Part shown: piece after piece, positions 1-64,000 of the stretch | Position numbering within the stretch: position 1 is the stretch's first letter | How the letters are laid out: every line of letters starts with the position of its first letter | NCBI GenBank assembly: GCA_006384855.1 | Contig: VCJN01002251.1 | Coordinates: 62,001 to 126,000 of the forward strand | DNA length: 64,000 bases | DNA from: Tetraselmis striata | Lineage: Eukaryota > Chlorophyta > Chlorodendrophyceae > Chlorodendrales > Chlorodendraceae | Reading direction: 5' to 3' | The notes under the pieces: generated by a model | Seen by the model: the letters and a program-made list of their open reading frames with translations, nothing else | Databases searched by the model: none | What the model was told of the DNA's origin: nothing | Translations under genes and position numbers: made by a program

Positions 1-1062
1 GTCCGCCAGCGCAACACCCGCAGGCACATTCTCCCACCCCCCGCTACAGCCCAGGTACTTGATGCCACCTAGTTGCAGATCCCCCCCCCCCCCCCCTTCC
101 CGGATGCGAAGGATGCAACACCGGACAGGAGTGGACGGCCAATGATTGAGCACATGAACAGGTGCCGATGCTGAAACTGCAGCTGCCACCAAACATCAAC
201 AGCCTCTCTGCTCTATATATGCTACCTCGCAACACTTCGCCAGGTGACGTGTACCAGGGCATGACAGTGCCTATTTCGAGCATGAAGCCTACACCACTAG
301 CTGCAATTGGAAGCTTTGCCACTTCCCCACACGTCAGGTGCGTGCTCCGCCAGAAAATGGCGGAATCGATATGCCGGCCACAGGCAGTCACAGGAGCAGG
401 GAATGAGCACACCGCCAATGTAATTTATACGGCTTGACACGGCCGCCCCTCAATGTCCACACAAATCCAGATCAGGATGCGCACCTGGTATCTTCCCCCA
501 GGTGATGTATGCAGGTAGAGGTGCGTGAATATTTCTCAACATGTGACGTATGTACAAACACAGCCAGGCAACATTGACTGGCTGTCTCATCCCTCTCAGC
601 CATGTAAACTTTTCAAGTTGCATCAAGACATGTCAGCGCCACTCTCGGGTATATGACCGCATTTCTGAGCACATTATGGTCCACACTGGAACTGCCGTGC
701 TGCAGCTGCCTGGCCTATCCCGCTGCTGTGCATGATTCGTAGGCAGGCAGCCCATCAATACCGCTGACCCATTCTGTCCTACTAGCGATACATAGGGCCC
801 AATGGTGAGCTGACCGCTGACCCATTCATGCACTGCACCATGACAGCCCATCTTCGACATGGGGTCGCAGCCGCAATGATGGCCAGAATAAATTTACAAT
901 TATGTTACATCTCATGTCTTGACCTAGTTACAAGTAATGGTTCAGTAGTGATACCTACAAGATGCCGCATCATATTTTGAGGTTATAGTTCAATAGTGGT
1001 TTATAGAATCTGCCGCATGCGTGGGTGATGAGGTTCAGGCAGTGCACAAAGTCGCCACCAGT
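1..1062. other. Gene-free repeat-derived stretch
   Basis: No supportable gene. The segment holds diverged copies of sequence that recurs at 1490-1900. About 25-155 resembles 1490-1625, including the poly-C run and the following GATGCAACAC box. About 700-1062 resembles 1640-1938 at a spacing of 876 bp. The small ORFs here show no codon pattern or domain. Confidence 0.6.
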
Positions 1063-1144
1063 CTACTTGAACGCCAGCATCATGTTGTTCTCCGGCTGCA
1101 GCCCCACGCACGCGCGGAACACGTTCTCAATCATCGCGCGCTGC
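1063..1144 (-). pseudogene. Detached fragment of the INO1 3' end
   Basis: Read on the minus strand this repeats the last roughly 27 codons of INO1 plus the stop, nearly identically, with one visible change near the end (Glu to Ala in the terminal MLEFK). Homology stops abruptly at 1144. There is no upstream coding sequence, so it is a gene fragment left by the 876-bp tandem duplication and not a second gene. Confidence 0.8.
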
Positions 1145-1826
1145 TACTAACTCACCCTGCATCGCGTTGCGTTTGGATGAGGGCAGAACTGGGACTGTCA
1201 TTTATCACCCTCATGGATGTGCATTGCCGCCATGTGTTCTGCACACACGATGCAAAGCACAGTCCACGATGTGCCTATTTCTGTGTCGCCCCGCCCAGCG
1301 CCGCTGAACGCTTGGCATCCTTTGATAGATACTTCCGGCCGCTTCTGATCATCATGAGACTACTTGCATCCGGAACCCGTTTCAACCGTCTCCGTGCTCC
1401 CTCATGTCTGCATCCATGTCGACCTTCAGATTGGTGCTTTTGTGTTCCCCACAACCCACACCTCGCCGCCCATCAGCGTAACCACCGTGGTCACATTCTC
1501 CCACCCCCCACTGCCGCCCAGGTACTTGATGCCGTTTAGTTGCAGGGTCGGCCCCCCCCCTTGATGTAAAGGATGCAACACTAGACAGGAGTGGAAAGCC
1601 TATGAAGGAGCAACGTGCTACATTAATTGCCGTGCTACCGCTGCTTGGCACATCCCGCTGGTGGGCATGTTTTGTGGCCAGGCAGCCAATCAATACCCCG
1701 CTGTCTCATTCCTTCATTCATTCACCTGCTAGCGTGTGTGTGTGTGGGGCGGGGGGGGGGGGGGGGGGGGCATAGTTGACGTGCGGACGCAGCCGCAATG
1801 ACAGCGAGAAATAATGTGCAATAATG

Positions 1827-1831
1827 TTACA
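1827..1831 (-). terminator. Candidate TGTAA poly(A) signal of INO1
   Basis: TGTAA on the minus strand lies about 108 nt past the INO1 stop. TGTAA is the known polyadenylation signal of volvocine green algae. The same motif is kept in the duplicated copy near 902-906. Use as a signal is inferred from position. Confidence 0.5.
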
Positions 1832-1938
1832 TGTCATTTATTGAGGTAGCTACAAGTAATTGTGTGTAGCAGTGGTTTATAGAATCTGCCGCATGCGTGG
1901 GTGATGAGGTTCAGGCAGTGCACAGAGGCGCGGCCAGT

Positions 1939-3705
1939 CTACTTGAACTCCAGCATCATGTTGTTCTCCGGCTGCAGCCCCACGCACGCGCGGAACACGT
2001 TCTCAATCATCGCGCGCTGCTTGGCCAGCGCGTTGACCACCGGCGTGCCCTCCGGCACCACCGGCGCCTTGGTCAGGTACGACAGCAGCACCGCCACCGG
2101 GTGCAGCCCGTGGAACTCCGGCTCCCCGGCGCGCTTGATGTTGATGCGCGTGATGAGCTCCGCCAGCAGCACGAGGTCCAGGATGATGGGCGCCGCCAGC
2201 AGGCTGTCCTCGCAGGTGTTGTGCATGACGATGGTGTTCTTGCCGCCCATGAAGATCTCGCTGGTGTACTCGTCCATGGCGCGCTTGGAGTCGCCGACGT
2301 AGGGGATGTACTTGATGACGACGCAGTGGTCGGGGTGCTCCCCGTCCTGGTACAGCAGGCCGTTGGAGGCCACCATGTCGTCCACCACGTTGCTCTTGGA
2401 GATCTCCTTGCTGCGGAAGGTCTGCGGCGCGCTGAGGTTCATGCCGTCGTTGTTGCCCAGGTGGTTGTAGCTGACGATGGACACCGGCTTGATGCCGGCG
2501 CCCACCAGGAAGTCCACCAGCACGCTCTTCATCTTGGTCTGCCCGCTCTTGAAGTCGTCGCCGCCGATGAGCACGCCCGCCTCCACCGCCGCCTCCATGA
2601 CGCCGGGGACAAAGGTGTTCTGCGGGCTGCCGTTGATGAAGGGGGTGCGCTCGTTGATGCAGGCCAGCGCGTACAGCGAGGAGGGCGAGATCTCCGCCTC
2701 GTCGCGCTCCAGCGCCGCCAGCAGGTTGGCCTTGGTGTCGTTCAGGCCCTCCGCCACCTCCGCGTAGCGCTCCGTGTTGGCGGTCCACAGCACCACCACG
2801 CTGTCCAGCGCGTGCGCCGCCTTGAAGGCGCGGATGTCGGCCTGGATGGCCGCCACCTGCTGCGCCTTGGTTCCCTTCAGCACGTTGTTGGCGCGCTCTG
2901 CCTGGTTGGCGGCGATGAAGGAGGGGTCGTAGATGCCGGGCAGCGGCACCACCTCCTTCATGTGCGGCACCAGCTGCTGCTGCAGCTCCCAGTCCAGCAC
3001 CGCGGCGCGCTCCATGGCCTCCGCCATGTTGAGCGCGCTGATGTCCCAGCCGCCCAGCACCACGTCGTTGGGCTCCACCATGGGCAGCAGCCCCTTGAAG
3101 GGGACGTGCACCTCCTCGCCCTTGTAGTTGCCGATGCGGCAGGTGGCGGCCTGCGTGAGGGAGCCCCAGTAGTTGGGCTTGCGCACGCCGTCCTTGGTCA
3201 TCCAGGTGATGCCCAGCTTGTTGGCCAGGATGCCCGCCATCAGGGTGCTGCCGTTGTTGCCGCCCAGGCCCACCAGCATCACGCTGCGCGCATGAGGGAG
3301 AGAGGGGGCGGCGGGGGGTCAGCGGCGCCGGATGGGAGGGCCGGTGGGATGTTGCCCTCTCCTGCGTCGGCATTGCTATCTCGCCATGCCACCCGCGATG
3401 CCACGCGGTCGACGGGCGGCGCCGAGGCACCCTGTCGCAATTGTGCAGCTGGTATACACTAGCAGGGCTGAGGAGGGGGTGATGGGGGGATTCGGCGAGG
3501 TGGACGCGGTGGGGGCAGGCGCTCACCCTAGCTTGGGAACCATGCGGTCCACCTTGAGCTGCACCTCGCTCTCCCTGGGCTTGCACACGAACGCGCCCGC
3601 CTCGTCGCAGGACAGCTCGGTGCTGGAGTAGCTGTAGCGTGAGTGGATGGCGTCGTCGGTGTAAGTCACGGAGGGCGACTCCACGCGGAAGGTGTCGACC
3701 AACAT
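1939..3705 (-). CDS. INO1: Inositol-3-phosphate synthase (MIPS), 2 exons
   Basis: The enzyme converts glucose-6-phosphate to myo-inositol-3-phosphate with NAD+, the committed step of inositol synthesis, in the cytosol. Exon 1 is 3705-3527 and exon 2 is 3283-1939. The single 243-bp intron has GT..AG ends and splits the Gly codon of PKLGV. The 507-aa product matches the family's usual length of about 510. It begins [11 protein letters not shown], as plant and algal members do, and this decides the start although an in-frame ATG lies upstream at 3825. Visible motifs are the NAD-binding GLGGNNGST (about residues 65-73), GWDIS, the lysine-rich [33 protein letters not shown] and a C-terminal [11 protein letters not shown] fragment of its 3' end is duplicated downstream at 1063-1144. 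Its 5' flank adjoins a recombinase element. No break or missing key residue was seen. Confidence 0.97.
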
Positions 3706-4118
3706 AGCGGCGGTGCGGGGGGATGGGTGGATGGGGGCGGCGCTGTGGCGGGTCGATAGAGCGCTTGCTGACAGTCGGAAACGCTGGATGGGTGAGCGGC
3801 TGAGTGGTCGCGGGTGTGCTGGCACGACGTTGTGCTGAGAGGATCAAGGAGCGAGTGCGGTCGGTTTGTGGTCCGAGAATCCGCGGCGGCGCCTTTTTAT
3901 TGATATGAACCACCGCATCACCGCGCGCAACCGAGGGCTCCGCCCGGCCTGGGGACCCGAACGGCCCGACCCTGGCCAGAAAGCATGGCACGGAAGAGGT
4001 GAACCGCCACGCCTTGCACTCGCGGAGTGAACATTGGCTGCACGTGTGATTAGTACGTACCACTAGCGACCAGTAGCAGCAAACTACGAAGCGACGAGTA
4101 CCGCAGTGATATCATGTG
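3706..4118. other. INO1 5' flank
   Basis: This is the 413 bp between the INO1 start and the adjacent mobile element, so the promoter must lie here or inside that element. It is GC-rich with several CGC/GCG runs. No clear TATA box was identified. The long open frame crossing it on the minus strand (up to 4063) is a shadow frame of INO1. Confidence 0.5.
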
Positions 4119-4144
4119 TTTCAAAGTTGAGTCTGGTTTTGCCA
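4119..4144 (-). repeat. Split direct repeat B2, copy A
   Basis: A 26-bp terminal sequence (minus: TGGCAAAACC...CTTTGAAA), repeated at 4424-4449 (B1). It marks the 3' end of element copy A. The same B2 end is found in copy B. Confidence 0.8.
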
Positions 4145-4237
4145 AAAAGGTCGCGCAGGCTTTTTTACACGGTCAAGAGCCGAAATTGGCAGGAAGGTTT
4201 AGCGAAAAGCGTGGAGGGAAAACGGAGTCAGGGGGGG

Positions 4238-4423
4238 CGCTGCGTGGAACGCAGCGAAAACTGGAAGATGGCAGGCTCAGCTGTTCTGGCTGCTTTTATG
4301 TCTACTCGTGCTGCACCCAACAAGGGCGCAACAACAGTTACTAGTTCCCGTACCATTGCGCAGCACTTGTAGCTGAAAAGCGGTTAGGTCAAGGATGGAA
4401 ACCCCATAAACTAGTTTAGATCA
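4238..4423 (-). repeat. Split direct repeat A2, copy A
   Basis: A 186-bp repeat matching A1 at 7133-7318. Its inner end is a short palindrome (CGCTGCGT, 3-nt loop, ACGCAGCG) at 4238-4256. It is joined directly to B1 on the recombinase side. Confidence 0.85.
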
Positions 4424-4449
4424 TTTCAAAGTTGAGTCTGGTTTTGCCA
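4424..4449 (-). repeat. Split direct repeat B1, copy A
   Basis: A 26-bp repeat abutting A2, 54 bp beyond the recombinase stop. It equals the terminal B2 at 4119-4144. Confidence 0.8.
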
Positions 4450-4502
4450 GTCTTGAGCGAACGTAGAGAGCGGTGGATTGACGGAGAAGGGGTAGCGCCA
4501 AG

Positions 4503-6128
4503 TCATGAGGGAGGCACTGGGAAGGCCACCGCTGCGGAGTCCTGTTGGACTTGGAAGTGGCGGAGGGGGGCGATGTGTCCAAAGAAGAACCACGCGCCAG
4601 GAGAAGGAAGAACGTTGGGGTCGATGTAGTCCAGAACGACATCGGAGTTAGTGGCCCAACCGCCTTGGTAGCGGATGTGGGACAGTGGTGCTCCGATGGC
4701 GTTCGCTGCAGAGGCTGCGCCCTTGCGTAGACTGTGTGAAGTCCAGGAAGTGCCAGCAGGAGGGGCAGCGTTGACTAGGTTGACTGCTGTAGACAACCAG
4801 TCTGACATCGTAGCCGCAGTCCAAGGTTTTGACTGCTCAGCCACATTGACAGCCCAGAAGTTGGAGGCAGCCAAGCCAACAGTAACCAGGGGGACAGACT
4901 GGACGTTGCTGATGAAGTAGCGCAAGAGTCGTGCCACTCGAGGGTGCTCGGACACTGGAAGGAGAAGTACGCGCAGGTCGTCGGGTCCCCGACGGCCAGC
5001 TCGACCCTTCTCGCGGTAGATCTGCAAGGTGATGTTGTAGGTGTCGACATGCACATCTTGCGCTCGACAGGAGACGCCAGTAAGGCCCCTGGCAAAGAAC
5101 AGGAAGTTGACGACCGAGGCCAAGAGGGCTCGGTAGTCGAGGTGGGACTCTGGGTAAGGAGCAGACACAATTAGCTCGGCCTTTGAGACGAAGCGGTAAG
5201 CGACATCCGCGGGCAGAGGGACACGCAGAGGGGCAGCGTCCAGTCGGCGCTGCCGCAACATTAACCCACGCCTTGCCGAAGTGAGGTGTAGGCTGTCCTT
5301 GGCGATCGGGACGAGGTTGTGCAGCTCGAAGAAGGTGTTGATGGCAGACAGGTAGGGCTGCAGCGACTTAGCTGCGATGTGCCCTCGCTCCCCGATCCAG
5401 GCAACGTACCGAACAACAGTAGCAGTAGTTGCTTCCAACGGGCTGATGTTCTCGGAGTCGTGGCAGAACTCAGCGAACTGAGACAGTCTGCCGGCGTAGC
5501 TCTTGAGGGTCTGCGCGCTGAGGGAGCTGGAGAGCAGGTCCAACGTCCGCTGGCCCAGCTCGTCTGAGCCGAACGCGTCCTGCAGCCGAGATCGCAGTGA
5601 CGCAGCCCATGGAGCGATAGCTGCGGGCTCGTCGATTACGTAAGTGCGTCGTTTTACTGACAGAGTTCCACCGGTACGGCTACTGTTCGCAAAGTACTCG
5701 GCAGCAGCGGTTAGGTTCCCGGCGGTTGGCCGGTAGTTGCTGGACGGGTTTGCAGTAGCTCCAGTACGGGTTTGCGGGGCTAGGTTCAGGTAGGAGGGCC
5801 GCCCCGCGCGCCCTTCGCGCTCGTAGCGCCTGTCCCGTGCGTAACGTACACGCGCGAAACTTGGTCGTTGCGAACCGGTTGTAACACGTAATGTAACAAC
5901 CGTCGAACGCAGAGATGGGGTTCTAAGAAAGGCGGATGGTTGAGCCGCCGTGTGCAGGTGTGCGGATGGTTGAGCCGCACTCGGCTGTAGCTGTAAGAAG
6001 CGCCGCACCGAGGAAGGTCTAAATGAAGTCTGTAAGGTGGGGGGGTCAGGTCCTGACACAGGGCGCTCATCCCGCCGTTGAGCTGCAAGGGTGCGTCTTG
6101 CGGCGGTCACCGAAAGGTGGCCTCGCAA
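4503..6128 (-). CDS. Tyrosine recombinase of the DIRS-like element (intact)
   Basis: A 541-aa DNA strand-exchange enzyme that probably integrates a circular form of the element. The N-terminal 150 residues are Arg/Pro/Ser-rich. A SAM-like core-binding segment follows (SAQTLKSYAGRLSQFAEF). The catalytic domain shows Box I Arg in LTGVSCRAQDV, a basic YREKGRAGRRG strand with a candidate Lys, HSLRKG (HxxR), GGW in the His/Trp position and the nucleophile Tyr in VLDYIDP. All the tyrosine-recombinase residues are present, so this copy could be active. The gene follows the Gag-like ORF on the same strand with a gap of about 36 bp and ends 54 bp before B1. In copy B the equivalent gene is broken. A Crypton-type DNA transposon recombinase is the alternative, but the split direct repeats favour the DIRS order. 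Confidence 0.88.
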   Translation of the reverse strand: MRGHLSVTAARRTLAAQRRDERPVSGPDPPTLQTSFRPSSVRRFLQLQPSAAQPSAHLHTAAQPSAFLRTPSLRSTVVTLRVTTGSQRPSFARVRYARDRRYEREGRAGRPSYLNLAPQTRTGATANPSSNYRPTAGNLTAAAEYFANSSRTGGTLSVKRRTYVIDEPAAIAPWAASLRSRLQDAFGSDELGQRTLDLLSSSLSAQTLKSYAGRLSQFAEFCHDSENISPLEATTATVVRYVAWIGERGHIAAKSLQPYLSAINTFFELHNLVPIAKDSLHLTSARRGLMLRQRRLDAAPLRVPLPADVAYRFVSKAELIVSAPYPESHLDYRALLASVVNFLFFARGLTGVSCRAQDVHVDTYNITLQIYREKGRAGRRGPDDLRVLLLPVSEHPRVARLLRYFISNVQSVPLVTVGLAASNFWAVNVAEQSKPWTAATMSDWLSTAVNLVNAAPPAGTSWTSHSLRKGAASAANAIGAPLSHIRYQGGWATNSDVVLDYIDPNVLPSPGAWFFFGHIAPLRHFQVQQDSAAVAFPVPPS

Positions 6129-6164
6129 GGCGCCTGCAGCTCCGACGAGCGGCGCCCCACGCCG

Positions 6165-7019
6165 TCACTCGTGCTCACCTTCGCGGCCGCGTCCACGTCC
6201 GCCGCCACGTCCTCGCCCACGCCCGCGACCTGCAGCTGCAGCCGCTACTCGAGAAGTAGCGGTCGCCTTGGCGCTGCTGGCAACGGTCGCCTCGAAGACA
6301 CGACGCTCGTAGTCCCTCATGAGGTCCCCAAAAATCGCAGAACCCAAATGCTCCGAAGCGGGCTGAAAATGTTGAGCCCGCAGCACATCCAGAACACCTT
6401 GGTCACCGTGCACACGCTTGATCTCATTCAGCCTCCGCAGGAAGGCTAGACGAAAACGAAACGCCTTGTCGATGGCCTCGGCGTGATTTCGAGCTCTCGC
6501 GAGGTAGGGGGTGAAGTCCTGGTTAGTGGCGGGGACGTAAGGTAGCAGCTCGTCGAGCGCCACGAAAAGGGCGGCCATGTGGGCCCCGAAACACGACATC
6601 CACAAGTACTCCTCCTGGGCCGGCAGACGCCGGTCATCCTGCCTGAGGTACTCGTTCGTTAGGTCGGTGCTCAAAGGGAAAAGTCCAGGCACTCGGCTGA
6701 CCGGTCGAACGGCCTCGTAACCAGACTCTGCTCTCTGCAGTAGCTCTGGCACCGCGAGGTAATCATCCTCGGCACTCACGGATTTTGCTCCGACACGGCC
6801 GCTCTGGGCTAGCTCTAGCAAGTCGGGGCGCTCTGCGGCTCCCCCGCTGCCTGTCGGCTGTCTCGCGAAGCGCTGCCCTGAGTCGGAGCCATGTGCCCCT
6901 TCTCCATCAACAACGCGATCTCGAGCCGTCAATTGTGCCACAGCTGTAGCCAATGCACGCACATCTGCTTGCAACGACTTGAGCGTCGGCTCAACGACGG
7001 GTTCTTCTCCATCTGACAT
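6165..7019 (-). CDS. Gag-like ORF1 protein of the DIRS-like element
   Basis: A 284-aa protein beginning MSDGEEP. The first 60 residues contain a short heptad-like stretch (LKSLQADVRALATAVAQL) that could be a coiled coil. The middle is mostly helical and Leu/Ala-rich. The C-terminus is an Arg-Gly tract (GRGRGRGRGGGRGRGRE), as in RNA- or DNA-binding Gag proteins. No zinc knuckle is present. It lies between A1 and the recombinase gene, the usual place of DIRS ORF1. The same-length protein is encoded at 25971-26825 with few substitutions, which indicates that it was under selection when the family spread. The Gag role is inferred from position and the RG tail. Confidence 0.7.
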   Translation of the reverse strand: MSDGEEPVVEPTLKSLQADVRALATAVAQLTARDRVVDGEGAHGSDSGQRFARQPTGSGGAAERPDLLELAQSGRVGAKSVSAEDDYLAVPELLQRAESGYEAVRPVSRVPGLFPLSTDLTNEYLRQDDRRLPAQEEYLWMSCFGAHMAALFVALDELLPYVPATNQDFTPYLARARNHAEAIDKAFRFRLAFLRRLNEIKRVHGDQGVLDVLRAQHFQPASEHLGSAIFGDLMRDYERRVFEATVASSAKATATSRVAAAAAGRGRGRGRGGGRGRGREGEHE

Positions 7020-7132
7020 AGTAACGCACGGACGTACGGACAAGAATATCACACTCGGATGGCGAGCCGGGTGTGGTCTTGAACAACCTGGGGTGACCTT
7101 GCTCGCAACGGGTTACGAGACAGTTTTTACAT

Positions 7133-7318
7133 CGCTGCGTGGAACGCAGCGAAAACTGGAAGATGGCAGGCTCAGCTGTTCTGGCTGCTTTTATGTCTAC
7201 TCGTGCTGCACCCAACAAGGGCGCAACAACAGTTACTAGTTCCCGTACCATTGCGCAGCACTTGTAGCTGAAAAGCGGTTAGGTCAAGGATGGAAACCCC
7301 ATAAACTAGTTTAGATCA
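7133..7318 (-). repeat. Split direct repeat A1, copy A
   Basis: The 186-bp 5' terminal repeat of element copy A, same as 4238-4423. It contains a TATA-like segment only in copy B's version; here the matching sequence reads TTTATGTC/GACATAAA. The palindrome lies at 7133-7151. Confidence 0.85.
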
Positions 7319-7733
7319 ATATTATGTTATATAGTAGCATGTGATTGTTTTTCCGCCCCCGGGACAGGACTGGCACCAGTGAAACCCTTGCAGCGTCTCT
7401 ACGACGGCCGTTTAGGCAGCAATCCAGTTACGGAAAGCCCTGGGTAGGCGACGCTCCGTTATAGTCATCAAACAAATTGCCGGAGCATTCTGAAAGACTA
7501 ATTGAAGGCCAGTGACGGAATTTCCAACACTGTTGTATCACCGTCTAAAACACTGCCATCAAAATACCCGGCACTGACCACGAAAGGTCCGCCCTACCCT
7601 TCGTAGCATGTGATATCACATTGTAGCATGAGTTAATCTTGCTGTGACGTCACTATGTCGCTTACCAGACAGCATATGAAAATTGTGATATTATATATGT
7701 ATATATGTTACGCCCATGTGGACATCTGGCCCA

Positions 7734-7811
<78 letters not shown>

Positions 7812-7909
7812 GCACTGTAAACACACGCCGTCCGAAGACTCGTGTACACATACACATGTCCGTTACGCTATGGATACGTAGGTTGGACCCATGTGAACAT
7901 AGTGTCCGG
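7319..7909. other. Intergenic spacer with long AT microsatellite
   Basis: No gene. The sequence lies between the DIRS-like element and the non-LTR element. It holds the AT dinucleotide run at 7737-7808. Nothing else recognisable was seen. Confidence 0.6.
7737..7808. repeat. (AT)n microsatellite
   Basis: About 36 uninterrupted AT units. Similar runs occur at 17249-17296 and 56124-56190. The open frames through it (IYIYIY) are artefacts. Confidence 0.95.
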
Positions 7910-7922
7910 TGACATTTATTTA
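7910..7922. repeat. Target-site duplication, left copy (13 bp)
   Basis: TGACATTTATTTA, repeated exactly at 11343-11355. It abuts the (TTTCAA)n 3' tail of the non-LTR element. Confidence 0.85.
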
Positions 7923-10900
7923 AATTGAAATTGAAATTGAAATTAGTTACAACGTCTAGTTTGCTGCATCCGCTCGCTCTGACTGAGTTGCTCTCAGGAC
8001 CTGCTATCCCTAAGCACAGTGGGGAACACGAAGTGTTATCACAGTTCAAGCTACCGGCCATCCTCCAATGTTTCCTAGCCCCTCCTCCTTCCAGTGGGCT
8101 ATAGCTAAGACAGCAGCGCCCCCCTGCTGTCCCTACCTAAGTCAGGCCTATCCCATCCAGAGCTCAGCAGGCATGCTTAGGCAGCCGAAGTTAGCGTCCC
8201 GCCTACAGCTACCAAGGTGTGATAGGGGAAGGGGGCTGACCGGAAAAGCTATGTGGTGCTCAGTATTTATCCACCGCTGAGCCGGCTAGTATGATTGGTG
8301 GGGGCTGCGATTCCCTCCAGCATGGAATTGGGTGGGTGTTGCTTGTGGTGGTGGTGGGAATCATACTGTGTGCTCGGGGTGTGTGGTGAGTTCCGGGTGT
8401 GTCTTGGTGTGTGAGCTGCATCGGGCACAGGGTTAGTGGTGGGCGGTGTTCTTGAGTCAGCTGGCTTTGTTGTTGCTGCATTGGCTCGCTCAACATCTTA
8501 CTGGTGTGAGCTGCTGGACGGTTGGTCTGCATCATCGTCTGTTTCCCACTCGTTGTCTGAGCCGCGTGTGCCATAGAGGCGTGGCTTGCTCCTGCTGCGG
8601 TTGCGGGTGGCGCCGTCGTAAGCGGCTGCGGCCCCTGGGCTGCTTCTTCTTAAGTTTAGCTGCAGTGGCTGTCTTGCCCTTGCCTGCTGGGGTGGGTTGG
8701 CTGGGGTGGCGCTCCAGCTGGATGGAGAGGCGTTGTGGGTTGAGCAGTTGGTGTGTCTCCGCTGCGTGGCTGGCTGCTATTGCGGGTTGGCTGGCTGGGG
8801 AGGACTGTGCGAGCAGCTCCTTGGTTGCGGTGGGGAGGTGTTGAAGTTCAGGCAGTCTTTCTGTGGTGCCGCTTGGTGTGCCCTCTCTGAACATGCGGGG
8901 TGTTGTTGAGCGCTGGGGGGAATCAAGGCATATGACAGCCGCGACTGGTGTCTCCGCTGCCTCACCCTGGGTGGTGTCCACCTCCATGGCGCTGTCCATC
9001 TCCTCGTAGTTGAGGTCAAGCTCCTCCTCGTCGTCTGCATATGCTCCAGTCGTGGCAGTGGCCGCTGGGGCTGTGGCAGTAGGCGCAGGGGCTGGGGGGG
9101 GCTGCTCCGGGGGCTCGCTCCGTTGCAGCTCCTCGCTGATCGATGGCTGCCACTGCGTCCGCAACCGCTCCGCGCCTCGGTGGGACGAGCTCGAACCCTG
9201 GAGGGGGGGGGGGGGGGGGGGGAGCGTCGCGGACCAAGGGTGCGGTCTGGGCTGCTGGGGTCGCTGGAAGAGGTAGTGCGATTGGGCTTGCCGGTGGCGG
9301 GGCTGGTGATGTGTCGGCAGGGCGCCTCTCGGCAGGTGCCGGAGCTAGCGCGGCCTTGATCTTCCCGCACGCTGTCGACACTGTCTTGCGCCACTGCTCA
9401 GTTCTGTCGGTGCTGCGGGTGCCACCAATGATGTTGTGCGGTGGTCGTGGGCGGTCAGCTGCAGGGTGAGGGTGTAGATTGGGCGTCTCGTAGGGCGAGG
9501 GACGCTGGGGCGGTCTTCCGGGCCTTCTTACGCATGCCTATCGCAACGCGTCGGATCTGGTTGTGGCCAGTGTTGCCACCCAGTTCTCCCGCCTCGCGGA
9601 TCGTCTGGCTGAAGGGGTGGATGAGCAGCTCCGAGGGGTCGAACTCGGACTCCGTGAGGTAGATGACGATGGTGCGGAGGCGAATCGCCTGCAGTAGTGC
9701 GACAGGTGAGGTGAGGGCCACTGCCATGCGCAGGGTGTCCGCGAACTCCTCGTCTTCTTTGCCGAGGGAGATGGCGCAGAGGTTGTCGTCCCCCACGCGC
9801 AGCAGTGTCGGCTCGGTGTGGTGGTGGTGCATCTCGACGCTAGCTGCTGTCATGGTGTTTGTCAGCCATTGTGCGTGGTGCAGCTCCGGGGGTGTGTTGG
9901 TGCGCCGGCTGATGGTGGCTGCGATGGCCTCCGCTAGCTGCTCCACCGTCGGCAGCTCCAGGTTGGCCAGTGGGCCGGTGCAGATCGCCTTGGCCGTCAA
10001 CGCGCATCGGAAGAACTGTTTTAACATCGGAAGAACGTTTGGACAGCGCCGGGGGCAGTACTCATGGGAGCGGGGTGGTGGGCTGGTCCTCGCGGTCCTC
10101 GCTGCGTTCGACTGTGACTTGGATCACTGCTCGGCCCTACGACTGGTCGCCAAACGGCAGCGCCAGTACCGCGTCGCGGCACACATCCTGTAGTAGACGC
10201 GCCGCTTCGGGATCGAGGAGCTCGAGGCGAACCGAGTCTGCCGAGCGGCGGGCTTTTCACATCTCTCGGACTTCCAGGAGGGCCAGTAGTGTGGGGGTCG
10301 GGGGGCAGTTGACGGCGTCGTCTGTCTCTGTGTCGGCCTCGTACTCGGCCCAGGCTCTCACTCCGGCGAGTGCCAGGACGTCCGCCGGTGTCGCCGCCGG
10401 TTGATCTGCCGCCGCTTCGCATGGCTGGGGTTGGTCGTATGATGGGAGAAGGCCCTCCGCCAGGCGCAGCCACATGTCGGCCTCCGTGAGGTCTCTGAAC
10501 GAAGGGGGGCGAAGCCACACCTGGTGTACCGGGCGTTCGACGTCGTCGAGGTGTGGTGCTCCGAGCAGGCGGGTGGAGCAGCGGCGGCCCTGGCGGTCGA
10601 GGATCGCTGTGCCTTCTCCTGTCCATTGGGTCTGTAGAACGCTCTCGGCTGTGTCTCTGCGGGCCAGTCGCAGGATGACTGACCCTGTGGTGGTGGGGAG
10701 CCTAGTGCCAGTCAGTCCCGGGGTGTCGGCGGCGGCTGGCTTGGGGGGGCGGCGGGTCACCACCTTGACGTCTGCTGGTAGGATTTGAACGCCGATTTTG
10801 GGGCTGAGGGTGCGGATCAGGTTCGTCACAGTCCGGCTGCGCGACTCCTCGTCCATGGCTTGGTGCTGAGCCACCAGATCGCCGAACAGTAGGGCCACAT

Positions 10901-11342
10901 GGGTGGCATCGTCCGTGCCGGCGCGGAGGCCGGTCATAAGTAGGTGGGATGGGCGTTGCAGCACGCGTATGTGGCGGCGGGTTGCTGGTGGGAGTTGGGT
11001 GCCTGCGAAATTTTTTGCAGTTGCGACCGTGCGGATCGTTGGCTGTTGCACTTTGCCGCCTCGGAGTGCGGCCAGAAAGGTGCCGACCCCGGCGTCCTGT
11101 TGCTTCTCAGGGCTGTTTGTATCCATGCTGGTTGTTGTGGTGTCCTCCTGGAAGGCCTGCTCTTCACGCCCTGTGGGCGCAGGCCGTCAGTTGGCCTGGT
11201 GGTGGGTCGTCCGGTCGTCGGACGATCCGCCGTTTCACAGGAGGATCGCGCTACCAGTTTCAGTAGCCGCGCCCGCTCGCCCGGATTTAGTACATACGCA
11301 GTACTTCGCCCGGTGTTAAGGGCCGGCTGGAAAGTGCGAAGT
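7923..11342 (-). mobile_element. Full-length ORF1-only non-LTR retroelement
   Basis: A 3,420-bp insertion flanked by a 13-bp target-site duplication (7910-7922 and 11343-11355). Read on the minus strand it has a 5' leader of about 216 nt, a long degraded ORF (11126 to 8532), a 3' UTR of about 600 nt and a terminal (TTTCAA)n tail, the usual signature of target-primed reverse transcription. No reverse transcriptase or endonuclease segment was found. It therefore resembles non-autonomous ORF1-only LINE derivatives such as HAL1. A 5'-truncated relative of its 3' end lies at 51816-51988 in the same orientation. Confidence 0.75.
8532..11126 (-). pseudogene. Degraded ORF1 of the non-LTR element
   Basis: The reading starts MDTNSPEKQQDAG at 11126 and runs to 10257. 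In the same frame it continues past stops near 10257 and 10137 (ARRSADSVRLELLDPEAARL, then GRAVIQVTVERSEDREDQ). A short imperfect duplication at 10010-10036 shifts the frame to 10027-9455. Two more shifts, one at the poly-G run 9198-9222, lead to the final segment 9164-8532, which ends in a basic KKKQPRGRSRLRRR tail. Together the pieces suggest an ancestral protein of about 860 aa. No RRM, zinc knuckle or RT motif was recognised. The assignment as ORF1 rests on position inside a TSD-flanked, tailed element. Confidence 0.55.
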
Positions 11343-11355
11343 TGACATTTATTTA
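11343..11355. repeat. Target-site duplication, right copy (13 bp)
   Basis: Exact partner of 7910-7922, at the 5' end of the ORF1-only element. Confidence 0.85.
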
Positions 11356-12852
11356 CATTATCGGGCGATCCGTAGTGAACGCATCTACTCTGAAAATAAT
11401 CCCATATGTATGCACATATGAAGACACAATGACAAAGTGACTCATCCGTACATGGCGCCATAACGAACGGTCAGAACTCGCGGCTCGTGTTTTGATGCCG
11501 GGCTTCGCCATAGAAGTGGTCGACGATTTAGCATGCTTGTCCTAGTGTGGCTAGTGTTTACTTACTGGGGCATGTGTCCACATGGGTCTTCACAGATACA
11601 TATATGTCGTGCGGGGCACATACAAATATGGCAGTGAGTATGTATATACACCTCGTAAGGTATTATTGTATATACACGAATTTGGGCCGTAGGCTGCAGC
11701 ATGCTACTTGGCACGTCGAGCAGATGCCGGGCTTTGGTACACTCATCGACAAAACCTGAAAGCACCCCGATTCCATGCTTACACGGCCGCAAGCCATAAT
11801 GAAAGCGCAATCCAGCTCTGCTCGACGTCCACAAAAGAATCCACTAGGCGGACAGAAAATAAATGACATGTATGCAGGATCGCCCCCACTACGGCATGAA
11901 GAGTAGCAAACCAAGGGAAGGGGCGGTGCATACATGTGCAGCGGCAAATACATTCGCTTTCTTATCAAGTAAGCATTAATCCGCCTCATATTTACCCCCT
12001 TAGCGAAATCATGATGGTAGTCATTGCTTTTGGCTACTTAATTCTCCAAGCATTACAGATACCAATGACACCATCATCGCACAGTCACACGCCGTTGGTA
12101 TTTCCGACTCGTCCAAATCACACACATCCATGAAGGCTTGGAAGGCTATGCAAGGATCACGGGGCGCATGACACCGATGAGGTGCACGCGAGGCGCACAA
12201 TAGTCAAACAGTGGCCGGCCGCAACAGTCTACCAGTCTACCGCAGCCCCCACCACAGCTTGGACTTCTCGCAAGACTGCATATGCAGCCATGGATTTCGC
12301 GAACCTCGACCGTCGCTGTCAGCGCTTGTATTGCATATCGGTGGCGCCCGCCACCAGGCAACGGCCGATCAGTAGCGGACGATCAAGAGTGCGACAAGCC
12401 TTGCGGTACTGCCCGCACCTTCACGCGGTGGGTGCCGGTAACTCTTAGGATCTGTAGTTCCTTACCCGTCTAGGTGCGGTAAGGGGTTGAGCGGGGTGGC
12501 CGGTTGTCGCAGATCCTCGGATCTTGCGACGACAGGGGACCTTGTGGCGGGGAGGATTTCAAAGAAAACTATAGGAGTGGCGTCGCATCTTTGCATTCCC
12601 GCGTGGAGCGTTGGCACCATCTCAATGATGGGCGACCCATATCTGAACGACGCGAACATGGGCCTATATTGGAACCTCTTAGACACCTACATGACTTTAG
12701 CTCAGACCAGCTCTGCCGGTCTTGCCCACACTCCAGGGGATGAGTATTGGTCAGTGTTGAAATGCTTAATCTCGGGCCCCCGCCTCACCGCGGCCCGGTA
12801 CATGTGCTTTATTATGCATTACTGACCACGGTCGTTCACGCTACTATGGTGT
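11356..12852. other. Spacer without recognisable gene
   Basis: About 1.5 kb of mixed composition between two transposons. No domain or splice-consistent gene was seen. A small inverted repeat (CCTTACC...GGTAAGG) occurs near 12461-12484. Confidence 0.5.
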
Positions 12853-12860
12853 GTTGCTAC
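12853..12860. repeat. hAT target-site duplication, left
   Basis: GTTGCTAC, repeated at 14495-14502. It fits the hAT consensus nTnnnnAn. Confidence 0.9.
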
Positions 12861-12892
12861 CAGTGTTGGGCTGCAGCTCACTTTCCAATACT

Positions 12893-12985
12893 GCAGGCTG
12901 CATTGCACTATCGCAGGCTGCAGACAGTGCATGCTGCAGTCAACAGGCTGCAGTGCTGCAGGCTGCAGTGCAGCATGCAGTGAAG
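12893..12985. repeat. Subterminal GCAGGCTGCAG cluster, left
   Basis: At least four copies of a GCAGGCTGCAG-type motif near the left end of the hAT element. hAT transposases commonly bind subterminal repeats of this kind. The binding role is inferred. Confidence 0.7.
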
Positions 12986-13222
12986 CTGTAGTAGCACTGA
13001 AACTGCTGATGATTATAGGGAAGGGCATGATAGTGAAGGGCAAAGGGGCAGCCCAAGCGGATGCAGAGGGGCAGCAATCGTGGTGGAAGATGTAATATAT
13101 CATTAAATTGCCTACAGAGGGGAAAAGCCTATTGTGTGTACATTTGTGTGTGTCCAACGATAATGTCCCAACGCATGCATAGTGAAACACGCGCAAAAAA
13201 GCTTGATGGCATAAAAACCCCT

Positions 13223-13797
13223 CTAATTCCCCGCCTCCTCATCCGATGGCTCGGCTCCATACTGCTCTCGCATGGACTCCACCGCTTCCCATTGAATGCG
13301 GCTGGCCTCCCCCTCGCCCTCGCCCTCAAGGACATGGTTGGCCAGCCAATCCTCCTCCGCATGGCTTGAGTAGATCCGCCGCCACAACGTTGACATCAGC
13401 TTCCCCGTAGTACGACGCCAGTAGCTCCCTGACCTTGGCATCCAAGTCCATGTTCCTTTGAAAGAAGACGCAGGCACCCATGTTATCCAGGTTCATTCTA
13501 TTTCTCAAGTGCATGGTGATAAGACCAGCAAGAGAGAACAATCGCTCGCACTCAATCTGTGAGCCCGGCACACATAAAGCAGTCCTAGCTAATTCGAAGA
13601 TGAAGGGAAAGGAAGAAGGGGCATACGTTGGCGAACCTGGTTTTCACCGGGGTGATGAACGTTAGCGCTGCCTTGCCAAAGCGGGCATACACATCGGCGC
13701 ACAGTGTCTTTTTGACTTTGACTGTTGACACAACCTTGGGTGGTCTTGTTGACTCTGATGGTATGCGGGTAGGGAGCATGCGGCAGTCAGCAAACAT
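13223..13797 (-). pseudogene. hAT transposase C-terminal relic
   Basis: The segment 13571-13326 reads ECERLFSLAGL followed by a conserved RNRM and a hydrophobic VFFQRN stretch, the hAT family dimerisation domain. A frameshift near 13370 moves the reading to the frame ending at 13223 (EDWLANHVLEGEGEGEASR...). An upstream fragment (13797-13585) contains TPVKTRFANV, which could be the segment before the dimer domain. The DDE catalytic core is absent. The gene cannot make an active transposase. The element could still be moved in trans if its ends are bound by a relative. Confidence 0.75.
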
Positions 13798-14246
13798 CAG
13801 CCAGCAGTAAAGGGGGGCGTAATGTCAGCCGGTGTGGTGTGTCTGTGGGGGAGGGAGGGTACCACGTAGGTTTTGGTTTAGATCAGGAGCACAGCTGCGT
13901 TGCAGTGCTAGCCGCGGCGGCGGCGGTGCTCTCCTCCGCCATCGCCTCGTCCGCCATCGCCAATGCGCCCTGCTTCGCGGCAGACTGGTCTCCCTCCAAA
14001 TAATTGACGAAGAGTGACGAGGGAGGATGACAGGTAGTGGTGCCCGGGTGAGCGTGAAGTGAGGATATGTTCGGCTGGTGTGTATGGTCTACTGGTCTAT
14101 GCCCCGATGCGGCGACGTGGGATGGTACGGGCGAGTACAGTGCTATCCGCGGCGCTCCGACCGCCGGAACCGTCGCCATACGGCTTATTATCATTAGCGG
14201 GCGCCATCCAAACGTTATCTAGTGGGTTTTGGGGCACTTTTTGGGG

Positions 14247-14290
14247 CACTCATCCATCCCGCCTTATGCGGGATGCGGGCCGCTTTTAGG
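14247..14290 (+). repeat. Shared stem-loop box, copy 1
   Basis: Contains the hairpin CATCCCGC-CTTA-TGCGGGATG followed by GCGGGCCGCTTTTAGG. An approximately 90% identical 44-bp copy lies inverted at 45616-45660. Here it sits inside the hAT element. Confidence 0.7.
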
Positions 14291-14382
14291 CGGCTTGCTG
14301 TGTTTATTTTCTACTCCTGGGGAACTTCCCTTTTTGTAATTCACACCAGTACCAGTCCCTTTTCGGGAAATACTGCAGGCTG

Positions 14383-14480
14383 CAGTAGTGCATTAGCTCA
14401 ACTGCAGGCTGCAGTATCTATTGCACTGAGGTTGCAGACTATCTATTGCAGTTTCTGCAGCCTGCAATGCAATATATACT
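14383..14480. repeat. Subterminal GCAGGCTGCAG cluster, right
   Basis: Repeated CTGCAGGCTGCAG / CTGCAGCCTGCA boxes near the right end of the hAT element, matching the left cluster in inverted arrangement. Confidence 0.7.
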
Positions 14481-14494
14481 GCAGCCCAACCCTG

Positions 14495-14502
14495 GTTGCT
14501 AC
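14495..14502. repeat. hAT target-site duplication, right
   Basis: GTTGCTAC, exact copy of 12853-12860. Confidence 0.9.
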
Positions 14503-16155
14503 ACTAGTTACTGCGTCACGAACTCGCACGGGGGAACAAGCCCGCGTGCTGCTTCTGCCACTCAAGCAGACAAGGTATAGTGCACTGCTCGCCCGCTGCA
14601 CTAAAATGATGACTCGCACGTGCACGCGCGCCAAGCGCCAAGCTGCGTCCTCATGGTGTGTCTTGTTTAATTGTTCTCATATACACAGCCACTACTTCAT
14701 ATGTGATTACATGTACTAGCGCAACATTCAAGAAATAGCTACTTATTATATGCATCATATGCGACTATAGTGTTAGTCATGCGGCCCGTACCAACGGCAA
14801 TACATTCCTTGGTCTTCTGAAGTAGGCAGGTGGTCCCCCATAGGGGTCCTTGTTTAATTTTTCTAATCCCACTTACGCGGGTCCCATCTCGGTAGAATAC
14901 TCTTCGGCTCCCGCCTTCGCGGACTGAGGCTGGGGGACCCCACGGAGAGCGTACCCCCCCCCCCCCCCCCCCCCCCCCAGCCCCCCAGCCCCCGCCCCCC
15001 AATTAATATTGCTTATTGCTGCTGTCCACTTTGCCAGTAAATGCGTACTTCTCCACATAATCCCGCGGCCAAACGAAGAGACCGTACACCTCGCCATAGA
15101 GTGCGCAGCCGCCCAAAGCAGCAGTTGTTTACTTATTTCGCCACGAAGATCTACCCGGTACACCTCGCCACAAATTTCAGCAAGGGTTTGGCTGTAGGTC
15201 TCCTCGTGTCCTGCCTAGAGATGTGACTAGGTCCTGAAACCCTATCCTTTCAGGTGCCCTATCCGGGGTTGTTGCCAGGGTGTGAAACCCTATATGAAAC
15301 CCTATCTGACCAAGTAGGTGATGACTATCTTGGTCGTCGTGTGCCGGGGAGGATATATATGGAAGACGCTACGGCGCGGAGTCCCGGTGGCGCATGCCGG
15401 CGCCGCGGGCAGTAGCCCTGTACGGGGTGCTGTTACATTCATGTACGACCCCGGCCCAACCTCAGTCTCTCCGAAGTCCGCCTACGTGTGGGGAGGCGAG
15501 CAGTATGACTCGGACGGGGGTAGCTTGCTCGCAGGGACTGTCATCCAAAATCGCGTAGTCATGCTTCGGTGCGATTCGCACGGTACGTGGGGCGCTACAA
15601 AACGCGGCACAGCCTCGCACGGTGGCGGCTGTAATAAATCCAACCGTGCAAGGGGCCAAGGAAACCACCCTCGTGCGGCGACTTCGGCCAGAAGCGCCGG
15701 AAGATGGCTGCAGCCCGTCGTGCGAACATGCCCGGTATGCCGCCGGAGATCGGAGAGCATACTGCCGGCGGTGCATGGAGGTGTTTTTCCCGCCTTCAGC
15801 TCGACGCGTCCCAGGACACCACTGGCAGCAGCTCAAAGCGGGGGCTGATCTCAGCAACGAGACGGCCAAGCGGCCTAGCCATTTGGCCGCCGCCGGTGGA
15901 GCGCAACGCTGGAGCAGGTTGCGAGATCTGGGGGCATAAGAACGGCGGGAACACGCATATACGGGCGCTCATGTGGTTGTGTGTGTCTACTGACGAGCGT
16001 CGTGTACACTGGTGTCGGTGGTGCGTGCAGGCTGACGCCCGTGTACGCGTGTGATCACACCCCCGTACGAATGCAAGGAGGTAGCTTTTGATAGCCGCGC
16101 TCTATCAAAAGCGCGGAGGATCCGTGGATGACACACCGCGAGAGTGTATCGTATA
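14503..16155. other. Spacer with poly-C run and CCCTAT-type repeats
   Basis: No gene supported. It contains a 25-nt poly-C run (14954-14978), four scattered GAAACCCTAT boxes (15234-15310) and a dispersed repeat (15435-15600) shared with 52740-52945. Confidence 0.5.
15435..15600 (+). repeat. Dispersed repeat, copy 1 (partner 52740-52945)
   Basis: The stretch beginning GTACGACCCCGGCC and including CGGACGGGGGTAGC(T)TGCTCGCA aligns, with substitutions, to the minus strand of 52945-52740. Both contain a GTGGGGAGG...CTCGGACGG core. It could be the terminus of an unidentified transposon. Confidence 0.6.
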
Positions 16156-17244
16156 TGTTAAGACCCCGGTAGGAACATGACTTGTTTGCAAACAAGTCAA
16201 CTTGTTTGCAAACAAGTCATCAATGCGTCCTGTGTGCAAACAAGTCATACATCATTAAATTTGTTTTTTTTGCAAACAACCATTGTCTTAGTGACTTTTG
16301 TGCAAACACAATGCTGTAAAAGTGACTTATGTGCGAACAAGTCATTGTCAGTGTATCATTGCCCTGTGTGCACACAGACCATCCACACCATTTGATCAAT
16401 TTGCAAACAGGTCAAAGTTTGATTTGTTCGAACACGGGCCCATGCAAACATGACCTGATTGCGCACATGGCATATAAAATGTCCCATGTAGCAGCTTTGC
16501 GGGATCGATTTGAAAAGATCAAAATTTTCCGGCGGAGTGCGCCTCCCGCAGCGGCGGCGGCGACAGTGCATTATTTGATCCAGCAACTCCTGCGCTCAAC
16601 TCACATACATCGCTGCAACCCCCGGATCCTCCTATCGTCCACACAGCCCGTGCCCAAACCAACATCAGCAATGGCCGCCACCTGTAACTCTGCAATCGAT
16701 CACACCGCGGCAGAAGCAGATCGCGCAGCCAAACCGCGCCCGGCCTACCGCCCAGAAGCCCGCATCGGCGGCCGGCAGGCCGCCCGCCGCCGCAGGCCGT
16801 TAAGCGGGCAGGCCACGGTGGTAAGTAAAACACGTGGTAACAGCTCAAAATTTGATGGATTTCAAAATTTACGGAACAAATCACATGTTCTCACATTTGC
16901 CACCATTACTGATGGCCACTATGCAAACAGGGCACTCTACTTGACCTATGTAGAGTACCTCGCCTACAAACGGCATATTCGCACTTGGGATCGGTCCAGT
17001 GTGCGCTCAGGTAGCCAATGTAAGAACAACGCGACGAGACCATGGCCACAATGGCCGGTTTGCACACAGGGCATCATAACTGACCTAAGCGTACACAGGG
17101 CATTTTGACCATGTCCTATGTGAAAACAGAACAGTCAAAATGGCTGGGTTGCCACTTTGGTCAAAATTTATGACCTGTGTGCACACAGGGCATTAATTTC
17201 TGAATTGTTTGCGAACAAGTAATGTTCCTGCCTGGGTCGTAACA
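16156..17244. mobile_element. TIR element with TGCAAACA arrays
   Basis: The left end TGTTAAGACCCCGGTAGGAA and the inverted right end (TGTTACGACCCAGGCAGGAA) form a terminal inverted repeat of about 40 bp that continues into ACTTGTTYGCAAACAA. Both ends are bordered by TA (16154-16155 and 17245-17246), consistent with a TA target duplication. Both arms are packed with TGCAAACA / TGTGCACACAGG variants, starting with two copies of an 18-bp perfect palindrome at 16180-16197 and 16200-16217. The 259-codon frame in the middle (16329-17108) shows no domain and crosses the repeats, so it is not called. The element is probably a non-autonomous transposon of a Tc1/mariner-like or unassigned group. Confidence 0.7.
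16180..16217. repeat. Tandem 18-bp palindromes (ACTTGTTTGCAAACAAGT)
   Basis: Two copies of a perfectly self-complementary 18-mer at exact 20-bp spacing. A third degenerate copy (TTGTTTGCGAACAAGT) is at the other end, 17207-17222. Confidence 0.9.
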
Positions 17245-17246
17245 TA

Positions 17247-17248
<2 letters not shown>

Positions 17249-17296
<48 letters not shown>
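17249..17296. repeat. (TA)n microsatellite
   Basis: About 24 TA units directly beside the right TA flank of the TIR element. Confidence 0.95.
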
Positions 17297-17300
<4 letters not shown>

Positions 17301-17774
17301 ACCTCCTTACAACGAATACTCAACATGCACTCGTACCATCGATCGTGATGAGTACCGGTGTACTGCAACACAGGAGACGGGTACTACACCCGTGGAAATG
17401 TGGACTTGGCCTTCAGAGGACTACATGCTACGGGCAATGACCCAAACGGGAGCAGCCGAACCTATGCGGGTCCATGTAGTCGAGCCGTAAGACAGCTGGC
17501 CCGGTGCGCCGAGGAACACAGCTGTGAGAAGAAACGTCAAACTGCATATCAATGCGTTGGTGCATGTGCAGCGGCGCATGGGCTGCCGCGCTGTCACTCA
17601 ATATCCACCATGAAACTCTGCACGCGACGCCGGCAAGGGGGGAAGCCAGGGGGGTCAAGGCTTCCGCGCGCCAACGCACAACTATTCCATGCAACGGTCT
17701 GCATGCTGTGCCTGCAGCCGCACACAGCAGCCAGCCCCGCGCCACAGGGCTCTTGCGGCTTGCCGCCTTGCGCT
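17297..17774. other. RFC1 3' flank
   Basis: 478 bp downstream of the RFC1 stop on the minus strand. No gene was recognised. A TGTAA on the minus strand occurs only near 17302, rather far from the stop. Confidence 0.5.
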
Positions 17775-20700
17775 TCACTTGCCCCTCCCCCGCGCAGCCT
17801 TCCCACCCCGGCCGCCGCCTCTCCCGCCGCCGCGGCCCTTCGCCTTCCCCTTCCCCTTTGCGGCCTTGCCCTCCGCCTCGGTGAACTGCAGCCCGGCCGT
17901 GTGCTTCAGGCGCTCCTTCACTTCATCCGGGTCCGCCTCTTCCATCTCTTCCTCCTCAAGGGCAACCTGGCGGCAAGCAATGGCAACCAACCCCTCAACC
18001 ACTCAGCCAGCAATTCCAGACGCGCCTAGTCGCCTCTACCAGGGTGGGCGACAGTGTAGGCTCCGAAACCGGGACGCACGGTCGTCCCACTGCGCTGCAT
18101 TCAATGCTCTACTTAACAATTGTCCTAAAGGGCCACACTTCTCCCAGTGGGGTTCAGCACTTCGAGCGTGTGTCTTCATGTTCCACCACACAGGTGACAC
18201 AGACTGTCCGGCCTTCCACGCTCCGCTTCAGAACCCCAAAAACACGTTTGTGCACCATCTTGGCCCTAGCTAATCGACCCCAATCGCCGTGCGGTCTTTT
18301 GCCACCAGGATATCCATCCACGCCCAGCAGGACCACCCTCCCTCCCTCCCCGCCCCAGCGAGCACACCTCCTCCTGCCCCATCTCCGGGTCGCCCTCCAC
18401 GAGCTCCGCCTCCGAGGGCGCCTTCCTCTTCTTGCCGGCCTTGGCCCTGGAGAAGCTCTGCTCCTCCACCATCATCGTCGTCCTGGCCTTCATGCCCGAC
18501 TTGTTGAAGGCGCGCGTGAAGGCAGACTTCACCTGCGTCGGCACCTCCTGCGCCCATCGTCCCCAAAGCCTCAGCCTGTCCTTCATGCTCAGACGCAAGG
18601 GAAGAGCTTGGCATGTTTAGGGTTTTCGAAACCCTAAATCCCTGAAACCCCAGGCCGTTTGGAAAGCCGAGAGCGGTAGCAACACCAGGTAAGAGGGTTG
18701 GCCACACCGCAAGTCGTTCCGCCGACAAGGTTCTATGGGTTCTTAACCCTAATTGCTGATTGAGTGCGACGACAAAGGTGTCTATACTTCTCAGGGTATT
18801 AATAAACCCTAGAGCACCGGCTCAGGCAGGCGGCGATCGACATGGCATGGGGGCAGGAGGTGCAATGGACCTTCATGGGGTCCTCCGCCCACGGCGCCTT
18901 GGACTTGAACTTGGTGATGTCCAGAACGTTGTCAAACTCTTCCCTGCACAGCCGGCAGGCCCCGCCGGGTCAGCAATAGCCCGCACCCTGAGCCTGCACC
19001 CTGCGCGCGCGGCTCATCGGCAGCAGCTTGGGCGTGCGGCGCGCACCGGTTGATGCAGTACTCGTGCATGGCCTCGATGACGCCGGGGATGGCGTCCTGG
19101 CCATGCTGCCGCAGGGGCTGCGTGAGGATGTACCGGAGGCTGGGAAGGTAGGCCTGTGGCGGCATGACACAGCGGCGGAGGTGAGCAGCCAGGGCAGCCC
19201 CCAGTGTCCGGGACAGAGTGCATGGCTCGCGACCGGCGAGTTCGCCGAGGGTGGCACATCAGGGGCTCTGGTTCCATCAGCACCATTCATATATCTAGGG
19301 CTCTTGGTACCACCAGCAGCATCATCAAGTGCAGCGGCAGCAGCAGCTCCAAGTGCCATTGACACTCCCTCTCTCAAGTAAGTACTACTACCGGCCGCAA
19401 TCACAGCATTGATGGCCGTTTACAGGTAGACTTCCAATGTAATCCGAGCAAGTCGCGATTGGAACCTATAGAAAGGTTGTCTATATGTTCCACAAGACCA
19501 TAATCACACCCATAAGCTTAGCGTTGCCGTCCTCAGCGCCCGGGGGACTGCTGCGATTGATCCTTATGGTATTACCGGTACCTAGCCGGCTACACGTACC
19601 TGCTCCGCCCGGCCTGCAGATGGATTCTACGGCTCCGTAAGCGGCGGGCGCTCAGCCAACTAGCTTTGCCGTAATGTTTGCAGTGAATTGTGCGCCCACA
19701 AGTGCGGCGGTGCCCTGAGCAAAGGCTCCGCAACTGCCTACCTGGCGGACGGCAGCGCGGTCCGACACGCAGTGCCCGCCGGCCGCAAACAGCGTCTGCA
19801 GCTCGCCCAACACGCGCTTCTGCTTGTTGGTGGTCGAGTTGTTGCCCATCCAGGCGGTGAAGCGCGGAAAGTTCATCTCCCCTGCGCGCCACACAGCTCA
19901 CGCTCAGCGCCCATGTCGGCTGAAACTCCATGGCGCGACCAATACGCGCGCTGCGGGCATGCGCATTCGGACAGCAGCATGGGCTGGGCAGGCAGCGGAC
20001 AAGCCGGGATTACGCGCCTGGGAAGAGCCCGAAAGGCTCGCGGCTGCCGCGCATGTAGGTGCACGGGAGAACCGACCCAATGGCGGTGGCGAAGGGCATC
20101 AGCCCCCACTCCTGGTTCTGCCGCACCCGCCGGTTGACGGCGTCGCCGTCAGAGAAGGCGTCGGCGGCCTTGGCGACACACATGAGCCGCTGGAGGTCGT
20201 CGCCTGCGAAGGGATTGCACAACCGCAGCGTCATCGCTTGGGCGGGCTGCCAACGGGGGGCCCTGCCCTGCTCACGGGGGTGGCCGCCAGGCACGAATGC
20301 GCCGAGGGGCTATCGCGACGCGGCTGGCATTGTGGGCGTGGCGCACGCGGCATGCAAGCGGCAAGAGCTCACCCGCAAGCTGCGGCCGGTGGTTCAGGTA
20401 GTTCTCCTGGAGCAGCAGCGGCACCAGGTCCATGTCCTGCGCGCACAACAGACGGAGCAGCACAGGGATGAGCCGGTGCCCTTGAGCCCCCCGACTTATT
20501 TCCCCCGCCCCCTCTCCTGGATGCCCTCCTCCCATGACCGTTGCCAGGGGCCAACATGATGATCGGATTGCACAGCACCTGAAATACAAGGTCCATGCGG
20601 TCTCCGAGGGACAGCTTGGCGGACCTGGCGTCCAGCAGCTCCTGCGCCGCTGTAAAGGGACTGAGGTTGGCGTCCTGTTGCAACCAGCAGATGCCCCAGC

Positions 20701-20820
20701 GTCAGAGACATCGAGGCGGCACCCAGCTCATGCAGCGTGGTGGCATATCAGGGTAAGAGGACTCCAGGAGTTTAGACCCCCCTGATGTCTAAAAAACGCT
20801 CAGCCTCTTGCGTTCTCAGG

Positions 20821-20854
<34 letters not shown>

Positions 20855-22685
20855 TGTTGGGAAAGGGGGGGGGGGGGTGAAAGAGAGGGGGGGGGGGCAG
20901 AGTACAAGTGGCCGGGAGAGGCGTGCGGCAGCACCTTGGACGTGCCCATCTTGCCCTTCACGTCGTCGTACGCCAGGGTGCGCTTGCGCAAGCGGATCAT
21001 CTGCAGCTGCCCGAGGATGGCGCGCAGGTCGCCGTTGGCGCCCTCCACAAGCGCGTTCATCGTGGCCTCGTTAACCTGGGGTCGCATGCCCATGAGCGTC
21101 ATGCCATGTCAGGCAACCGCATCAGCAGGGCCGGCATCTACTTTCAGGGGGGGGGGGGGGGAGGGGGGCTAATGCAGCTCTGTCCTGGCAGCTCGGGGCT
21201 GATGGCACATGCACAGACGCAGAGACGCAGAGACGCACCTGCAGGCCGCGGTTCGCTGCGATGGCCAGCATGCGCTTGCTGATCTGCATCGTGGTGGGGC
21301 GCTTGTAGTCCAGCTCCATCGTGTGGTTACGCAATGACTTGAGCTTCTGGGAGTACTTGTCATTGCAGATGCAAATGATGGGCACCTGGCGGTGCCAAAG
21401 CCATAGACCATGTCATGAGACTTACCCCCCCCCCCCCCCCCCCCCGGTGTCTGCCACACAGGGTGCATTCCTGTGACATCTTCGGTGCGCTGCATGCCCA
21501 GGAGCCAAACCGCCTCACCTTGGCCTTGGCGATTATCTTGATGAGGTCGCCGATGCCGCCGCGGTCGCTGCCGCTCATGCCGTCCACCTCATCCATGACA
21601 ATCACGGTCTTCCGGGCGCCGGCCCCGCCGCACGCGCCGCCGATCCCCATTGCCGTGTTGGTTGACAGCTCCCTGATGACGTTGGACAGCTTGCCGTTCA
21701 CACCCTGCAGACCGAACGCAGGTCAGTCCGTTGATGAAAACGAGTATCGCACAGTTGGGGGATTGCTTCCTCTGCTCTTTGGGGGCCTGGGTGGGGAGTG
21801 AATCCCCTTTGCATCCAACACTGCTGCTGTTTCAATGCCATAATTTGCAGGTCTGGACGAGCATGTGTGCCATTGAGCGGGGCGGCATGTGGCCACAGAG
21901 CTGGCCGACCTTCAGGGCAGAGGCATCCGAGGTGTTCCGCGTGTCGGAGGCATTGACCTCCACGGCGTCAAACCCGAGCTCTTTGCACACCATCAGCGCG
22001 GAGCTGGTCTTGCCAATGCCAGGCGGACCTGGGCGCCAGACGAAGATCGCGAGCGCGCGCTGCATGTCATGGTTTGTTTTCGGGAAGCGTGCGTGGGCAT
22101 GGGGAACATGCCATTTAGGGGGTGGGGGGTTACTCACCACTGAGAAGCACCGCCCGCTTGGTCATCGCCTCCTGCACCTTCTTGCTGCTACTGGCAGCCT
22201 TGGGTGCCGGCTTGCCCTCGATGAACTGGCTGTGCCATGCGCGGAGCCACACGCCCAGGGTGCTCACCAGCGTGCCGTTACCGACGAGGTCACGTATGCT
22301 GGTGGGCTTGAAGAGGTCCACCCACAGCTGCGAGGGCTCGCCGCCCGCGGTGGATGGCCCCGCGTCCGCAGTGGCAGCCGCCGGCTTGGGCGCAGCAGAG
22401 GAGGCGTCGGTGCCGCGGCGGGAAGCGGGGGGCGCGGGCTTCACTGGCGCAGCTGCTGGTGCGGCTGCGGGGGCTGCGGGGGTGGGGGTGTCGGCCGCGG
22501 GGGCAGCGGCGATGAGCGAGAACAAGCCGTCCTCGTCGATGAGGCGGACGTTGCACTCCTTGGCCTGTGCTCGGCGCACACAGAACGAGCCAGGCATGAG
22601 ACGGAGCTAGGCATGAGGATGCGGAGGCATGCTGTGCTGTAGGCTGACACATGTGACACTGATTGGGCGGCGGGACATGGGGGCG

Positions 22686-22737
<52 letters not shown>

Positions 22738-24209
22738 CGGTGGGTGGGGGGGGGGGGGGGGGGGGGGGGACGTGGAGCAATGTGCCAACCGTGCAGGCCT
22801 GGAGCGCACCTTGTTCAGCTTGCTGTTGCCGCACTCCATGCCCACAAGCAGAAACGTGGTCTTCCTCGACACGTTGCCCGTGACACGACCGCCGTGGCGC
22901 TTGATCAGGTCCTCCGCCTGCTCACGCCGCAGGCTGTCCAGCACGCCCGAGATCACAAACGCCAGGCCTGCCAGGCAGTCGGGGTGCCCCTTGGGCTCCT
23001 CCTGAGCACCACGGGACCAAGCACCGGGCAATACCATCGTCACTCGCGGGCGGCACGCGAGCTGGAACCCCCTCCTTTGAGCTCAGGGGCGGCCACGGGT
23101 GTTAGCCTCGTCCCATCGGGCGGCTACCTTGTTCCCCGCGTTGGCGGGGTTGTCCGGTGGCCGCTGTGCCCAGCTGCCCGACGCCATCACCGAAAACTTC
23201 AACTCGCTGTCCGGGGGCAGCTTCTCCATGGCCGCAGCCACCGCGGCGGCCGCCGGGCCGGCGCCCGCAGCTGCTGGCGGGGCTTCCTTCTGCACGCGTG
23301 GCACGTCCGTCCTCACAATGACTCAATCAGGAACCGCCCATCGCGCCCTCGCCCCCCTTTGCACCCCCCGTCTTCAGCGCTTTAGCACTGCTCTCCCCGA
23401 TCTCTGTGACCCCACCTTCAACACGGGAGCAGGCGCCTTTGCCGGCGTCTTCACAGGCGTCTTCACAGGCGTCCTCCCCTTAGCAGGGGCGGGGGCGGGG
23501 GTGGGGGCGGCGGCCCGGCTGCGCTTGGCGGCAGACTTCTTGGGCGCCTCGTCCTCGCTGCTGTCATCCAGCACCACCTGCGCGTCGCTGTCGCTGCTCG
23601 ACTCCTGCCAACCGGCGCAAGGAAGCTCCCTCAGCGGGGAGGGCGGGGGGGGGGGGGGGGGGGGAGGCACTGCGCTGCGGCAGGCCGGCCCATGATCGCA
23701 TCCAACGGCAGAGCCCGAGCACTGGCCAGGGCCTCACCACTTCAATGTCAAAGTCTGAGTCCGAGTCCGAGTCAGCCTTCCGCTTGCTCGCCTGTGTATC
23801 CGGCAGGATATTGAGGCTGGGAAAGCCGGCGGAGGAATGTGGGGCGACATGGCCTAGCTGGTGCAGCTGATTCATGCGGGGGGGGTGAGGGGCGGGCGGG
23901 GGTCACCCTCGGTGCGGCCTTCTTGGCGCTCCCCTTCTTTGGCGTGGCCTTCTTTGCGGGTGACTTCCCTTTGGCGGGCGTTCTGTGCGCACACGCGTTG
24001 CCCCGCCTCAGCCTCTCGGAAAGCCCCCCTCCCCCTGGTTGCCCCTTGCCCGCCCCCCTGTGCCAAGTCCCTATGCCGTGAGAGGGACGCAGCACCGTTG
24101 CTTGGCGGCGTCCTTGGGGAAGAACTTGCTCTTCTTGCCAGAAGGCGGATCAGGCTCTGCCTTGGGCGCCTACATGGACACAGTGTTCAGCTTCTTGGAA
24201 GTATCACCC

Positions 24210-24240
<31 letters not shown>

Positions 24241-24744
24241 AAAACAGTAGCTGCATCGGCGCTTGAGTCATTTGCGGGCTGGAACCCTCCCCCACTTTCA
24301 TGTCGGGACAATCAGGTGGACCGCTCCTACTGATTACCAACAAATAACAGGCTGTTCCAGCCGACAACTCCCCCGCACGCTCACCCGTTTGCTTGGCGTC
24401 ACGGTGCTGGCGGCCTTCGCCTTCGCCTCCGCCTTCCCTCCGTTGCCATCAACCCCACCTGTCACAGCCAGCGGTCAGCCACAGCCACCACAGCCAGCGG
24501 CCAGCCAGCGGCCAGGTCGGCCGCCGGCACGCGCAGCAGGCCCAGAGCGGCAACTAAGCCTGTCCAGAGACCGGCAGGCGCGCCGATACGATCCATACGG
24601 GCGGATACGGCGGCGATAGTAGCGTGTCCATACGGGCGGTTGCTCACCGCCATCTGCGCCCTTGGGCTTGGCGGCTCCACCGGCTGGGCGAGTGAAGAAC
24701 GAGCGGATGTCCCCCGCCTGCTGATCGCGGTTGGGCCGCAGCAT
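17775..24744 (-). CDS. RFC1: Replication factor C large subunit, 21 exons
   Basis: This is the large clamp-loader subunit, which opens PCNA and loads it on primed DNA in the nucleus. Exons (minus): 24744-24648, 24458-24385, 24169-24096, 23982-23907, 23791-23738, 23604-23416, 23289-23128, 23001-22810, 22564-22138, 22028-21910, 21704-21519, 21385-21239, 21075-20935, 20674-20579, 20436-20373, 20203-20048, 19881-19742, 19153-19047, 18943-18871, 18547-18368, 17966-17775. All phases agree and give 981 aa. Features in order: PIP-like QQAGDIRSFF (8-17); Lys/Asp-rich linker; BRCT domain (about 243-306); AAA+ core with Walker A GPPGIGKTS (Lys455), Walker B VIVMDEVD (522-529) and sensor-1 CICND; RFC1 C-terminal domain (SPFTAAQELL, VPLLLQENYLNH); Lys/Arg-Gly tail. 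An in-frame TAA two codons upstream supports the start. Intron 16 appears to use a GC donor. Confidence 0.93.
18616..18638. repeat. Head-to-head telomere-like motif in RFC1 intron 19
   Basis: TTTAGGG, TTTTCGAA, ACCCTAAA form a near-perfect palindrome of plant-type telomere repeats. Further CCCTAA boxes lie at 18740-18815. It is in an intron, so it is not a chromosome end. Confidence 0.7.
20822..20852. repeat. (TG)n microsatellite in RFC1 intron 13
   Basis: About 15 TG units, followed by poly-G stretches. It lies within the intron 20675-20934. Confidence 0.9.
22686..22735. repeat. (TG)n microsatellite in RFC1 intron 8
   Basis: About 24 TG units followed by a poly-G run (sense-strand poly-C) at 22746-22770, within the intron 22565-22809. 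Confidence 0.9.
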
Positions 24745-25670
24745 TCGATGTTAGCCAAGCGTGCCTATGATTGCGCTGCGCCATCGTAACTTGCGGCCAA
24801 ACAAAGGGAGCTGACGGGGAGGGGGAGAGGAACGGTCAGACGGACAGGGTTGTTGGGGTTGGGGTTGGGCCGGGGGGGAGGGGAGGGGGGGGTGGAGGGC
24901 GCGTGCCTTCGGAGGCATTTCGCCGCCGCAGATGACGGCGCCTCGGCGCGTTCTCTCTGTAGCCCGAAGTACGCGCTTATTCGTTTCGCGCTGGCCCGGG
25001 CGGGCGCTGAATCCGATAGCTGCGCACCAACGGTGAGCAGGGTTGGTAATGCGGACAAGTGGGATGCTGCAGTTTGGCAACCGCAAGCCACCAGCGACCG
25101 TGTAGTTCGCGACGATTACCTACCTGTACAACCCGCCTGCTTCTGCTTTTAGCAGTAAGTGGATTTGTTACTGCCCATTTTGTAATTCGCACCGATACTT
25201 CTACTTTCGGGTACAACCCGCCTCCGCATTTTAGCGCCTCACCGAGTCACCGCCAGCTCTGTCCGCCAAATGCAGTAGCGACTTACCGGTGTTTTAAATA
25301 TGGTACCGGAGATACTGCTTTTACCGGTGGATTTGTTACTCGTATTTTTGTAACTCACACCGATAGCCGCCCTACTGCGCTGGCGGATGAAGAATATAGC
25401 GAAATGAAGAATATAGCGAATGTAAAAATTAAACATAGTAGCTTATGCGAGAACATATTTAGCGCTACTCATGATGTATTTCAAATATTTACTCATGCCG
25501 CACATTCTTTTGGTGCTGCTTCCACCTCGCAACTGCTGTAGTGGACGTTCTCTACTGCCTATTCGGGTGGTTTCCTGATCGCCTGTTGCAGCTAGCTCAT
25601 GGAACTACATATAATGCGAGAGTATATGATGCGACTACTGCGCCGCTACGTCCCGGCGTGTCCTGGTTTA
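24745..25670. other. RFC1 5' flank
   Basis: About 925 bp between the RFC1 start and the second DIRS-like element. It contains short degenerate direct repeats around GTAATTCGCACCGATA (25181, 25353). No gene or clear core promoter motif was recognised. The RFC1 promoter should lie in the first few hundred bases. Confidence 0.5.
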
Positions 25671-25857
25671 TGTTTTAAACTAGGTTATGGGGTTTCCTCC
25701 CTTGACCTAACCGCTTTTCAGCTACAAGTGCTGCTCAGTGGTACGGGAACTAGGCATCTGTTGTTGCGCCCTTTTTGGGTGCAGCACGAGTAGATATAAA
25801 AGCAGCTAGAACAGCTGAGCCGGCCATCTTCCAGTTTTCGCTGCGTTCCACGCAGCG
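25671..25857 (+). repeat. Split direct repeat A1, copy B
   Basis: 187 bp, repeated at 28578-28764 with few changes. It contains TAGATATAAAAG (25791-25802), a possible TATA box for the element's transcription. It ends in the palindrome CGCTGCGTTCCACGCAGCG. Confidence 0.85.
25791..25802 (+). promoter_or_regulatory. TATA-like box inside repeat A1
   Basis: TAGATATAAAAG lies about 170 bp upstream of the Gag-like start codon and recurs in A2. It could direct transcription of the element. Copy A has a changed sequence at this point. Inferred from sequence only. Confidence 0.35.
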
Positions 25858-25970
25858 ATGTAAAAACTGTCTCGTAACCCGTTGCGAGCAAGGTCACCCC
25901 AGGTTGTTCAAGACCACACCCGGCTCGCCATCCGAGTGTGATATTCTCGTCCGTACGTCCGTGCGTTACC

Positions 25971-26825
25971 ATGTCAGATGGAGAAGAACCCGTCGCTGAG
26001 CCGACGCTGAAGTCGTTGCAAGCAGATGTGCGGGCACTGGCTACAGCTGTAGCTCAATTGACGGCTCGTGAGCGCGTTGTTGATGGAGAAGGGGCACATG
26101 GCTCCGGCTTCGGGCAGCGCATCGCGGGACAGCCGACAGGCAGCGGGGGAGCCGCAGAGCGCCCCGACTTGCTAGAGCTAGCCCAGAGCGGCCGTGTCGG
26201 AGCAAAATCCGTGAGTGCCGAGGATGACTACCTCGCGGTGCCAGAACTACTGCAGAGAGCAGAGTCTGGTTACGAGGCCGTTCGACCGGTCAGCCGAGTG
26301 CCTGGACTCTTTCCCCTGAGCACCGACCTAACGAACGAGTACCTCAAGCAGGATGACCGGCGTCTGCCGGCCCAGGAGGAGTATTTGTTGATGTCGTGTT
26401 TCGGGGCCCACATGGCCGCGCTTTTCGTGGCTCTCGACGAGCTGCTGCCCTACGTCCCTGCCACCAACCAGGACTTCACCCCCTACCTCGCTAGAGCTCG
26501 GAACCACGCCGAGGCCATCGACAAGGCGTTTCGGTCTCGTTTGGCGTTCCTGCGGAGGCTAAATGAGATCAAGCGTGTGCACGGTGACCAAGGTGTTCTG
26601 GACGTGCTGCGAGCCCAGCATTTTCAGCCTGCTTCGGAGCATCTGGGTTCCGCGATTTTTAGAGACCTCATGCGAGATTACGAGCGCCGTGTCTTCGAGG
26701 CGACCGTTGCCAGCAGCGCGAAAGCGACCGCTACTGCTCGAGTGGCGGCTGCAGCTGCAGGTCGCGGGCGTGGGCGAGGACGTGGCGGTGGACGCGGGCG
26801 TGGCCGCGAAGGTGAGCACGAGTGA
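25971..26825 (+). CDS. Gag-like ORF1 protein, copy B
   Basis: 284 aa, same start (MSDGEEP) and length as the copy A protein at 6165-7019, with scattered substitutions such as VVEP to VAEP. It has the same helical middle and the same Arg-Gly tail. The frame is fully open even though the neighbouring recombinase is broken. It ends 36 bp before the recombinase ATG. Nucleic-acid binding is inferred from the RG tract. Confidence 0.7.
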   Translation: MSDGEEPVAEPTLKSLQADVRALATAVAQLTARERVVDGEGAHGSGFGQRIAGQPTGSGGAAERPDLLELAQSGRVGAKSVSAEDDYLAVPELLQRAESGYEAVRPVSRVPGLFPLSTDLTNEYLKQDDRRLPAQEEYLLMSCFGAHMAALFVALDELLPYVPATNQDFTPYLARARNHAEAIDKAFRSRLAFLRRLNEIKRVHGDQGVLDVLRAQHFQPASEHLGSAIFRDLMRDYERRVFEATVASSAKATATARVAAAAAGRGRGRGRGGGRGRGREGEHE

Positions 26826-26861
26826 CGGTGTGGGGCGCCTTTCGTCGGAGCTGCTGGAGCT

Positions 26862-28498
26862 TTGCGAGGCCACCTTTCGGTGACCGCCGCAAGACGCACC
26901 CTTGCAGCTCAACGGCGAGATGAGCGCCCCGTGTTAGGGCCTGACCCCCCCACTTTACAGACTTGCTTTAGACCTTCCTCGGCGCGGCGCTCCTTACAGC
27001 TACAGCCGAGTGCGGCTCGACCATCCGCACACCTGCACATGGCGGCTCAACTAACCGCCTCCCGTACCATTCCATCACTGCGTCCGTCGGTTGTTACACT
27101 ACGTGTTACAACTGGTTCGCAACGACCAAGTTTCGCGCGGGTACGTTACGCGCGTGACAGGCGCTACGAGCGCGAAGGGCGCGCGGGTCGGCCCTCTTAC
27201 CTGAACCTAGCCCCGCAAACCCGTACCGATGCTACTGCAAACCCGTCCAGCAACTATCGGCCAACCGCCGGGAACCTAACTGCTGCTGCCGAGTACTTTG
27301 CGAAGAGTAGTCGTGCCGGTGGAACTCTGTCAGTAAAACGACGCACTTACGTGATTGACGAGCCCGAAGCTGTCGCTCCCCGGGCTGCTTCATTGCGATC
27401 TCGGCTGCAGGACGCGTTCGGCTCAGACAAGCTGGGCCAGCGGACGCTCGATCTACTCTCCAGCTCCCTCAGCGGTCAGACACTCAAAAGCTACGCCGGC
27501 CGGCTGTCTCAGTTCGCGGAGTTCTGCCACGACTCCGAGAGCATCAGCCCGTTGGAGGCGACTACTACCGCTACTGTCGTTCGGTATGTTGCCTGGATCG
27601 GCGAGCGGGGGCACATCGCGGCTAAGTCGCTGCAATCTTACCTATCTGCAATCAACACGTTCTTCGAGCTGCACAACCTCGATCCAATCGCCAAGGACAG
27701 CCTACACCTAACATCAGCAAGGCGTGGGCTGATGCTGCGTCAGCGCCGACTGGACGCTGCCCCTTTGCGTGTCCCTCTGCCTGCGGATGTAGCTTACCGC
27801 TTCGTCACAAAGGCCGAGCTGATTGTGTCTGCTCTTTTCCCAGAGTACCACCGCGACTTCCGAGCCCTCCTGGCCTCGGTTGTCAACTTTATGTTCTTTG
27901 CCAGGGGCCTTACTGGCGTGTCATGTCGAGTGCGAGACGTGCATGTCGACGACTACAACATCACCCTGCAAGTGTACCGAGAGAAGGGTCGCGCTGGTCG
28001 ACGGGGACCCGACGACCTACGCGTACTTCTCCTCCTAGTGTCTGAGCACCCCCGAGTGGCATGTCTCCTGCACTACTTCCTCGACCACGTCCAGTCAGTC
28101 CCTCTGGTTACTGTTGGCTTGGCTGTGTCAAACTTCTGGGCTGTCAGTTCGGATGAGCAGTCAAAACCTTGGACTGCGGCTACGATGTCAGACTGGCTGT
28201 CCACAGCCATCCGTCTGGTCAACTAACGCTGCCCCCCCTGCTGGCACCTCCTGGACCTCGGACAGTCTTCGCAAAGGCGCAGCCTCTGCAGCGAACGCCA
28301 TCGGTGTGCCATTGTCCCACATTCGCTACCAAGGCGGTTGGGCCACTAACTCTGACGTCGTTCTGGACTACATCGACCCCAACGTTCTTCCTTCACCTGG
28401 CGCATGGTTCTTCTTTGGACACATCGCCCCCCTACGCCACTTCCAAGTCCAAGCAATATGACTCCGCAGCGGTGGCCTTCCCAGTGCCTCCTTCATGA
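26862..28498 (+). pseudogene. Tyrosine recombinase, copy B, frameshifted
   Basis: The frame is open from 26862 to 28226 (454 aa). A 4-nt insertion relative to copy A (GTCAAC-TAAC-GCTGCC) near 28221 then causes a stop just before the second catalytic block. Downstream, in another frame, the block is still readable: SWTSDSLRKG, GGW, VLDYIDP. The histidine of HxxR is Asp here, so even an unshifted protein would lack a conserved residue. Another 4-nt length change near 28450 alters the C-terminal tail. Box I Arg (LTGVSCRVRDV) is intact. This copy would need enzyme supplied in trans. Confidence 0.85.
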
Positions 28499-28551
28499 CT
28501 TGGCGCTACCTCTTCTCCGTCAATCCACCGCTCCCTCCGTTCGCTCAAGAC

Positions 28552-28577
28552 TGGCAAAACCAGACTCAACTTTGAAA
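28552..28577 (+). repeat. Split direct repeat B1, copy B
   Basis: 26 bp, equal to B2 at 28857-28882 and to both B repeats of copy A. Confidence 0.8.
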
Positions 28578-28764
28578 TGTTTTAAACTAGTTTATGGGGT
28601 TTCCTCCCTTGACCTAACCGCTTTTCAGCTACAAGTGCTGCTCAGTGGTACGGGAACTAGGCATATGTTGTTGCGCCCTTTTTGGGTGCAGCACGAGTAG
28701 ATATAAAAGCAGCTAGAACAGCTGACCCTGCCATCTTCCAGTTTTCGCTGCGTTCCACGCAGCG
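28578..28764 (+). repeat. Split direct repeat A2, copy B
   Basis: Partner of 25671-25857, directly joined to B1. It ends in the same short palindrome. Confidence 0.85.
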
Positions 28765-28856
28765 CCCCCCCTGACTCCGTTTTCCCTCCACGCTTTCGCT
28801 AAACCATCCTGCCAATTTCGGCTCTTGACTGTGTAAATTTGCCTGCGCGAAATTTT

Positions 28857-28882
28857 TGGCAAAACCAGACTCAACTTTGAAA
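28857..28882 (+). repeat. Split direct repeat B2, copy B
   Basis: Terminal 26 bp of copy B. The following CGCCGTTGATGC belongs to the interrupted host repeat. Confidence 0.8.
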
Positions 28883-29040
28883 CGCCGTTGATGCATTAGT
28901 GGCCCTTCGGGGTTCGGATGAGGCAATGGTCTACGGGCTATGCCAGACCTACCGAGTACAGTTGGCGCAAGAGGTCAAGTGCTGGGGCGGCTTCGGCCGA
29001 TGTCACGGGCGGGGCGAACTTTACTTTTACGTCTACTTAT
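28883..29040 (+). repeat. Dispersed repeat interrupted by copy B (right part)
   Basis: Includes GGTCTACGGGCTATGCCAGA and GCGGCTTCGGCCGATGTC, both also present at 50580-50700. Partial inverted copies are at 51722-51785 and 53185-53245. The left part of this copy (CGTCCCGGCGTGTCCTGG) lies just before 25671. Confidence 0.75.
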
Positions 29041-30575
29041 TTACGAGTACTCGTACCGATATTTGAAATTGAATTATCCTAATCCTTATTTATATATACC
29101 GCTGCAAGCAGCTACTGGTCGCTTGTCTCATTTATTAATAACACATCTACAATTTGCTGGTACAATAACCAGCAACGTATTAAAAAGTGTTAAAAAGTAG
29201 GGAGGCGGACACATCAGCGCGGGCGGCTACTAGTGAACTAAAAACTAGCGACGGAAGGTTGCCGCACTTCTGCGACAATTCTATAATTATATTGATCTCG
29301 ACCGGGTTATAATACCCTGTACTACCCGCCCCTAGTCGCGCCATACTGGTCGTCGCCCTCTGCGGGCATCATGATTTCAAAATTTCAAATTGCTGTCATC
29401 ACAAGCAGCTGCAGTATAATAATACCGGTACGAGTAGTCGCTAAAAGTTCATGAAATTCAAAATCCTTGGCATCCCTTTGTCGGGATACTGGTAGCTATA
29501 CATGCATGCGGATAGCAACTAATATTTACTAGCTGTAGTGCGCGGGTCGGAGTATCTACTCGTAAGACTACGGACTACGGGCTGCTGCTCATCGCGGCTA
29601 TAATATACGGGATTTTCGCCAACAGCGCGCGCATGTTTATTAAATACTTGGAGCATTTAATTCCTATGATTGTTACTAGGACTGCTGCTCGCCCTTGTAG
29701 GCAGTTCTTCGCATGTTCTATGCATGTTCCACGCTGTATTTCACCACATCAGTTTGCCAGGCAAGAGCAGTTTGTTTGACCACCCACATCACAGAGGGGT
29801 TCAATATTACATAGTTTAATATGCATCGTCATGGCTTCGGGGTCACAGAAACGCTACGGGCACCGCTAGCCCCCCATTGGAAGATTTAGAAATATAGTAT
29901 CACTATGAGCACGCAGTTGTGCTACCCGCAGCCAATAAAATATTTGAAACATAGACAAGCGTTTCATATACTGATCCGGTTGCTGTTGCCCGTATTCCAG
30001 ACTAACTCGCAAGTACTGGCCATGACGCCGCTGTCATCAATACCGAACAAGGGGTTAACAAGCAAGGTCAGCAAAAGATGTGCAGGCTACCACACGCCAG
30101 TGTCGGCCGGCCTCATTTGTCCTTTAACGCAAGAAACTTGTGGAAAACTTGTGTTACAAATGCTTGTCGGCCTACTAGTGTCTGTGATTCATACTCAGAG
30201 TATTGCAGTGATGCAGCAAGTTGCATTGTAAGCGATTGCATGCATGGCCAAATTGACATTTGCTTGACAAGAGGCTCCAGTTTAAGAGATTACCATGGAT
30301 TGCACCCCTAAGTCACTACGGTGTGAGGTGCCATGTGTGTTGCGACAATGTGATGCCCTGTAGACTGTTCTGGAATGACAATATACCTTTGGAGAAAGCT
30401 GTACTTGAGTCGGTGCCACCAGGAAGGATGTATTCTACAGTCACATGTTTCTAGTGAATGCGCATCCCGCCTCGCCTTGCAATGGATGGGAAATGCTTCA
30501 GGTGACACTGAAATCAGATGCTGGCGTTGGTGCCCTAGAAAATTTGCGCTGTTGGTGGCTGCCAGGCGCAACCCA
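29041..30575. other. AT-richer spacer, no gene
   Basis: About 1.5 kb with many short A/T-rich stretches. No domain or splice-consistent gene was found. It includes the 3' flank of the Kazal-like gene. Confidence 0.5.
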
Positions 30576-31859
30576 CTACAGCGCTTGGCAAACCCCTCGC
30601 ACTTTCTCTCGGAACAGCGCCCGCACGGCACCACCTTCGCAGGAACTTCCAGCCGGGATATTGCCGGTCAAAAGGTTCAGGCAGGCGGACTGGGTCGACA
30701 CGAATTCCAATGCGGAGTCTTCGCATGCCGTAATAGCGTCGGCGCTGCACAGCGCCGGAACGATGGTCAGGTCGGCACTGGCATCTTCGCGGAGTTCAAA
30801 ATCCTCACCAGGAAGCGCGCTACATGCTGACAGGACTTCATAGCAGCCAGCATAACCAGCAAAGTCGCCCACTGTGGAAGCGTCGCTGCACGAAGCTCCA
30901 TGCTGCGGCTGCGGCCGAGGCTGCAGAGGAAGCTGCGAGGAGTCTACAGGAGTCCCATCCAGCAGCGCTGGCTGTCGCGCCTGGCGGTTGCATCGCACCA
31001 TAATCTCCGCTGGGACCCCATTGCATCGGGCCAGGCAGGGATTGGTCGCAATCTGCTCGCCAGTTTGCGCGTGGCACACCGGCTCGAGCTTGCGGTCGCA
31101 GCGGCAACCGGATGCCGGCTGCCCCGCAGGCGGCTGGCTGGGGTTCATCGCGGAGGGGGCGGGCGCATTGATAGCAGGCAACGCACGGCAGCGCACGAGC
31201 CGGCTGGACTCCATGCCCGCGCAGATGGCCAGGCACCCGTTGTCCGCAAGACGTTCGCGGGTAGTCGCGTCGCAGACCGGATCCAGATTCTTGGGACACC
31301 GGCACGCAGGCGGCACGCTAGGCTCCTGCATGGAGGGCGCGACGGAAGCCTTGACGCTCCCGGTCGGCGAGCCTCCGCAGACGGCGAAGCTGGTGGGGTC
31401 GAAGCCCGCGCACCGGGCACGGCACTCGTTGCGCGCCAGCGCGTGCCCCGTGGCGATATCGCACACAGGCATCCCTGCGGTACTGCAGCCGCATGGCTCG
31501 GGCCGCTGAGGTGGTGCGACGATTTCCCTGGCGGAGGCCTGGGGCGTGCAGGTAATCAGGTCCTCCGCGCGGTGGCCGGCGCATAGGGCGCAGCTGGGGT
31601 TCTGGCCTGCAGGCGCCCCGGTGGAGATGAGGCAGACCGGGTTGCGCTCATCTGTACACGAGCAGCCCGGCGACAGGTGTGGCTCGCGTGAGGGTGGGTC
31701 TAGGCGCACGACGCGTTCTCCGCCGGAGGGGCTGCCCGGGGGGCTCTGGCCGGTGCAAGCTGTGACTCCCAGCAGCTCGCTGACGAAACAGGTCCCCTCG
31801 GCTGCGGGCAACAAGCCAGACAGCAACAGCAGCAGCAAGATCATCGTATGGCTCGCCAT
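30576..31859 (-). CDS. Secreted protein with four Kazal-like repeats
   Basis: 427 aa from the ATG at 31859. The frame is open upstream to 31985, but only this start puts a signal peptide first (MASHTMILLLLLLSGLLPA, then a small-residue cleavage region). Four repeats follow of the type C-x-C-x5-PVC-x(12-14)-C-x3-C-x-G-...-C: CSCTDERNPVC, CGCSTAGMPVC, CRCPKNLDPVC and CRCDRKLEPVC. They are joined by Pro/Ser-rich linkers. The spacing resembles Kazal serine-protease-inhibitor domains, although the reactive-loop sequence is variable. A C-terminal Cys-containing region of about 110 residues (CSDASTVGDFAGYAGC onward) has no recognised match. The gene appears unspliced. Export to the cell surface or medium is likely. 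Protease inhibition is inferred only from the Cys pattern; a follistatin-like or adhesive role is possible. Confidence 0.75.
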   Translation of the reverse strand: MASHTMILLLLLLSGLLPAAEGTCFVSELLGVTACTGQSPPGSPSGGERVVRLDPPSREPHLSPGCSCTDERNPVCLISTGAPAGQNPSCALCAGHRAEDLITCTPQASAREIVAPPQRPEPCGCSTAGMPVCDIATGHALARNECRARCAGFDPTSFAVCGGSPTGSVKASVAPSMQEPSVPPACRCPKNLDPVCDATTRERLADNGCLAICAGMESSRLVRCRALPAINAPAPSAMNPSQPPAGQPASGCRCDRKLEPVCHAQTGEQIATNPCLARCNGVPAEIMVRCNRQARQPALLDGTPVDSSQLPLQPRPQPQHGASCSDASTVGDFAGYAGCYEVLSACSALPGEDFELREDASADLTIVPALCSADAITACEDSALEFVSTQSACLNLLTGNIPAGSSCEGGAVRALFREKVRGVCQAL

Positions 31860-33627
31860 GGGTACGAGGCTCCAGGGTAAAGGTACAGTAGAGGGATGGG
31901 CTTCGTGGGCGAAGCGGGAGTAATCAAGCCCGGGCGAGTGCGTGCCTGGCTGGATCCCCTGTCTTCCTGCCGGCCTGTTTGGCACGCTCGGGCGCGGTGC
32001 GTCTTCCGATTGTCGAACCGTTGTGCGTCAAGACGAACCGGCGCAGGCAGCTCGCGATGATGCGCCGCCACGTGTCTCTGTCCGACGGGTAGTCGCTGAC
32101 GCGCATAAGGCTATTGGGAATGCAGTACTTTAATACTGCATATATCCATCGTATGCGATAAAGTACAGGTACACCCTGTACCGGCTTCGCCGCTTTGAGA
32201 AAAAGAGGCTCCTGGGTCATTTATAATCCGTGAACCGGTAGCGGCTGCCCACACAGAGCCGCGCACCTGTAGGCTGTAGGAACAAATTGCGACTACATCG
32301 TCATTCATCTTGCAGTATTCTTTCGCTCACACACCTTTGTCTTGTATTCCTTGCGCCATGTGGTTCTTATTACTGCATGCAAGCTAGACACCCCATTTGA
32401 TGACAACGCGTTGTACATGTGTGGCTGCTTGGTTTTGATGCTTGACTACCTCTTATTATTGCTTCACCGGCTTGACGCGACGACGTTGCCGCCACCTCCG
32501 TCTCCCAAGGAGATTTTCATGCCAACATATGTAAAAATATGTGAACATCCAGTTTTGTATGTCTGAGTTTTCGTTCTCTTTTACCCATATATACCACTCG
32601 TTGCTTGCTGCTCGCTCGTGACTGTAACAGCGCCATTGCTTGCCTGTTATCCATTGACTTGAACCGCTACCCCTCTGGCCGCCCTCGCTTCAAAGCGCGG
32701 CGCATAGTGCTCGTGCTTACCGTCTTTGCCGTATGCCCACGCGCCCTCAATCGGCCGGTTCTTCGATTCGCATATTTTGTTGTGTACTAGTAGGCGTACA
32801 TAGATTTCCTATATTGTTTATACACGAGTAGTAGTAATACCATATATCAATGTGACGTCCTTATCTCGAGTTGGTTCCAGTTTTTCATGTATTACAAGAT
32901 AACGAGTGCATGTGTCATTCCCAAATAATAACCATTGTTTAACATGAATCGTTACAGTACATGATAATTGTTGACGGAACATAAGGGGATAAGGGAACTC
33001 GTACGACGAATATGTACATTCTTTTTTACATCTAGGCTTAGACATATGCGCACTGCAAACAAAAGTAAGAGCAACTATGAAAGGTTGCCAGCAAAAGAGA
33101 AACATAAGTCTGATACCAAGGTCGAGTAGGAGGCCAGGGAGCCAGGAACCAAGGAAGAGCCAAGGGAACCACGAAGTCGCCAAGCTGCCAGGGACCAAAG
33201 GGTCAAGGGAAGCACCGAAGCCATGGAACGACCAGAAAAACCGAAAGGGGGACATGAAACCAATGGGGACCACCGCCCCGGGGTAGGCTATCGGCCGCGG
33301 CGAGTACGCTTGCGGCCAATGACCCGGGTCATAGCAACACAGGCCGACGAGCGACGTGACGCAGGCGCATGAGCACCACCACGTGCCGCGCGCGCGGCCG
33401 CGACCCCGCCAAGAACGTTGTCTGCATGTGCCATGTTGATGAGCAAGGAGAAACGGCGGCGCCACGCAGACAAGAGCAAGCCGATTTTCTGGCCGCCTAG
33501 TCTGCGCGTGGCTAGCTAGATTCTGCGAGATTAACCAAGAAGGCCTCAGCGTGCGGGCTTGCGAGCCGAACTCGGAGACGGCGAAAGGAACAAAGCGAAG
33601 CATGCCGGCGGCGTTTCGGACACCTCG
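31860..33627. other. Spacer including Kazal gene 5' flank
   Basis: No gene was recognised. It includes a purine-rich stretch at 33120-33240 and a dispersed repeat at 33012-33098 shared with 57667-57755. Confidence 0.5.
33012..33098 (+). repeat. Dispersed repeat (partner 57667-57755)
   Basis: Shares TTTTTTACATC...GGCTTA.ACATATGCGCACT and GCAACTATGAAA.GTTGCCAGCA with 57667-57755, directly upstream of the Copia element. Confidence 0.7.
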
Positions 33628-33981
33628 TCATACTTTTGTATTTCGCGGCCCGCAGTAGTGCAGTCGTTGGATCCGAGCTTGACACGCCGATGATAGGGGC
33701 AATGGGATGGTATCGACAGCAACCGTGTTCCCGCGGATACCACCATACCCAAAAAGCCCAACATCGGCCGGCCGGCCGTCGCTGCCCTTCGGAAGAGAAA
33801 CAAGCACCGACGGGTCCGTGAGGATCTGGACACCCACGCCCAGGGCGGACTTCACGTCGTGGCAAACGTCGGAAAGACCATGTGCCGCCCACTCGTGTGC
33901 GGCTTGATTGGAGTCGCCCCCAGAGCAACGTGCCACGTGATCAGCGTACGCGACCGCCCAAGCTGAAGGAGTAAATTCCAC
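33628..33981 (-). pseudogene. Fragment of a non-LTR retroelement C-terminal domain
   Basis: The 117-codon frame reads HEWAAHGLSDVCHDVKSALG, then GRPADVGLFGYGGIRGNTVA followed by VDTIPLP. The spacing of RPAD and AVD(x)T/S..PL resembles the C-terminal, nuclease-like region that follows reverse transcriptase in many algal non-LTR ORFs. No RT motifs precede it and the frame has no proper end. It is a fragment. Assignment comes from recalled family pattern, so it is tentative. Confidence 0.4.
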
Positions 33982-34930
33982 GCCAGCCTGATGTACATGT
34001 AGTATAGTATCCTATAATGACGTAATGAAACCGCTATTGGTCGTAGGCTTGTACAAGTAGCGACCGCCATTGCGACCGCTATTGGTCGTGCCCATCCACT
34101 ACAAATTAGTGATAGGTTTGGTTAGTCGCTACTCGGGTAGCTCAGCAGTGCTGCGCACATGACGCGCGCGAGGGATGACGAGGCGCGGACGCGTGCACTG
34201 GCGGTAATCGTATCGTCTGTGCCGTATACTTGCGCTTGCATGTGGGGGGACTACTACTTTATGAATATCCTAACATATTAATTACGAGGCTAATCTATCT
34301 ATCTATCTGTCTGTCTGTGCGTCTGTCGCCGATTTTCGGAGCAGTTTCGAATAGATTATTAGATAGATAAACAATGTATCAGTTATAGATTCCGTCATGA
34401 TTCCGAGCATGGTAAAATAGCCGTCGTGTTTACATGTACCTGCTGCTTACCTGTATCGGTACGGGTACCAGGTACCGGCTGCCCGGCCGCCCGGCCGCCG
34501 CCGGTTGGGCCGGTCGTCGTTGTTCGTCAAGTCTACGGGGCGGGCAGGGCGCGAAGCGCCGACCCTGCCGCGTGGACCGGACCCGGACGCCCGACGCCGT
34601 CGTTCGTCCGTCACCGAACGCCGGACGACCGTCGCCCGTCCGCCTCGCCGCCCGTCCGTTGACGGACGCTGGGCCCCGCGGGTCGGCGGGTCGGCGGACG
34701 CAGGGCTGTACAGTGTAGCTACTATTACGATTGATCCTTGTGGCTCTCTGGAATGAAACAATAGTCTGGATTCCACACTCCTGCAACGGCTCCATTTGTA
34801 CCGTGTTATGTTTGGGTTTGGTTGTGGACAACATGCAGTTGAAAATAGAATGAAGGAGGCGTATGTATAGGTGATGCTCGCACCGTCTGCTAAATTTACT
34901 CGGCGTCGGCATCTCCGCGGGGACTCCGTG
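33982..34930. other. Spacer, no gene
   Basis: Contains a (CTAT)n/(CTGT)n run at 34291-34318 and a very GC-rich segment at 34470-34700 with many CCGNCCG/CGGNCGG repeats. Nothing else is supportable. Confidence 0.5.
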
Positions 34931-34940
34931 CTCATCCACG

Positions 34941-35871
34941 GTGTCCGCCTCCTCGCCTATATATATGCTTGGCCCGCGCGATATAATCGTCCACGCATAC
35001 AATGGGTCGTTGCACCGCACCATCATCCAACGCTACATCGATTGCTCTCCTCTCCACCCCGTCATCCCTTCGCTCTTGGCCTCCCTCTCAACGATTTCTT
35101 TCTTGCTCGCGGACGACCGGTCCGCCCCTACTCTGCGGTCCGAGGACGGCGTGCAACAAGGCGCGCCGTTGGCCACGACATCCTTCTGCGTCGCGATTCG
35201 CCACCCCGGTGTGGAGGAGTGCAACAGCACGTTGGAGGCCATAGGCGGGGCGGCACCTTTCAGCGCCATGATTGTCTGATATATGGTGGGTCCGCCGGCC
35301 CTTCACGTCTTCCGCGCGTCCATCAAAGCGCTAGTGGGGCTTGAGGTGCGCTTCGACAAGATGCACGCGTACAATGAGCGCAGCAACGGAGGTCGCGCGG
35401 CGCGAGGCCCCGGCCGCCGACGTCGAGTGGCCCGAACTAGATGGATACCACGGCATCCATGTCCTCAACGTGCCGCTCGGATCGCCATGATATGTGCATG
35501 TCTACATGCACGGCAAGGCGGAGGACCTACGTGAGGAGGTGGATGCTTGCCTCAGCAAACTCATGTCTGCGAATCTTAGCCGTCGGTACACCGCCCCTGC
35601 CCTTCAAATCATCATGCGTGGGGCCCATCTCAAACAATGCATGCAACACATGGCGGGGTATTGGCTCCGCAATTGTCCCCCTTCCGAGGTAGAGGCCTTC
35701 GCGGGTGCGGTGGATGGCACCGCCCTCTCGGCGGTCGAGCGGATGCTAGCGGTGTCTTTTGATCCCACCACGTACGACACCGACACCAGTTTGTGGTCAC
35801 CGACTTCTTGGCAAAGCTCATGCACGACCCATACGATCCCGAACCCACGGCAGCGGAGGCGGCTACTGTGA
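34941..35871 (+). pseudogene. Decayed reverse transcriptase fragment (non-LTR type)
   Basis: The first part (34941-35279) contains GVQQGAPLATTSFCVAIRHP, the RT motif GxxQGxPLs. At the expected YxDD/ADD box the sequence reads SAMIV then a stop, followed by YMVGPPALHVF, so the catalytic Asp pair is lost. In the next frame sections come VGLEVRFDKMHAY and, after another shift near 35420-35490, GKAEDLREEVDACLSKLMSA and APALQIIMRGAHLKQCMQH, typical of the thumb/connection region after RT. At least three disruptions make it a dead copy. Both 5' and 3' parts of the element are missing. Confidence 0.65.
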
Positions 35872-35930
35872 GCGAGGACGATGCGGTGGCCGGGGAGCAC
35901 AAAATCACTCGTCAAACCGTGCCCGTATAA

Positions 35931-36919
35931 TCTGGGTTAAACGGGTATCTAATAATACCGTCAAATCGGGCCATCAAATGGGTCTACTATTGTATCTAGT
36001 CTATATGTGAAGTACTCGTGGGGAGTACCCGGCGCGCGACTAGTACTAGCACAACTTAAACTCGGCTACAATGGTTGGCACTCAATAATGAAATGCATTG
36101 TAAATTATCACATTATTGCGGCATAGAGAATGTTGCGAGATTTAATTGCGGTGACATTATCAACTACTCTACCCCCGTGCAATACTCGTTATTCGGTCAC
36201 GTAATGAGCGAGTACTGTGTATTTAGCGATATCATTAATCCCGTGATGCGACTACATCGTCGTACAACGGATTAGTTTGACCACAATATAAACACGGTAT
36301 ATCGGAAATAGCAACTTTCATTGGATGACACAAGATTTATATACCGTTTTTCATTTGCCATATCACCATCAGCCCATGGCTGAAGCCCCCCTTACGCGCG
36401 ATAGCCTAGTTGGTAAATACTCGTCGTATGCCAAAATTTAATCATGCGATCATATATGCATTTATTCAATTAAGCACTATGCAATGACGCAGGAATGGAT
36501 ATTGATATTCGTTTGGATACTGGTCCGCAACCGCCGCAAATGTTGACTCGCCTCTTGCTAACTTCCTACCGTCCACTACTACGCTAACGGCGGAGTCCGG
36601 CGCGCCGGATGCTGCCAAGTCATGCGCGCCGGATGCTGCTACTCGTAGCGACAAAGTCTACCACGGGATGGGCGGCACTGCCGTTGCCAGCTTCATCGAG
36701 TCCGATCTAGCTGCCAGACACGGCTGCTGGGGCAGCCAGCAAAGCTACGACACTTCGCGCAGTGTCGCGTGCCTAGCAGATCCGCCAATAGCGGGACTAC
36801 ACAATTAAGTGCTACCCGCTTGCCCGCCGCCAATCCACCGATCGCCGCGTCTATCCGCCACCACAACTAGCTATCCGCCCACGCCCGCCGCCACACGTGT
36901 TGTCCACTACCTATCTACA
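35931..36919. other. Spacer, no gene
   Basis: About 1 kb of mixed composition without recognisable coding or structural features. A tRNA-A-box-like string at 36395-36420 has no matching B box or fold. Confidence 0.5.
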
Positions 36920-37990
36920 ATGGTAGCACACGGTCGCATAGCCGTGGGGTTGCCTTTAGGCGGCTATTGCTTGCCACCTCAGCGATACGGACGCCCGCGT
37001 GAAGGAGCGGAAGGCGGGGCATGCGTCGGGCTGAAGGAGCCGACGACTTTATTCCTGGACCAGGCCAACAACTCTCGGCTTTGGGATGGGGCGGGCACTC
37101 TCCCGTCCCCTTACATGGAACGGGTCTTGTTCGGACAATTCGATGCGGCGTCGGGCATGTGGACGGTGGCCATCCCCACTACTGCGAAGACGGGCATTGA
37201 CTTCACGGGAGCTGCGGGAGATCGCCGCGAGTACTTCTTTCTGGCTAGCCCATGCATTGCCCCGGCAGTTGGGAGCCAAATCATCCGCCCTCGACAGGGC
37301 GCCACCCCGTCACTGCCGGCCTCTATCTCAATGCCCTCATGAACCTCCCGGGACCTGGAAACGCTCACTAGCGTGTGCATCACAATGCTATCGCATACGC
37401 CTTTCGCGATTACCGTGTTCACGCTCTATCTAGGCATTGCGGTCGTACGCCGAGACGTGGACGACTTGTTTCAGCATGCGGTGCCTCTTGGTAACACTAT
37501 AGCCATGGATGAACTCAAAGATATGTTGCCAGAGGCCGAGCTCTCCCTCTTGCTTGGCGTCCAACGTCGTGACCGACAGTTACGATTCCTGGACCTTGAA
37601 GCCCACGGCGCCGGAGCTCAATAAGACCATGCGTACGGGGTCAAGTACAGTGCATCCGTGCCCCGGGCCAAGGCTGTCGATCGATTGGAGCGCAACTTGT
37701 TCGGCGACATGCAACGGAGGCTGGCACTGCCGGATGTGGTTTGGCACAACACGGAGCCGGGAAGGGCCGAGAAGGGTCCACTTCGACACATCTTGGACAT
37801 GTCGGAGTACGCGTGCATGGTCTTCGGCACAGTGGATGAGGTGAGCAGTGAGGGCGTGCGCCGCAAAGTGCGCGGTGTCGCATGCTTGGCCGCGTGTCGG
37901 GGCGCCCTCTCACCATGCGGCCCTCCTCGCGGGAAATTTCCTCGGGGTCCTGAGCTTGGTGGCGGCTCGAGAAGGTGGAAAGCGTACTGT
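36920..37990 (+). pseudogene. Unrecognised coding family, copy 1 (disrupted)
   Basis: Conceptual reading includes VAIPTTAKTGIDFTGAAGD, YFFLASPCIAPAVGSQII, DDLFQHAVPLGNTIAMDEL, LERNLFGDMQRRLALPDVVW, HNTEPG and GPLRHILDMSEY, spread over three frames (36920-37342, 37373-37624, 37658-37990). The same blocks occur in the same order on the minus strand at 46790-45665, with differences that look codon-like. I do not recognise the family. Being dispersed, inverted and broken, it is probably a transposon protein (for example ORF1 of the non-LTR elements nearby), but that is inference. Confidence 0.5.
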
Positions 37991-38805
37991 CCCTCAAGGC
38001 GGGGTCATGAGAAGGTGGAAAGCATACCGTCCCATATGTTTGCATGCTGACATCATGCATTAACAACCACTTTCCCGCGCAAACGTACCACACCAAATTT
38101 ACAGTGACTTAATGGGAGTGTGCGGTACCAAAGACAGTGCAGTGTCCGTGATGACGACAGGATTGAAAATTTGCAAAACAGCGAATGCGAGTACCCCCAC
38201 TGTGAGATTCAGATGTGACGTAAATGTGCCCTACTGGTGACGAACGACGACATATGGGGACGATACGGGACGGACGAGGGACGTGGATTTCATACCCAGT
38301 AGCGACGACTATCGCGCGCGACCTGTAAAGTACTATATGAATTTCTCGTTTCCATAATTTCATCAAATTGATATGCGCACGCGGGCTCGCGTGTCGCCCG
38401 CCGACGCGGAGCACCCGGGCTAAGTACAGGCGGATGTACGCACTCATTGCACATCGCCGCACATCGCTGACCGCACATCGCTGACCGCTGACCCCGCGGT
38501 GTGCCGCGATGTGCGGCACGACGGGCGGAGGTGTGGGCGGATGTAGGTGGTACGGTAGGTGGTAGGCGGTAGGTGGTGTTCGTAGGTGCGCGTTTTAATG
38601 CAGCCGCCTTAACTGCTGATGATTGTGTAACGCCCCAGCACGCGCATGAAGTACGGGGTCGCCTCACGGTCACCGCCGCTCACCGTTGAATCAAGCGCGG
38701 ACAGCCGCGCACTCGCATCTGTGTTGCCTGCCGGTGGTGGGTTACATCCACCCCAACTCTCAACCCCCCCCCCCCCCCCCCCCGCCCCCGCGCGCGGCAG
38801 CACGC
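37991..38805. other. Spacer with small repeats
   Basis: Contains two copies of GAGAAGGTGGAAAGC about 38 bp apart (37971, 38009), a cluster of CACATCGCTGACCG-like repeats (38450-38520) and a poly-C run near 38766-38783. No gene. Confidence 0.5.
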
Positions 38806-39222
38806 ATGCCGGCAAAGGGATGGATAGCGAGTGTGTCGAAGGATGGCGTGTACACATGCAAGCACTGCCACGGCATCGTGACGGGTAGTAGTGAAAGGAC
38901 GGCGCGAGAGCGGCACTTCCGGAAATACCCGAACTGTAGCCACTCGTTGAAGCGTGCGGCTAAGTTGCGCCGCAAGGCCGCCTTATCACAAGCAGCAGCA
39001 GCAGGGGCGGCAGCAGCAGCAGCAGCAACAGCAGGAACAAGCGCGGCAGCAGGAGTAGCTGCAGCCGTCGGAAACGGCCCGCCGGCGCCGGTCTCGGACG
39101 ACGGCGGCTCGAAGGTGGACGATGTGATGGGCGTGGGGGAGGACCCCGTTGGCGAAGACGGTATGGACATCGACGCGCCTGCGTGGCCGCCGGCGGGCGT
39201 CGAACCCGCGATGAGGGCGTGA
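38806..39222 (+). CDS. BED-like zinc-finger ORF, hypothetical
   Basis: 138 aa from the ATG at 38806. The N-terminal 45 residues read KDGVYTCKHCHGIV, then about 18 residues, then RHFRKYPNCSHS. A C-x2-C ... H-x5-C arrangement like this is seen in BED-type and transposase-associated zinc fingers. An Ala/Gln-rich microsatellite-like tract (GCA repeats, 38992-39060) follows, then an acidic tail (DDVMGVGEDPVGEDGMDIDA). The start sits just after a poly-C run. It may be the first exon of a longer gene continuing at 39213 in another frame, but no convincing splice pair was found. DNA binding is inferred. Confidence 0.45.
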   Translation: MPAKGWIASVSKDGVYTCKHCHGIVTGSSERTARERHFRKYPNCSHSLKRAAKLRRKAALSQAAAAGAAAAAAATAGTSAAAGVAAAVGNGPPAPVSDDGGSKVDDVMGVGEDPVGEDGMDIDAPAWPPAGVEPAMRA

Positions 39223-39555
39223 TATGGAAAGGCGATCCCGGCGACTTCTACATGAAGGTCATCGCCAAGAAGTTCCGGGGAGTATGGCACTACGGCGTGA
39301 TAACCGGCGTCGTTACCGAGTGGGTGTTGGAGGACTACGGCGGGGCGACCCAGTGGCGCGCTGTTTTCGAGGACGGTGACATTGTGGACCTTCTGCGTTC
39401 AGAGGTGAGTGGGCCCGGCCTGCGTGCTGGTGGCACCACTCGACTGCGGTTGTATGGAATCACACGCACCCGCCCGGTCGGCGTGGCAGGTTGTGGAGGC
39501 TATGGCGGCTGCCCAGGAGCACCCCCCTGTGGATGCGGACGGGGAGGCTCGCTTG
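39213..39555 (+). CDS. Tudor/Agenet-like segment, two exons, partial
   Basis: The exon ending at 39404 reads FRGVWHYGVITGV, then WRAVFEDGDIVDLLRSE. This pattern of aromatic beta-strands ending in EDGD.xDL is typical of Tudor/Agenet-like folds that bind modified histone tails. A clear donor (GAG/GTGAGT at 39405) and acceptor (GGCAG at 39485-39489) define an 85-bp intron, and the next exon (39490-39555) reads VVEAMAAAQEHPP. A GTAACC donor follows. The 5' boundary is not settled; 39213 is the start of the open segment read here. Later candidate exons lie at 39711-40260. Function is unknown beyond the fold-like pattern. Confidence 0.45.
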
Positions 39556-39710
39556 GTAACCGTCCATCAAGGCGATGACTTGTCCAGTGAATCACGCACC
39601 TTGCCCGGCGTGCGTTCAACACAACCCGGCTGGCGGAGGCCAAGCAGAACACTGGCTGCCATGGCGTGTGCCATGTGCATGTGGTCCTGGGCTATGTCAG
39701 CATGATCAAC

Positions 39711-40680
39711 CTCTTCCCCCTCGCGCCGTTCCACCTGTTTTTTTTTGGCTTGGGAAGGGACTTCTGGAGGAAATTTGTCACCGTGCATTGCCACATTGGA
39801 TTCCGAGCTATGAAGCAGGAAGACCGGCGCCAGGCTTTAGTCCCGATACCCAGCAACTTTGAACGCGGGTTGCGCCCTTCGTTTGCAGTGTCCAAGAATC
39901 GAAAGGTAACCCCCCCCCCCCCCCCCCGGGCGTGGGCGTGGGCGTGGGCGTGGGCGTGACGGCATTCCCCTCCATGACTGCAGGGTCAGGCAAGGTGACG
40001 GTGCAGTCCGGCTGGGTCATGGAGGACTGCTTGCACCACATGGAAACGTTTTCCATTCTTAACGCCGGTCCGCTGCTCGAGGAGGCCCGGGTGAAGGCGA
40101 TCATGACCGAGAAGGAGCTTCGCGTCCCCAGGCGGTGCTTGGGCACATGTACAAGCGCATGCAAGGAGCTGCGTGGTTCGTCACGCGGTGGGGGTTGCAG
40201 AATGTGGTGACGGAGGAGGACGGCCCCGAGCGCAAGGCGCAGGTGGACGCGCTCACTAGGGAGGGGAGGACTCGATACCCCGCGCGGCGCCAAGGCGCGG
40301 CGGCCGGGGCAGCGCGGCGCCAAGGCGCGGCGGCCGGGGCAGCGCGGCGCCAAGGCGCGGCGGCCGGGGCAGCGCGGCGCCAAGGCGCGGCGGCCGGGGC
40401 AGCGCGGCGCCAAGGCGCGGCGGCCGGGGCAGCGCGGCGCCAAGACAGCGCATACAGCGGAATCGGCGGAAAGGGATGCATTACAAGCTGTGGACGGCAG
40501 CCGCTGAAAACTATGCGGTCATGCCGCAACAACCCCAGCACTGGCTTCTGGATACCTTTGATCTGGCTGACGGCGGCGGGCTGCGGGATGCAGGGCCGCA
40601 TGACTGAGGTGGCGGTGCTGGTGAGCCCGCAGAGTCTGCATGCGGCGGAGGCGGCGCAGCCGCATAGGCACTAGACAATG
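39711..40680 (+). CDS. Hypothetical downstream exons with 10-aa repeat tract
   Basis: Open segments look like exons of the same or an adjacent gene: about 39703-39905 (GFRAMKQEDRRQALVPIPSN), about 39986-40128 (VTVQSGWVMEDCLHHMETFS) and a segment from about 40132 after CCCCAG (AVLGHMYKRMQGAAWFVTRW). The last runs through a 30-bp minisatellite encoding AARRQGAAAG repeats and on to a stop near 40674. Phases between these segments could not all be matched, so the model is incomplete. No family was recognised. Confidence 0.3.
40282..40441 (+). repeat. 30-bp minisatellite, 5.3 copies
   Basis: The unit begins GCGCGGCGCCAAGGCGCGGC. Copies start at 40282, 40312, 40342, 40372, 40402 and 40432 (partial) and are identical or nearly so. 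In frame with the upstream exon it encodes AARRQGAAAG. Confidence 0.95.
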
Positions 40681-41048
40681 CTCTGAAGCGAGCCCCAATT
40701 GTCTGCCCAGCGCCTGCCCCAATGTAACGCACCAGCTTGGCAGCAATTGGCAGCTCTTTTGCCCCCCCCCCCTCCACCCCACAGACACACTACCAATACC
40801 AGTTTCTCATCCCGGCGGGCAGTTGATGCGTATACCCAGGCTTGTGCGTACGCGGTGCGGGAGGGGGGGGGGGGGGGGGGGGAATCACTATAGCTAAGCT
40901 AGTGATGTGAGATATGAGTGCAGCAACAGATATTGTGCAAGATATAATACGATGGCATGCAAGCGGGTCCCCGCTCTTCCACAATCATTGGCCCTGCTCC
41001 CTCTTGCCCCGCCCCCGGTGCCCTTTAGCTGCTCTCAGCATCCCGAGT

Positions 41049-41355
41049 GGGATGGGCGGGGCAGCGGTTGCTACCGAGTGAGGCGTAGCATCGTTTGCAG
41101 TAGCAACGCAGCCTTTCCGGTGTGACGCCGCCTGGATGTAACCCAGCAGTACGCGCAAAGTGCAAGTGCAAGCTGCTGATGGCGGGGATCCCGCGCGGGG
41201 GGGGGGGGGGGGGGGGGGCAGCGGCTGTGGGATAGGCGCGGCAGCGGTTGCTACAGAGTGAGGCGTCGCATTGTTTGCAGTAGCAACGCAGCCTTTCCGG
41301 TTGCATAGTGTGACGCAGCCTGGATGTAACCCAGCAGTACGCGCAAAGTGCAAGT
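41049..41355. repeat. Tandem duplication of a segment of about 120 bp
   Basis: 41049-41165 and 41226-41355 share the block from GCAGCGGTTGCTAC to GCGCAAAGTGCAAGTG, with small indels. They are separated by a poly-G run (41197-41218). Confidence 0.85.
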
Positions 41356-41398
41356 GTTACACGTCCGTGTGCCCCACCCAATGACATTGCGCCCGACC

Positions 41399-42100
41399 TC
41401 ACTGACGGCATGTCTCGCTCTCCTTCAGCTCCTGGGCCGTCCGCCGCCTCACCCTGCGCACCCTACCAGCCGCGCGTGCCTTCTCGGAAGCCTCACACAC
41501 GGCGGCGCGAGTCGCGTCGTGGAACGCGTCCCTGACATGGCGGAACTCCGCCCTCTTCGTGGCCGTGGTCGGGCAGGGGACTGCCCGCTGATGGGTCGCC
41601 ATGCATGGGTACTTGGGGCCGCACAAAGCCGGGGTGCCGTCGCAGCAACACTCCCAGTCCGTCCGTTGGCCGCAGTCCACGCATGACGGGCGTCCGGCCA
41701 GGACACGCACATGATAGTGCATGTGGCCGCCTCCCGCCACTGCTCGTAGTGCTCCGGTCAACATGGCGACGAGCAAGTCGGCATGTCCCGCAGGTGGCTG
41801 CGGGGCGGGTGGCGCGAGCGCAGCCTCGCTCGCCTCGACAACCCCCTCAGCCCGATCAGTCGCCTCGACCACGGCCTCCTCCGCCTCCTGACGCGGCGCA
41901 CCAGGCGCATCATCGTCGCCTGGCAGGGCGCCCCCCCCCGCAACGGCGCCGTCGGCGGTGGCCGACGCCGTCGTGGCGGGGTGTTGTGAGGAGGTGGCCC
42001 TAGACATAGGTGGGGCCGGCACCGCCATGTGTTGCTCCACATGCGGTGCGGTTCCTGACGCGACAGCTCCGTCGCACCAGTACCGGCGCCGGCACCCCAC
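41399..42100 (-). CDS. Cys-rich ORF, possibly PiggyBac-type C-terminus
   Basis: 233 codons. The N-terminal half is Ala/Pro/Glu-rich and low complexity. The C-terminal half has HYHVRVLAG, then CVDCGQRTDWECCC, then LCGPKYPCMATH, about seven cysteines with paired spacing. PiggyBac transposases end in a Cys-rich finger of roughly this order (CxxC, CxxC, LC..CF..H), so a transposase remnant is possible. No DDD catalytic domain was seen upstream on this strand. A host zinc-binding protein cannot be excluded. The ATG at 42100 is simply the first in the frame. Confidence 0.35.
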   Translation of the reverse strand: MGCRRRYWCDGAVASGTAPHVEQHMAVPAPPMSRATSSQHPATTASATADGAVAGGGALPGDDDAPGAPRQEAEEAVVEATDRAEGVVEASEAALAPPAPQPPAGHADLLVAMLTGALRAVAGGGHMHYHVRVLAGRPSCVDCGQRTDWECCCDGTPALCGPKYPCMATHQRAVPCPTTATKRAEFRHVRDAFHDATRAAVCEASEKARAAGRVRRVRRRTAQELKESETCRQ

Positions 42101-43015
42101 GCACGCCTGCTGGGCTTACCACCAACCGGCATGTTTCCTTTGGGAGGCGGTTCATCCGCGTCGGAGGTGAGCGGCGGTGCCTGTGTGGGTGTGGATACTG
42201 CCCGGCCATTACGGCTCCCGCCGCCTGTCGCTCCGCCGACCCACGCCGCGGCGTGTGCTGCGCCCCGCATAGTCGCCTCGAATATAATATACATGACGCG
42301 GGGACGGGGGGGGGATTCGCGCGTTTCGTATGTCGGCGGAAAGGCGTGCGAAGCTGCGGCTGGCGAAGGTGGTGGAAGTAAGCGTGGCGGCGTCGGCGGC
42401 GTATTACCGTGCGTGCATGCGTGCGCAACCCCGCGGCAGCAAGCGCCGGACTCGGCGTGTGCCAGCGGCAGAGCTGCGAAGCCATGGACACGGTACGGGA
42501 TGCCAAGTCTGGCTAAGCAACTGCCGAGGCTGGCGGCTTAACCCCCATGTCCGGCGGTTGAGGGACGGAAAGTGCGTAGAAGTTGATCGGGAAAGCGGGC
42601 ATATAAGCCTGGCTGTGCTAGGTTCCTATTAAGTAATGGCGGTTTGTGCTAAGTAATTCTTAGGGGTAGACCATGCAGCGCAGGTAGGGGGCGGTATAAA
42701 TGAGGCCGGGCACATATACTGCTCCACGAAACGACACTGTCGCACGTGTAGTTGAATAGACGCCCCCCCCCCCCCCCCCCCCCCGCCGGGTCGGCCCGCC
42801 GGGTCGGCCCGCCGACCCGCCACGGCATGTAATATTTGTCATGCATCGCCGGGGTATGTGTGAGTGGATGCCCCGCCGCCACATCCCCCCCCCCCCCCCC
42901 CCCCCCCCCCATTTACACTTGTGCACTCATTAAGTTTGGGCTGGTTTCGGAGCAGTACATGTACGTATGCATATACATACAATGGAACGTAGGACCTGCG
43001 CGGAAAGAGGGGGGG
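42101..43015. other. Spacer with poly-C runs
   Basis: No gene is supported. Poly-C runs lie at about 42762-42784 and 42886-42910. A GGTCGGCCCGCC palindromic cluster lies at 42784-42822. Confidence 0.5.
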
Positions 43016-43790
43016 CTGGCGGAATGCGTTGGGGGTGCGTAGAGTAGCGTGTTGGTGAGATTCGGGGTGCATCGGACGCCGGATGCCCATCCACCCAGCG
43101 TAAAAGACGGGTACGTAATATTCACACTATATATATTCACACGCAAATGTGTGAAAACCGGACATTCCGTGCCGGATGGGTGGGAATACGGCGTCCGATG
43201 CAGCCAAAACCCCAGCAACACGCTATTCTGTGCACCGCCAATGCACTCCGCCAGCACCGCCTCATTCTCTGTCGATTTCGAAAACGCCTTCACATTACCC
43301 ACCGCTAATTGCAATTGCCACCGTGTAATGTTGTCACGATGTGCGCACACAACAACACTTACTACCGGTTCCGACGCGGATGGAGGCGAGGCTTGCGGAG
43401 TGCGTTGGGGGTGCGTAGAGTAGCGTGCTGCAAATAATTGGGGTGCATCGGACGCCGGATGCCCACCCACCCGGCGTAAAAGACGCGTAATATTCACACT
43501 GCTTTATTAACACACAAATGTGTGAAAACCGGACATTCCGTGCCGGATGGGTGGGAATACGGCGTCCGATGCAGCCAAAACCCCAGCAACACGCTATTCT
43601 GTGCACCGCCAATGCACTCCGCCAGCACCGCCTCATTCTCTGTCGATTTCGAAAACGCCTTCACATTATCCACCGCTAATAACTGCAATTGCCACCGTGT
43701 AATGTTGTCACGATGTGCGCACACAACAACACTTACTACCGGTTCCGACGCGGATGGAGGCGAGGCTTGCGGAGTGCACTTGCGGTGCAC
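43016..43790. repeat. Tandem foldback repeat, period 371 bp
   Basis: Two units. GTGAAAACCGGACATTCCG starts at 43151 and again at 43522. Within each unit the left arm (GCGGA.TGCGTTGGGGGTGCG onward) is an imperfect inverted copy of the right arm ending TGCACTCCGC. Arms are about 100 bp around an AT-rich centre, so each unit could form a long hairpin. The layout looks like a MITE or foldback element that has been tandemly duplicated. The central open frames are by-products. Confidence 0.8.
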
Positions 43791-43900
43791 AGACTAGCGG
43801 GAGACTAGACCCATTGTCGCTTATTTACAAGCACGGGCGGTGCTGCCAGACCTGATCGTCTACGGCCGATATAATATTCACACTATATTAACATCGGTGC

Positions 43901-43943
43901 ACACCGCCGCACACCGCCGCACACCGCCGCACACCGCCGCACA
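43901..43943. repeat. 10-bp tandem repeat (ACACCGCCGC)n
   Basis: Four exact decamer copies with a partial fifth. Confidence 0.9.
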
Positions 43944-44527
43944 ACGCTGCGCGCGCACATTCGTCGCACACATTATCCCGGATTCACTCGTCGTATCCAT
44001 TACGCCGTGCTACTTCAACAATAAACATTGCGAAATTACACCGACACAATGCCGCACCGACTAGCTCTTGACAATACGTGCATATAAATAGTAGTGGCGC
44101 GCTGCTCCTCGCCTCCGATGTGTCGTTGACTGCTGCGGAAGGCGGTCGTCGACTGGGTGTTAGTTTCTCCACCTCGGCCGCCCCCCCCCCCCCCCCCCCC
44201 CCTTCACCGCTCACAGCGCCATGGCCGACCTCGCCCCCCCGGGCAAAAGTGGGCGGCGAGCCTTGTTGTCTCGCGTGTCCGCGCCGCCGGCATCGAGGAG
44301 GACGAGAAAGACATGAGGAAACCCGTGACAAGGTGGGCGCGCAACAAAACACTCCATCCTCCGCATTAGCACGCACCCACTCGTGGCTAACTTGTGCCGC
44401 GCGCAAGTTCGTCCGGGAGCGCCGTAAGGCCCACCTCAACGCCAAGGCTTCCACAGTGCCAGCGGCGCAACTCGTGGTGGCCGAGGAGGCCGCATCCTCA
44501 GCCGCTTAAAGGCGAAACGATTGTGGC
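43944..44527. other. Spacer with possible short exons
   Basis: A 143-codon frame (44078-44509) crosses a poly-C run and has no domain. A short reading near 44283-44330 (GIEEDEKDMRKPVTR) followed by a GTGGGC donor could be an exon, but no gene model could be closed. Confidence 0.3.
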
Positions 44528-44815
44528 TTGTTGTGGGTGTCTGGGCACAGGGGGCGTCCCGACGCGAAGGTAAGGAAGCTCATGGCGGCGTCGTCGACGG
44601 CACAGCCTCCCGGGGTGGTGAAGACACTGACGGATGACAAGAAGCGGAAGAGGCCAGTGAAGAAACGCCGAGGTAAGAAACTGACGGTCGCGGAGTCGGA
44701 GGCGGAGTCGGAGGCACAGGCGGAGGCGGAGGCGGAGGCGGAGGCGGAGGCGGAGGCAGCGAGATCGTCGAAGCGGAGGGTCCCCCGGGCACGCAAGAAC
44801 AAGAACAAGCAGTAG
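44528..44815 (+). CDS. Hypothetical Lys/Arg-rich protein with acidic repeat
   Basis: 95 codons. A basic stretch (DDKKRKRPVKKRRGKK) is followed by an Ala-Glu repeat coded by (GCGGAG)n (44698-44757) and a basic C-terminus (KRRVPRARKNKNKQ). The composition fits a nuclear or nucleolar protein tail. It may be the last exon of a longer gene. No family was recognised. The hexanucleotide repeat is likely length-variable. Confidence 0.35.
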   Translation: MLWVSGHRGRPDAKVRKLMAASSTAQPPGVVKTLTDDKKRKRPVKKRRGKKLTVAESEAESEAQAEAEAEAEAEAEAARSSKRRVPRARKNKNKQ

Positions 44816-45615
44816 CCCCCGCCCCCTTTACCCCCCACCCCCCCCCCCCCCCCCCCCCCCCAGGCGGGAGCGGCTGGCGGCGAGGGGGGGCGGGGGGGGG
44901 GGCGGGGCGGGCGTGGTCCCCCCGCCCCCGCACCCCCCCCCCCCCCCCCGGGCCACATTCCCCGATGGCAGCTGTCGCGAATATTGTAATTCAATCATTC
45001 TTCGGCAAACCGCTGCCTGCCCCCGCCCTCCCCCTCGCGAATATTTATGTGAGCACTCTTTGGCAAAACATGGCAGCCAAACCGCCCATCTGATGACCTT
45101 TGATCGGACGGCTGGCAGGCCCGTTCAGCAGTACTAGCTATAATGTACACAAATTCCCCAGTGTTACCAAATACGTACGGCTGCGATTTGCGCTCCCATG
45201 TACTAATAGTCGTAGTTATCCACAGGACGACTAGGGTTCGTACTAGATACCCGGTACCGGCGTAATAAATATATCGCGTACTACCCGGTACTACACGGAC
45301 AACCTTGTACCTTGTACGTCAGTGCCATGTACGCTTCACCGGGCTGGTACGACTACCAGAATGATGACAAAAAGGATTTATCGCCCGCCGGCAATAACGC
45401 CGGATGTACTCGCACGTAACTGGATGGACGTGCCGCCACCAGCAGCAGCCTTCACGGATAAATAATAGTCGCTAGTAGTAGTGCTTCGTCACCTGTATGT
45501 CACATCTGAATCTCACAGTGCCCTCTGGCTTGATGCCAATCTGTTTTTAAGTGTAGTGTACATTAGTAAATCCACCGCTAAAAGCAGCGCTACCAGTAGG
45601 AGACTAGCAACACAA
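44816..45615. other. Spacer with poly-C runs
   Basis: Poly-C runs at 44837-44862 and about 44930-44950. The rest is AT/GC mixed sequence without a recognisable gene. Confidence 0.5.
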
Positions 45616-45660
45616 GCCCCTTAAAAGCGGCTCGCATCCCGCACGAGGCGGGATGGATGA
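45616..45660 (-). repeat. Shared stem-loop box, copy 2
   Basis: Inverted copy of 14247-14290, with the same CATCCCGC / GCGGGATG hairpin. It lies just after the end of the unrecognised coding family on the minus strand. Confidence 0.7.
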
Positions 45661-45664
45661 GTGA

Positions 45665-46790
45665 TGCCCACCCGGTTAAGAGTCCGACCGAGACACGTGT
45701 GCACGTGTGTGCGAGGGTAATCCACAGACGCGATGTGCTGCTTCGGCAACGGGATGGCGGACGAATCTACGAGCCGTGTGATGAGACAACGTGCGCTCTC
45801 TCGAGCCGCCACTGAAGTCGGGACCCGCCGAGGGAATCTTCCGCGAGCATAGTAAGGCCGCATGGTGAACATGGCGGGTGGTGCACCGAGTACCCTGCGA
45901 TGAGAGGGCGCCTAGATGCACGGCTAAGCCTGCGATAGCGCGCGATCTGCGGCGCACCCCCTTGCTCACCTCACCCATTGTGCCGAAGACCATGCAAGCC
46001 CGTGTACTCCGACATGTCCATGATGTTTCGAAGTGGGCCCTTTTGTCCCGGTTCCGTGTTGTGCCACGCCACATTCCGCAGCGCCAAATTGCGTTGCATC
46101 TCGCCCAACATGGTGCGCTCAAACCGATCGGTCCACAACCGTCGTGGCGCAGGGTATTGTTGCAATGTACTTGACCCCATACATACCGCATGGTCTTGTC
46201 AAAACTCCGGCGCCGTGGGCTTATTCAAGCTCCGGGAATCATAGCATGTGGTTACGACGTTGGATGCCGGGAGGAGCAGCTCGGCATATGACACGAGGTC
46301 CTTGACGAGTTCATCCGGGGGTACAAAGTTGCCAAGAAACACACCGCCTGCTGAAACAAGTCGTCCACCTATTGGGGTAGACCGATGCCCAACAGCTCTT
46401 GAACACAGTGATCGCGAAAGGCGTCTTCGCGCGATAGCATCTATCGTCAGTGTTGCACACGCCAGTGAGCGTCTCCGGGTGCCGGGAGGTTCAGGAGCGT
46501 GTCGCCATATATAGAGGTCGACATTGACAGGGTGGTGCTTTGTCGATGGCGGAATGATCTACTGGTTCCCAACCACCTGGGCAATGCATCGGCTAGGCAA
46601 AAAGAAGTACCCGGCGGCGACCTCCCGTAGCTCTTGCGGAGTCATGCCCGTGTTCACAGTGGTGATGGCCACCGCCGTCTGGCCACCGTGCGCATGCCCG
46701 ACAGCAGTACTCAAAGTATAGGGTACACAACGACGAAGAATAAGAAAACATGAAAAATGATAAAAATTTTCGCCCCCGGGCATAACTATC
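45665..46790 (-). pseudogene. Unrecognised coding family, copy 2 (disrupted)
   Basis: On the minus strand the blocks follow the order of copy 1: MTPQELREVAAGYFFLPSRC, DDLFQQAV, FERTMLGEMQRNLALRNVAW, HNTEPG, GPLRNIMDMSEY. Stops and shifts break it in several places. The C-terminal part continues as RTLNRVGITHPSRLVRDASR and meets the stem-loop box. The family is unknown. Comparison with 36920-37990 is what supports it as former coding sequence. Confidence 0.5.
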
Positions 46791-47520
46791 CTCACTTGCC
46801 TCTTCCATTCAACTAATGCTTCTATTCAATTACGGGTAGTGAATGCAGTGGCAATTTGCCCGATGAATGTGAGAGTGTCCGACAGACCAATTTGTGTTTA
46901 CCCTGGGTTTGCCCTACCCCGATCCTGCCTGCTAAACGGCCGTTGTAGATGCTGCACTACAATCAAGGGTTTTACTGTTGCCTGTCTTGTCGTCTTGTCC
47001 ATTCTTGTCCCGGGGGCGGAAAAAGACAACGAGATCGAGCTGCGCGCGCTGTTTGAGCATCTATTTCGGGATTTCCTTAAAAAAATCCTACACCCTACTG
47101 CGAGCATAACTTGATCGTCCCCGTCGCGCTGCAAAACGACCGCCCGACAGCTCCCCAGCCCCCCGCCGGCGGCCCGGCCTGCCTAGGCCAAACGAACAGC
47201 GACACGCACAGGAAGAACAGGAAGCCTATAGAGCACACAACACTCCCATAGGAAGCTCACTACATTCTTCCTTTGGCGGGAAAAACCTCGGCCTAGCTTC
47301 TGGACAGGTCCGCAGAAGTGGAAGCACCGTAGGGGCGCGGGGTGGGGCGGGGCGTGATCGCTGCCCCCCGCGGGATCGCTGTTTGCCACTTAACTGCGAA
47401 GCTTCCGCCTGTGAGACACCGCCCTGACGCCTAACTGTGCGCGAGAATCCAGGTATCAATCCCAGTGGGTGGGAAACCCAGTGGGTGTGTGAGGGCAGGG
47501 CAGGGGGAGCTGGCGGCAGC
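46791..47520. other. 5' flank of the ING-like gene
   Basis: About 730 bp upstream of the ING-like start. It becomes GC-rich towards 47520. No core promoter element was identified. Confidence 0.5.
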
Positions 47521-49043
47521 ATGGCCTCATCGGCGGCAGCCGCGGCCAACCACGTGGTCCTGTTGGAACAGTATGTGGAGTGTGAGAGCCCTGCCTGAAG
47601 CGTGTGGCAAGCCATTTTCACCGCTATGACTGCTGCCCGTGCTTCCATTGCAACCCCCCCCCCCCCCCCCCCCCCTTCCCTTGCACACTCTCTGTGGGAG
47701 GTATGCTGCGTTTCTCAATCTCTCGTGGGGGTGCGCCTGAACCGCCCATGCAGCAACAATGCACGTGCCGTCAGAGCTGCAAAGGTTGCTTGGCACCATT
47801 CGCGACCTGGATGACAAAACAAACAGTATGCCCGCGCACTTGGAAACACCTTGTTCTCACAGGGCACCATTGACTTGTTTCACCAGTGCCTCGGGTGCAG
47901 ATGGTAAGGGGTCAGGCTGGCCGGTGTCTGAGGGGTGTGTCTACCTATGTGCACTGTGCAGCTATATTAACGGAGGTGAAGGCAGACGTGGCCCGATGCC
48001 TCACCCTGGTGCCTCAGTCATCGTGGAAGGGACAGGGAGAGCAATACAAGGAGGTGCGTGCTGTCATCACACCCTCCCACCGGGGCCACCCTCTGCCTTC
48101 CTCCTCTGCCGTGGTCTACCCTGCCTCGGTGATGCACAGCTTCATACCCATTTGCGTACCGCTCACATGTGGCAGCTCATTTCATGGGGCTGGCTAGGTA
48201 GCTGAATTGCGGCGAAAGATTGAGGACCGCCAGCGCATGCTGGTCCAAATGGGGGAGGAGAAGGTGCAGCTCGCGATACAAGGATACGCGCTGGTAGACA
48301 AGCACTTGGCGGTGATTACTCAGCATGTGAAGGTGCGCCCTGTGCAGGGCCCTGTGCATGACCGCCGTGCGCTGGCCGCTCACCTCATCCGCATGGCGTT
48401 GCACCTGGGTCATGCGTGCTTGCAGTCCGTGCACTGTACGGGCGCTTGCGGGGCTCGTTCCGGTATCGGTAGCCTCTGACTGCCGATCGTTTTTGGGGGG
48501 CTGACAGGAGCAAGAGGAGGAAGAGGCAGCTGTGATCTCGCAGGAGGCGGCCCCAGGGACCTCAGTGGAGGCAGGTATGTGCGCGCCATGCTTGAGCGTC
48601 CATTGCGCGCGTAGTGCGGACTTGCGCTGATATATCAGAGCACGGTGAAGAGGCCATTGATGTAATGTTCACATGCGCAGGGATCATTGGGCTGGTGTCT
48701 CCTTCACCCAGCATTTTACCTACGCCAACCACTGCTCGGCGGCCACCCATTGGTGAGAACCTGCACCCATTGCCAACCCCCCCCCCCCCCCCCCCCCTCC
48801 CATCCACGGGCACAAGCCTCCCCCTTTCCGTCTTCCCAATGGACTCTCCCCTGACCATGCCGCTCTTGGGTGTAGCTACACCACGATCCAACAGCACAAA
48901 ACAGTCTGAAAAGAAGGTTGGGGAGAAGCGTGTGCGGGATAGAGAAAAGGAGAGGGAGAACCGGCTGGAACGCGAGGCGCACCGGGAGGCAGCAGCGCAG
49001 GCAGCTGCTGCTGGCGGCACTACGCCAGGGCCGGGGAAGCCGG

Positions 49044-49083
<40 letters not shown>

Positions 49084-49802
49084 TTCTCTCTCTCCCTCCC
49101 AGGCTGCTGAGCCACCCCCCCTGCCCGCTCGCGTTGTCCATGAAGCGCCAGGGGAAGGCGCAGCTGTTCCTTTTGTTTTGCGTGCTGCATGTCGTTGCGC
49201 TGCATCGGGACGTCAACAAACAGCTTCACCGGCACCAGCGTAGCGCTGCCCGGGATGTCTGCATTTTCTGTAGCGCTGACGCACTGCGAAACCCCTTCCC
49301 TGGCAGACGCCTGCGCCGGGCGAGTATGTGGTTCCAGATGCCATCAAAAATATGCAGCCGTCCTCTCTGAAGTTGCAGGCACCGGGCAGGCTGCTCACTC
49401 ATGCCGACATCAGCCAAGAGCTCAAGGGGCGGCATGCCGAGGTGGGAACTTCCAAATACCTCTGATTTTCGGGTGCTGTGTCCGCTGTCGCTGCTTTTGA
49501 CGGTCTGCCTGCATGTTCTGACACCTGCCCCGCCCCTTCCTGGTGCAGCTCTTCTGGCCCGACGACAACCTGTGGTATGTCATCACCATACATGCAATAA
49601 ATCCGATGGCGAAGAGCGCAGAGTGCGCCCCTTTTGCCCCGCCCCAGACCTCCCATACCATGCCGCTACGGTATCTCTGCAAGCGGTTGCTGACATTGCG
49701 TTGCGCTTGCCCCACAGCATTATGTACACGACCGGGGAGACAGAAGAGCTGGATCTGAATGAGATCGTCCGGGAGGGCCACATGAGCCTCATGCAGATAT
49801 AG
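47521..49802 (+). CDS. ING-type N-terminus with Tudor-like C-terminus, 11 exons
   Basis: Exons: 47521-47581, 47754-47825, 47962-48053, 48198-48332, 48508-48574, 48681-48752, 48876-49042, 49103-49132, 49307-49441, 49549-49622, 49718-49802. All have GT..AG and matching phases, giving 329 aa. Residues about 1-120 match the ING N-terminal helical domain: VLLEQYVE, PSELQRLLGTIRDLDDKTN, EEKVQLAIQGYALVDKH. ING proteins are subunits of histone acetyltransferase and deacetylase complexes. The middle is acidic, then Lys/Arg/Glu-rich (EKKVGEKRVRDREKERENR, a possible coiled coil and NLS). The C-terminus has LKGRHAELFWPDDNLWY, then TGETEELDLNEIVREGH, a Tudor-like beta-barrel pattern. No PHD finger, normally the ING C-terminus, was found before the stop. 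Exon 8 (30 nt) is the least certain. Confidence 0.82.
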
Positions 49803-49937
49803 AGTTGCTTTGTCAACCCACGCCCCACAAGCAGCCTTCGAGCGCTGACTCTGATGAAGGGCTGCCGCATGGTTGGTATCCATGCGCATGTGCATACGCT
49901 GGACGATTTAAGCAGGCGCCTCAGCTGGCCTCACTGT

Positions 49938-49942
49938 TGTAA
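49938..49942 (+). terminator. Candidate TGTAA poly(A) signal of the ING-like gene
   Basis: TGTAA 135 nt after the stop codon, at the position usual for green-algal 3' UTRs. Confidence 0.45.
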
Positions 49943-50469
49943 ATCAGTGCAGGTTCAGGTCACAGCCCTTACCGTTTCCCGAAAGTGGACATGGGCTTAA
50001 CATCCATGCCGCTGGTGCATCCTTGACTGGTTGGATGATGGCATGATGTCCTGCGCTCCGCAGTCGAGTCCCACTCTTCAGCGACTGGCATGCACTGAGC
50101 ACCAGTATTTACATGATGACACATGCCTTCCTTAGCGCAGTGCGGAGCAATGCTCCTGGGGTGTGTCTGCAATTACACAGATCATGCAGATGAACGCGCA
50201 GGCTATTATGCTGGTTAAGCAAGTACAGAAGCTCCTTACAGTAGTGGTGCTGTGTAGATAAGCAGTATCCTTGCGGATGCAGGGTGCTGACAGGTTAGTA
50301 CGCTCGCTCTCTTTTTGAGACACACAGGTCGCTGCAGGCAGTTTGTTTCCCACATCACAGATGCATGGCCCCTGTTTTGCTCTCGGGCAATCCATGAGCA
50401 ATCCGTACGCAGTGTGTGAATTACGACTAATAATGACTATACTCTATATGAATATGACTACTGTGGTAC
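49943..50469. other. Spacer, no gene
   Basis: Nothing recognisable beyond the 3' end of the ING-like gene. Confidence 0.5.
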
Positions 50470-50730
50470 ATCCCTTGTCCGCTCGGTTGATCGGTCGTCT
50501 CGTACGCGAGAAGTCCCGGAATCGATTCCTGGTCGATGTATTTCGGCAATATCGTCCCGGCGTGTCCTGGGTTTACCCAGTTGATGCCTTGGCCCTTCAG
50601 TGTTCGAATGAGGCCATGGTCTACGGGCTATGCCAGACCTACGACTGCAGTCGGCGCAATAGGTCAAGCGCTGGAGCGGCTTCGGCCGATGTCCCGGGGC
50701 GAACGTAACTTTTATGACTATTATGACTAT
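50470..50730 (+). repeat. Dispersed repeat with unoccupied DIRS-like insertion site
   Basis: Shares CGTCCCGGCGTGTCCTGG and everything from GTTGATGCC to the GGCGAAC box with the sequence flanking copy B at 25650-25670 and 28883-29040. Here it is uninterrupted at GTTTA/CCCAGTTGATG (50575/50576). The first 60 bp (TTGATCGGTCGTC, GGAATCGATTCC) look faintly like tRNA A and B boxes, so a tRNA-derived SINE head is possible. The tail has TTATGACTA repeats. Confidence 0.7.
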
Positions 50731-51721
50731 TATTTTCCATCTTTTTTCCTGTGTCGGTACCGACACATTTACACAGGCCGTATTTATTGTATCGGTTCCG
50801 ATACAGGTCTTCGGACGACGAATTCCCGACTACCCGCACGATGTACCCATAAGAATGTCTCAGGAGTCATGACCCAAACCGACAGACAAACTTTGCAGAG
50901 AAAAAGTACAAAAATCCCTGTGACGGGCTGCTGGGGAAACTTGATGAATTCGTACCGGAAACCGGCCCAGTTTACTCGAAATCCGAAATTTACTCGACAT
51001 CGTTATTTTGCTTAGTCAGTTACCATTACAATACCGATGCCGATACGATGCAGCAACGAGAATTGCATCGGTTCCGATACATTTCGTTGAACAGATTCTG
51101 TGACACAAGGAAGGAGGTCGTGACCCAAAACAATTGTATATGGAGAAGATGAAGAAGACCCAGGCATTTGCAAAGGCCCGAATGGTCAGGGGCGCTTGCT
51201 GCTCTGCTTGGACCAGCCAATGCTACGGGGCCGTGGCGATCGTTCCGATACTGGCCCTTTTTTGGTGACATCCTACGCACCCATATGGACGTCCGCCTAC
51301 ACTAGCGCGCCAAGCGGGCAGATATACACCGGACATCGCCTCGATTATGTGAGAATGTCTAGAGGCGCCAGTGGGTGGTGCTTGAGGCTGCCACATGGCC
51401 GAGATTGCGGTCGTTTGGGCTTGGGTGCCCGCTGAACATGCGGCGGGTTTTATCATCCGTCGGTAGAAGAAACGATGGAGACTATGACCAATAATTAAAT
51501 GGCTATTTAAGCAAAATAATGTATATATATCAAATAAGAATTGGGATACGAGTACGCCTACACCGCAGTATGATGTTGATGTGGCCCATCATGCCCTCCA
51601 TGAGTGGGGTTTGGGTGCCCATACGCAAAAAACGTCACGCCCTTAAGCTTTAAACAAAATGTAAGAGGTATGTATTTTTCGCGCGAGTACGGAGCATCGG
51701 GTAAATATATGTAATAATAAA
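50731..51721. other. Spacer, no gene
   Basis: Several short GGTTCCGATAC / GGTACCGATAC boxes (50756-51090) suggest decayed repeats. No gene was recognised. Confidence 0.5.
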
Positions 51722-51785
51722 TAAGTTCGGCCCAGATCATCGGCCGAAACCGCCCCAACACCACTTGACCTTGTGCGCCAGCTGC
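51722..51785 (-). repeat. Partial inverted copy of the 50.5-kb dispersed repeat
   Basis: The minus strand reads GCGCACAAGGTCAAGTGGTG then GGCGGTTTCGGCCGATG, matching the right half of the repeat at 28960-29010. Confidence 0.6.
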
Positions 51786-51815
51786 TGCAGTCATCCTGGG
51801 TTTGGCAACACAGCC

Positions 51816-51988
51816 CTTAAATTGAAATTGATTACAACGTGCTGGTCTGCTGCTCTCCACCGCTCAGACTGAGTTCTTCTTAGAGGCATGCCATCTGCGA
51901 CCATACTAGGGAACACATACAGTATAATTACAGTTGAAGGTTCCAGCCATACATGCATGCTCTTTTGTTTCCAAACCCCGCCTCCTTC
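51816..51988 (-). mobile_element. 5'-truncated non-LTR 3' end
   Basis: Aligned to 7923-8095, the 3' end of the ORF1-only element. It has the TTGAAATTGATTACAACGT junction (shorter tail), GACTGAGTT, GGGAACAC and CCTCCTTCCA at the truncation point. Only about 170 bp remain, as is usual for abortive target-primed reverse transcription. No convincing target duplication was found. Confidence 0.7.
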
Positions 51989-52739
51989 CATTATCATGTT
52001 AATATCAATAGCTGTGTTGTTTCCGGATAACTACAGGTAGTCGCCAGTTCGAGGGAGTGCCGCAAATTGGCAGTATGGGGTTTACGAATAATGAAGTTTC
52101 ATGTACATCGATAATGCACCGGTACCGCGCAAATTTTGGTCGTCGTGCTGCGTCTTGGCTCCACTTGCCACCATCGCTGAAGATATCCATTAGGTCGCGG
52201 CGCTTATCGCCCCACCGTGCCGGCTGTGGCGGTCCGCCAGCCTCGGCCGCGGTCCGCCGATGCGGCCTCCATCTCGCCCACCTACTGAGCTCTTGCGTTA
52301 GGATCCCCAAGATGGACTGGAGGGGAAAAGGCGGGCACCCCCCCCCCCCCCCCTGCGCCACGTCCGCGTGATGTCGCTCCGTGGTCGGCAGGCCGGTTCT
52401 GCTCGCCCCCACGCCGCTCACCTCCGCAACGCGCCTCGTCGTTGTAGCCGCATGTTCAGGGTAAGGCCGAGCTTGCCGCGAGCTGACTCCTCCCGATGCA
52501 TGGCGATGCACTCCGGCTTCTGTCTCTTGGCCCCTTAGTCGCTGCCACGACGCCCGGCCTCTCCGCCCCCGAACGCCTTGCCCCTCTTGCCCCGAAAGTG
52601 CCGGGCTTACGTCCCCTGGCGCTCGCCGCCCTCACCCGTTCTCACGGGATGGCTGAGGGTTATTTCCTGGGTGTTCCGAACGGGTCGGCCGCAGGGCGCC
52701 GCCGAACACTCCGTTGTACTAGGCCATGATTCGAGTGAT
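51989..52739. other. Spacer, no gene
   Basis: Contains a poly-C run at about 52339-52354. The open frames here are unsupported. Confidence 0.5.
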
Positions 52740-52945
52740 TCACATGTTGAACAAATACGGGTAGGGGGTACGCCAGATCTTCTTCAGGTCGATCACAGGT
52801 CGTACCGGAGTACGAGAACACGACTTTATTTTGAACAACCCTTGCGAGTAGGATGCCTCCGTCCGAGTCGTACACAACCCCCCTCCCCACCCGTAGGCGG
52901 ATCTCGGAGAGGCCAACGCAAGATCAAGGTCGTACAAGAATTATT
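52740..52945 (-). repeat. Dispersed repeat, copy 2 (partner 15435-15600)
   Basis: The minus strand reads CTTGTACGACCTTGATCTTG, then TCCGCCTACGGGTGGGGAGG, aligned to 15435-15600. The two copies differ by many substitutions and a small indel. Confidence 0.6.
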
Positions 52946-53184
52946 TTAAGCAACTCCCCGTATATGGCTACTGCCCGGCGGCGCGAAAAGGCGCTACCAT
53001 GACTATATGAGTATTATTTGAAAAGCCCCCCGTAGGGCTCCCAGGATCCAAGGACCCGCCATAGCCGGCCACCCCGCTCAGCCCCCTTCCACACCCAGCC
53101 GGGAACGGGTCTTAGGGGTTACCAGCGCCCACCACGTGGAGGTGCGAGTGGTGCCGCCGTAGGCCTTGAAACATCAGCGAGTAA

Positions 53185-53245
53185 TCCTTACCTCATTCGA
53201 ACCCCGAAGGGCTATCATTGCATCAACCATGCAAACCCGGCCCGG
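53185..53245 (-). repeat. Partial inverted copy of the 50.5-kb dispersed repeat
   Basis: The minus strand contains GTTGATGCAATGATAGCCCT then TCGGGGTTCGAATGAGG, the block next to the DIRS-like insertion point. Confidence 0.65.
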
Positions 53246-53287
53246 AACACACGGCAGAGCACCAGGTCGTCGGCGGCGCGGCATATG

Positions 53288-53627
53288 TTATGTTTACTAC
53301 CCGTAGTTGGGGTTTCCTCTTCCGTTATCTACTTAGCAGTTCGGCACCAGTACGGCACTTGTATGCTCACGTGGCGTGCCCGGACCGCCCGAGGAGCTGC
53401 ATTGACCCATCCAACAGCACCTCGGCGATTTTATCGTCCGGCGGAGTTTGTCGTACGCCCATACGGCACTACTCCGCGCGCGGTTATCCGACGCAGCCAT
53501 CCCGGGTAGCGCGGCTCCCGCATGATGCTTCATCGTGTGCTTGCAAGCACCAAGCAGGGGCTTGTCTGTCTCTATATTTCTTTGTCGCGGTGCACCCACC
53601 ATGGGGTCGCGCCGCGACAGAGCTCGT
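53288..53627 (+). repeat. Direct repeat (about 340 bp), left copy
   Basis: From TGTTTACTACC to GCCGCGACAG. It aligns along its whole length to 55517-55857 with substitutions and small indels. It begins TG and ends CA, LTR-like, but no matching target duplication is seen. Confidence 0.75.
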
Positions 53628-53939
53628 GTCTTCGTGACATGCAAGGTCTCTGGTGTACAAGCCACTCAGAAGTGATGCCCCGCGCCTTGCTCGAGGACAA
53701 GTCTTGTTGGCTAGGAGGCGGTCACAACTGTCCAGCGTGAACCGTGCGCCGGCTAGTCAAGCCGACAACCAATATCTCACACGAACGACGACCGCTCGAC
53801 TGATTCGGGGGGGACACTCTTCACGCCTCGCGACACAAGAGGCCCCCATGCCGCCGGCCTTCGGCTCGCCGGCGACTATGACGACTGCCAATTCCGCGCA
53901 TGCAGGAACAATCAATGCGCCGATGGTATCTGCGGCTTC

Positions 53940-55290
53940 GACGCGCTTAGGCCCACAACCGGGCAACCCCTCGCAGCCCCATGCACGCAGCTGGTCGGCG
54001 CGAGCCGGCCATTATTGTATGCCGCCCCAGGCTACCCACGCACGCGGTCGGCCGGCGCCAAAATTCCTCCTCCGCAGCTGGTCGTCACCATCGAGCCGCC
54101 ACTGCATTCATTGTGTACCCCCGGTTGCTTTCGCAACCCGAGTACGCAGCTGGTCGGCGCCATCAAGCTGCCACTGCACCCCGCGTGCCGGTTGCTTCCG
54201 CGGCATGGGCACGCTCTTGGTCGGCGCCATTGGGCAGTCACTCGATCTTGTGCCATAGTTGCTTCCGCAGCTTGAGCACGCAGCTGATCGTTGCCATCGG
54301 GCCGCCAGTGCACCCTTTGTCCTTGTCGCTTCCACGGCATGGAAACGCAGTGGGTCGGCGCCATCAGGCTGCAATTGTGTGACAGTTATACGATTACGAT
54401 ACACTACGAGTTAGTACCTATACAATGTGTACGAATACTAGTACAAAGTGTACCTGCGACTACGGGTATATGTACCATATAATGCTGCCATGTGGTAAAC
54501 GTTGTGCTGATTAGCCAATATATGTAGTCGCATGTACGCATTGTATAGCCGTAGTCGCGGGTACACTTTGTACTAGTACTCACAGCTACTAATTCGTAGT
54601 ATATCGTACTCGGATAATTGTCACAACTGCACCATGTGCCACGGTTGCCTCCGCAGCATGAGCACGTAGTTGGTCGGCGCCAACGGCCGCCACTGCACCA
54701 TGTGCCCCGGTTGCTGTCGTAGCCCGGGCACGCCGCTGGTCGGCGCCATCGGACAGCCACTGCAACATGTGCCACTGTCGCTTCCGCATCCCGAGCATGC
54801 ACTTGGTCGGCGCCAACGGGCCGTCACTGCACCATGTGCCCCTAGTCGCTTTCGCGACCCGGGCATGTAGCAGCTGGTTGGCGCCAACACGCCGCCGCTA
54901 CACGTCCCCCGTCGCTTTCGCATCCCGAACACGCAATTGGCCAGCGCCATTAGGCCGCCAGTGCACCATGTGCCCATGGTCTCTTCCGCGGCCCGGGCAC
55001 GCAGCTGGTGGGCGCCGTCATTATGCCGTCGCTGCACCCTATGCCCAGGCGCTCCCGCGGCTCGGGCACGATGTGGGTCGGCGCTTCACGTTGTGCCCGG
55101 TCCCTTTCGCAGCATGGGCATGCAGATAGTCTCCGCCATCGGCCCGCCATTACACCGTATGCCTTGGTCGCTTCCGCGGTCCGGGGCACATGGTGCAGTA
55201 GCGCCAACATGCCGCGGCTGCAAGTTGTGCCCCGGTTGCTTTCACATCCCGGGCTCGGAGTTGGTCGGCGACGTCATGCCATCGCTGCAC
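53940..55290 (+). repeat. Degenerate tandem array, period about 67 bp, about 17 copies
   Basis: The unit contains GGTCGGCGCCATCGGGCCGC, CACTGCACCATGTGCCC and GTTGCTTCCGCAGCCCGGGC. The GGTCGGCGCC box recurs at about 54151, 54219, 54353, 54672, 54739, 54807, 54876 and onward to 55264. Units are diverged, so the array is old. It is interrupted by a foldback element at 54373-54627 and bounded by 340-bp direct repeats. The long open frame through it (54937-55992) is a repeat artefact. Confidence 0.85.
54373..54627. mobile_element. Foldback MITE inside the 67-bp array
   Basis: The left arm (TGTGACAGTTATACGATTAC onward) and right arm (ending GATAATTGTCACA) are imperfect inverted repeats of about 90 bp that share ACTAGTACAAAGTGTAC. 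The flanking array sequence resumes in phase. CTGC on both sides may be a 4-bp target duplication. No coding capacity. Confidence 0.7.
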
Positions 55291-55516
55291 GCTTGGATCT
55301 TCGGGCTGCCCATGCTGCACCCCCAATCTTGCGCGGAACTGGCTACACACTACATCGTCCACTTCTCCCGCCCGCCCTTCGCACGCCGCACCATGCGCGA
55401 CGGTAGCCAGCCGTTTCTTTCTCCGGCTGGGCGGTGGTTGCTCTCCCGCCCGACCGCCGCCTTGCGGCCGGCGCCCAAGATATGTCTCGGCAATGTTCAT
55501 GCGCCCCTACCTCCCT

Positions 55517-55857
55517 TGAAATGTTTACTACCAGTAGTTGCTTGGGGTACCCTTGTCTACTTAGCAGTCGCGGTACGACACCGGTACGGCACCAGCATTA
55601 TCGCGTGGCGTGAGAGTACCGCCCGAGGAGATGTATCGACCCAACAGCACCTCGGCGATTTCATCGTCCGGCAGAAGTTGCCGTACGCCCGTACAACACC
55701 ACCCCGCAAGCGGTTACCCGACGACGCAGCCATCCCGGGTAGCAGTAATGCTTCTGCATCATTCTTCGTCGTGTGCTTGAAAGCACCAGGGGGCTCGTCT
55801 GCCCCCATCTTCCTTTGTCGCGGCGCACCCACGATGGGGTCACGCCGCGACAGCCAC
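55517..55857 (+). repeat. Direct repeat (about 340 bp), right copy
   Basis: Partner of 53288-53627. With it, this brackets the 67-bp array. Confidence 0.75.
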
Positions 55858-56122
55858 ACCCACCATCCCCTCACGTTCATTTTCGCTGGTCTGCCTCTAA
55901 GGCTTTCTGGCCCCTCCCAACAGCTTGTAATAATGCTAAATTACCTTTTCAACAATGTTAGTGCCTGCGCCGCCCGTATTTATTATTATTGAAATTCGAG
56001 TCAGCACATACTCACATGAGTACGGTATCCGGACTCGTACCCATCATACGGAAAATTGACGACGGCAACTACATATATCTGCCGTGCCCGTCAATCATCG
56101 TGGCGCACTACTTGCAACTGCA

Positions 56123-56123
<1 letters not shown>

Positions 56124-56190
<67 letters not shown>
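56124..56190. repeat. (TA)n microsatellite
   Basis: About 33 TA units. Confidence 0.95.
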
Positions 56191-56192
<2 letters not shown>

Positions 56193-57666
56193 TCTCCCAC
56201 AAAGTTAACCCTACACGAATCTGCACGTGGGCGCATCGTTGCGCACTAGCATACAGCCAAAACCACGTACAATCTTTAACTTATACCGAAGCTTAGCTTC
56301 GATGACCTTGGTTGAAGCACACCCTCCGAAAAAGTCGTGCTGATGCATAATTTGTTTCTGTAGTGCTCTTTTTTCGCTCACGGTGAAAATGCCGCTTTTC
56401 AGCAGAAATGTTGCACCATGCGAGTGCACGCGTTTCAGCTTCGTGGGCTGCACATGCCCCCAAGCTTTTACGCACGGATAACAAGATAATAAATGAATGA
56501 ATTGTGGGAGTGTTGTGCCATTTGGGTGATGACGTGGCATCGCAGCCGTGCACGCGCCACTACCCCTACAGTGTTGTCCGTGCTCGGAAGGGCCTAAAAC
56601 TGCAGTCCATTGGTAGTATAACACGCGACGCGCTATATGGCCCAAGCTTAACCAGGTGGAAAGCCCATATCAAAATCCTTCCGATACACTACTGCCACGA
56701 CGTAGCGCGGGAGGTGTGGGAAAAAGATAGGCATTGTGCCGAGCACCAACTACTGCGAAATCGCAGAAATCTCTAAGCATATTGCGAGCACAAAAATGTG
56801 TTAATTTGGGAAAGCGCTATAATGAAGAGTTATTTGGTTACTTTAGACCTATAGTGGGCTCGAGTGTGACTGTGCGAGGCACTATGGGTTGCACTTAGGT
56901 GCCCATTACAAGGCGTAACATTGGGCTCCAAAGTTTAAAAACATGTTTTGAGTTCGTAGACCCCTTAAACGCTAGCAAATGGCAATTCTGAGCGCAAAAA
57001 TACAGGCAGCGTAAGTCCTCTAACCTGCGTGTCAGCGTTTTCGCCACGCGCTTCGTAACGCGACCTCGTACGCCTCAATCCGACACCGTTTCACGAAGAT
57101 ACGAAGATGCTTCTTGGCACACCTCCCAAAACTGCAATTGCATCAATATTTTTCCAACACTGACGGCGCTCATATTCATGTACCCTCTCGCACAAAGACT
57201 CATCTGTACTCAATAAAAAACACAGTGTAGTCGCATGACACCACTATGCCGGCGAATTTGGGAGAAAATCGTACCTATACTTGCCAAAAACCGTTATTCA
57301 TATGCTCCGAACCCGCTTACAATGCTAAGAATGGGGCACTGTTGCAGCTGTTTTACCACTTTATCACACACATCTCCGGCCCAAAATCCCAGCATTTACC
57401 AATTTAAGACGATACGCTCGGCGGCTATTGAGTGTATCTGCGGTCGGTTGAATGGCATCCAATTGACGTATCCCCGCCTAAAGGTGAATTCCGGCGTTTT
57501 GTGTGATTGAGGGGCAAGAATTTTGTGGGGGGTGTATGGCTAGTCGTGGCTAGCAGTCCATCGTCAGCATCAAATTATTATCGTCGTCGCTATTATATGG
57601 TTTCGATTATACTGGATTTCTGGCATCATTTATATCCTACTACCAGGTACTGTGGTACAGTAGGGG

Positions 57667-57755
57667 ATTTTCATTTTTTACATCAGGGCTTAAACATATG
57701 CGCACTAAACAGAACTAGTCGCTAGCAGCAACTATGAAATGTTGCCAGCACATGG
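57667..57755 (+). repeat. Dispersed repeat (partner 33012-33098)
   Basis: Homologous to 33012-33098. The Copia element is inserted at or next to its end. Confidence 0.7.
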
Positions 57756-57756
57756 G

Positions 57757-57761
57757 AGATG
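57757..57761. repeat. Copia target-site duplication, left (AGATG)
   Basis: AGATG, repeated at 63188-63192. Confidence 0.85.
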
Positions 57762-58029
57762 TATTATAGTACAGCAGTACTAGCGCATCGCAGTGTGCAA
57801 CGGTGTGCACTGCAGTGTGCAACAAGTGCACACTGCAGTGTATAGTGTGCGCATGTGCACTGCGACAGCAGTATCCTGGGCGCCCGCCAGGTGCGCGCGC
57901 CGCTACATGGCGGCGCGGGCGCTGCGGGCGCCGCTCACTTCCTTTAACCTCACCGCATCCTCCTGCCCCTCCCACTCGGCTGCCCCTCGTCAGGGGCCCA
58001 CGCCCGTGCCCTGCACCAGGGCCATAAGA
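57762..58029 (+). repeat. Copia 5' LTR
   Basis: 268 bp, from TATTATAGTAC to CCATAAGA. Termini are not the usual TG..CA. It contains several GTGCAC/TGCAGTGTGC boxes. Confidence 0.95.
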
Positions 58030-58154
58030 GGTTATGATGCCCTCCTAGCCTCACAGCGTCGCTTCCCGCTGTGTGCTCCGTCTCGTCGCGCCGCGCCCGC
58101 CTGCACGGCGCGCCATCTTGGCCCTGTCGCCCGGTTTTTTCCGTGAGCGTTTGT

Positions 58155-58920
58155 ATGTCCGACAGCCCGCCCCCGCCGCCGCCAGGCGCAGGCGGATCAT
58201 CCGACCAGTGGCCCGCACTCGGTCAGTCCTTTGGCCCCCTGTCCCCTGCCTCCTGGGGGCAAGTCAGCTCCGCAGCGGCACAGCGCGCCGTGCAGATCCA
58301 GCAAGCTGCCTCAGCCGAGCAGATGTCCCAGATGGTCGCGGAGATGCGCACCATCGCGCACGATGCTGCCACTGCCGCCACCCGCGCGGTAGTGCAGGAG
58401 CTGCGCCAGCCCTCGCTCTCGCCCAAGCCTGACCCATGCGACACAGCACACCATGCCGCCACGTCCGCCCCTGCTCCTGCTCTGGTTCCTGCTTCCATGC
58501 CGCCCCCGCTCTCTCCTGGTTCCCTTGGTGACGATCTTGGCGCTCTCCCTGTCGCGCCCCCTCGCCAGCTCGGCGCGCATGACCTTGGCCGCTCCCTCAA
58601 GACCGCTCTCTCCCAGTTCTCGACAACTGACTCCTGGCCCATCTACCGCGACGATTTCCTCGCCCACCTGACGACTGTCAACCCCGTCCTTGTCGCTGTC
58701 CTCCTTGGGGCTCGTCCACCAGCACACGGCCTGACCGCGGAATCGTTCAGTCTCTTGCAGTAACAGCTCTCCGCCACGCTCACTTTTGTCATGAAGTCTC
58801 ATCCGACGGCTGCCACACGCCTCCGGAACTTGAGGCGCTCGGACACCTTCGCTGCCGCCGACAACCCCGGCACCCTGGCTTGGGACCAGCTGTGCACATA
58901 CACACCTCGACTGCCGAGGC
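58155..58920 (+). pseudogene. Copia gag, N-terminal part
   Basis: From the ATG at 58155 (MSDSPPPPPPGAGG) the frame is open to a TAA at 58761. It continues after the stop (QLSATLTFVMKSHPTAATRL) and is then replaced by the next frame near 58900. A Gln/Ala-rich helical segment (AAAQRAVQIQQAASAEQMSQ) could be a coiled coil. The region before DSWPIYRDDFLAHL resembles the start of the Copia capsid. The stop may be real decay or a base-call error. Confidence 0.75.
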
Positions 58921-60873
58921 GTGGCTCGCACTGTGCGCCACCTGTTGGCTCTCCAGCAGCCGCAGTCACCGTCTGAGGATCAGGGGGCCTTCACCCAGCG
59001 CATGCTGAACGCCTATCACGAGCTCAACGACAGCCATGTCTCCCTGCACTCCAACGTGCTCCACGAGAACGTGCTCGTCGCTGCTACCCTCGCTGGCATG
59101 CACAACACAGTCGCCAGAGACACCATACTCTCCGCCCTCGACGCAGCCGAGACTCGGGCGGAGGACATCTCCTACGGCCGCCTGTGCGACATGATGCACC
59201 GCCACCCAACGACTCCCGACAGCAAGCCAACCCGCCCCGGCCAAGACGTTGCCGCCTTCGCTGCGGCTATGCACACTCAGCTGCACTCGCAGGTGGAGGC
59301 TGCGGTCGTCGCCGCTATGGCCCGTGCCCCCCCTCCGGCTCGACCCCCCTACGCTCGTCCTCCCCGTGGTGGCCCGCAGAACAACGCCCGGCAGCATCCG
59401 CCCACGACCCCGTGCCGCATCTGCGAATCGCAAGGGAAGGGCAAGCGTTTCCACTGGCATGCGCACTGCCCCCTGAACCAGGCTCCGGCTGCGCCAACTG
59501 TTGCGCCGCCTCCTGCCCCCGCCACTCATCAAGCTGTTGTTTCTCCCGTGTCGGCTGCGTCGGCGTTTTCCGATGAACTCTCCCAAATGATGGCCTTCCT
59601 CGGCAACCCGGACAGCGCAGCTCCTAACGCCATGATGGCACATGCGGGGCCGAGTGGCATCCATGCTGGTTTCCTTTCGGTATTCTGTGGGAAGGCCGCC
59701 GCCCCGCTCCCCGTCGCCGCCTCCGGCATGTTTCTTGTCGACGGTGGTGCCAACATCTTCATGGAACCCGACGTCTCGCGCTTCTGCGCCTACTCCCCCT
59801 TGACCACCCCGGTCCCGTGCTCTGGCCTCGGCGTTGACATCCTCGGCTTTGGCTCAATTGACGTCTCCGTTGTCTACACCGATGGTGTCAGCCGCCCCCT
59901 GACAGTGCGCGCGGCACATGCCCCCGGCATGACGGCCAGTGGCGCTCCTACCATCCTCTGTCAGGAATACCTTCGTCGCGAGCACGGCGTCAGCTTCTCG
60001 TATCCTGCTCGAGGGGCGCCCTCCGCCACGGACTCTCACGGCTCCCTTGTCCTCACCGTGGTCAATGACCTGCCCTTTCTCACCGGTGGCCACTCCGATT
60101 CTCCTGGTACAGCCCCTCCATCTGCGTGCCTTGCCTACAAGGGCCCGCCTGAGTCGCCGCCTGATGCCCATCGCTTGCACCTTCGCCTCGGCCACCCTGG
60201 CAGGGACGGCATGAAGGCCTTGCTTCGCTCGGAGTCCGTCGTTGGTGTTCCTGCTGCTGCGGATGCTACCTTGCCAGACTGCGAGCCCTGCATCATGGGC
60301 AAGTTGCGACACGCTAGCGTCTCTCGCGCTCCTGCCAGCGTTGTTCAGCCGTTCTCGGATTTTAGCTCTGATGTCTTCGGTCCCGTGGATGTCCCCGGGG
60401 TAGGTGGGGCCAAGTTCCTCCTCGGTGTAATCGATCACTACTCCAACTACATCTGGCTCGCTGCCCTCTCCTCCAAACGAGATATCATCACCCAGCTTCG
60501 CCTCGTCCTGCTGCAAATTCGCACCATCTGCTCGAAGGCCGGTCAGCGCCGCTTTGCCCCGTCCATCAAGTTTGACTGTGACCCCAACTACCTCGATACG
60601 GCCTGCCGGTCCATGGTTCGCGAGTGTGGCTTCTCTGATAGGTTCACTGCCCCATACGCTCACCACCAACTCGGTCGCGTCGAGCGTCGTTGGGGGAGTC
60701 TGGGTCAGCGAGCAGTCTGCCTCATGCAACATAGCCACGCGCCTCGCCGGTTCTGGGGCCTCGCCATGCGTCATTCTGCTTTCCTTGCGAACAGGCTTCC
60801 GTCCAACGGCCAACGGTGCTGGTGGAGTGCCCTATTGCCTCCTCCACGGCGTCCCGCAAGTCGATCTCAGTGA
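58921..60873 (+). pseudogene. Copia gag C-terminus, protease and integrase
   Basis: A 650-codon frame. In order: capsid remainder (LHENVLVAATLAGM); zinc-knuckle-like CRICESQGKGKRFHWHAHC; protease FLVDGGANIFM (Copia usually has D-S/T-G-A, here DGGA); the HHCC integrase zinc domain (HLRLGHPGRDGMKAL ... CEPCIMGK); and the integrase core with Asp in SSDVFGPV, Asp in KFDCDPNYLD and Glu in HHQLGRVERRWG. It ends by frame change near 60830. Confidence 0.88.
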
Positions 60874-61474
60874 CCTCCGTGTGTTCGGTTGCACTGCCTA
60901 CCTCCGTCTTGAGGACCGCTTTCATCTCAAACTCGAGCCCCGCGCTCTCAAGTGTATGCTGGTTGGTCAGTGCGATGACGGCCCTGGCTATTGGCTTTAT
61001 AATCTCCAGTCCGGCCGCGTCATTCGCTCCGTCCACGTTGCCTTCCTCGAGGGGATTCCGGCCCATGCGCCTCCGCCGTCCACACCAGCCGATGTGCCCC
61101 CATGTGCTCATCTCGCCGGTCCCTCCCAAGACGCGGCTCGCTTCGCTAGCCCTTTCGCGGCGGCTGCAGCCACAGCTACGCCGGTCTTCTCCCGTCCTAC
61201 CAAGCGCCCCGCGCCTCCGGCCAGCCCGGCCTCCGATTGGCATGAGCTGGACGCCTCGCCGGTACCTCCTGCCGTCGCTCCGGGCCAGTATCCTCCAGCG
61301 TCCCGCATCCCGGTGCCTGACACCATCAAGCAGGCGCTCGCTGGCAAATACCACAAAGAGTGGCGCGCATCTATCGTCAGTGAGCTCCGCTCCCTCCGCG
61401 CTCGAAACACCTTTGCCTACGCCCGTCTCCCGGTAGGTGGGACGGCATGCTATCGGCAACAAATGGGTCTTTAA
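60820..61474 (+). pseudogene. Copia integrase C-terminal region
   Basis: Frame of 60554-61474, meaningful from about 60820: LRVFGCTAYLRLEDRFHLKL and YWLYNLQSGRVIRSVHVAFL, the GKGY-like Copia integrase tail, then a Pro/Ala-rich linker and AGKYHKEWRASIVSELRSL at the RT entry. It gives way to the next frame around 61440. Confidence 0.8.
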
Positions 61475-61856
61475 GGTCAAGGCCAACTCCGATGGCAGCG
61501 TCAACATGTTCAAGGCCCGCCTAGTGGCTCAGGGTTTCAGCCAGCAAGCCGGGGTGGACTACCACGCCACTTTCTCCCCCGTCGTCAAGCTCAGCACCCT
61601 CCGCACGTGTCTGGCCGTGGCCGCTGCCCGCGGCATGCACATCCACCAGATCGACATTGAGACAGCCTTCCTGAACGCCTCCCTCAAAGAGGAGATCTAC
61701 ATGCGACAACCTAAGGGCGCCGAGGATGGCACGGACAACGTCCTTCGCCTCCTCAAGAGCATCTACGGTCTCAAACAAGCCTCCCGGGAGTGGTATGAGC
61801 TCATCCACAAAACGCTCACTGGTCTTGGCCTTGCGCGCTCCAACTCCGACTGACAT
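61437..61856 (+). pseudogene. Copia reverse transcriptase, N-terminal part
   Basis: AIGNKWVFKVKANSDGSV, KARLVAQGFSQQAGVDYHAT, FSPVVKLSTLR, HQIDIETAFLNASLKEEIYM and SIYGLKQASREWYE are classical Copia RT blocks 1-5. The frame ends at a TGA at about 61852. One extra base there restores continuity with the next segment. Confidence 0.92.
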
Positions 61857-62420
61857 CAGCATGTACAGCATGAACCACCCACGGTACGGCATCTGCATCG
61901 TCCTTGTGCATGTGGATGACATCCTCGTCGTCTCCGACTCTGTTGAGTGGATCCGGTCAGCCAAGTCCGCAATTGGTGCTGAGTTCAACATGACCGACTT
62001 CGGGGAGGCCGCCTTCGTCCTGGGCATGGACCTCACTCGTTGCTGGGCTTCCGGCACCATCCGACTATCCCAGGAGCAGTACACGCTCGAACTGTTGGAA
62101 AAGTACGGCATGCAGGACTGCTCCCCGGCCAAGACCCCCATGGGCAGTGGCCACTACAAAGATCTTGCTTGCGCCAGCGACGCCGACAAGGCCCCGCTCT
62201 CCCGCGAGGACCATGAAACGTATCGCGCCATCCTGGGCTCTGTCAACTTCCTCACGATGTGCACCCAACCGGACCTCGCCTTTGCTATCAACGTCCTCAG
62301 CAGGTTTCAGTATGCCCCGCAGAAGATCCACCTCATGCAGCTCAAACGGGTACTCCGCTATCTCAAGGGCACCCCTGGCATGGGCATCACCTACGGAGCC
62401 ACTGAACCGGGGGGGGGGGG
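61840..62420 (+). pseudogene. Copia reverse transcriptase, C-terminal part
   Basis: YGICIVLVHVDDILVVSD holds the catalytic Asp pair (HVDD instead of YVDD). LSQEQYTLELLEKYGM, AILGSVNFLTMCTQPDLAFA and LMQLKRVLRYLKGTPG follow. The frame fails at a run of 12 G (62409-62420). Confidence 0.92.
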
Positions 62421-62899
62421 CTCGCCTCGTAGTCTACTCAGACTCCGACTGGGCCGCGGACACCAACAACCGGCGCTCTCAGTCCGGTGACATCAGCATG
62501 CTCAATGGTGGTGCCATTGGATGGAACTCCAAACAACAAGACACCACAGCGCTCTCCACCACTGAGGCTGAATACGTTGCCCTCAACAGAGCGGCACAGA
62601 ACACTGTGCACTTCAGGCAGCTGCTGCAAGACATCCACCAACAGCAACAAGGGCCCACCATTGTCTATGAAGACAACCAAGGAGCAGTCAAACTTGCCAA
62701 CAATCCCATGGCTTCGCACAGAACCAAGCACATCGACATCAAGCATCATTACACTCGAGACCTAGTGGATGCTGGAACGATCTCTGTCACCCCCATCGCT
62801 ACATCAAAGATGCTGGCCGATGGGCTCACCAAAGCCTTGCCTGAACCCACTCACACACTGCTGTTTAGACAATGCATGGGCACTAAGTCAACTGTATGA
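62421..62899 (+). pseudogene. Copia RNase H
   Basis: YSDSDWAADTNNRRSQSGD, LSTTEAEYVALN, VYEDNQGAVKLANNP and HRTKHIDIKHHYTRD are the RNase H acidic residues and conserved blocks. It stops at TGA 62897-62899, just before the polypurine tract. Confidence 0.92.
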
Positions 62900-62921
62900 C
62901 CGGCCTATGCTTGAGAGGGGC

Positions 62922-63187
62922 TATTATAGTACAACAGTACTAGCGCATCGCAGTGTGCAACGGTGTGCACTGCAGTGTGCAACAAGTGCACACTGCAGTG
63001 TAGTGTGCGCATGTGCACTGCGACAGCAGTATCCTGGGCGCCCGCCAGGTGCGCGCGCCGCTACATGGCGGCGCGGGCGCTGCGGGCGCCGCTCACTTCC
63101 TTTAACCTCACCGCATCCTCCTGCCCCTCCCACTCGGCTGCCCCTCGTCAGGGGCCCACGCCCGTGCCCTGCACCAGGGCTATAAGA
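62922..63187 (+). repeat. Copia 3' LTR
   Basis: 266 bp, nearly identical to the 5' LTR; ends CTATAAGA. Confidence 0.95.
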
Positions 63188-63192
63188 AGATG
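63188..63192. repeat. Copia target-site duplication, right (AGATG)
   Basis: Exact copy of 57757-57761. Confidence 0.85.
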
Positions 63193-64000
63193 CACGCTAA
63201 GCCTGAACGTACCAGCTACTGTGGTACGTGTACAATAACCACATCATGTTCGTCATCATCCGGTTAATATTCATCACGAATTCACTGCTGGTAATATTCG
63301 TTGCTGGTCACTAAAAAACGTTTAGAGCATGATAAATCCTATAATAATCCTAGTAGTATCCTTCGTCCTATTCAGAATATATATAAGTAAGCCAGCACTA
63401 CAGAAAATAAAGCTGACGGCAGCGGGTGACGTCATCGCTCAGCCGCTCTGCCACCGATCCGACACCGATCGCTGGCGGTCGCGCTAGCTGCATAGTCGGC
63501 CCGTGGCATGCTCCTCGCGCGTCGAATGCACATACTCACAGCACACCTGTCAACACTCAGCAGCGACACTTCGCACAGTTTAATTCCATTCCAGCAGGCA
63601 ACTTCGCCACAACGTTCCTACCTGCGTGTCATATCAGACTGCTCGGCACACTGCTACAGGGAAAGACAACTGCCGCTCTTGGCGAGCTCGGCAGGCGTGA
63701 GTGCTGCGTGCAAGCGCGACGCGACTTTCGGAACGTCGCACCGACTTTCTTCGACACTCGGAAGGGCTAGCACGCCCCCGGTCTCGCACGAGGCGCCGAA
63801 GCAGAGATTTGCAAGAGATAGCTGCGTATCTCTCCACCCATTACGCCGACAACTATCCACAATTCGTCGGGGTGTGCGCAACCACCGAGACCAGCTGCCG
63901 ACACAAAAAACACACGCATAGTGTCTATGCACAATGTCGATCGCCTATCAACAGACCGACGGCCTTCTGGGGGGAGCCCCACGCCACGGTGAGCTTCCCG
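63193..64000. other. Terminal spacer, no recognised gene
   Basis: Overlapping frames of 91-138 codons occur but none shows a domain or splice pattern. A gene could begin here and continue beyond the window. Confidence 0.4.

Follow-up and report, generated by a model that had tools for sequence, protein, structure and literature searches.

In the 64-kb stretch of DNA analysed here (the window), a compact unit of 3.2 kb occurs twice, on opposite strands (copy 1, 4119-7318, minus; copy 2, 25670-28882, plus), and its organization points to what is likely a semi-autonomous PAT-like element, which would supply Gag and recombinase itself, with Gag-recombinase made by UGA readthrough, and borrow a reverse transcriptase (RT). 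What is new here is the single frame shared by both proteins and split by one UGA-CGG, with the strongest predicted RNA fold right after it. Non-autonomous retroelements usually retain cis signals only, or Gag alone, whereas in this case exactly the polymerase is missing, and capsid-like and integration functions appear to be retained under selection at high copy number, which makes the element a natural experiment on the retroelement functions that must be supplied in cis.

In the orientation of the ORFs, both copies are laid out as A1, ORF1, ORF2, B1, A2, a spacer of about 93 nt and B2. The repeat coordinates in both copies thus bear out the opposite-strand pair and the order of parts proposed in a sequence-only reading of the window, and the layout of the A and B repeats supports the PAT/Ngaro-type split direct repeats recognized there. 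The features of the two copies are:

7133-7318, minus strand: split direct repeat A1, at the 5' end as the ORFs read, containing a TATA-like CATAAAA some 123 nt into the repeat
6168-7019, minus strand: ORF1, Gag-like, 284 aa counted from the first ATG, with an RG-rich basic tail
6165-6167, minus strand: the single in-frame UGA dividing ORF1 from ORF2, followed by CGG
6053-6164, minus strand: extended stem-loop predicted in the RNA immediately 3' of the UGA
4503-6164, minus strand: ORF2, 553 aa, tyrosine recombinase by its matches; in copy 1 the first in-frame ATG does not occur before codon 302
4424-4449, minus strand: B1 repeat, 26 nt, adjoining A2
4238-4423, minus strand: A2 repeat, 186 nt
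4145-4237, minus strand: unique spacer from A2 to B2, containing TGTAA
4119-4144, minus strand: B2 repeat (26 nt), at the 3' end as the ORFs read
25670-28882, plus strand: copy 2, whole element, with A1 at 25670-25857, the Gag-like frame at 25971-26822, TGA at 26823-26825, an interrupted recombinase frame at 26826-28226, B1 at 28552-28577, A2 at about 28578-28764 and B2 at 28857-28882

The A repeats (186 nt) and B repeats (26 nt) of copy 1 are each 100% identical to their counterparts; in copy 2 the A repeats (188 nt; 25670-25857 and 28577-28764) are 98% identical and the B repeats are the same 26 nt as in copy 1. Across 3,208 aligned positions the two copies are 91.4% identical. The TGTAA in the A2-B2 spacer is presumably a green-algal poly(A) signal. 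The ORFs had been placed about 36 bp apart, which needs correction: ORF1 (6165-7112, minus) and ORF2 (4503-6164, minus) share a frame with one TGA between them, and copy 2 does likewise. That both copies carry the same two ORFs holds for the layout, but the recombinase frame of copy 2 is interrupted and stays open for 466 aa, compared to 553 aa in copy 1.

ORF1 gave no Gag hit in a Pfam search, contains one Cys in total and lacks a zinc finger; its Gag-like identity is suggested by its position, its basic tail and a weak match to the CCHC Gag encoded by RT696, a family described below (26.9 bits, against a maximum of 21.9 in 100 shuffles). ORF2 is identified as a tyrosine recombinase by a SAM-like N domain in Pfam (33.3 bits, over the cut-off), an integrase domain below the cut-off (18.8 bits), a PHROG integrase (E = 2e-5) and the C-terminal HxxR-GGW-Y of Cre (E = 0.006; first R and K located by eye). 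A Pfam scan of both ORFs returned no RT, RNase H or methyltransferase match. Over 29 copies, variants at codon positions 1/2/3 numbered 31/23/89 in Gag and 29/27/113 in the recombinase domain, a third-position excess over one third (P about 1e-12 and about 6e-19, respectively) which marks purifying selection on both frames.

The stop between the ORFs is TGA at 98 of the 100 listed places (863 in total), and 25 of 26 unique sequences read TGACGG, the remaining one being UGA-UGG. Of the RNA folds predicted along the coding region, the strongest starts right after this UGA (z = -5.0 in copy 1, the best of 54 windows; z = -4.2 in copy 2); the predicted stem begins 1-8 nt past the stop where the stop is unpaired, and in copy 2 and at loci L044 and L045 the best predicted fold pairs the stop as well. 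Type II readthrough motifs are described as UGA followed by CGG or CUA with an extended stem-loop that begins some 8 nt downstream (PMC3542737, PMC5382211). The element has UGA then CGG and, by prediction, the extended stem-loop, matching this motif, and the recombinase is probably made by readthrough of a leaky UGA. The one frame and the apparently leaky stop would make a simple system for control of the Gag:recombinase ratio in tyrosine-recombinase elements.

Two other routes could account for this expression step. Splicing of a short intron holding the UGA would also yield Gag-recombinase and is somewhat unlikely: a consensus-like donor, AAG/GTGAGC, lies 11 nt upstream of the UGA and is kept in all 26 unique sequences, one of them only 78% identical, and candidate acceptors in frame exist, one giving a 96-nt intron, but those acceptors whose pyrimidine tracts are best do not lie in frame (judged by eye), and UGA-CGG with its strong stem-loop would be left unexplained. 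The first 141 nt past the UGA moreover show a third-position excess (2/6/14; 14 of 22, P = 0.003, for a stretch chosen post hoc), which speaks against their removal as an intron; this bias is absent from the next 120 nt (6/12/8). Internal initiation from a separate or shortened mRNA, at an in-frame ATG at ORF2 codon 72, is very unlikely. This ATG lies upstream of the SAM-like domain, in a segment whose codon bias is relaxed, and occurs in 18 of the 29 copies, copy 2 among them, but it is missing from copy 1 and from the six copies nearest to it, the youngest sublineage of the 29, in which the recombinase frame is open with no ATG before the SAM-like domain; the coding-like pattern from the UGA to the ATG and the stem-loop would likewise go unexplained. 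Selenocysteine recoding of the UGA is unlikely, the Rfam matches up to E 1 including no SECIS.

Genome-wide, exact matches numbered 849 for the B1-A2 junction, 863 for the gag-stop context, 662 for the recombinase-B1 end and 640 for the A1 end, with none for any reversed control. With 849 junctions, a one-off deletion origin is rejected and the unit is a real lineage, as had been proposed; chance matching of the B repeats is ruled out because the reversed junction gave no match. Among the matches listed that could be paired, the distance from 5' end to junction was 2,686-2,763 bp in 60 of 64 (of 640 5' ends) and that from gag stop to junction 1,625-1,760 bp in 50 of 52, which leaves no RT between the ORFs in the part paired. 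One compact class was observed, and the part listed gave no sign of an RT-bearing class. Exact family patterns were found at 77 of the 99 listed junctions (of 849); of the remaining 22, 20 were retrieved and 19 run on into the 3' end of the family's recombinase. Many copies are 97-100% identical to one another. One outlying distance from gag stop to junction, 5,010 bp (C225), turned out to be a mispairing, with the element's own recombinase and B1-A2 after the stop and another 5' end 2,731 bp before the junction; distances of 5,633 bp (C165) and 11,351 bp (C29) look like mispairing too, and one of 3,923 bp (C225:41097) may reflect an element holding an insertion.

RT-bearing PAT-like families with open frames, which are possible RT donors, exist in the same genome. 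A Dam search gave at least 20 matches, each in an open frame exactly 696 aa long (RT696). Two of these were read; one, scanned for domains, contains RT, RNase H and Dam domains. Comparison of copy 1 with the RT696 and RT927 loci revealed no DNA similarity at the level of repeats (best E = 0.4), and the recombinases of the element and of the RT-bearing families are barely similar. RT-bearing relatives sharing the A/B repeats, which the sequence-only reading had suggested looking for, were thus found neither in this comparison nor at 97 of the 99 listed junctions (849 in total). The L095 junction, which departs from the family after 53 nt into methyltransferase-like sequence, was rejected as an RT-bearing sister, this sequence belonging to another repeat family; 39 other places match that part alone, none with A or B. 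Seven PF00589 matches were rejected as partners, L040-L043 looking by eye like bacterial contamination and L044-L046 being decayed copies of the element family. An RVT_1 search gave no DIRS-type lead among the 150 of 3,001 candidates scored (chiefly frames of about 1,540 aa or fragments of these), and viral contigs yielded one pattern match and no relative.

At the one insertion site compared with an empty site, 138 of 138 bases were identical in each of the two paralogous places read, with no duplication and no loss, so that insertion there was precise and left no target duplication; this one of 29 joined sites has at least 40 paralogous places, which made up all the matches listed. Copies 1 and 2 differ at 13 A-repeat positions common to the inner and outer A, with 0 and 4 private differences. 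These shared copy-specific differences favour template copying over DNA-only movement; indirectly, the homogenised A repeats suggest a possible RNA intermediate. This argument is drawn from copies 1 and 2; over 29 elements, A identity within a copy averaged 99.6%, compared to 99.1% between copies (406 pairs), a slight excess in a young set. Tandem arrays with roughly the predicted circle length, at 2,915-2,924 bp, were also found. Since the internal B1-A2 of every copy is identical in sequence to the expected circle junction, plain A-B join reads, once suggested as a check, cannot discriminate circles.

Of the two mechanisms originally offered, an RT supplied in trans is preferred to a DNA circle moving without RT because the A repeats are homogenised and RT-bearing PAT-like families occur in the genome. 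In the RT-free version, the recombinase would excise and reinsert a circle and the Gag-like protein would bind DNA or protect the circle. The absence of RT from the family members examined, the conserved recombinase, the lack of target duplication at the one site read and the near-circle-length arrays would all fit, but whole-element excision would not homogenise the A repeats (13 common versus 4 private differences), a B1-A2 junction copy is useful for end repair after reverse transcription and useless in cut-and-paste, and hundreds of copies demand a replicative step; we consider it unlikely. Replication without any RT, as a capsid-forming, recombinase-driven DNA-circle replicon with retained retroelement end geometry, appears improbable; if true, it would link Crypton-type transposons to PAT-type retrotransposons. 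A master copy that carries RT along with these A/B repeats could have been missed, being unassembled, rare or at an unlisted junction, given that judging or pairing covered 99 junctions (849 in all) and 64 5' ends (640 in all), that 97 of the listed junctions were examined and that L095, L085 and L084 leave the family after 53, 146 and 178 nt; the single length class and the unrelated repeat family at L095 make this decidedly unlikely. It is harder still to credit that the copies are dead deletion derivatives, passively amplified, with ORFs open merely through youth. The 97-100% identities and the frame-changing ORF indels in 6 of 28 copies compared with copy 1 would suit that explanation (not all copies are intact, as expected after insertion), but the third-position excess persists among variants with at least two carriers (16/8/43 in Gag, 7/4/33 in the recombinase domain), and a 21-nt insertion common to 19 of 28 copies is in frame.

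For the semi-autonomous element that we favour, selection on Gag and recombinase where RT is lacking implies that both would act mostly in cis and RT would be taken in trans. The transcript would start inside A1 and end near B2; Gag would be the main product, with few ribosomes passing UGA-CGG, aided by the stem-loop, to make Gag-recombinase. The element's own Gag would package the element RNA, and the RT of an RT-bearing PAT-like family in the same cell would copy it, whereupon the internal B1-A2, a copy of the circle junction, could serve as template to restore the ends lost from the RNA and close the circle, which the element's own recombinase would insert, preferably where a purine immediately precedes the B end. 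With candidate donors included, the question of the RT donor is answerable within one genome.

PAT-like elements are not known to duplicate their target sites on insertion, and the element here likewise inserted without duplication at the one site read. TOC1 of Chlamydomonas reinhardtii, an abundant algal element with split terminal repeats as here, is larger and regarded as non-autonomous, and to our knowledge it has not been described as a conserved Gag and recombinase unit. We know of no Crypton with split direct repeats. As described, PAT-like elements carry split direct repeats A1-B1A2B2 (PMC6681497) and occur in all Chlamydomonas-related species studied (PMC8226300), Toc3-like elements have a Gag without zinc finger (PMC4157794), and Cryptons have a recombinase domain only (PMC4157794). 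From these accounts, the element shares with PAT-like and Toc3-like elements the split direct repeats, a Gag-like protein without zinc finger and a tyrosine recombinase, and differs in its 3.2-kb length, in lacking RT, RNase H and methyltransferase, and in having a single frame, divided by UGA-CGG, for the Gag-like protein and the recombinase. A tyrosine recombinase without RT is common to the element and Cryptons (PMC4157794, PMC3212892), but its second conserved ORF sets it apart from Cryptons as defined there, and its split direct repeats are a further difference. Non-autonomous TR-GAG retrotransposons, in their published description (PMC8704663), similarly keep Gag, lack RT and are presumed to be mobilised in trans by another element; those are LTR elements with Gag alone, whereas the element here has split repeats and its own integrating enzyme. 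UGA also separates gag from the downstream ORF in Tca2, with a possible 3' RNA structure (PMC2194720), and UGA-CGG with an extended stem-loop is reported in plant and other viruses (PMC3542737, PMC5382211); the downstream product in those accounts is pol, replicase or a coat extension, whereas here it would be a recombinase.

The element occurs twice in the window, and copy 1, which is 3,200 bp long, follows the order A1, ORF1, UGA, ORF2, B1, A2, spacer and B2, where A1 and A2 are long split direct repeats and B1 and B2 are 26-nt repeats, as laid out here.

Features of copy 1, in ORF orientation
7133-7318, minus strand: A1 repeat, at the 5' end
6168-7019, minus strand: ORF1, Gag-like
6165-6167, minus strand: UGA between ORF1 and ORF2
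downstream of the UGA to 4503, minus strand: ORF2, tyrosine recombinase
4424-4449, minus strand: B1 repeat
4238-4423, minus strand: A2 repeat
about 93 nt, minus strand: A2-B2 spacer
4119-4144, minus strand: B2 repeat

Because B1 directly adjoins A2, the B1-A2 boundary reproduces exactly, inside the element, the junction that B2 and A1 would form if joined. Copy 2 (25670-28882), on the opposite strand, shares 91.4% identity with copy 1, and its recombinase frame is interrupted. Inspection by eye of the rest of the window turned up a long ORF similar to inositol-3-phosphate synthase (1939-3318, minus strand), some 800 bp away from copy 1, ORF fragments that look like the large subunit of replication factor C with a BRCT domain (22130-23082, minus strand) and a Copia-like gag-pol element spread over several frames (58038-62899). 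A tandem array with a 10-residue unit, in which several frames are open on both strands, lies at 39808-40674.

Across the 224-Mb eukaryotic assembly, presumably that of a green alga, exact matches to the B1-A2 junction numbered 849, and the patterns of the gag-stop context, the recombinase-B1 end and the A1-internal end matched exactly at 863, 662 and 640 places, counts that miss copies altered within the pattern and include tandem units; reversed-pattern controls of all four gave 0 matches each in the same genome. Among the matches listed (contigs C1 to C333), 77 of 99 junctions had an exact match to the recombinase-end pattern, the gag-stop pattern or both at the distance typical of the family. 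Twenty of the other 22 were examined, each as a 301-nt stretch, and 19 ran on into the 3' end of the family recombinase, the best piece being 138-307 nt long at 71-97% identity; among these 19, L085 and L084 departed from the family sequence after 146 and 178 nt. The remaining junction, L095 (C221:161380-161680), is a chimera or nested insertion, in which the family B1 end continues for 53 nt only and is joined to a methyltransferase-like repeat of a different family that has at least 39 other places. Among the matches listed, the gag-stop-to-junction spacing was 1,625-1,760 bp in 50 of 52 pairs, and 64 of 75 5' ends could be paired with a junction, in 60 cases at a distance of 2,686-2,763 bp; the outlying spacings were two shorter ones (2,508 and 2,589 bp), 3,923 bp and 11,351 bp, the last of which looks like a mispairing. 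No length class about 2 kb longer, the size added by an RT-RNase H block, appeared among these paired matches. At L039 (C2631:17000-22200), an old frame-broken copy, 78% identical, lies next to a near-identical young one.

Selection maintains both the Gag-like ORF and the recombinase ORF. We aligned 32 sequences and left three (L004, L017 and L031) out of the counts, as they lacked Gag or adjoined a divergent copy; in the resulting 29 copies, Gag showed 31/23/89 variants at codon positions 1/2/3 (16/8/43 when at least two carriers were required) and the recombinase domain 29/27/113 (7/4/33 on the same requirement). Compared with copy 1, 19 of 28 copies share a 21-nt in-frame insertion, and frame-changing indels lie inside the ORFs in 6 of 28. 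ORF2 matched the Pfam integrase SAM-like domain above the cut-off (33.3 bits; the integrase domain fell below it) and a PHROG integrase family (E 2e-5), and its C-terminal end aligned with Cre across HxxR, GGW and Y (E 0.006). ORF1 had no Pfam Gag domain match; we call it Gag-like from its position, from its RG-rich basic tail and because it weakly resembles the CCHC Gag fragment of one PAT-like family found in this genome (22.5% across 151 aa with E 0.005, uncorrected for composition; 26.9 bits against 21.9 for the best of 100 shuffles).

ORF1 and ORF2 lie in the same frame, split by one UGA, and in copy 1 the first ATG of ORF2 does not come before codon 302. Judged from these sequences, ORF2 is probably expressed by readthrough of the UGA, a stop that is apparently leaky. 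The published type II readthrough signal, in the passages of PMC3542737 and PMC5382211 that describe it, is UGA-CGG followed a few nt on by an extended stem-loop, and the element resembles it in both its UGA-CGG and its predicted extended stem-loop. UGA-CGG was present in 25 of 26 unique sequences (UGA-UGG in the other) and is retained in the old copy at L039. The stop triplet was TGA in 98 of 100 gag-stop places among the matches listed, of 863, which is weak evidence of selection since the pattern itself fixed CGG and young copies change little. When 54 windows of 110 nt across the coding region were folded (60 shuffles each), the lowest z (-5.0) fell in the window that begins immediately after the UGA, the second lowest being -2.8; with 300 shuffles the post-UGA region scored -4.8 (copy 1) and -4.2 (copy 2), and a wider stretch gave -2.9 with 200 shuffles. 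The predicted stem begins 1-8 nt 3' of the stop wherever the stop is unpaired, and the best predicted fold in copy 2, L044 and L045 pairs the stop too. Of 1,170 stem pair cells in the 26 unique sequences, 1,080 were unchanged and 41 were kept with one-sided changes; only 4 were kept with two-sided changes against 45 broken, so that compensatory evidence for the stem is slight.

Splicing, which would remove a short intron holding the UGA, is an unlikely route to the recombinase; all 26 unique sequences have a consensus-like donor (AAG/GTGAGC) 11 nt upstream of the UGA, and a candidate in-frame acceptor would yield a 96-nt intron. Still more doubtful is internal initiation at the in-frame ATG of ORF2 codon 72, which is found in 18 of 29 copies, including copy 2, but is missing from copy 1 and the six copies nearest to it. 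The stretch from the UGA to codon 72 looks translated first and relaxed after, as variants by codon position numbered 2/6/14 in the first 141 nt, a window picked after the data were seen (14/22, P 0.003 against one third), and 6/12/8 in the following 120 nt; farther on the pattern is coding-like again.

At the left ends of 32 elements, the base before B was always a purine, C was favoured at -2 (18/32) and A was rare at -4 (1/32); right ends, located for 29 elements and not found for 3, favoured T at +1 (17/29) and A at +2 (22/29). The joined flanks of one insertion, L027, matched at least 40 places, and the two read were each identical at 138/138 bases, indicating precise insertion without duplication or loss at this one site. 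By what is established of these enzymes, the L027 result fits a tyrosine recombinase, and it speaks against both target-primed insertion and the action of a DDE enzyme. Tandem arrays L081 and L082 repeat every 2,915-2,924 bp, roughly what the A-to-A length and the 21-nt insertion add up to, and the L082 array (9.9 kb) holds the A2-B2 spacer once, at its end; circle insertion into an existing copy and unequal exchange would both explain such arrays.

Between copies 1 and 2, the A repeats differ in 13 columns at which inner and outer A agree inside each copy, with 0 and 4 private differences. Such homogenisation would not be expected from whole-element excision and would be expected from copying through the B1-A2 junction. 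In the young set, inner and outer A averaged 99.6% identity (29 elements, 20 over part of A) against 99.1% between copies (406 pairs), values too close to carry much weight. A1 holds a TATA-like box and the A2-B2 spacer holds TGTAA, motifs that we take in their usual meaning; the RNA would then lack both element ends, and B1-A2 as template could restore them. Copying through a junction of this type is required by the PAT/Ngaro model as set out in the relevant part of PMC6681497.

According to the outline in PMC4157794, Gag is found in RNA-type tyrosine-recombinase elements together with a polyprotein that contains RT and RNase H, and PAT-like elements are reported from Chlamydomonas relatives in a section of PMC8226300. 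RT and methyltransferase were sought in our element and neither was found, so we do not class it as a full PAT-like member; it appears to be an RT-less variant of the PAT-like kind, working like one. No RT-less Gag-recombinase family was found in the portion of the open-licence PubMed Central literature covered, and the nearest parallel in logic is the TR-GAG elements, as sketched in PMC8704663. A Dam methyltransferase search of the genome revealed two RT-bearing PAT-like families, RT696 and RT927, which are plausible RT donors. RT696 comprises a CCHC Gag, a 696-aa RT-RNase H-Dam ORF and a third ORF without a Pfam match, a putative recombinase by its C-terminal motif; 20 of the Dam matches listed lay in an open frame exactly 696 aa long, and we read two of these. 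RT927 comprises a 687-aa Gag-like ORF, a 927-aa RT-Dam ORF and a 424-aa recombinase ORF whose SAM-like match falls below threshold. The two families have their own direct repeats of 69 nt and 121 nt, respectively (a single pair for each in the sequence read); copy 1 gave no DNA match better than E 0.4 to seven loci of these types (matches of 13-41 nt). Loci L053-L055 and L057 hold two PAT-type RT-Dam-recombinase families with their own direct repeats and many open frames among the matches listed. Integrase genes with bacterial-looking neighbours, noted by eye at L040-L043 (contigs C1804, C2009 and C396), are probably bacterial contamination of the host assembly.
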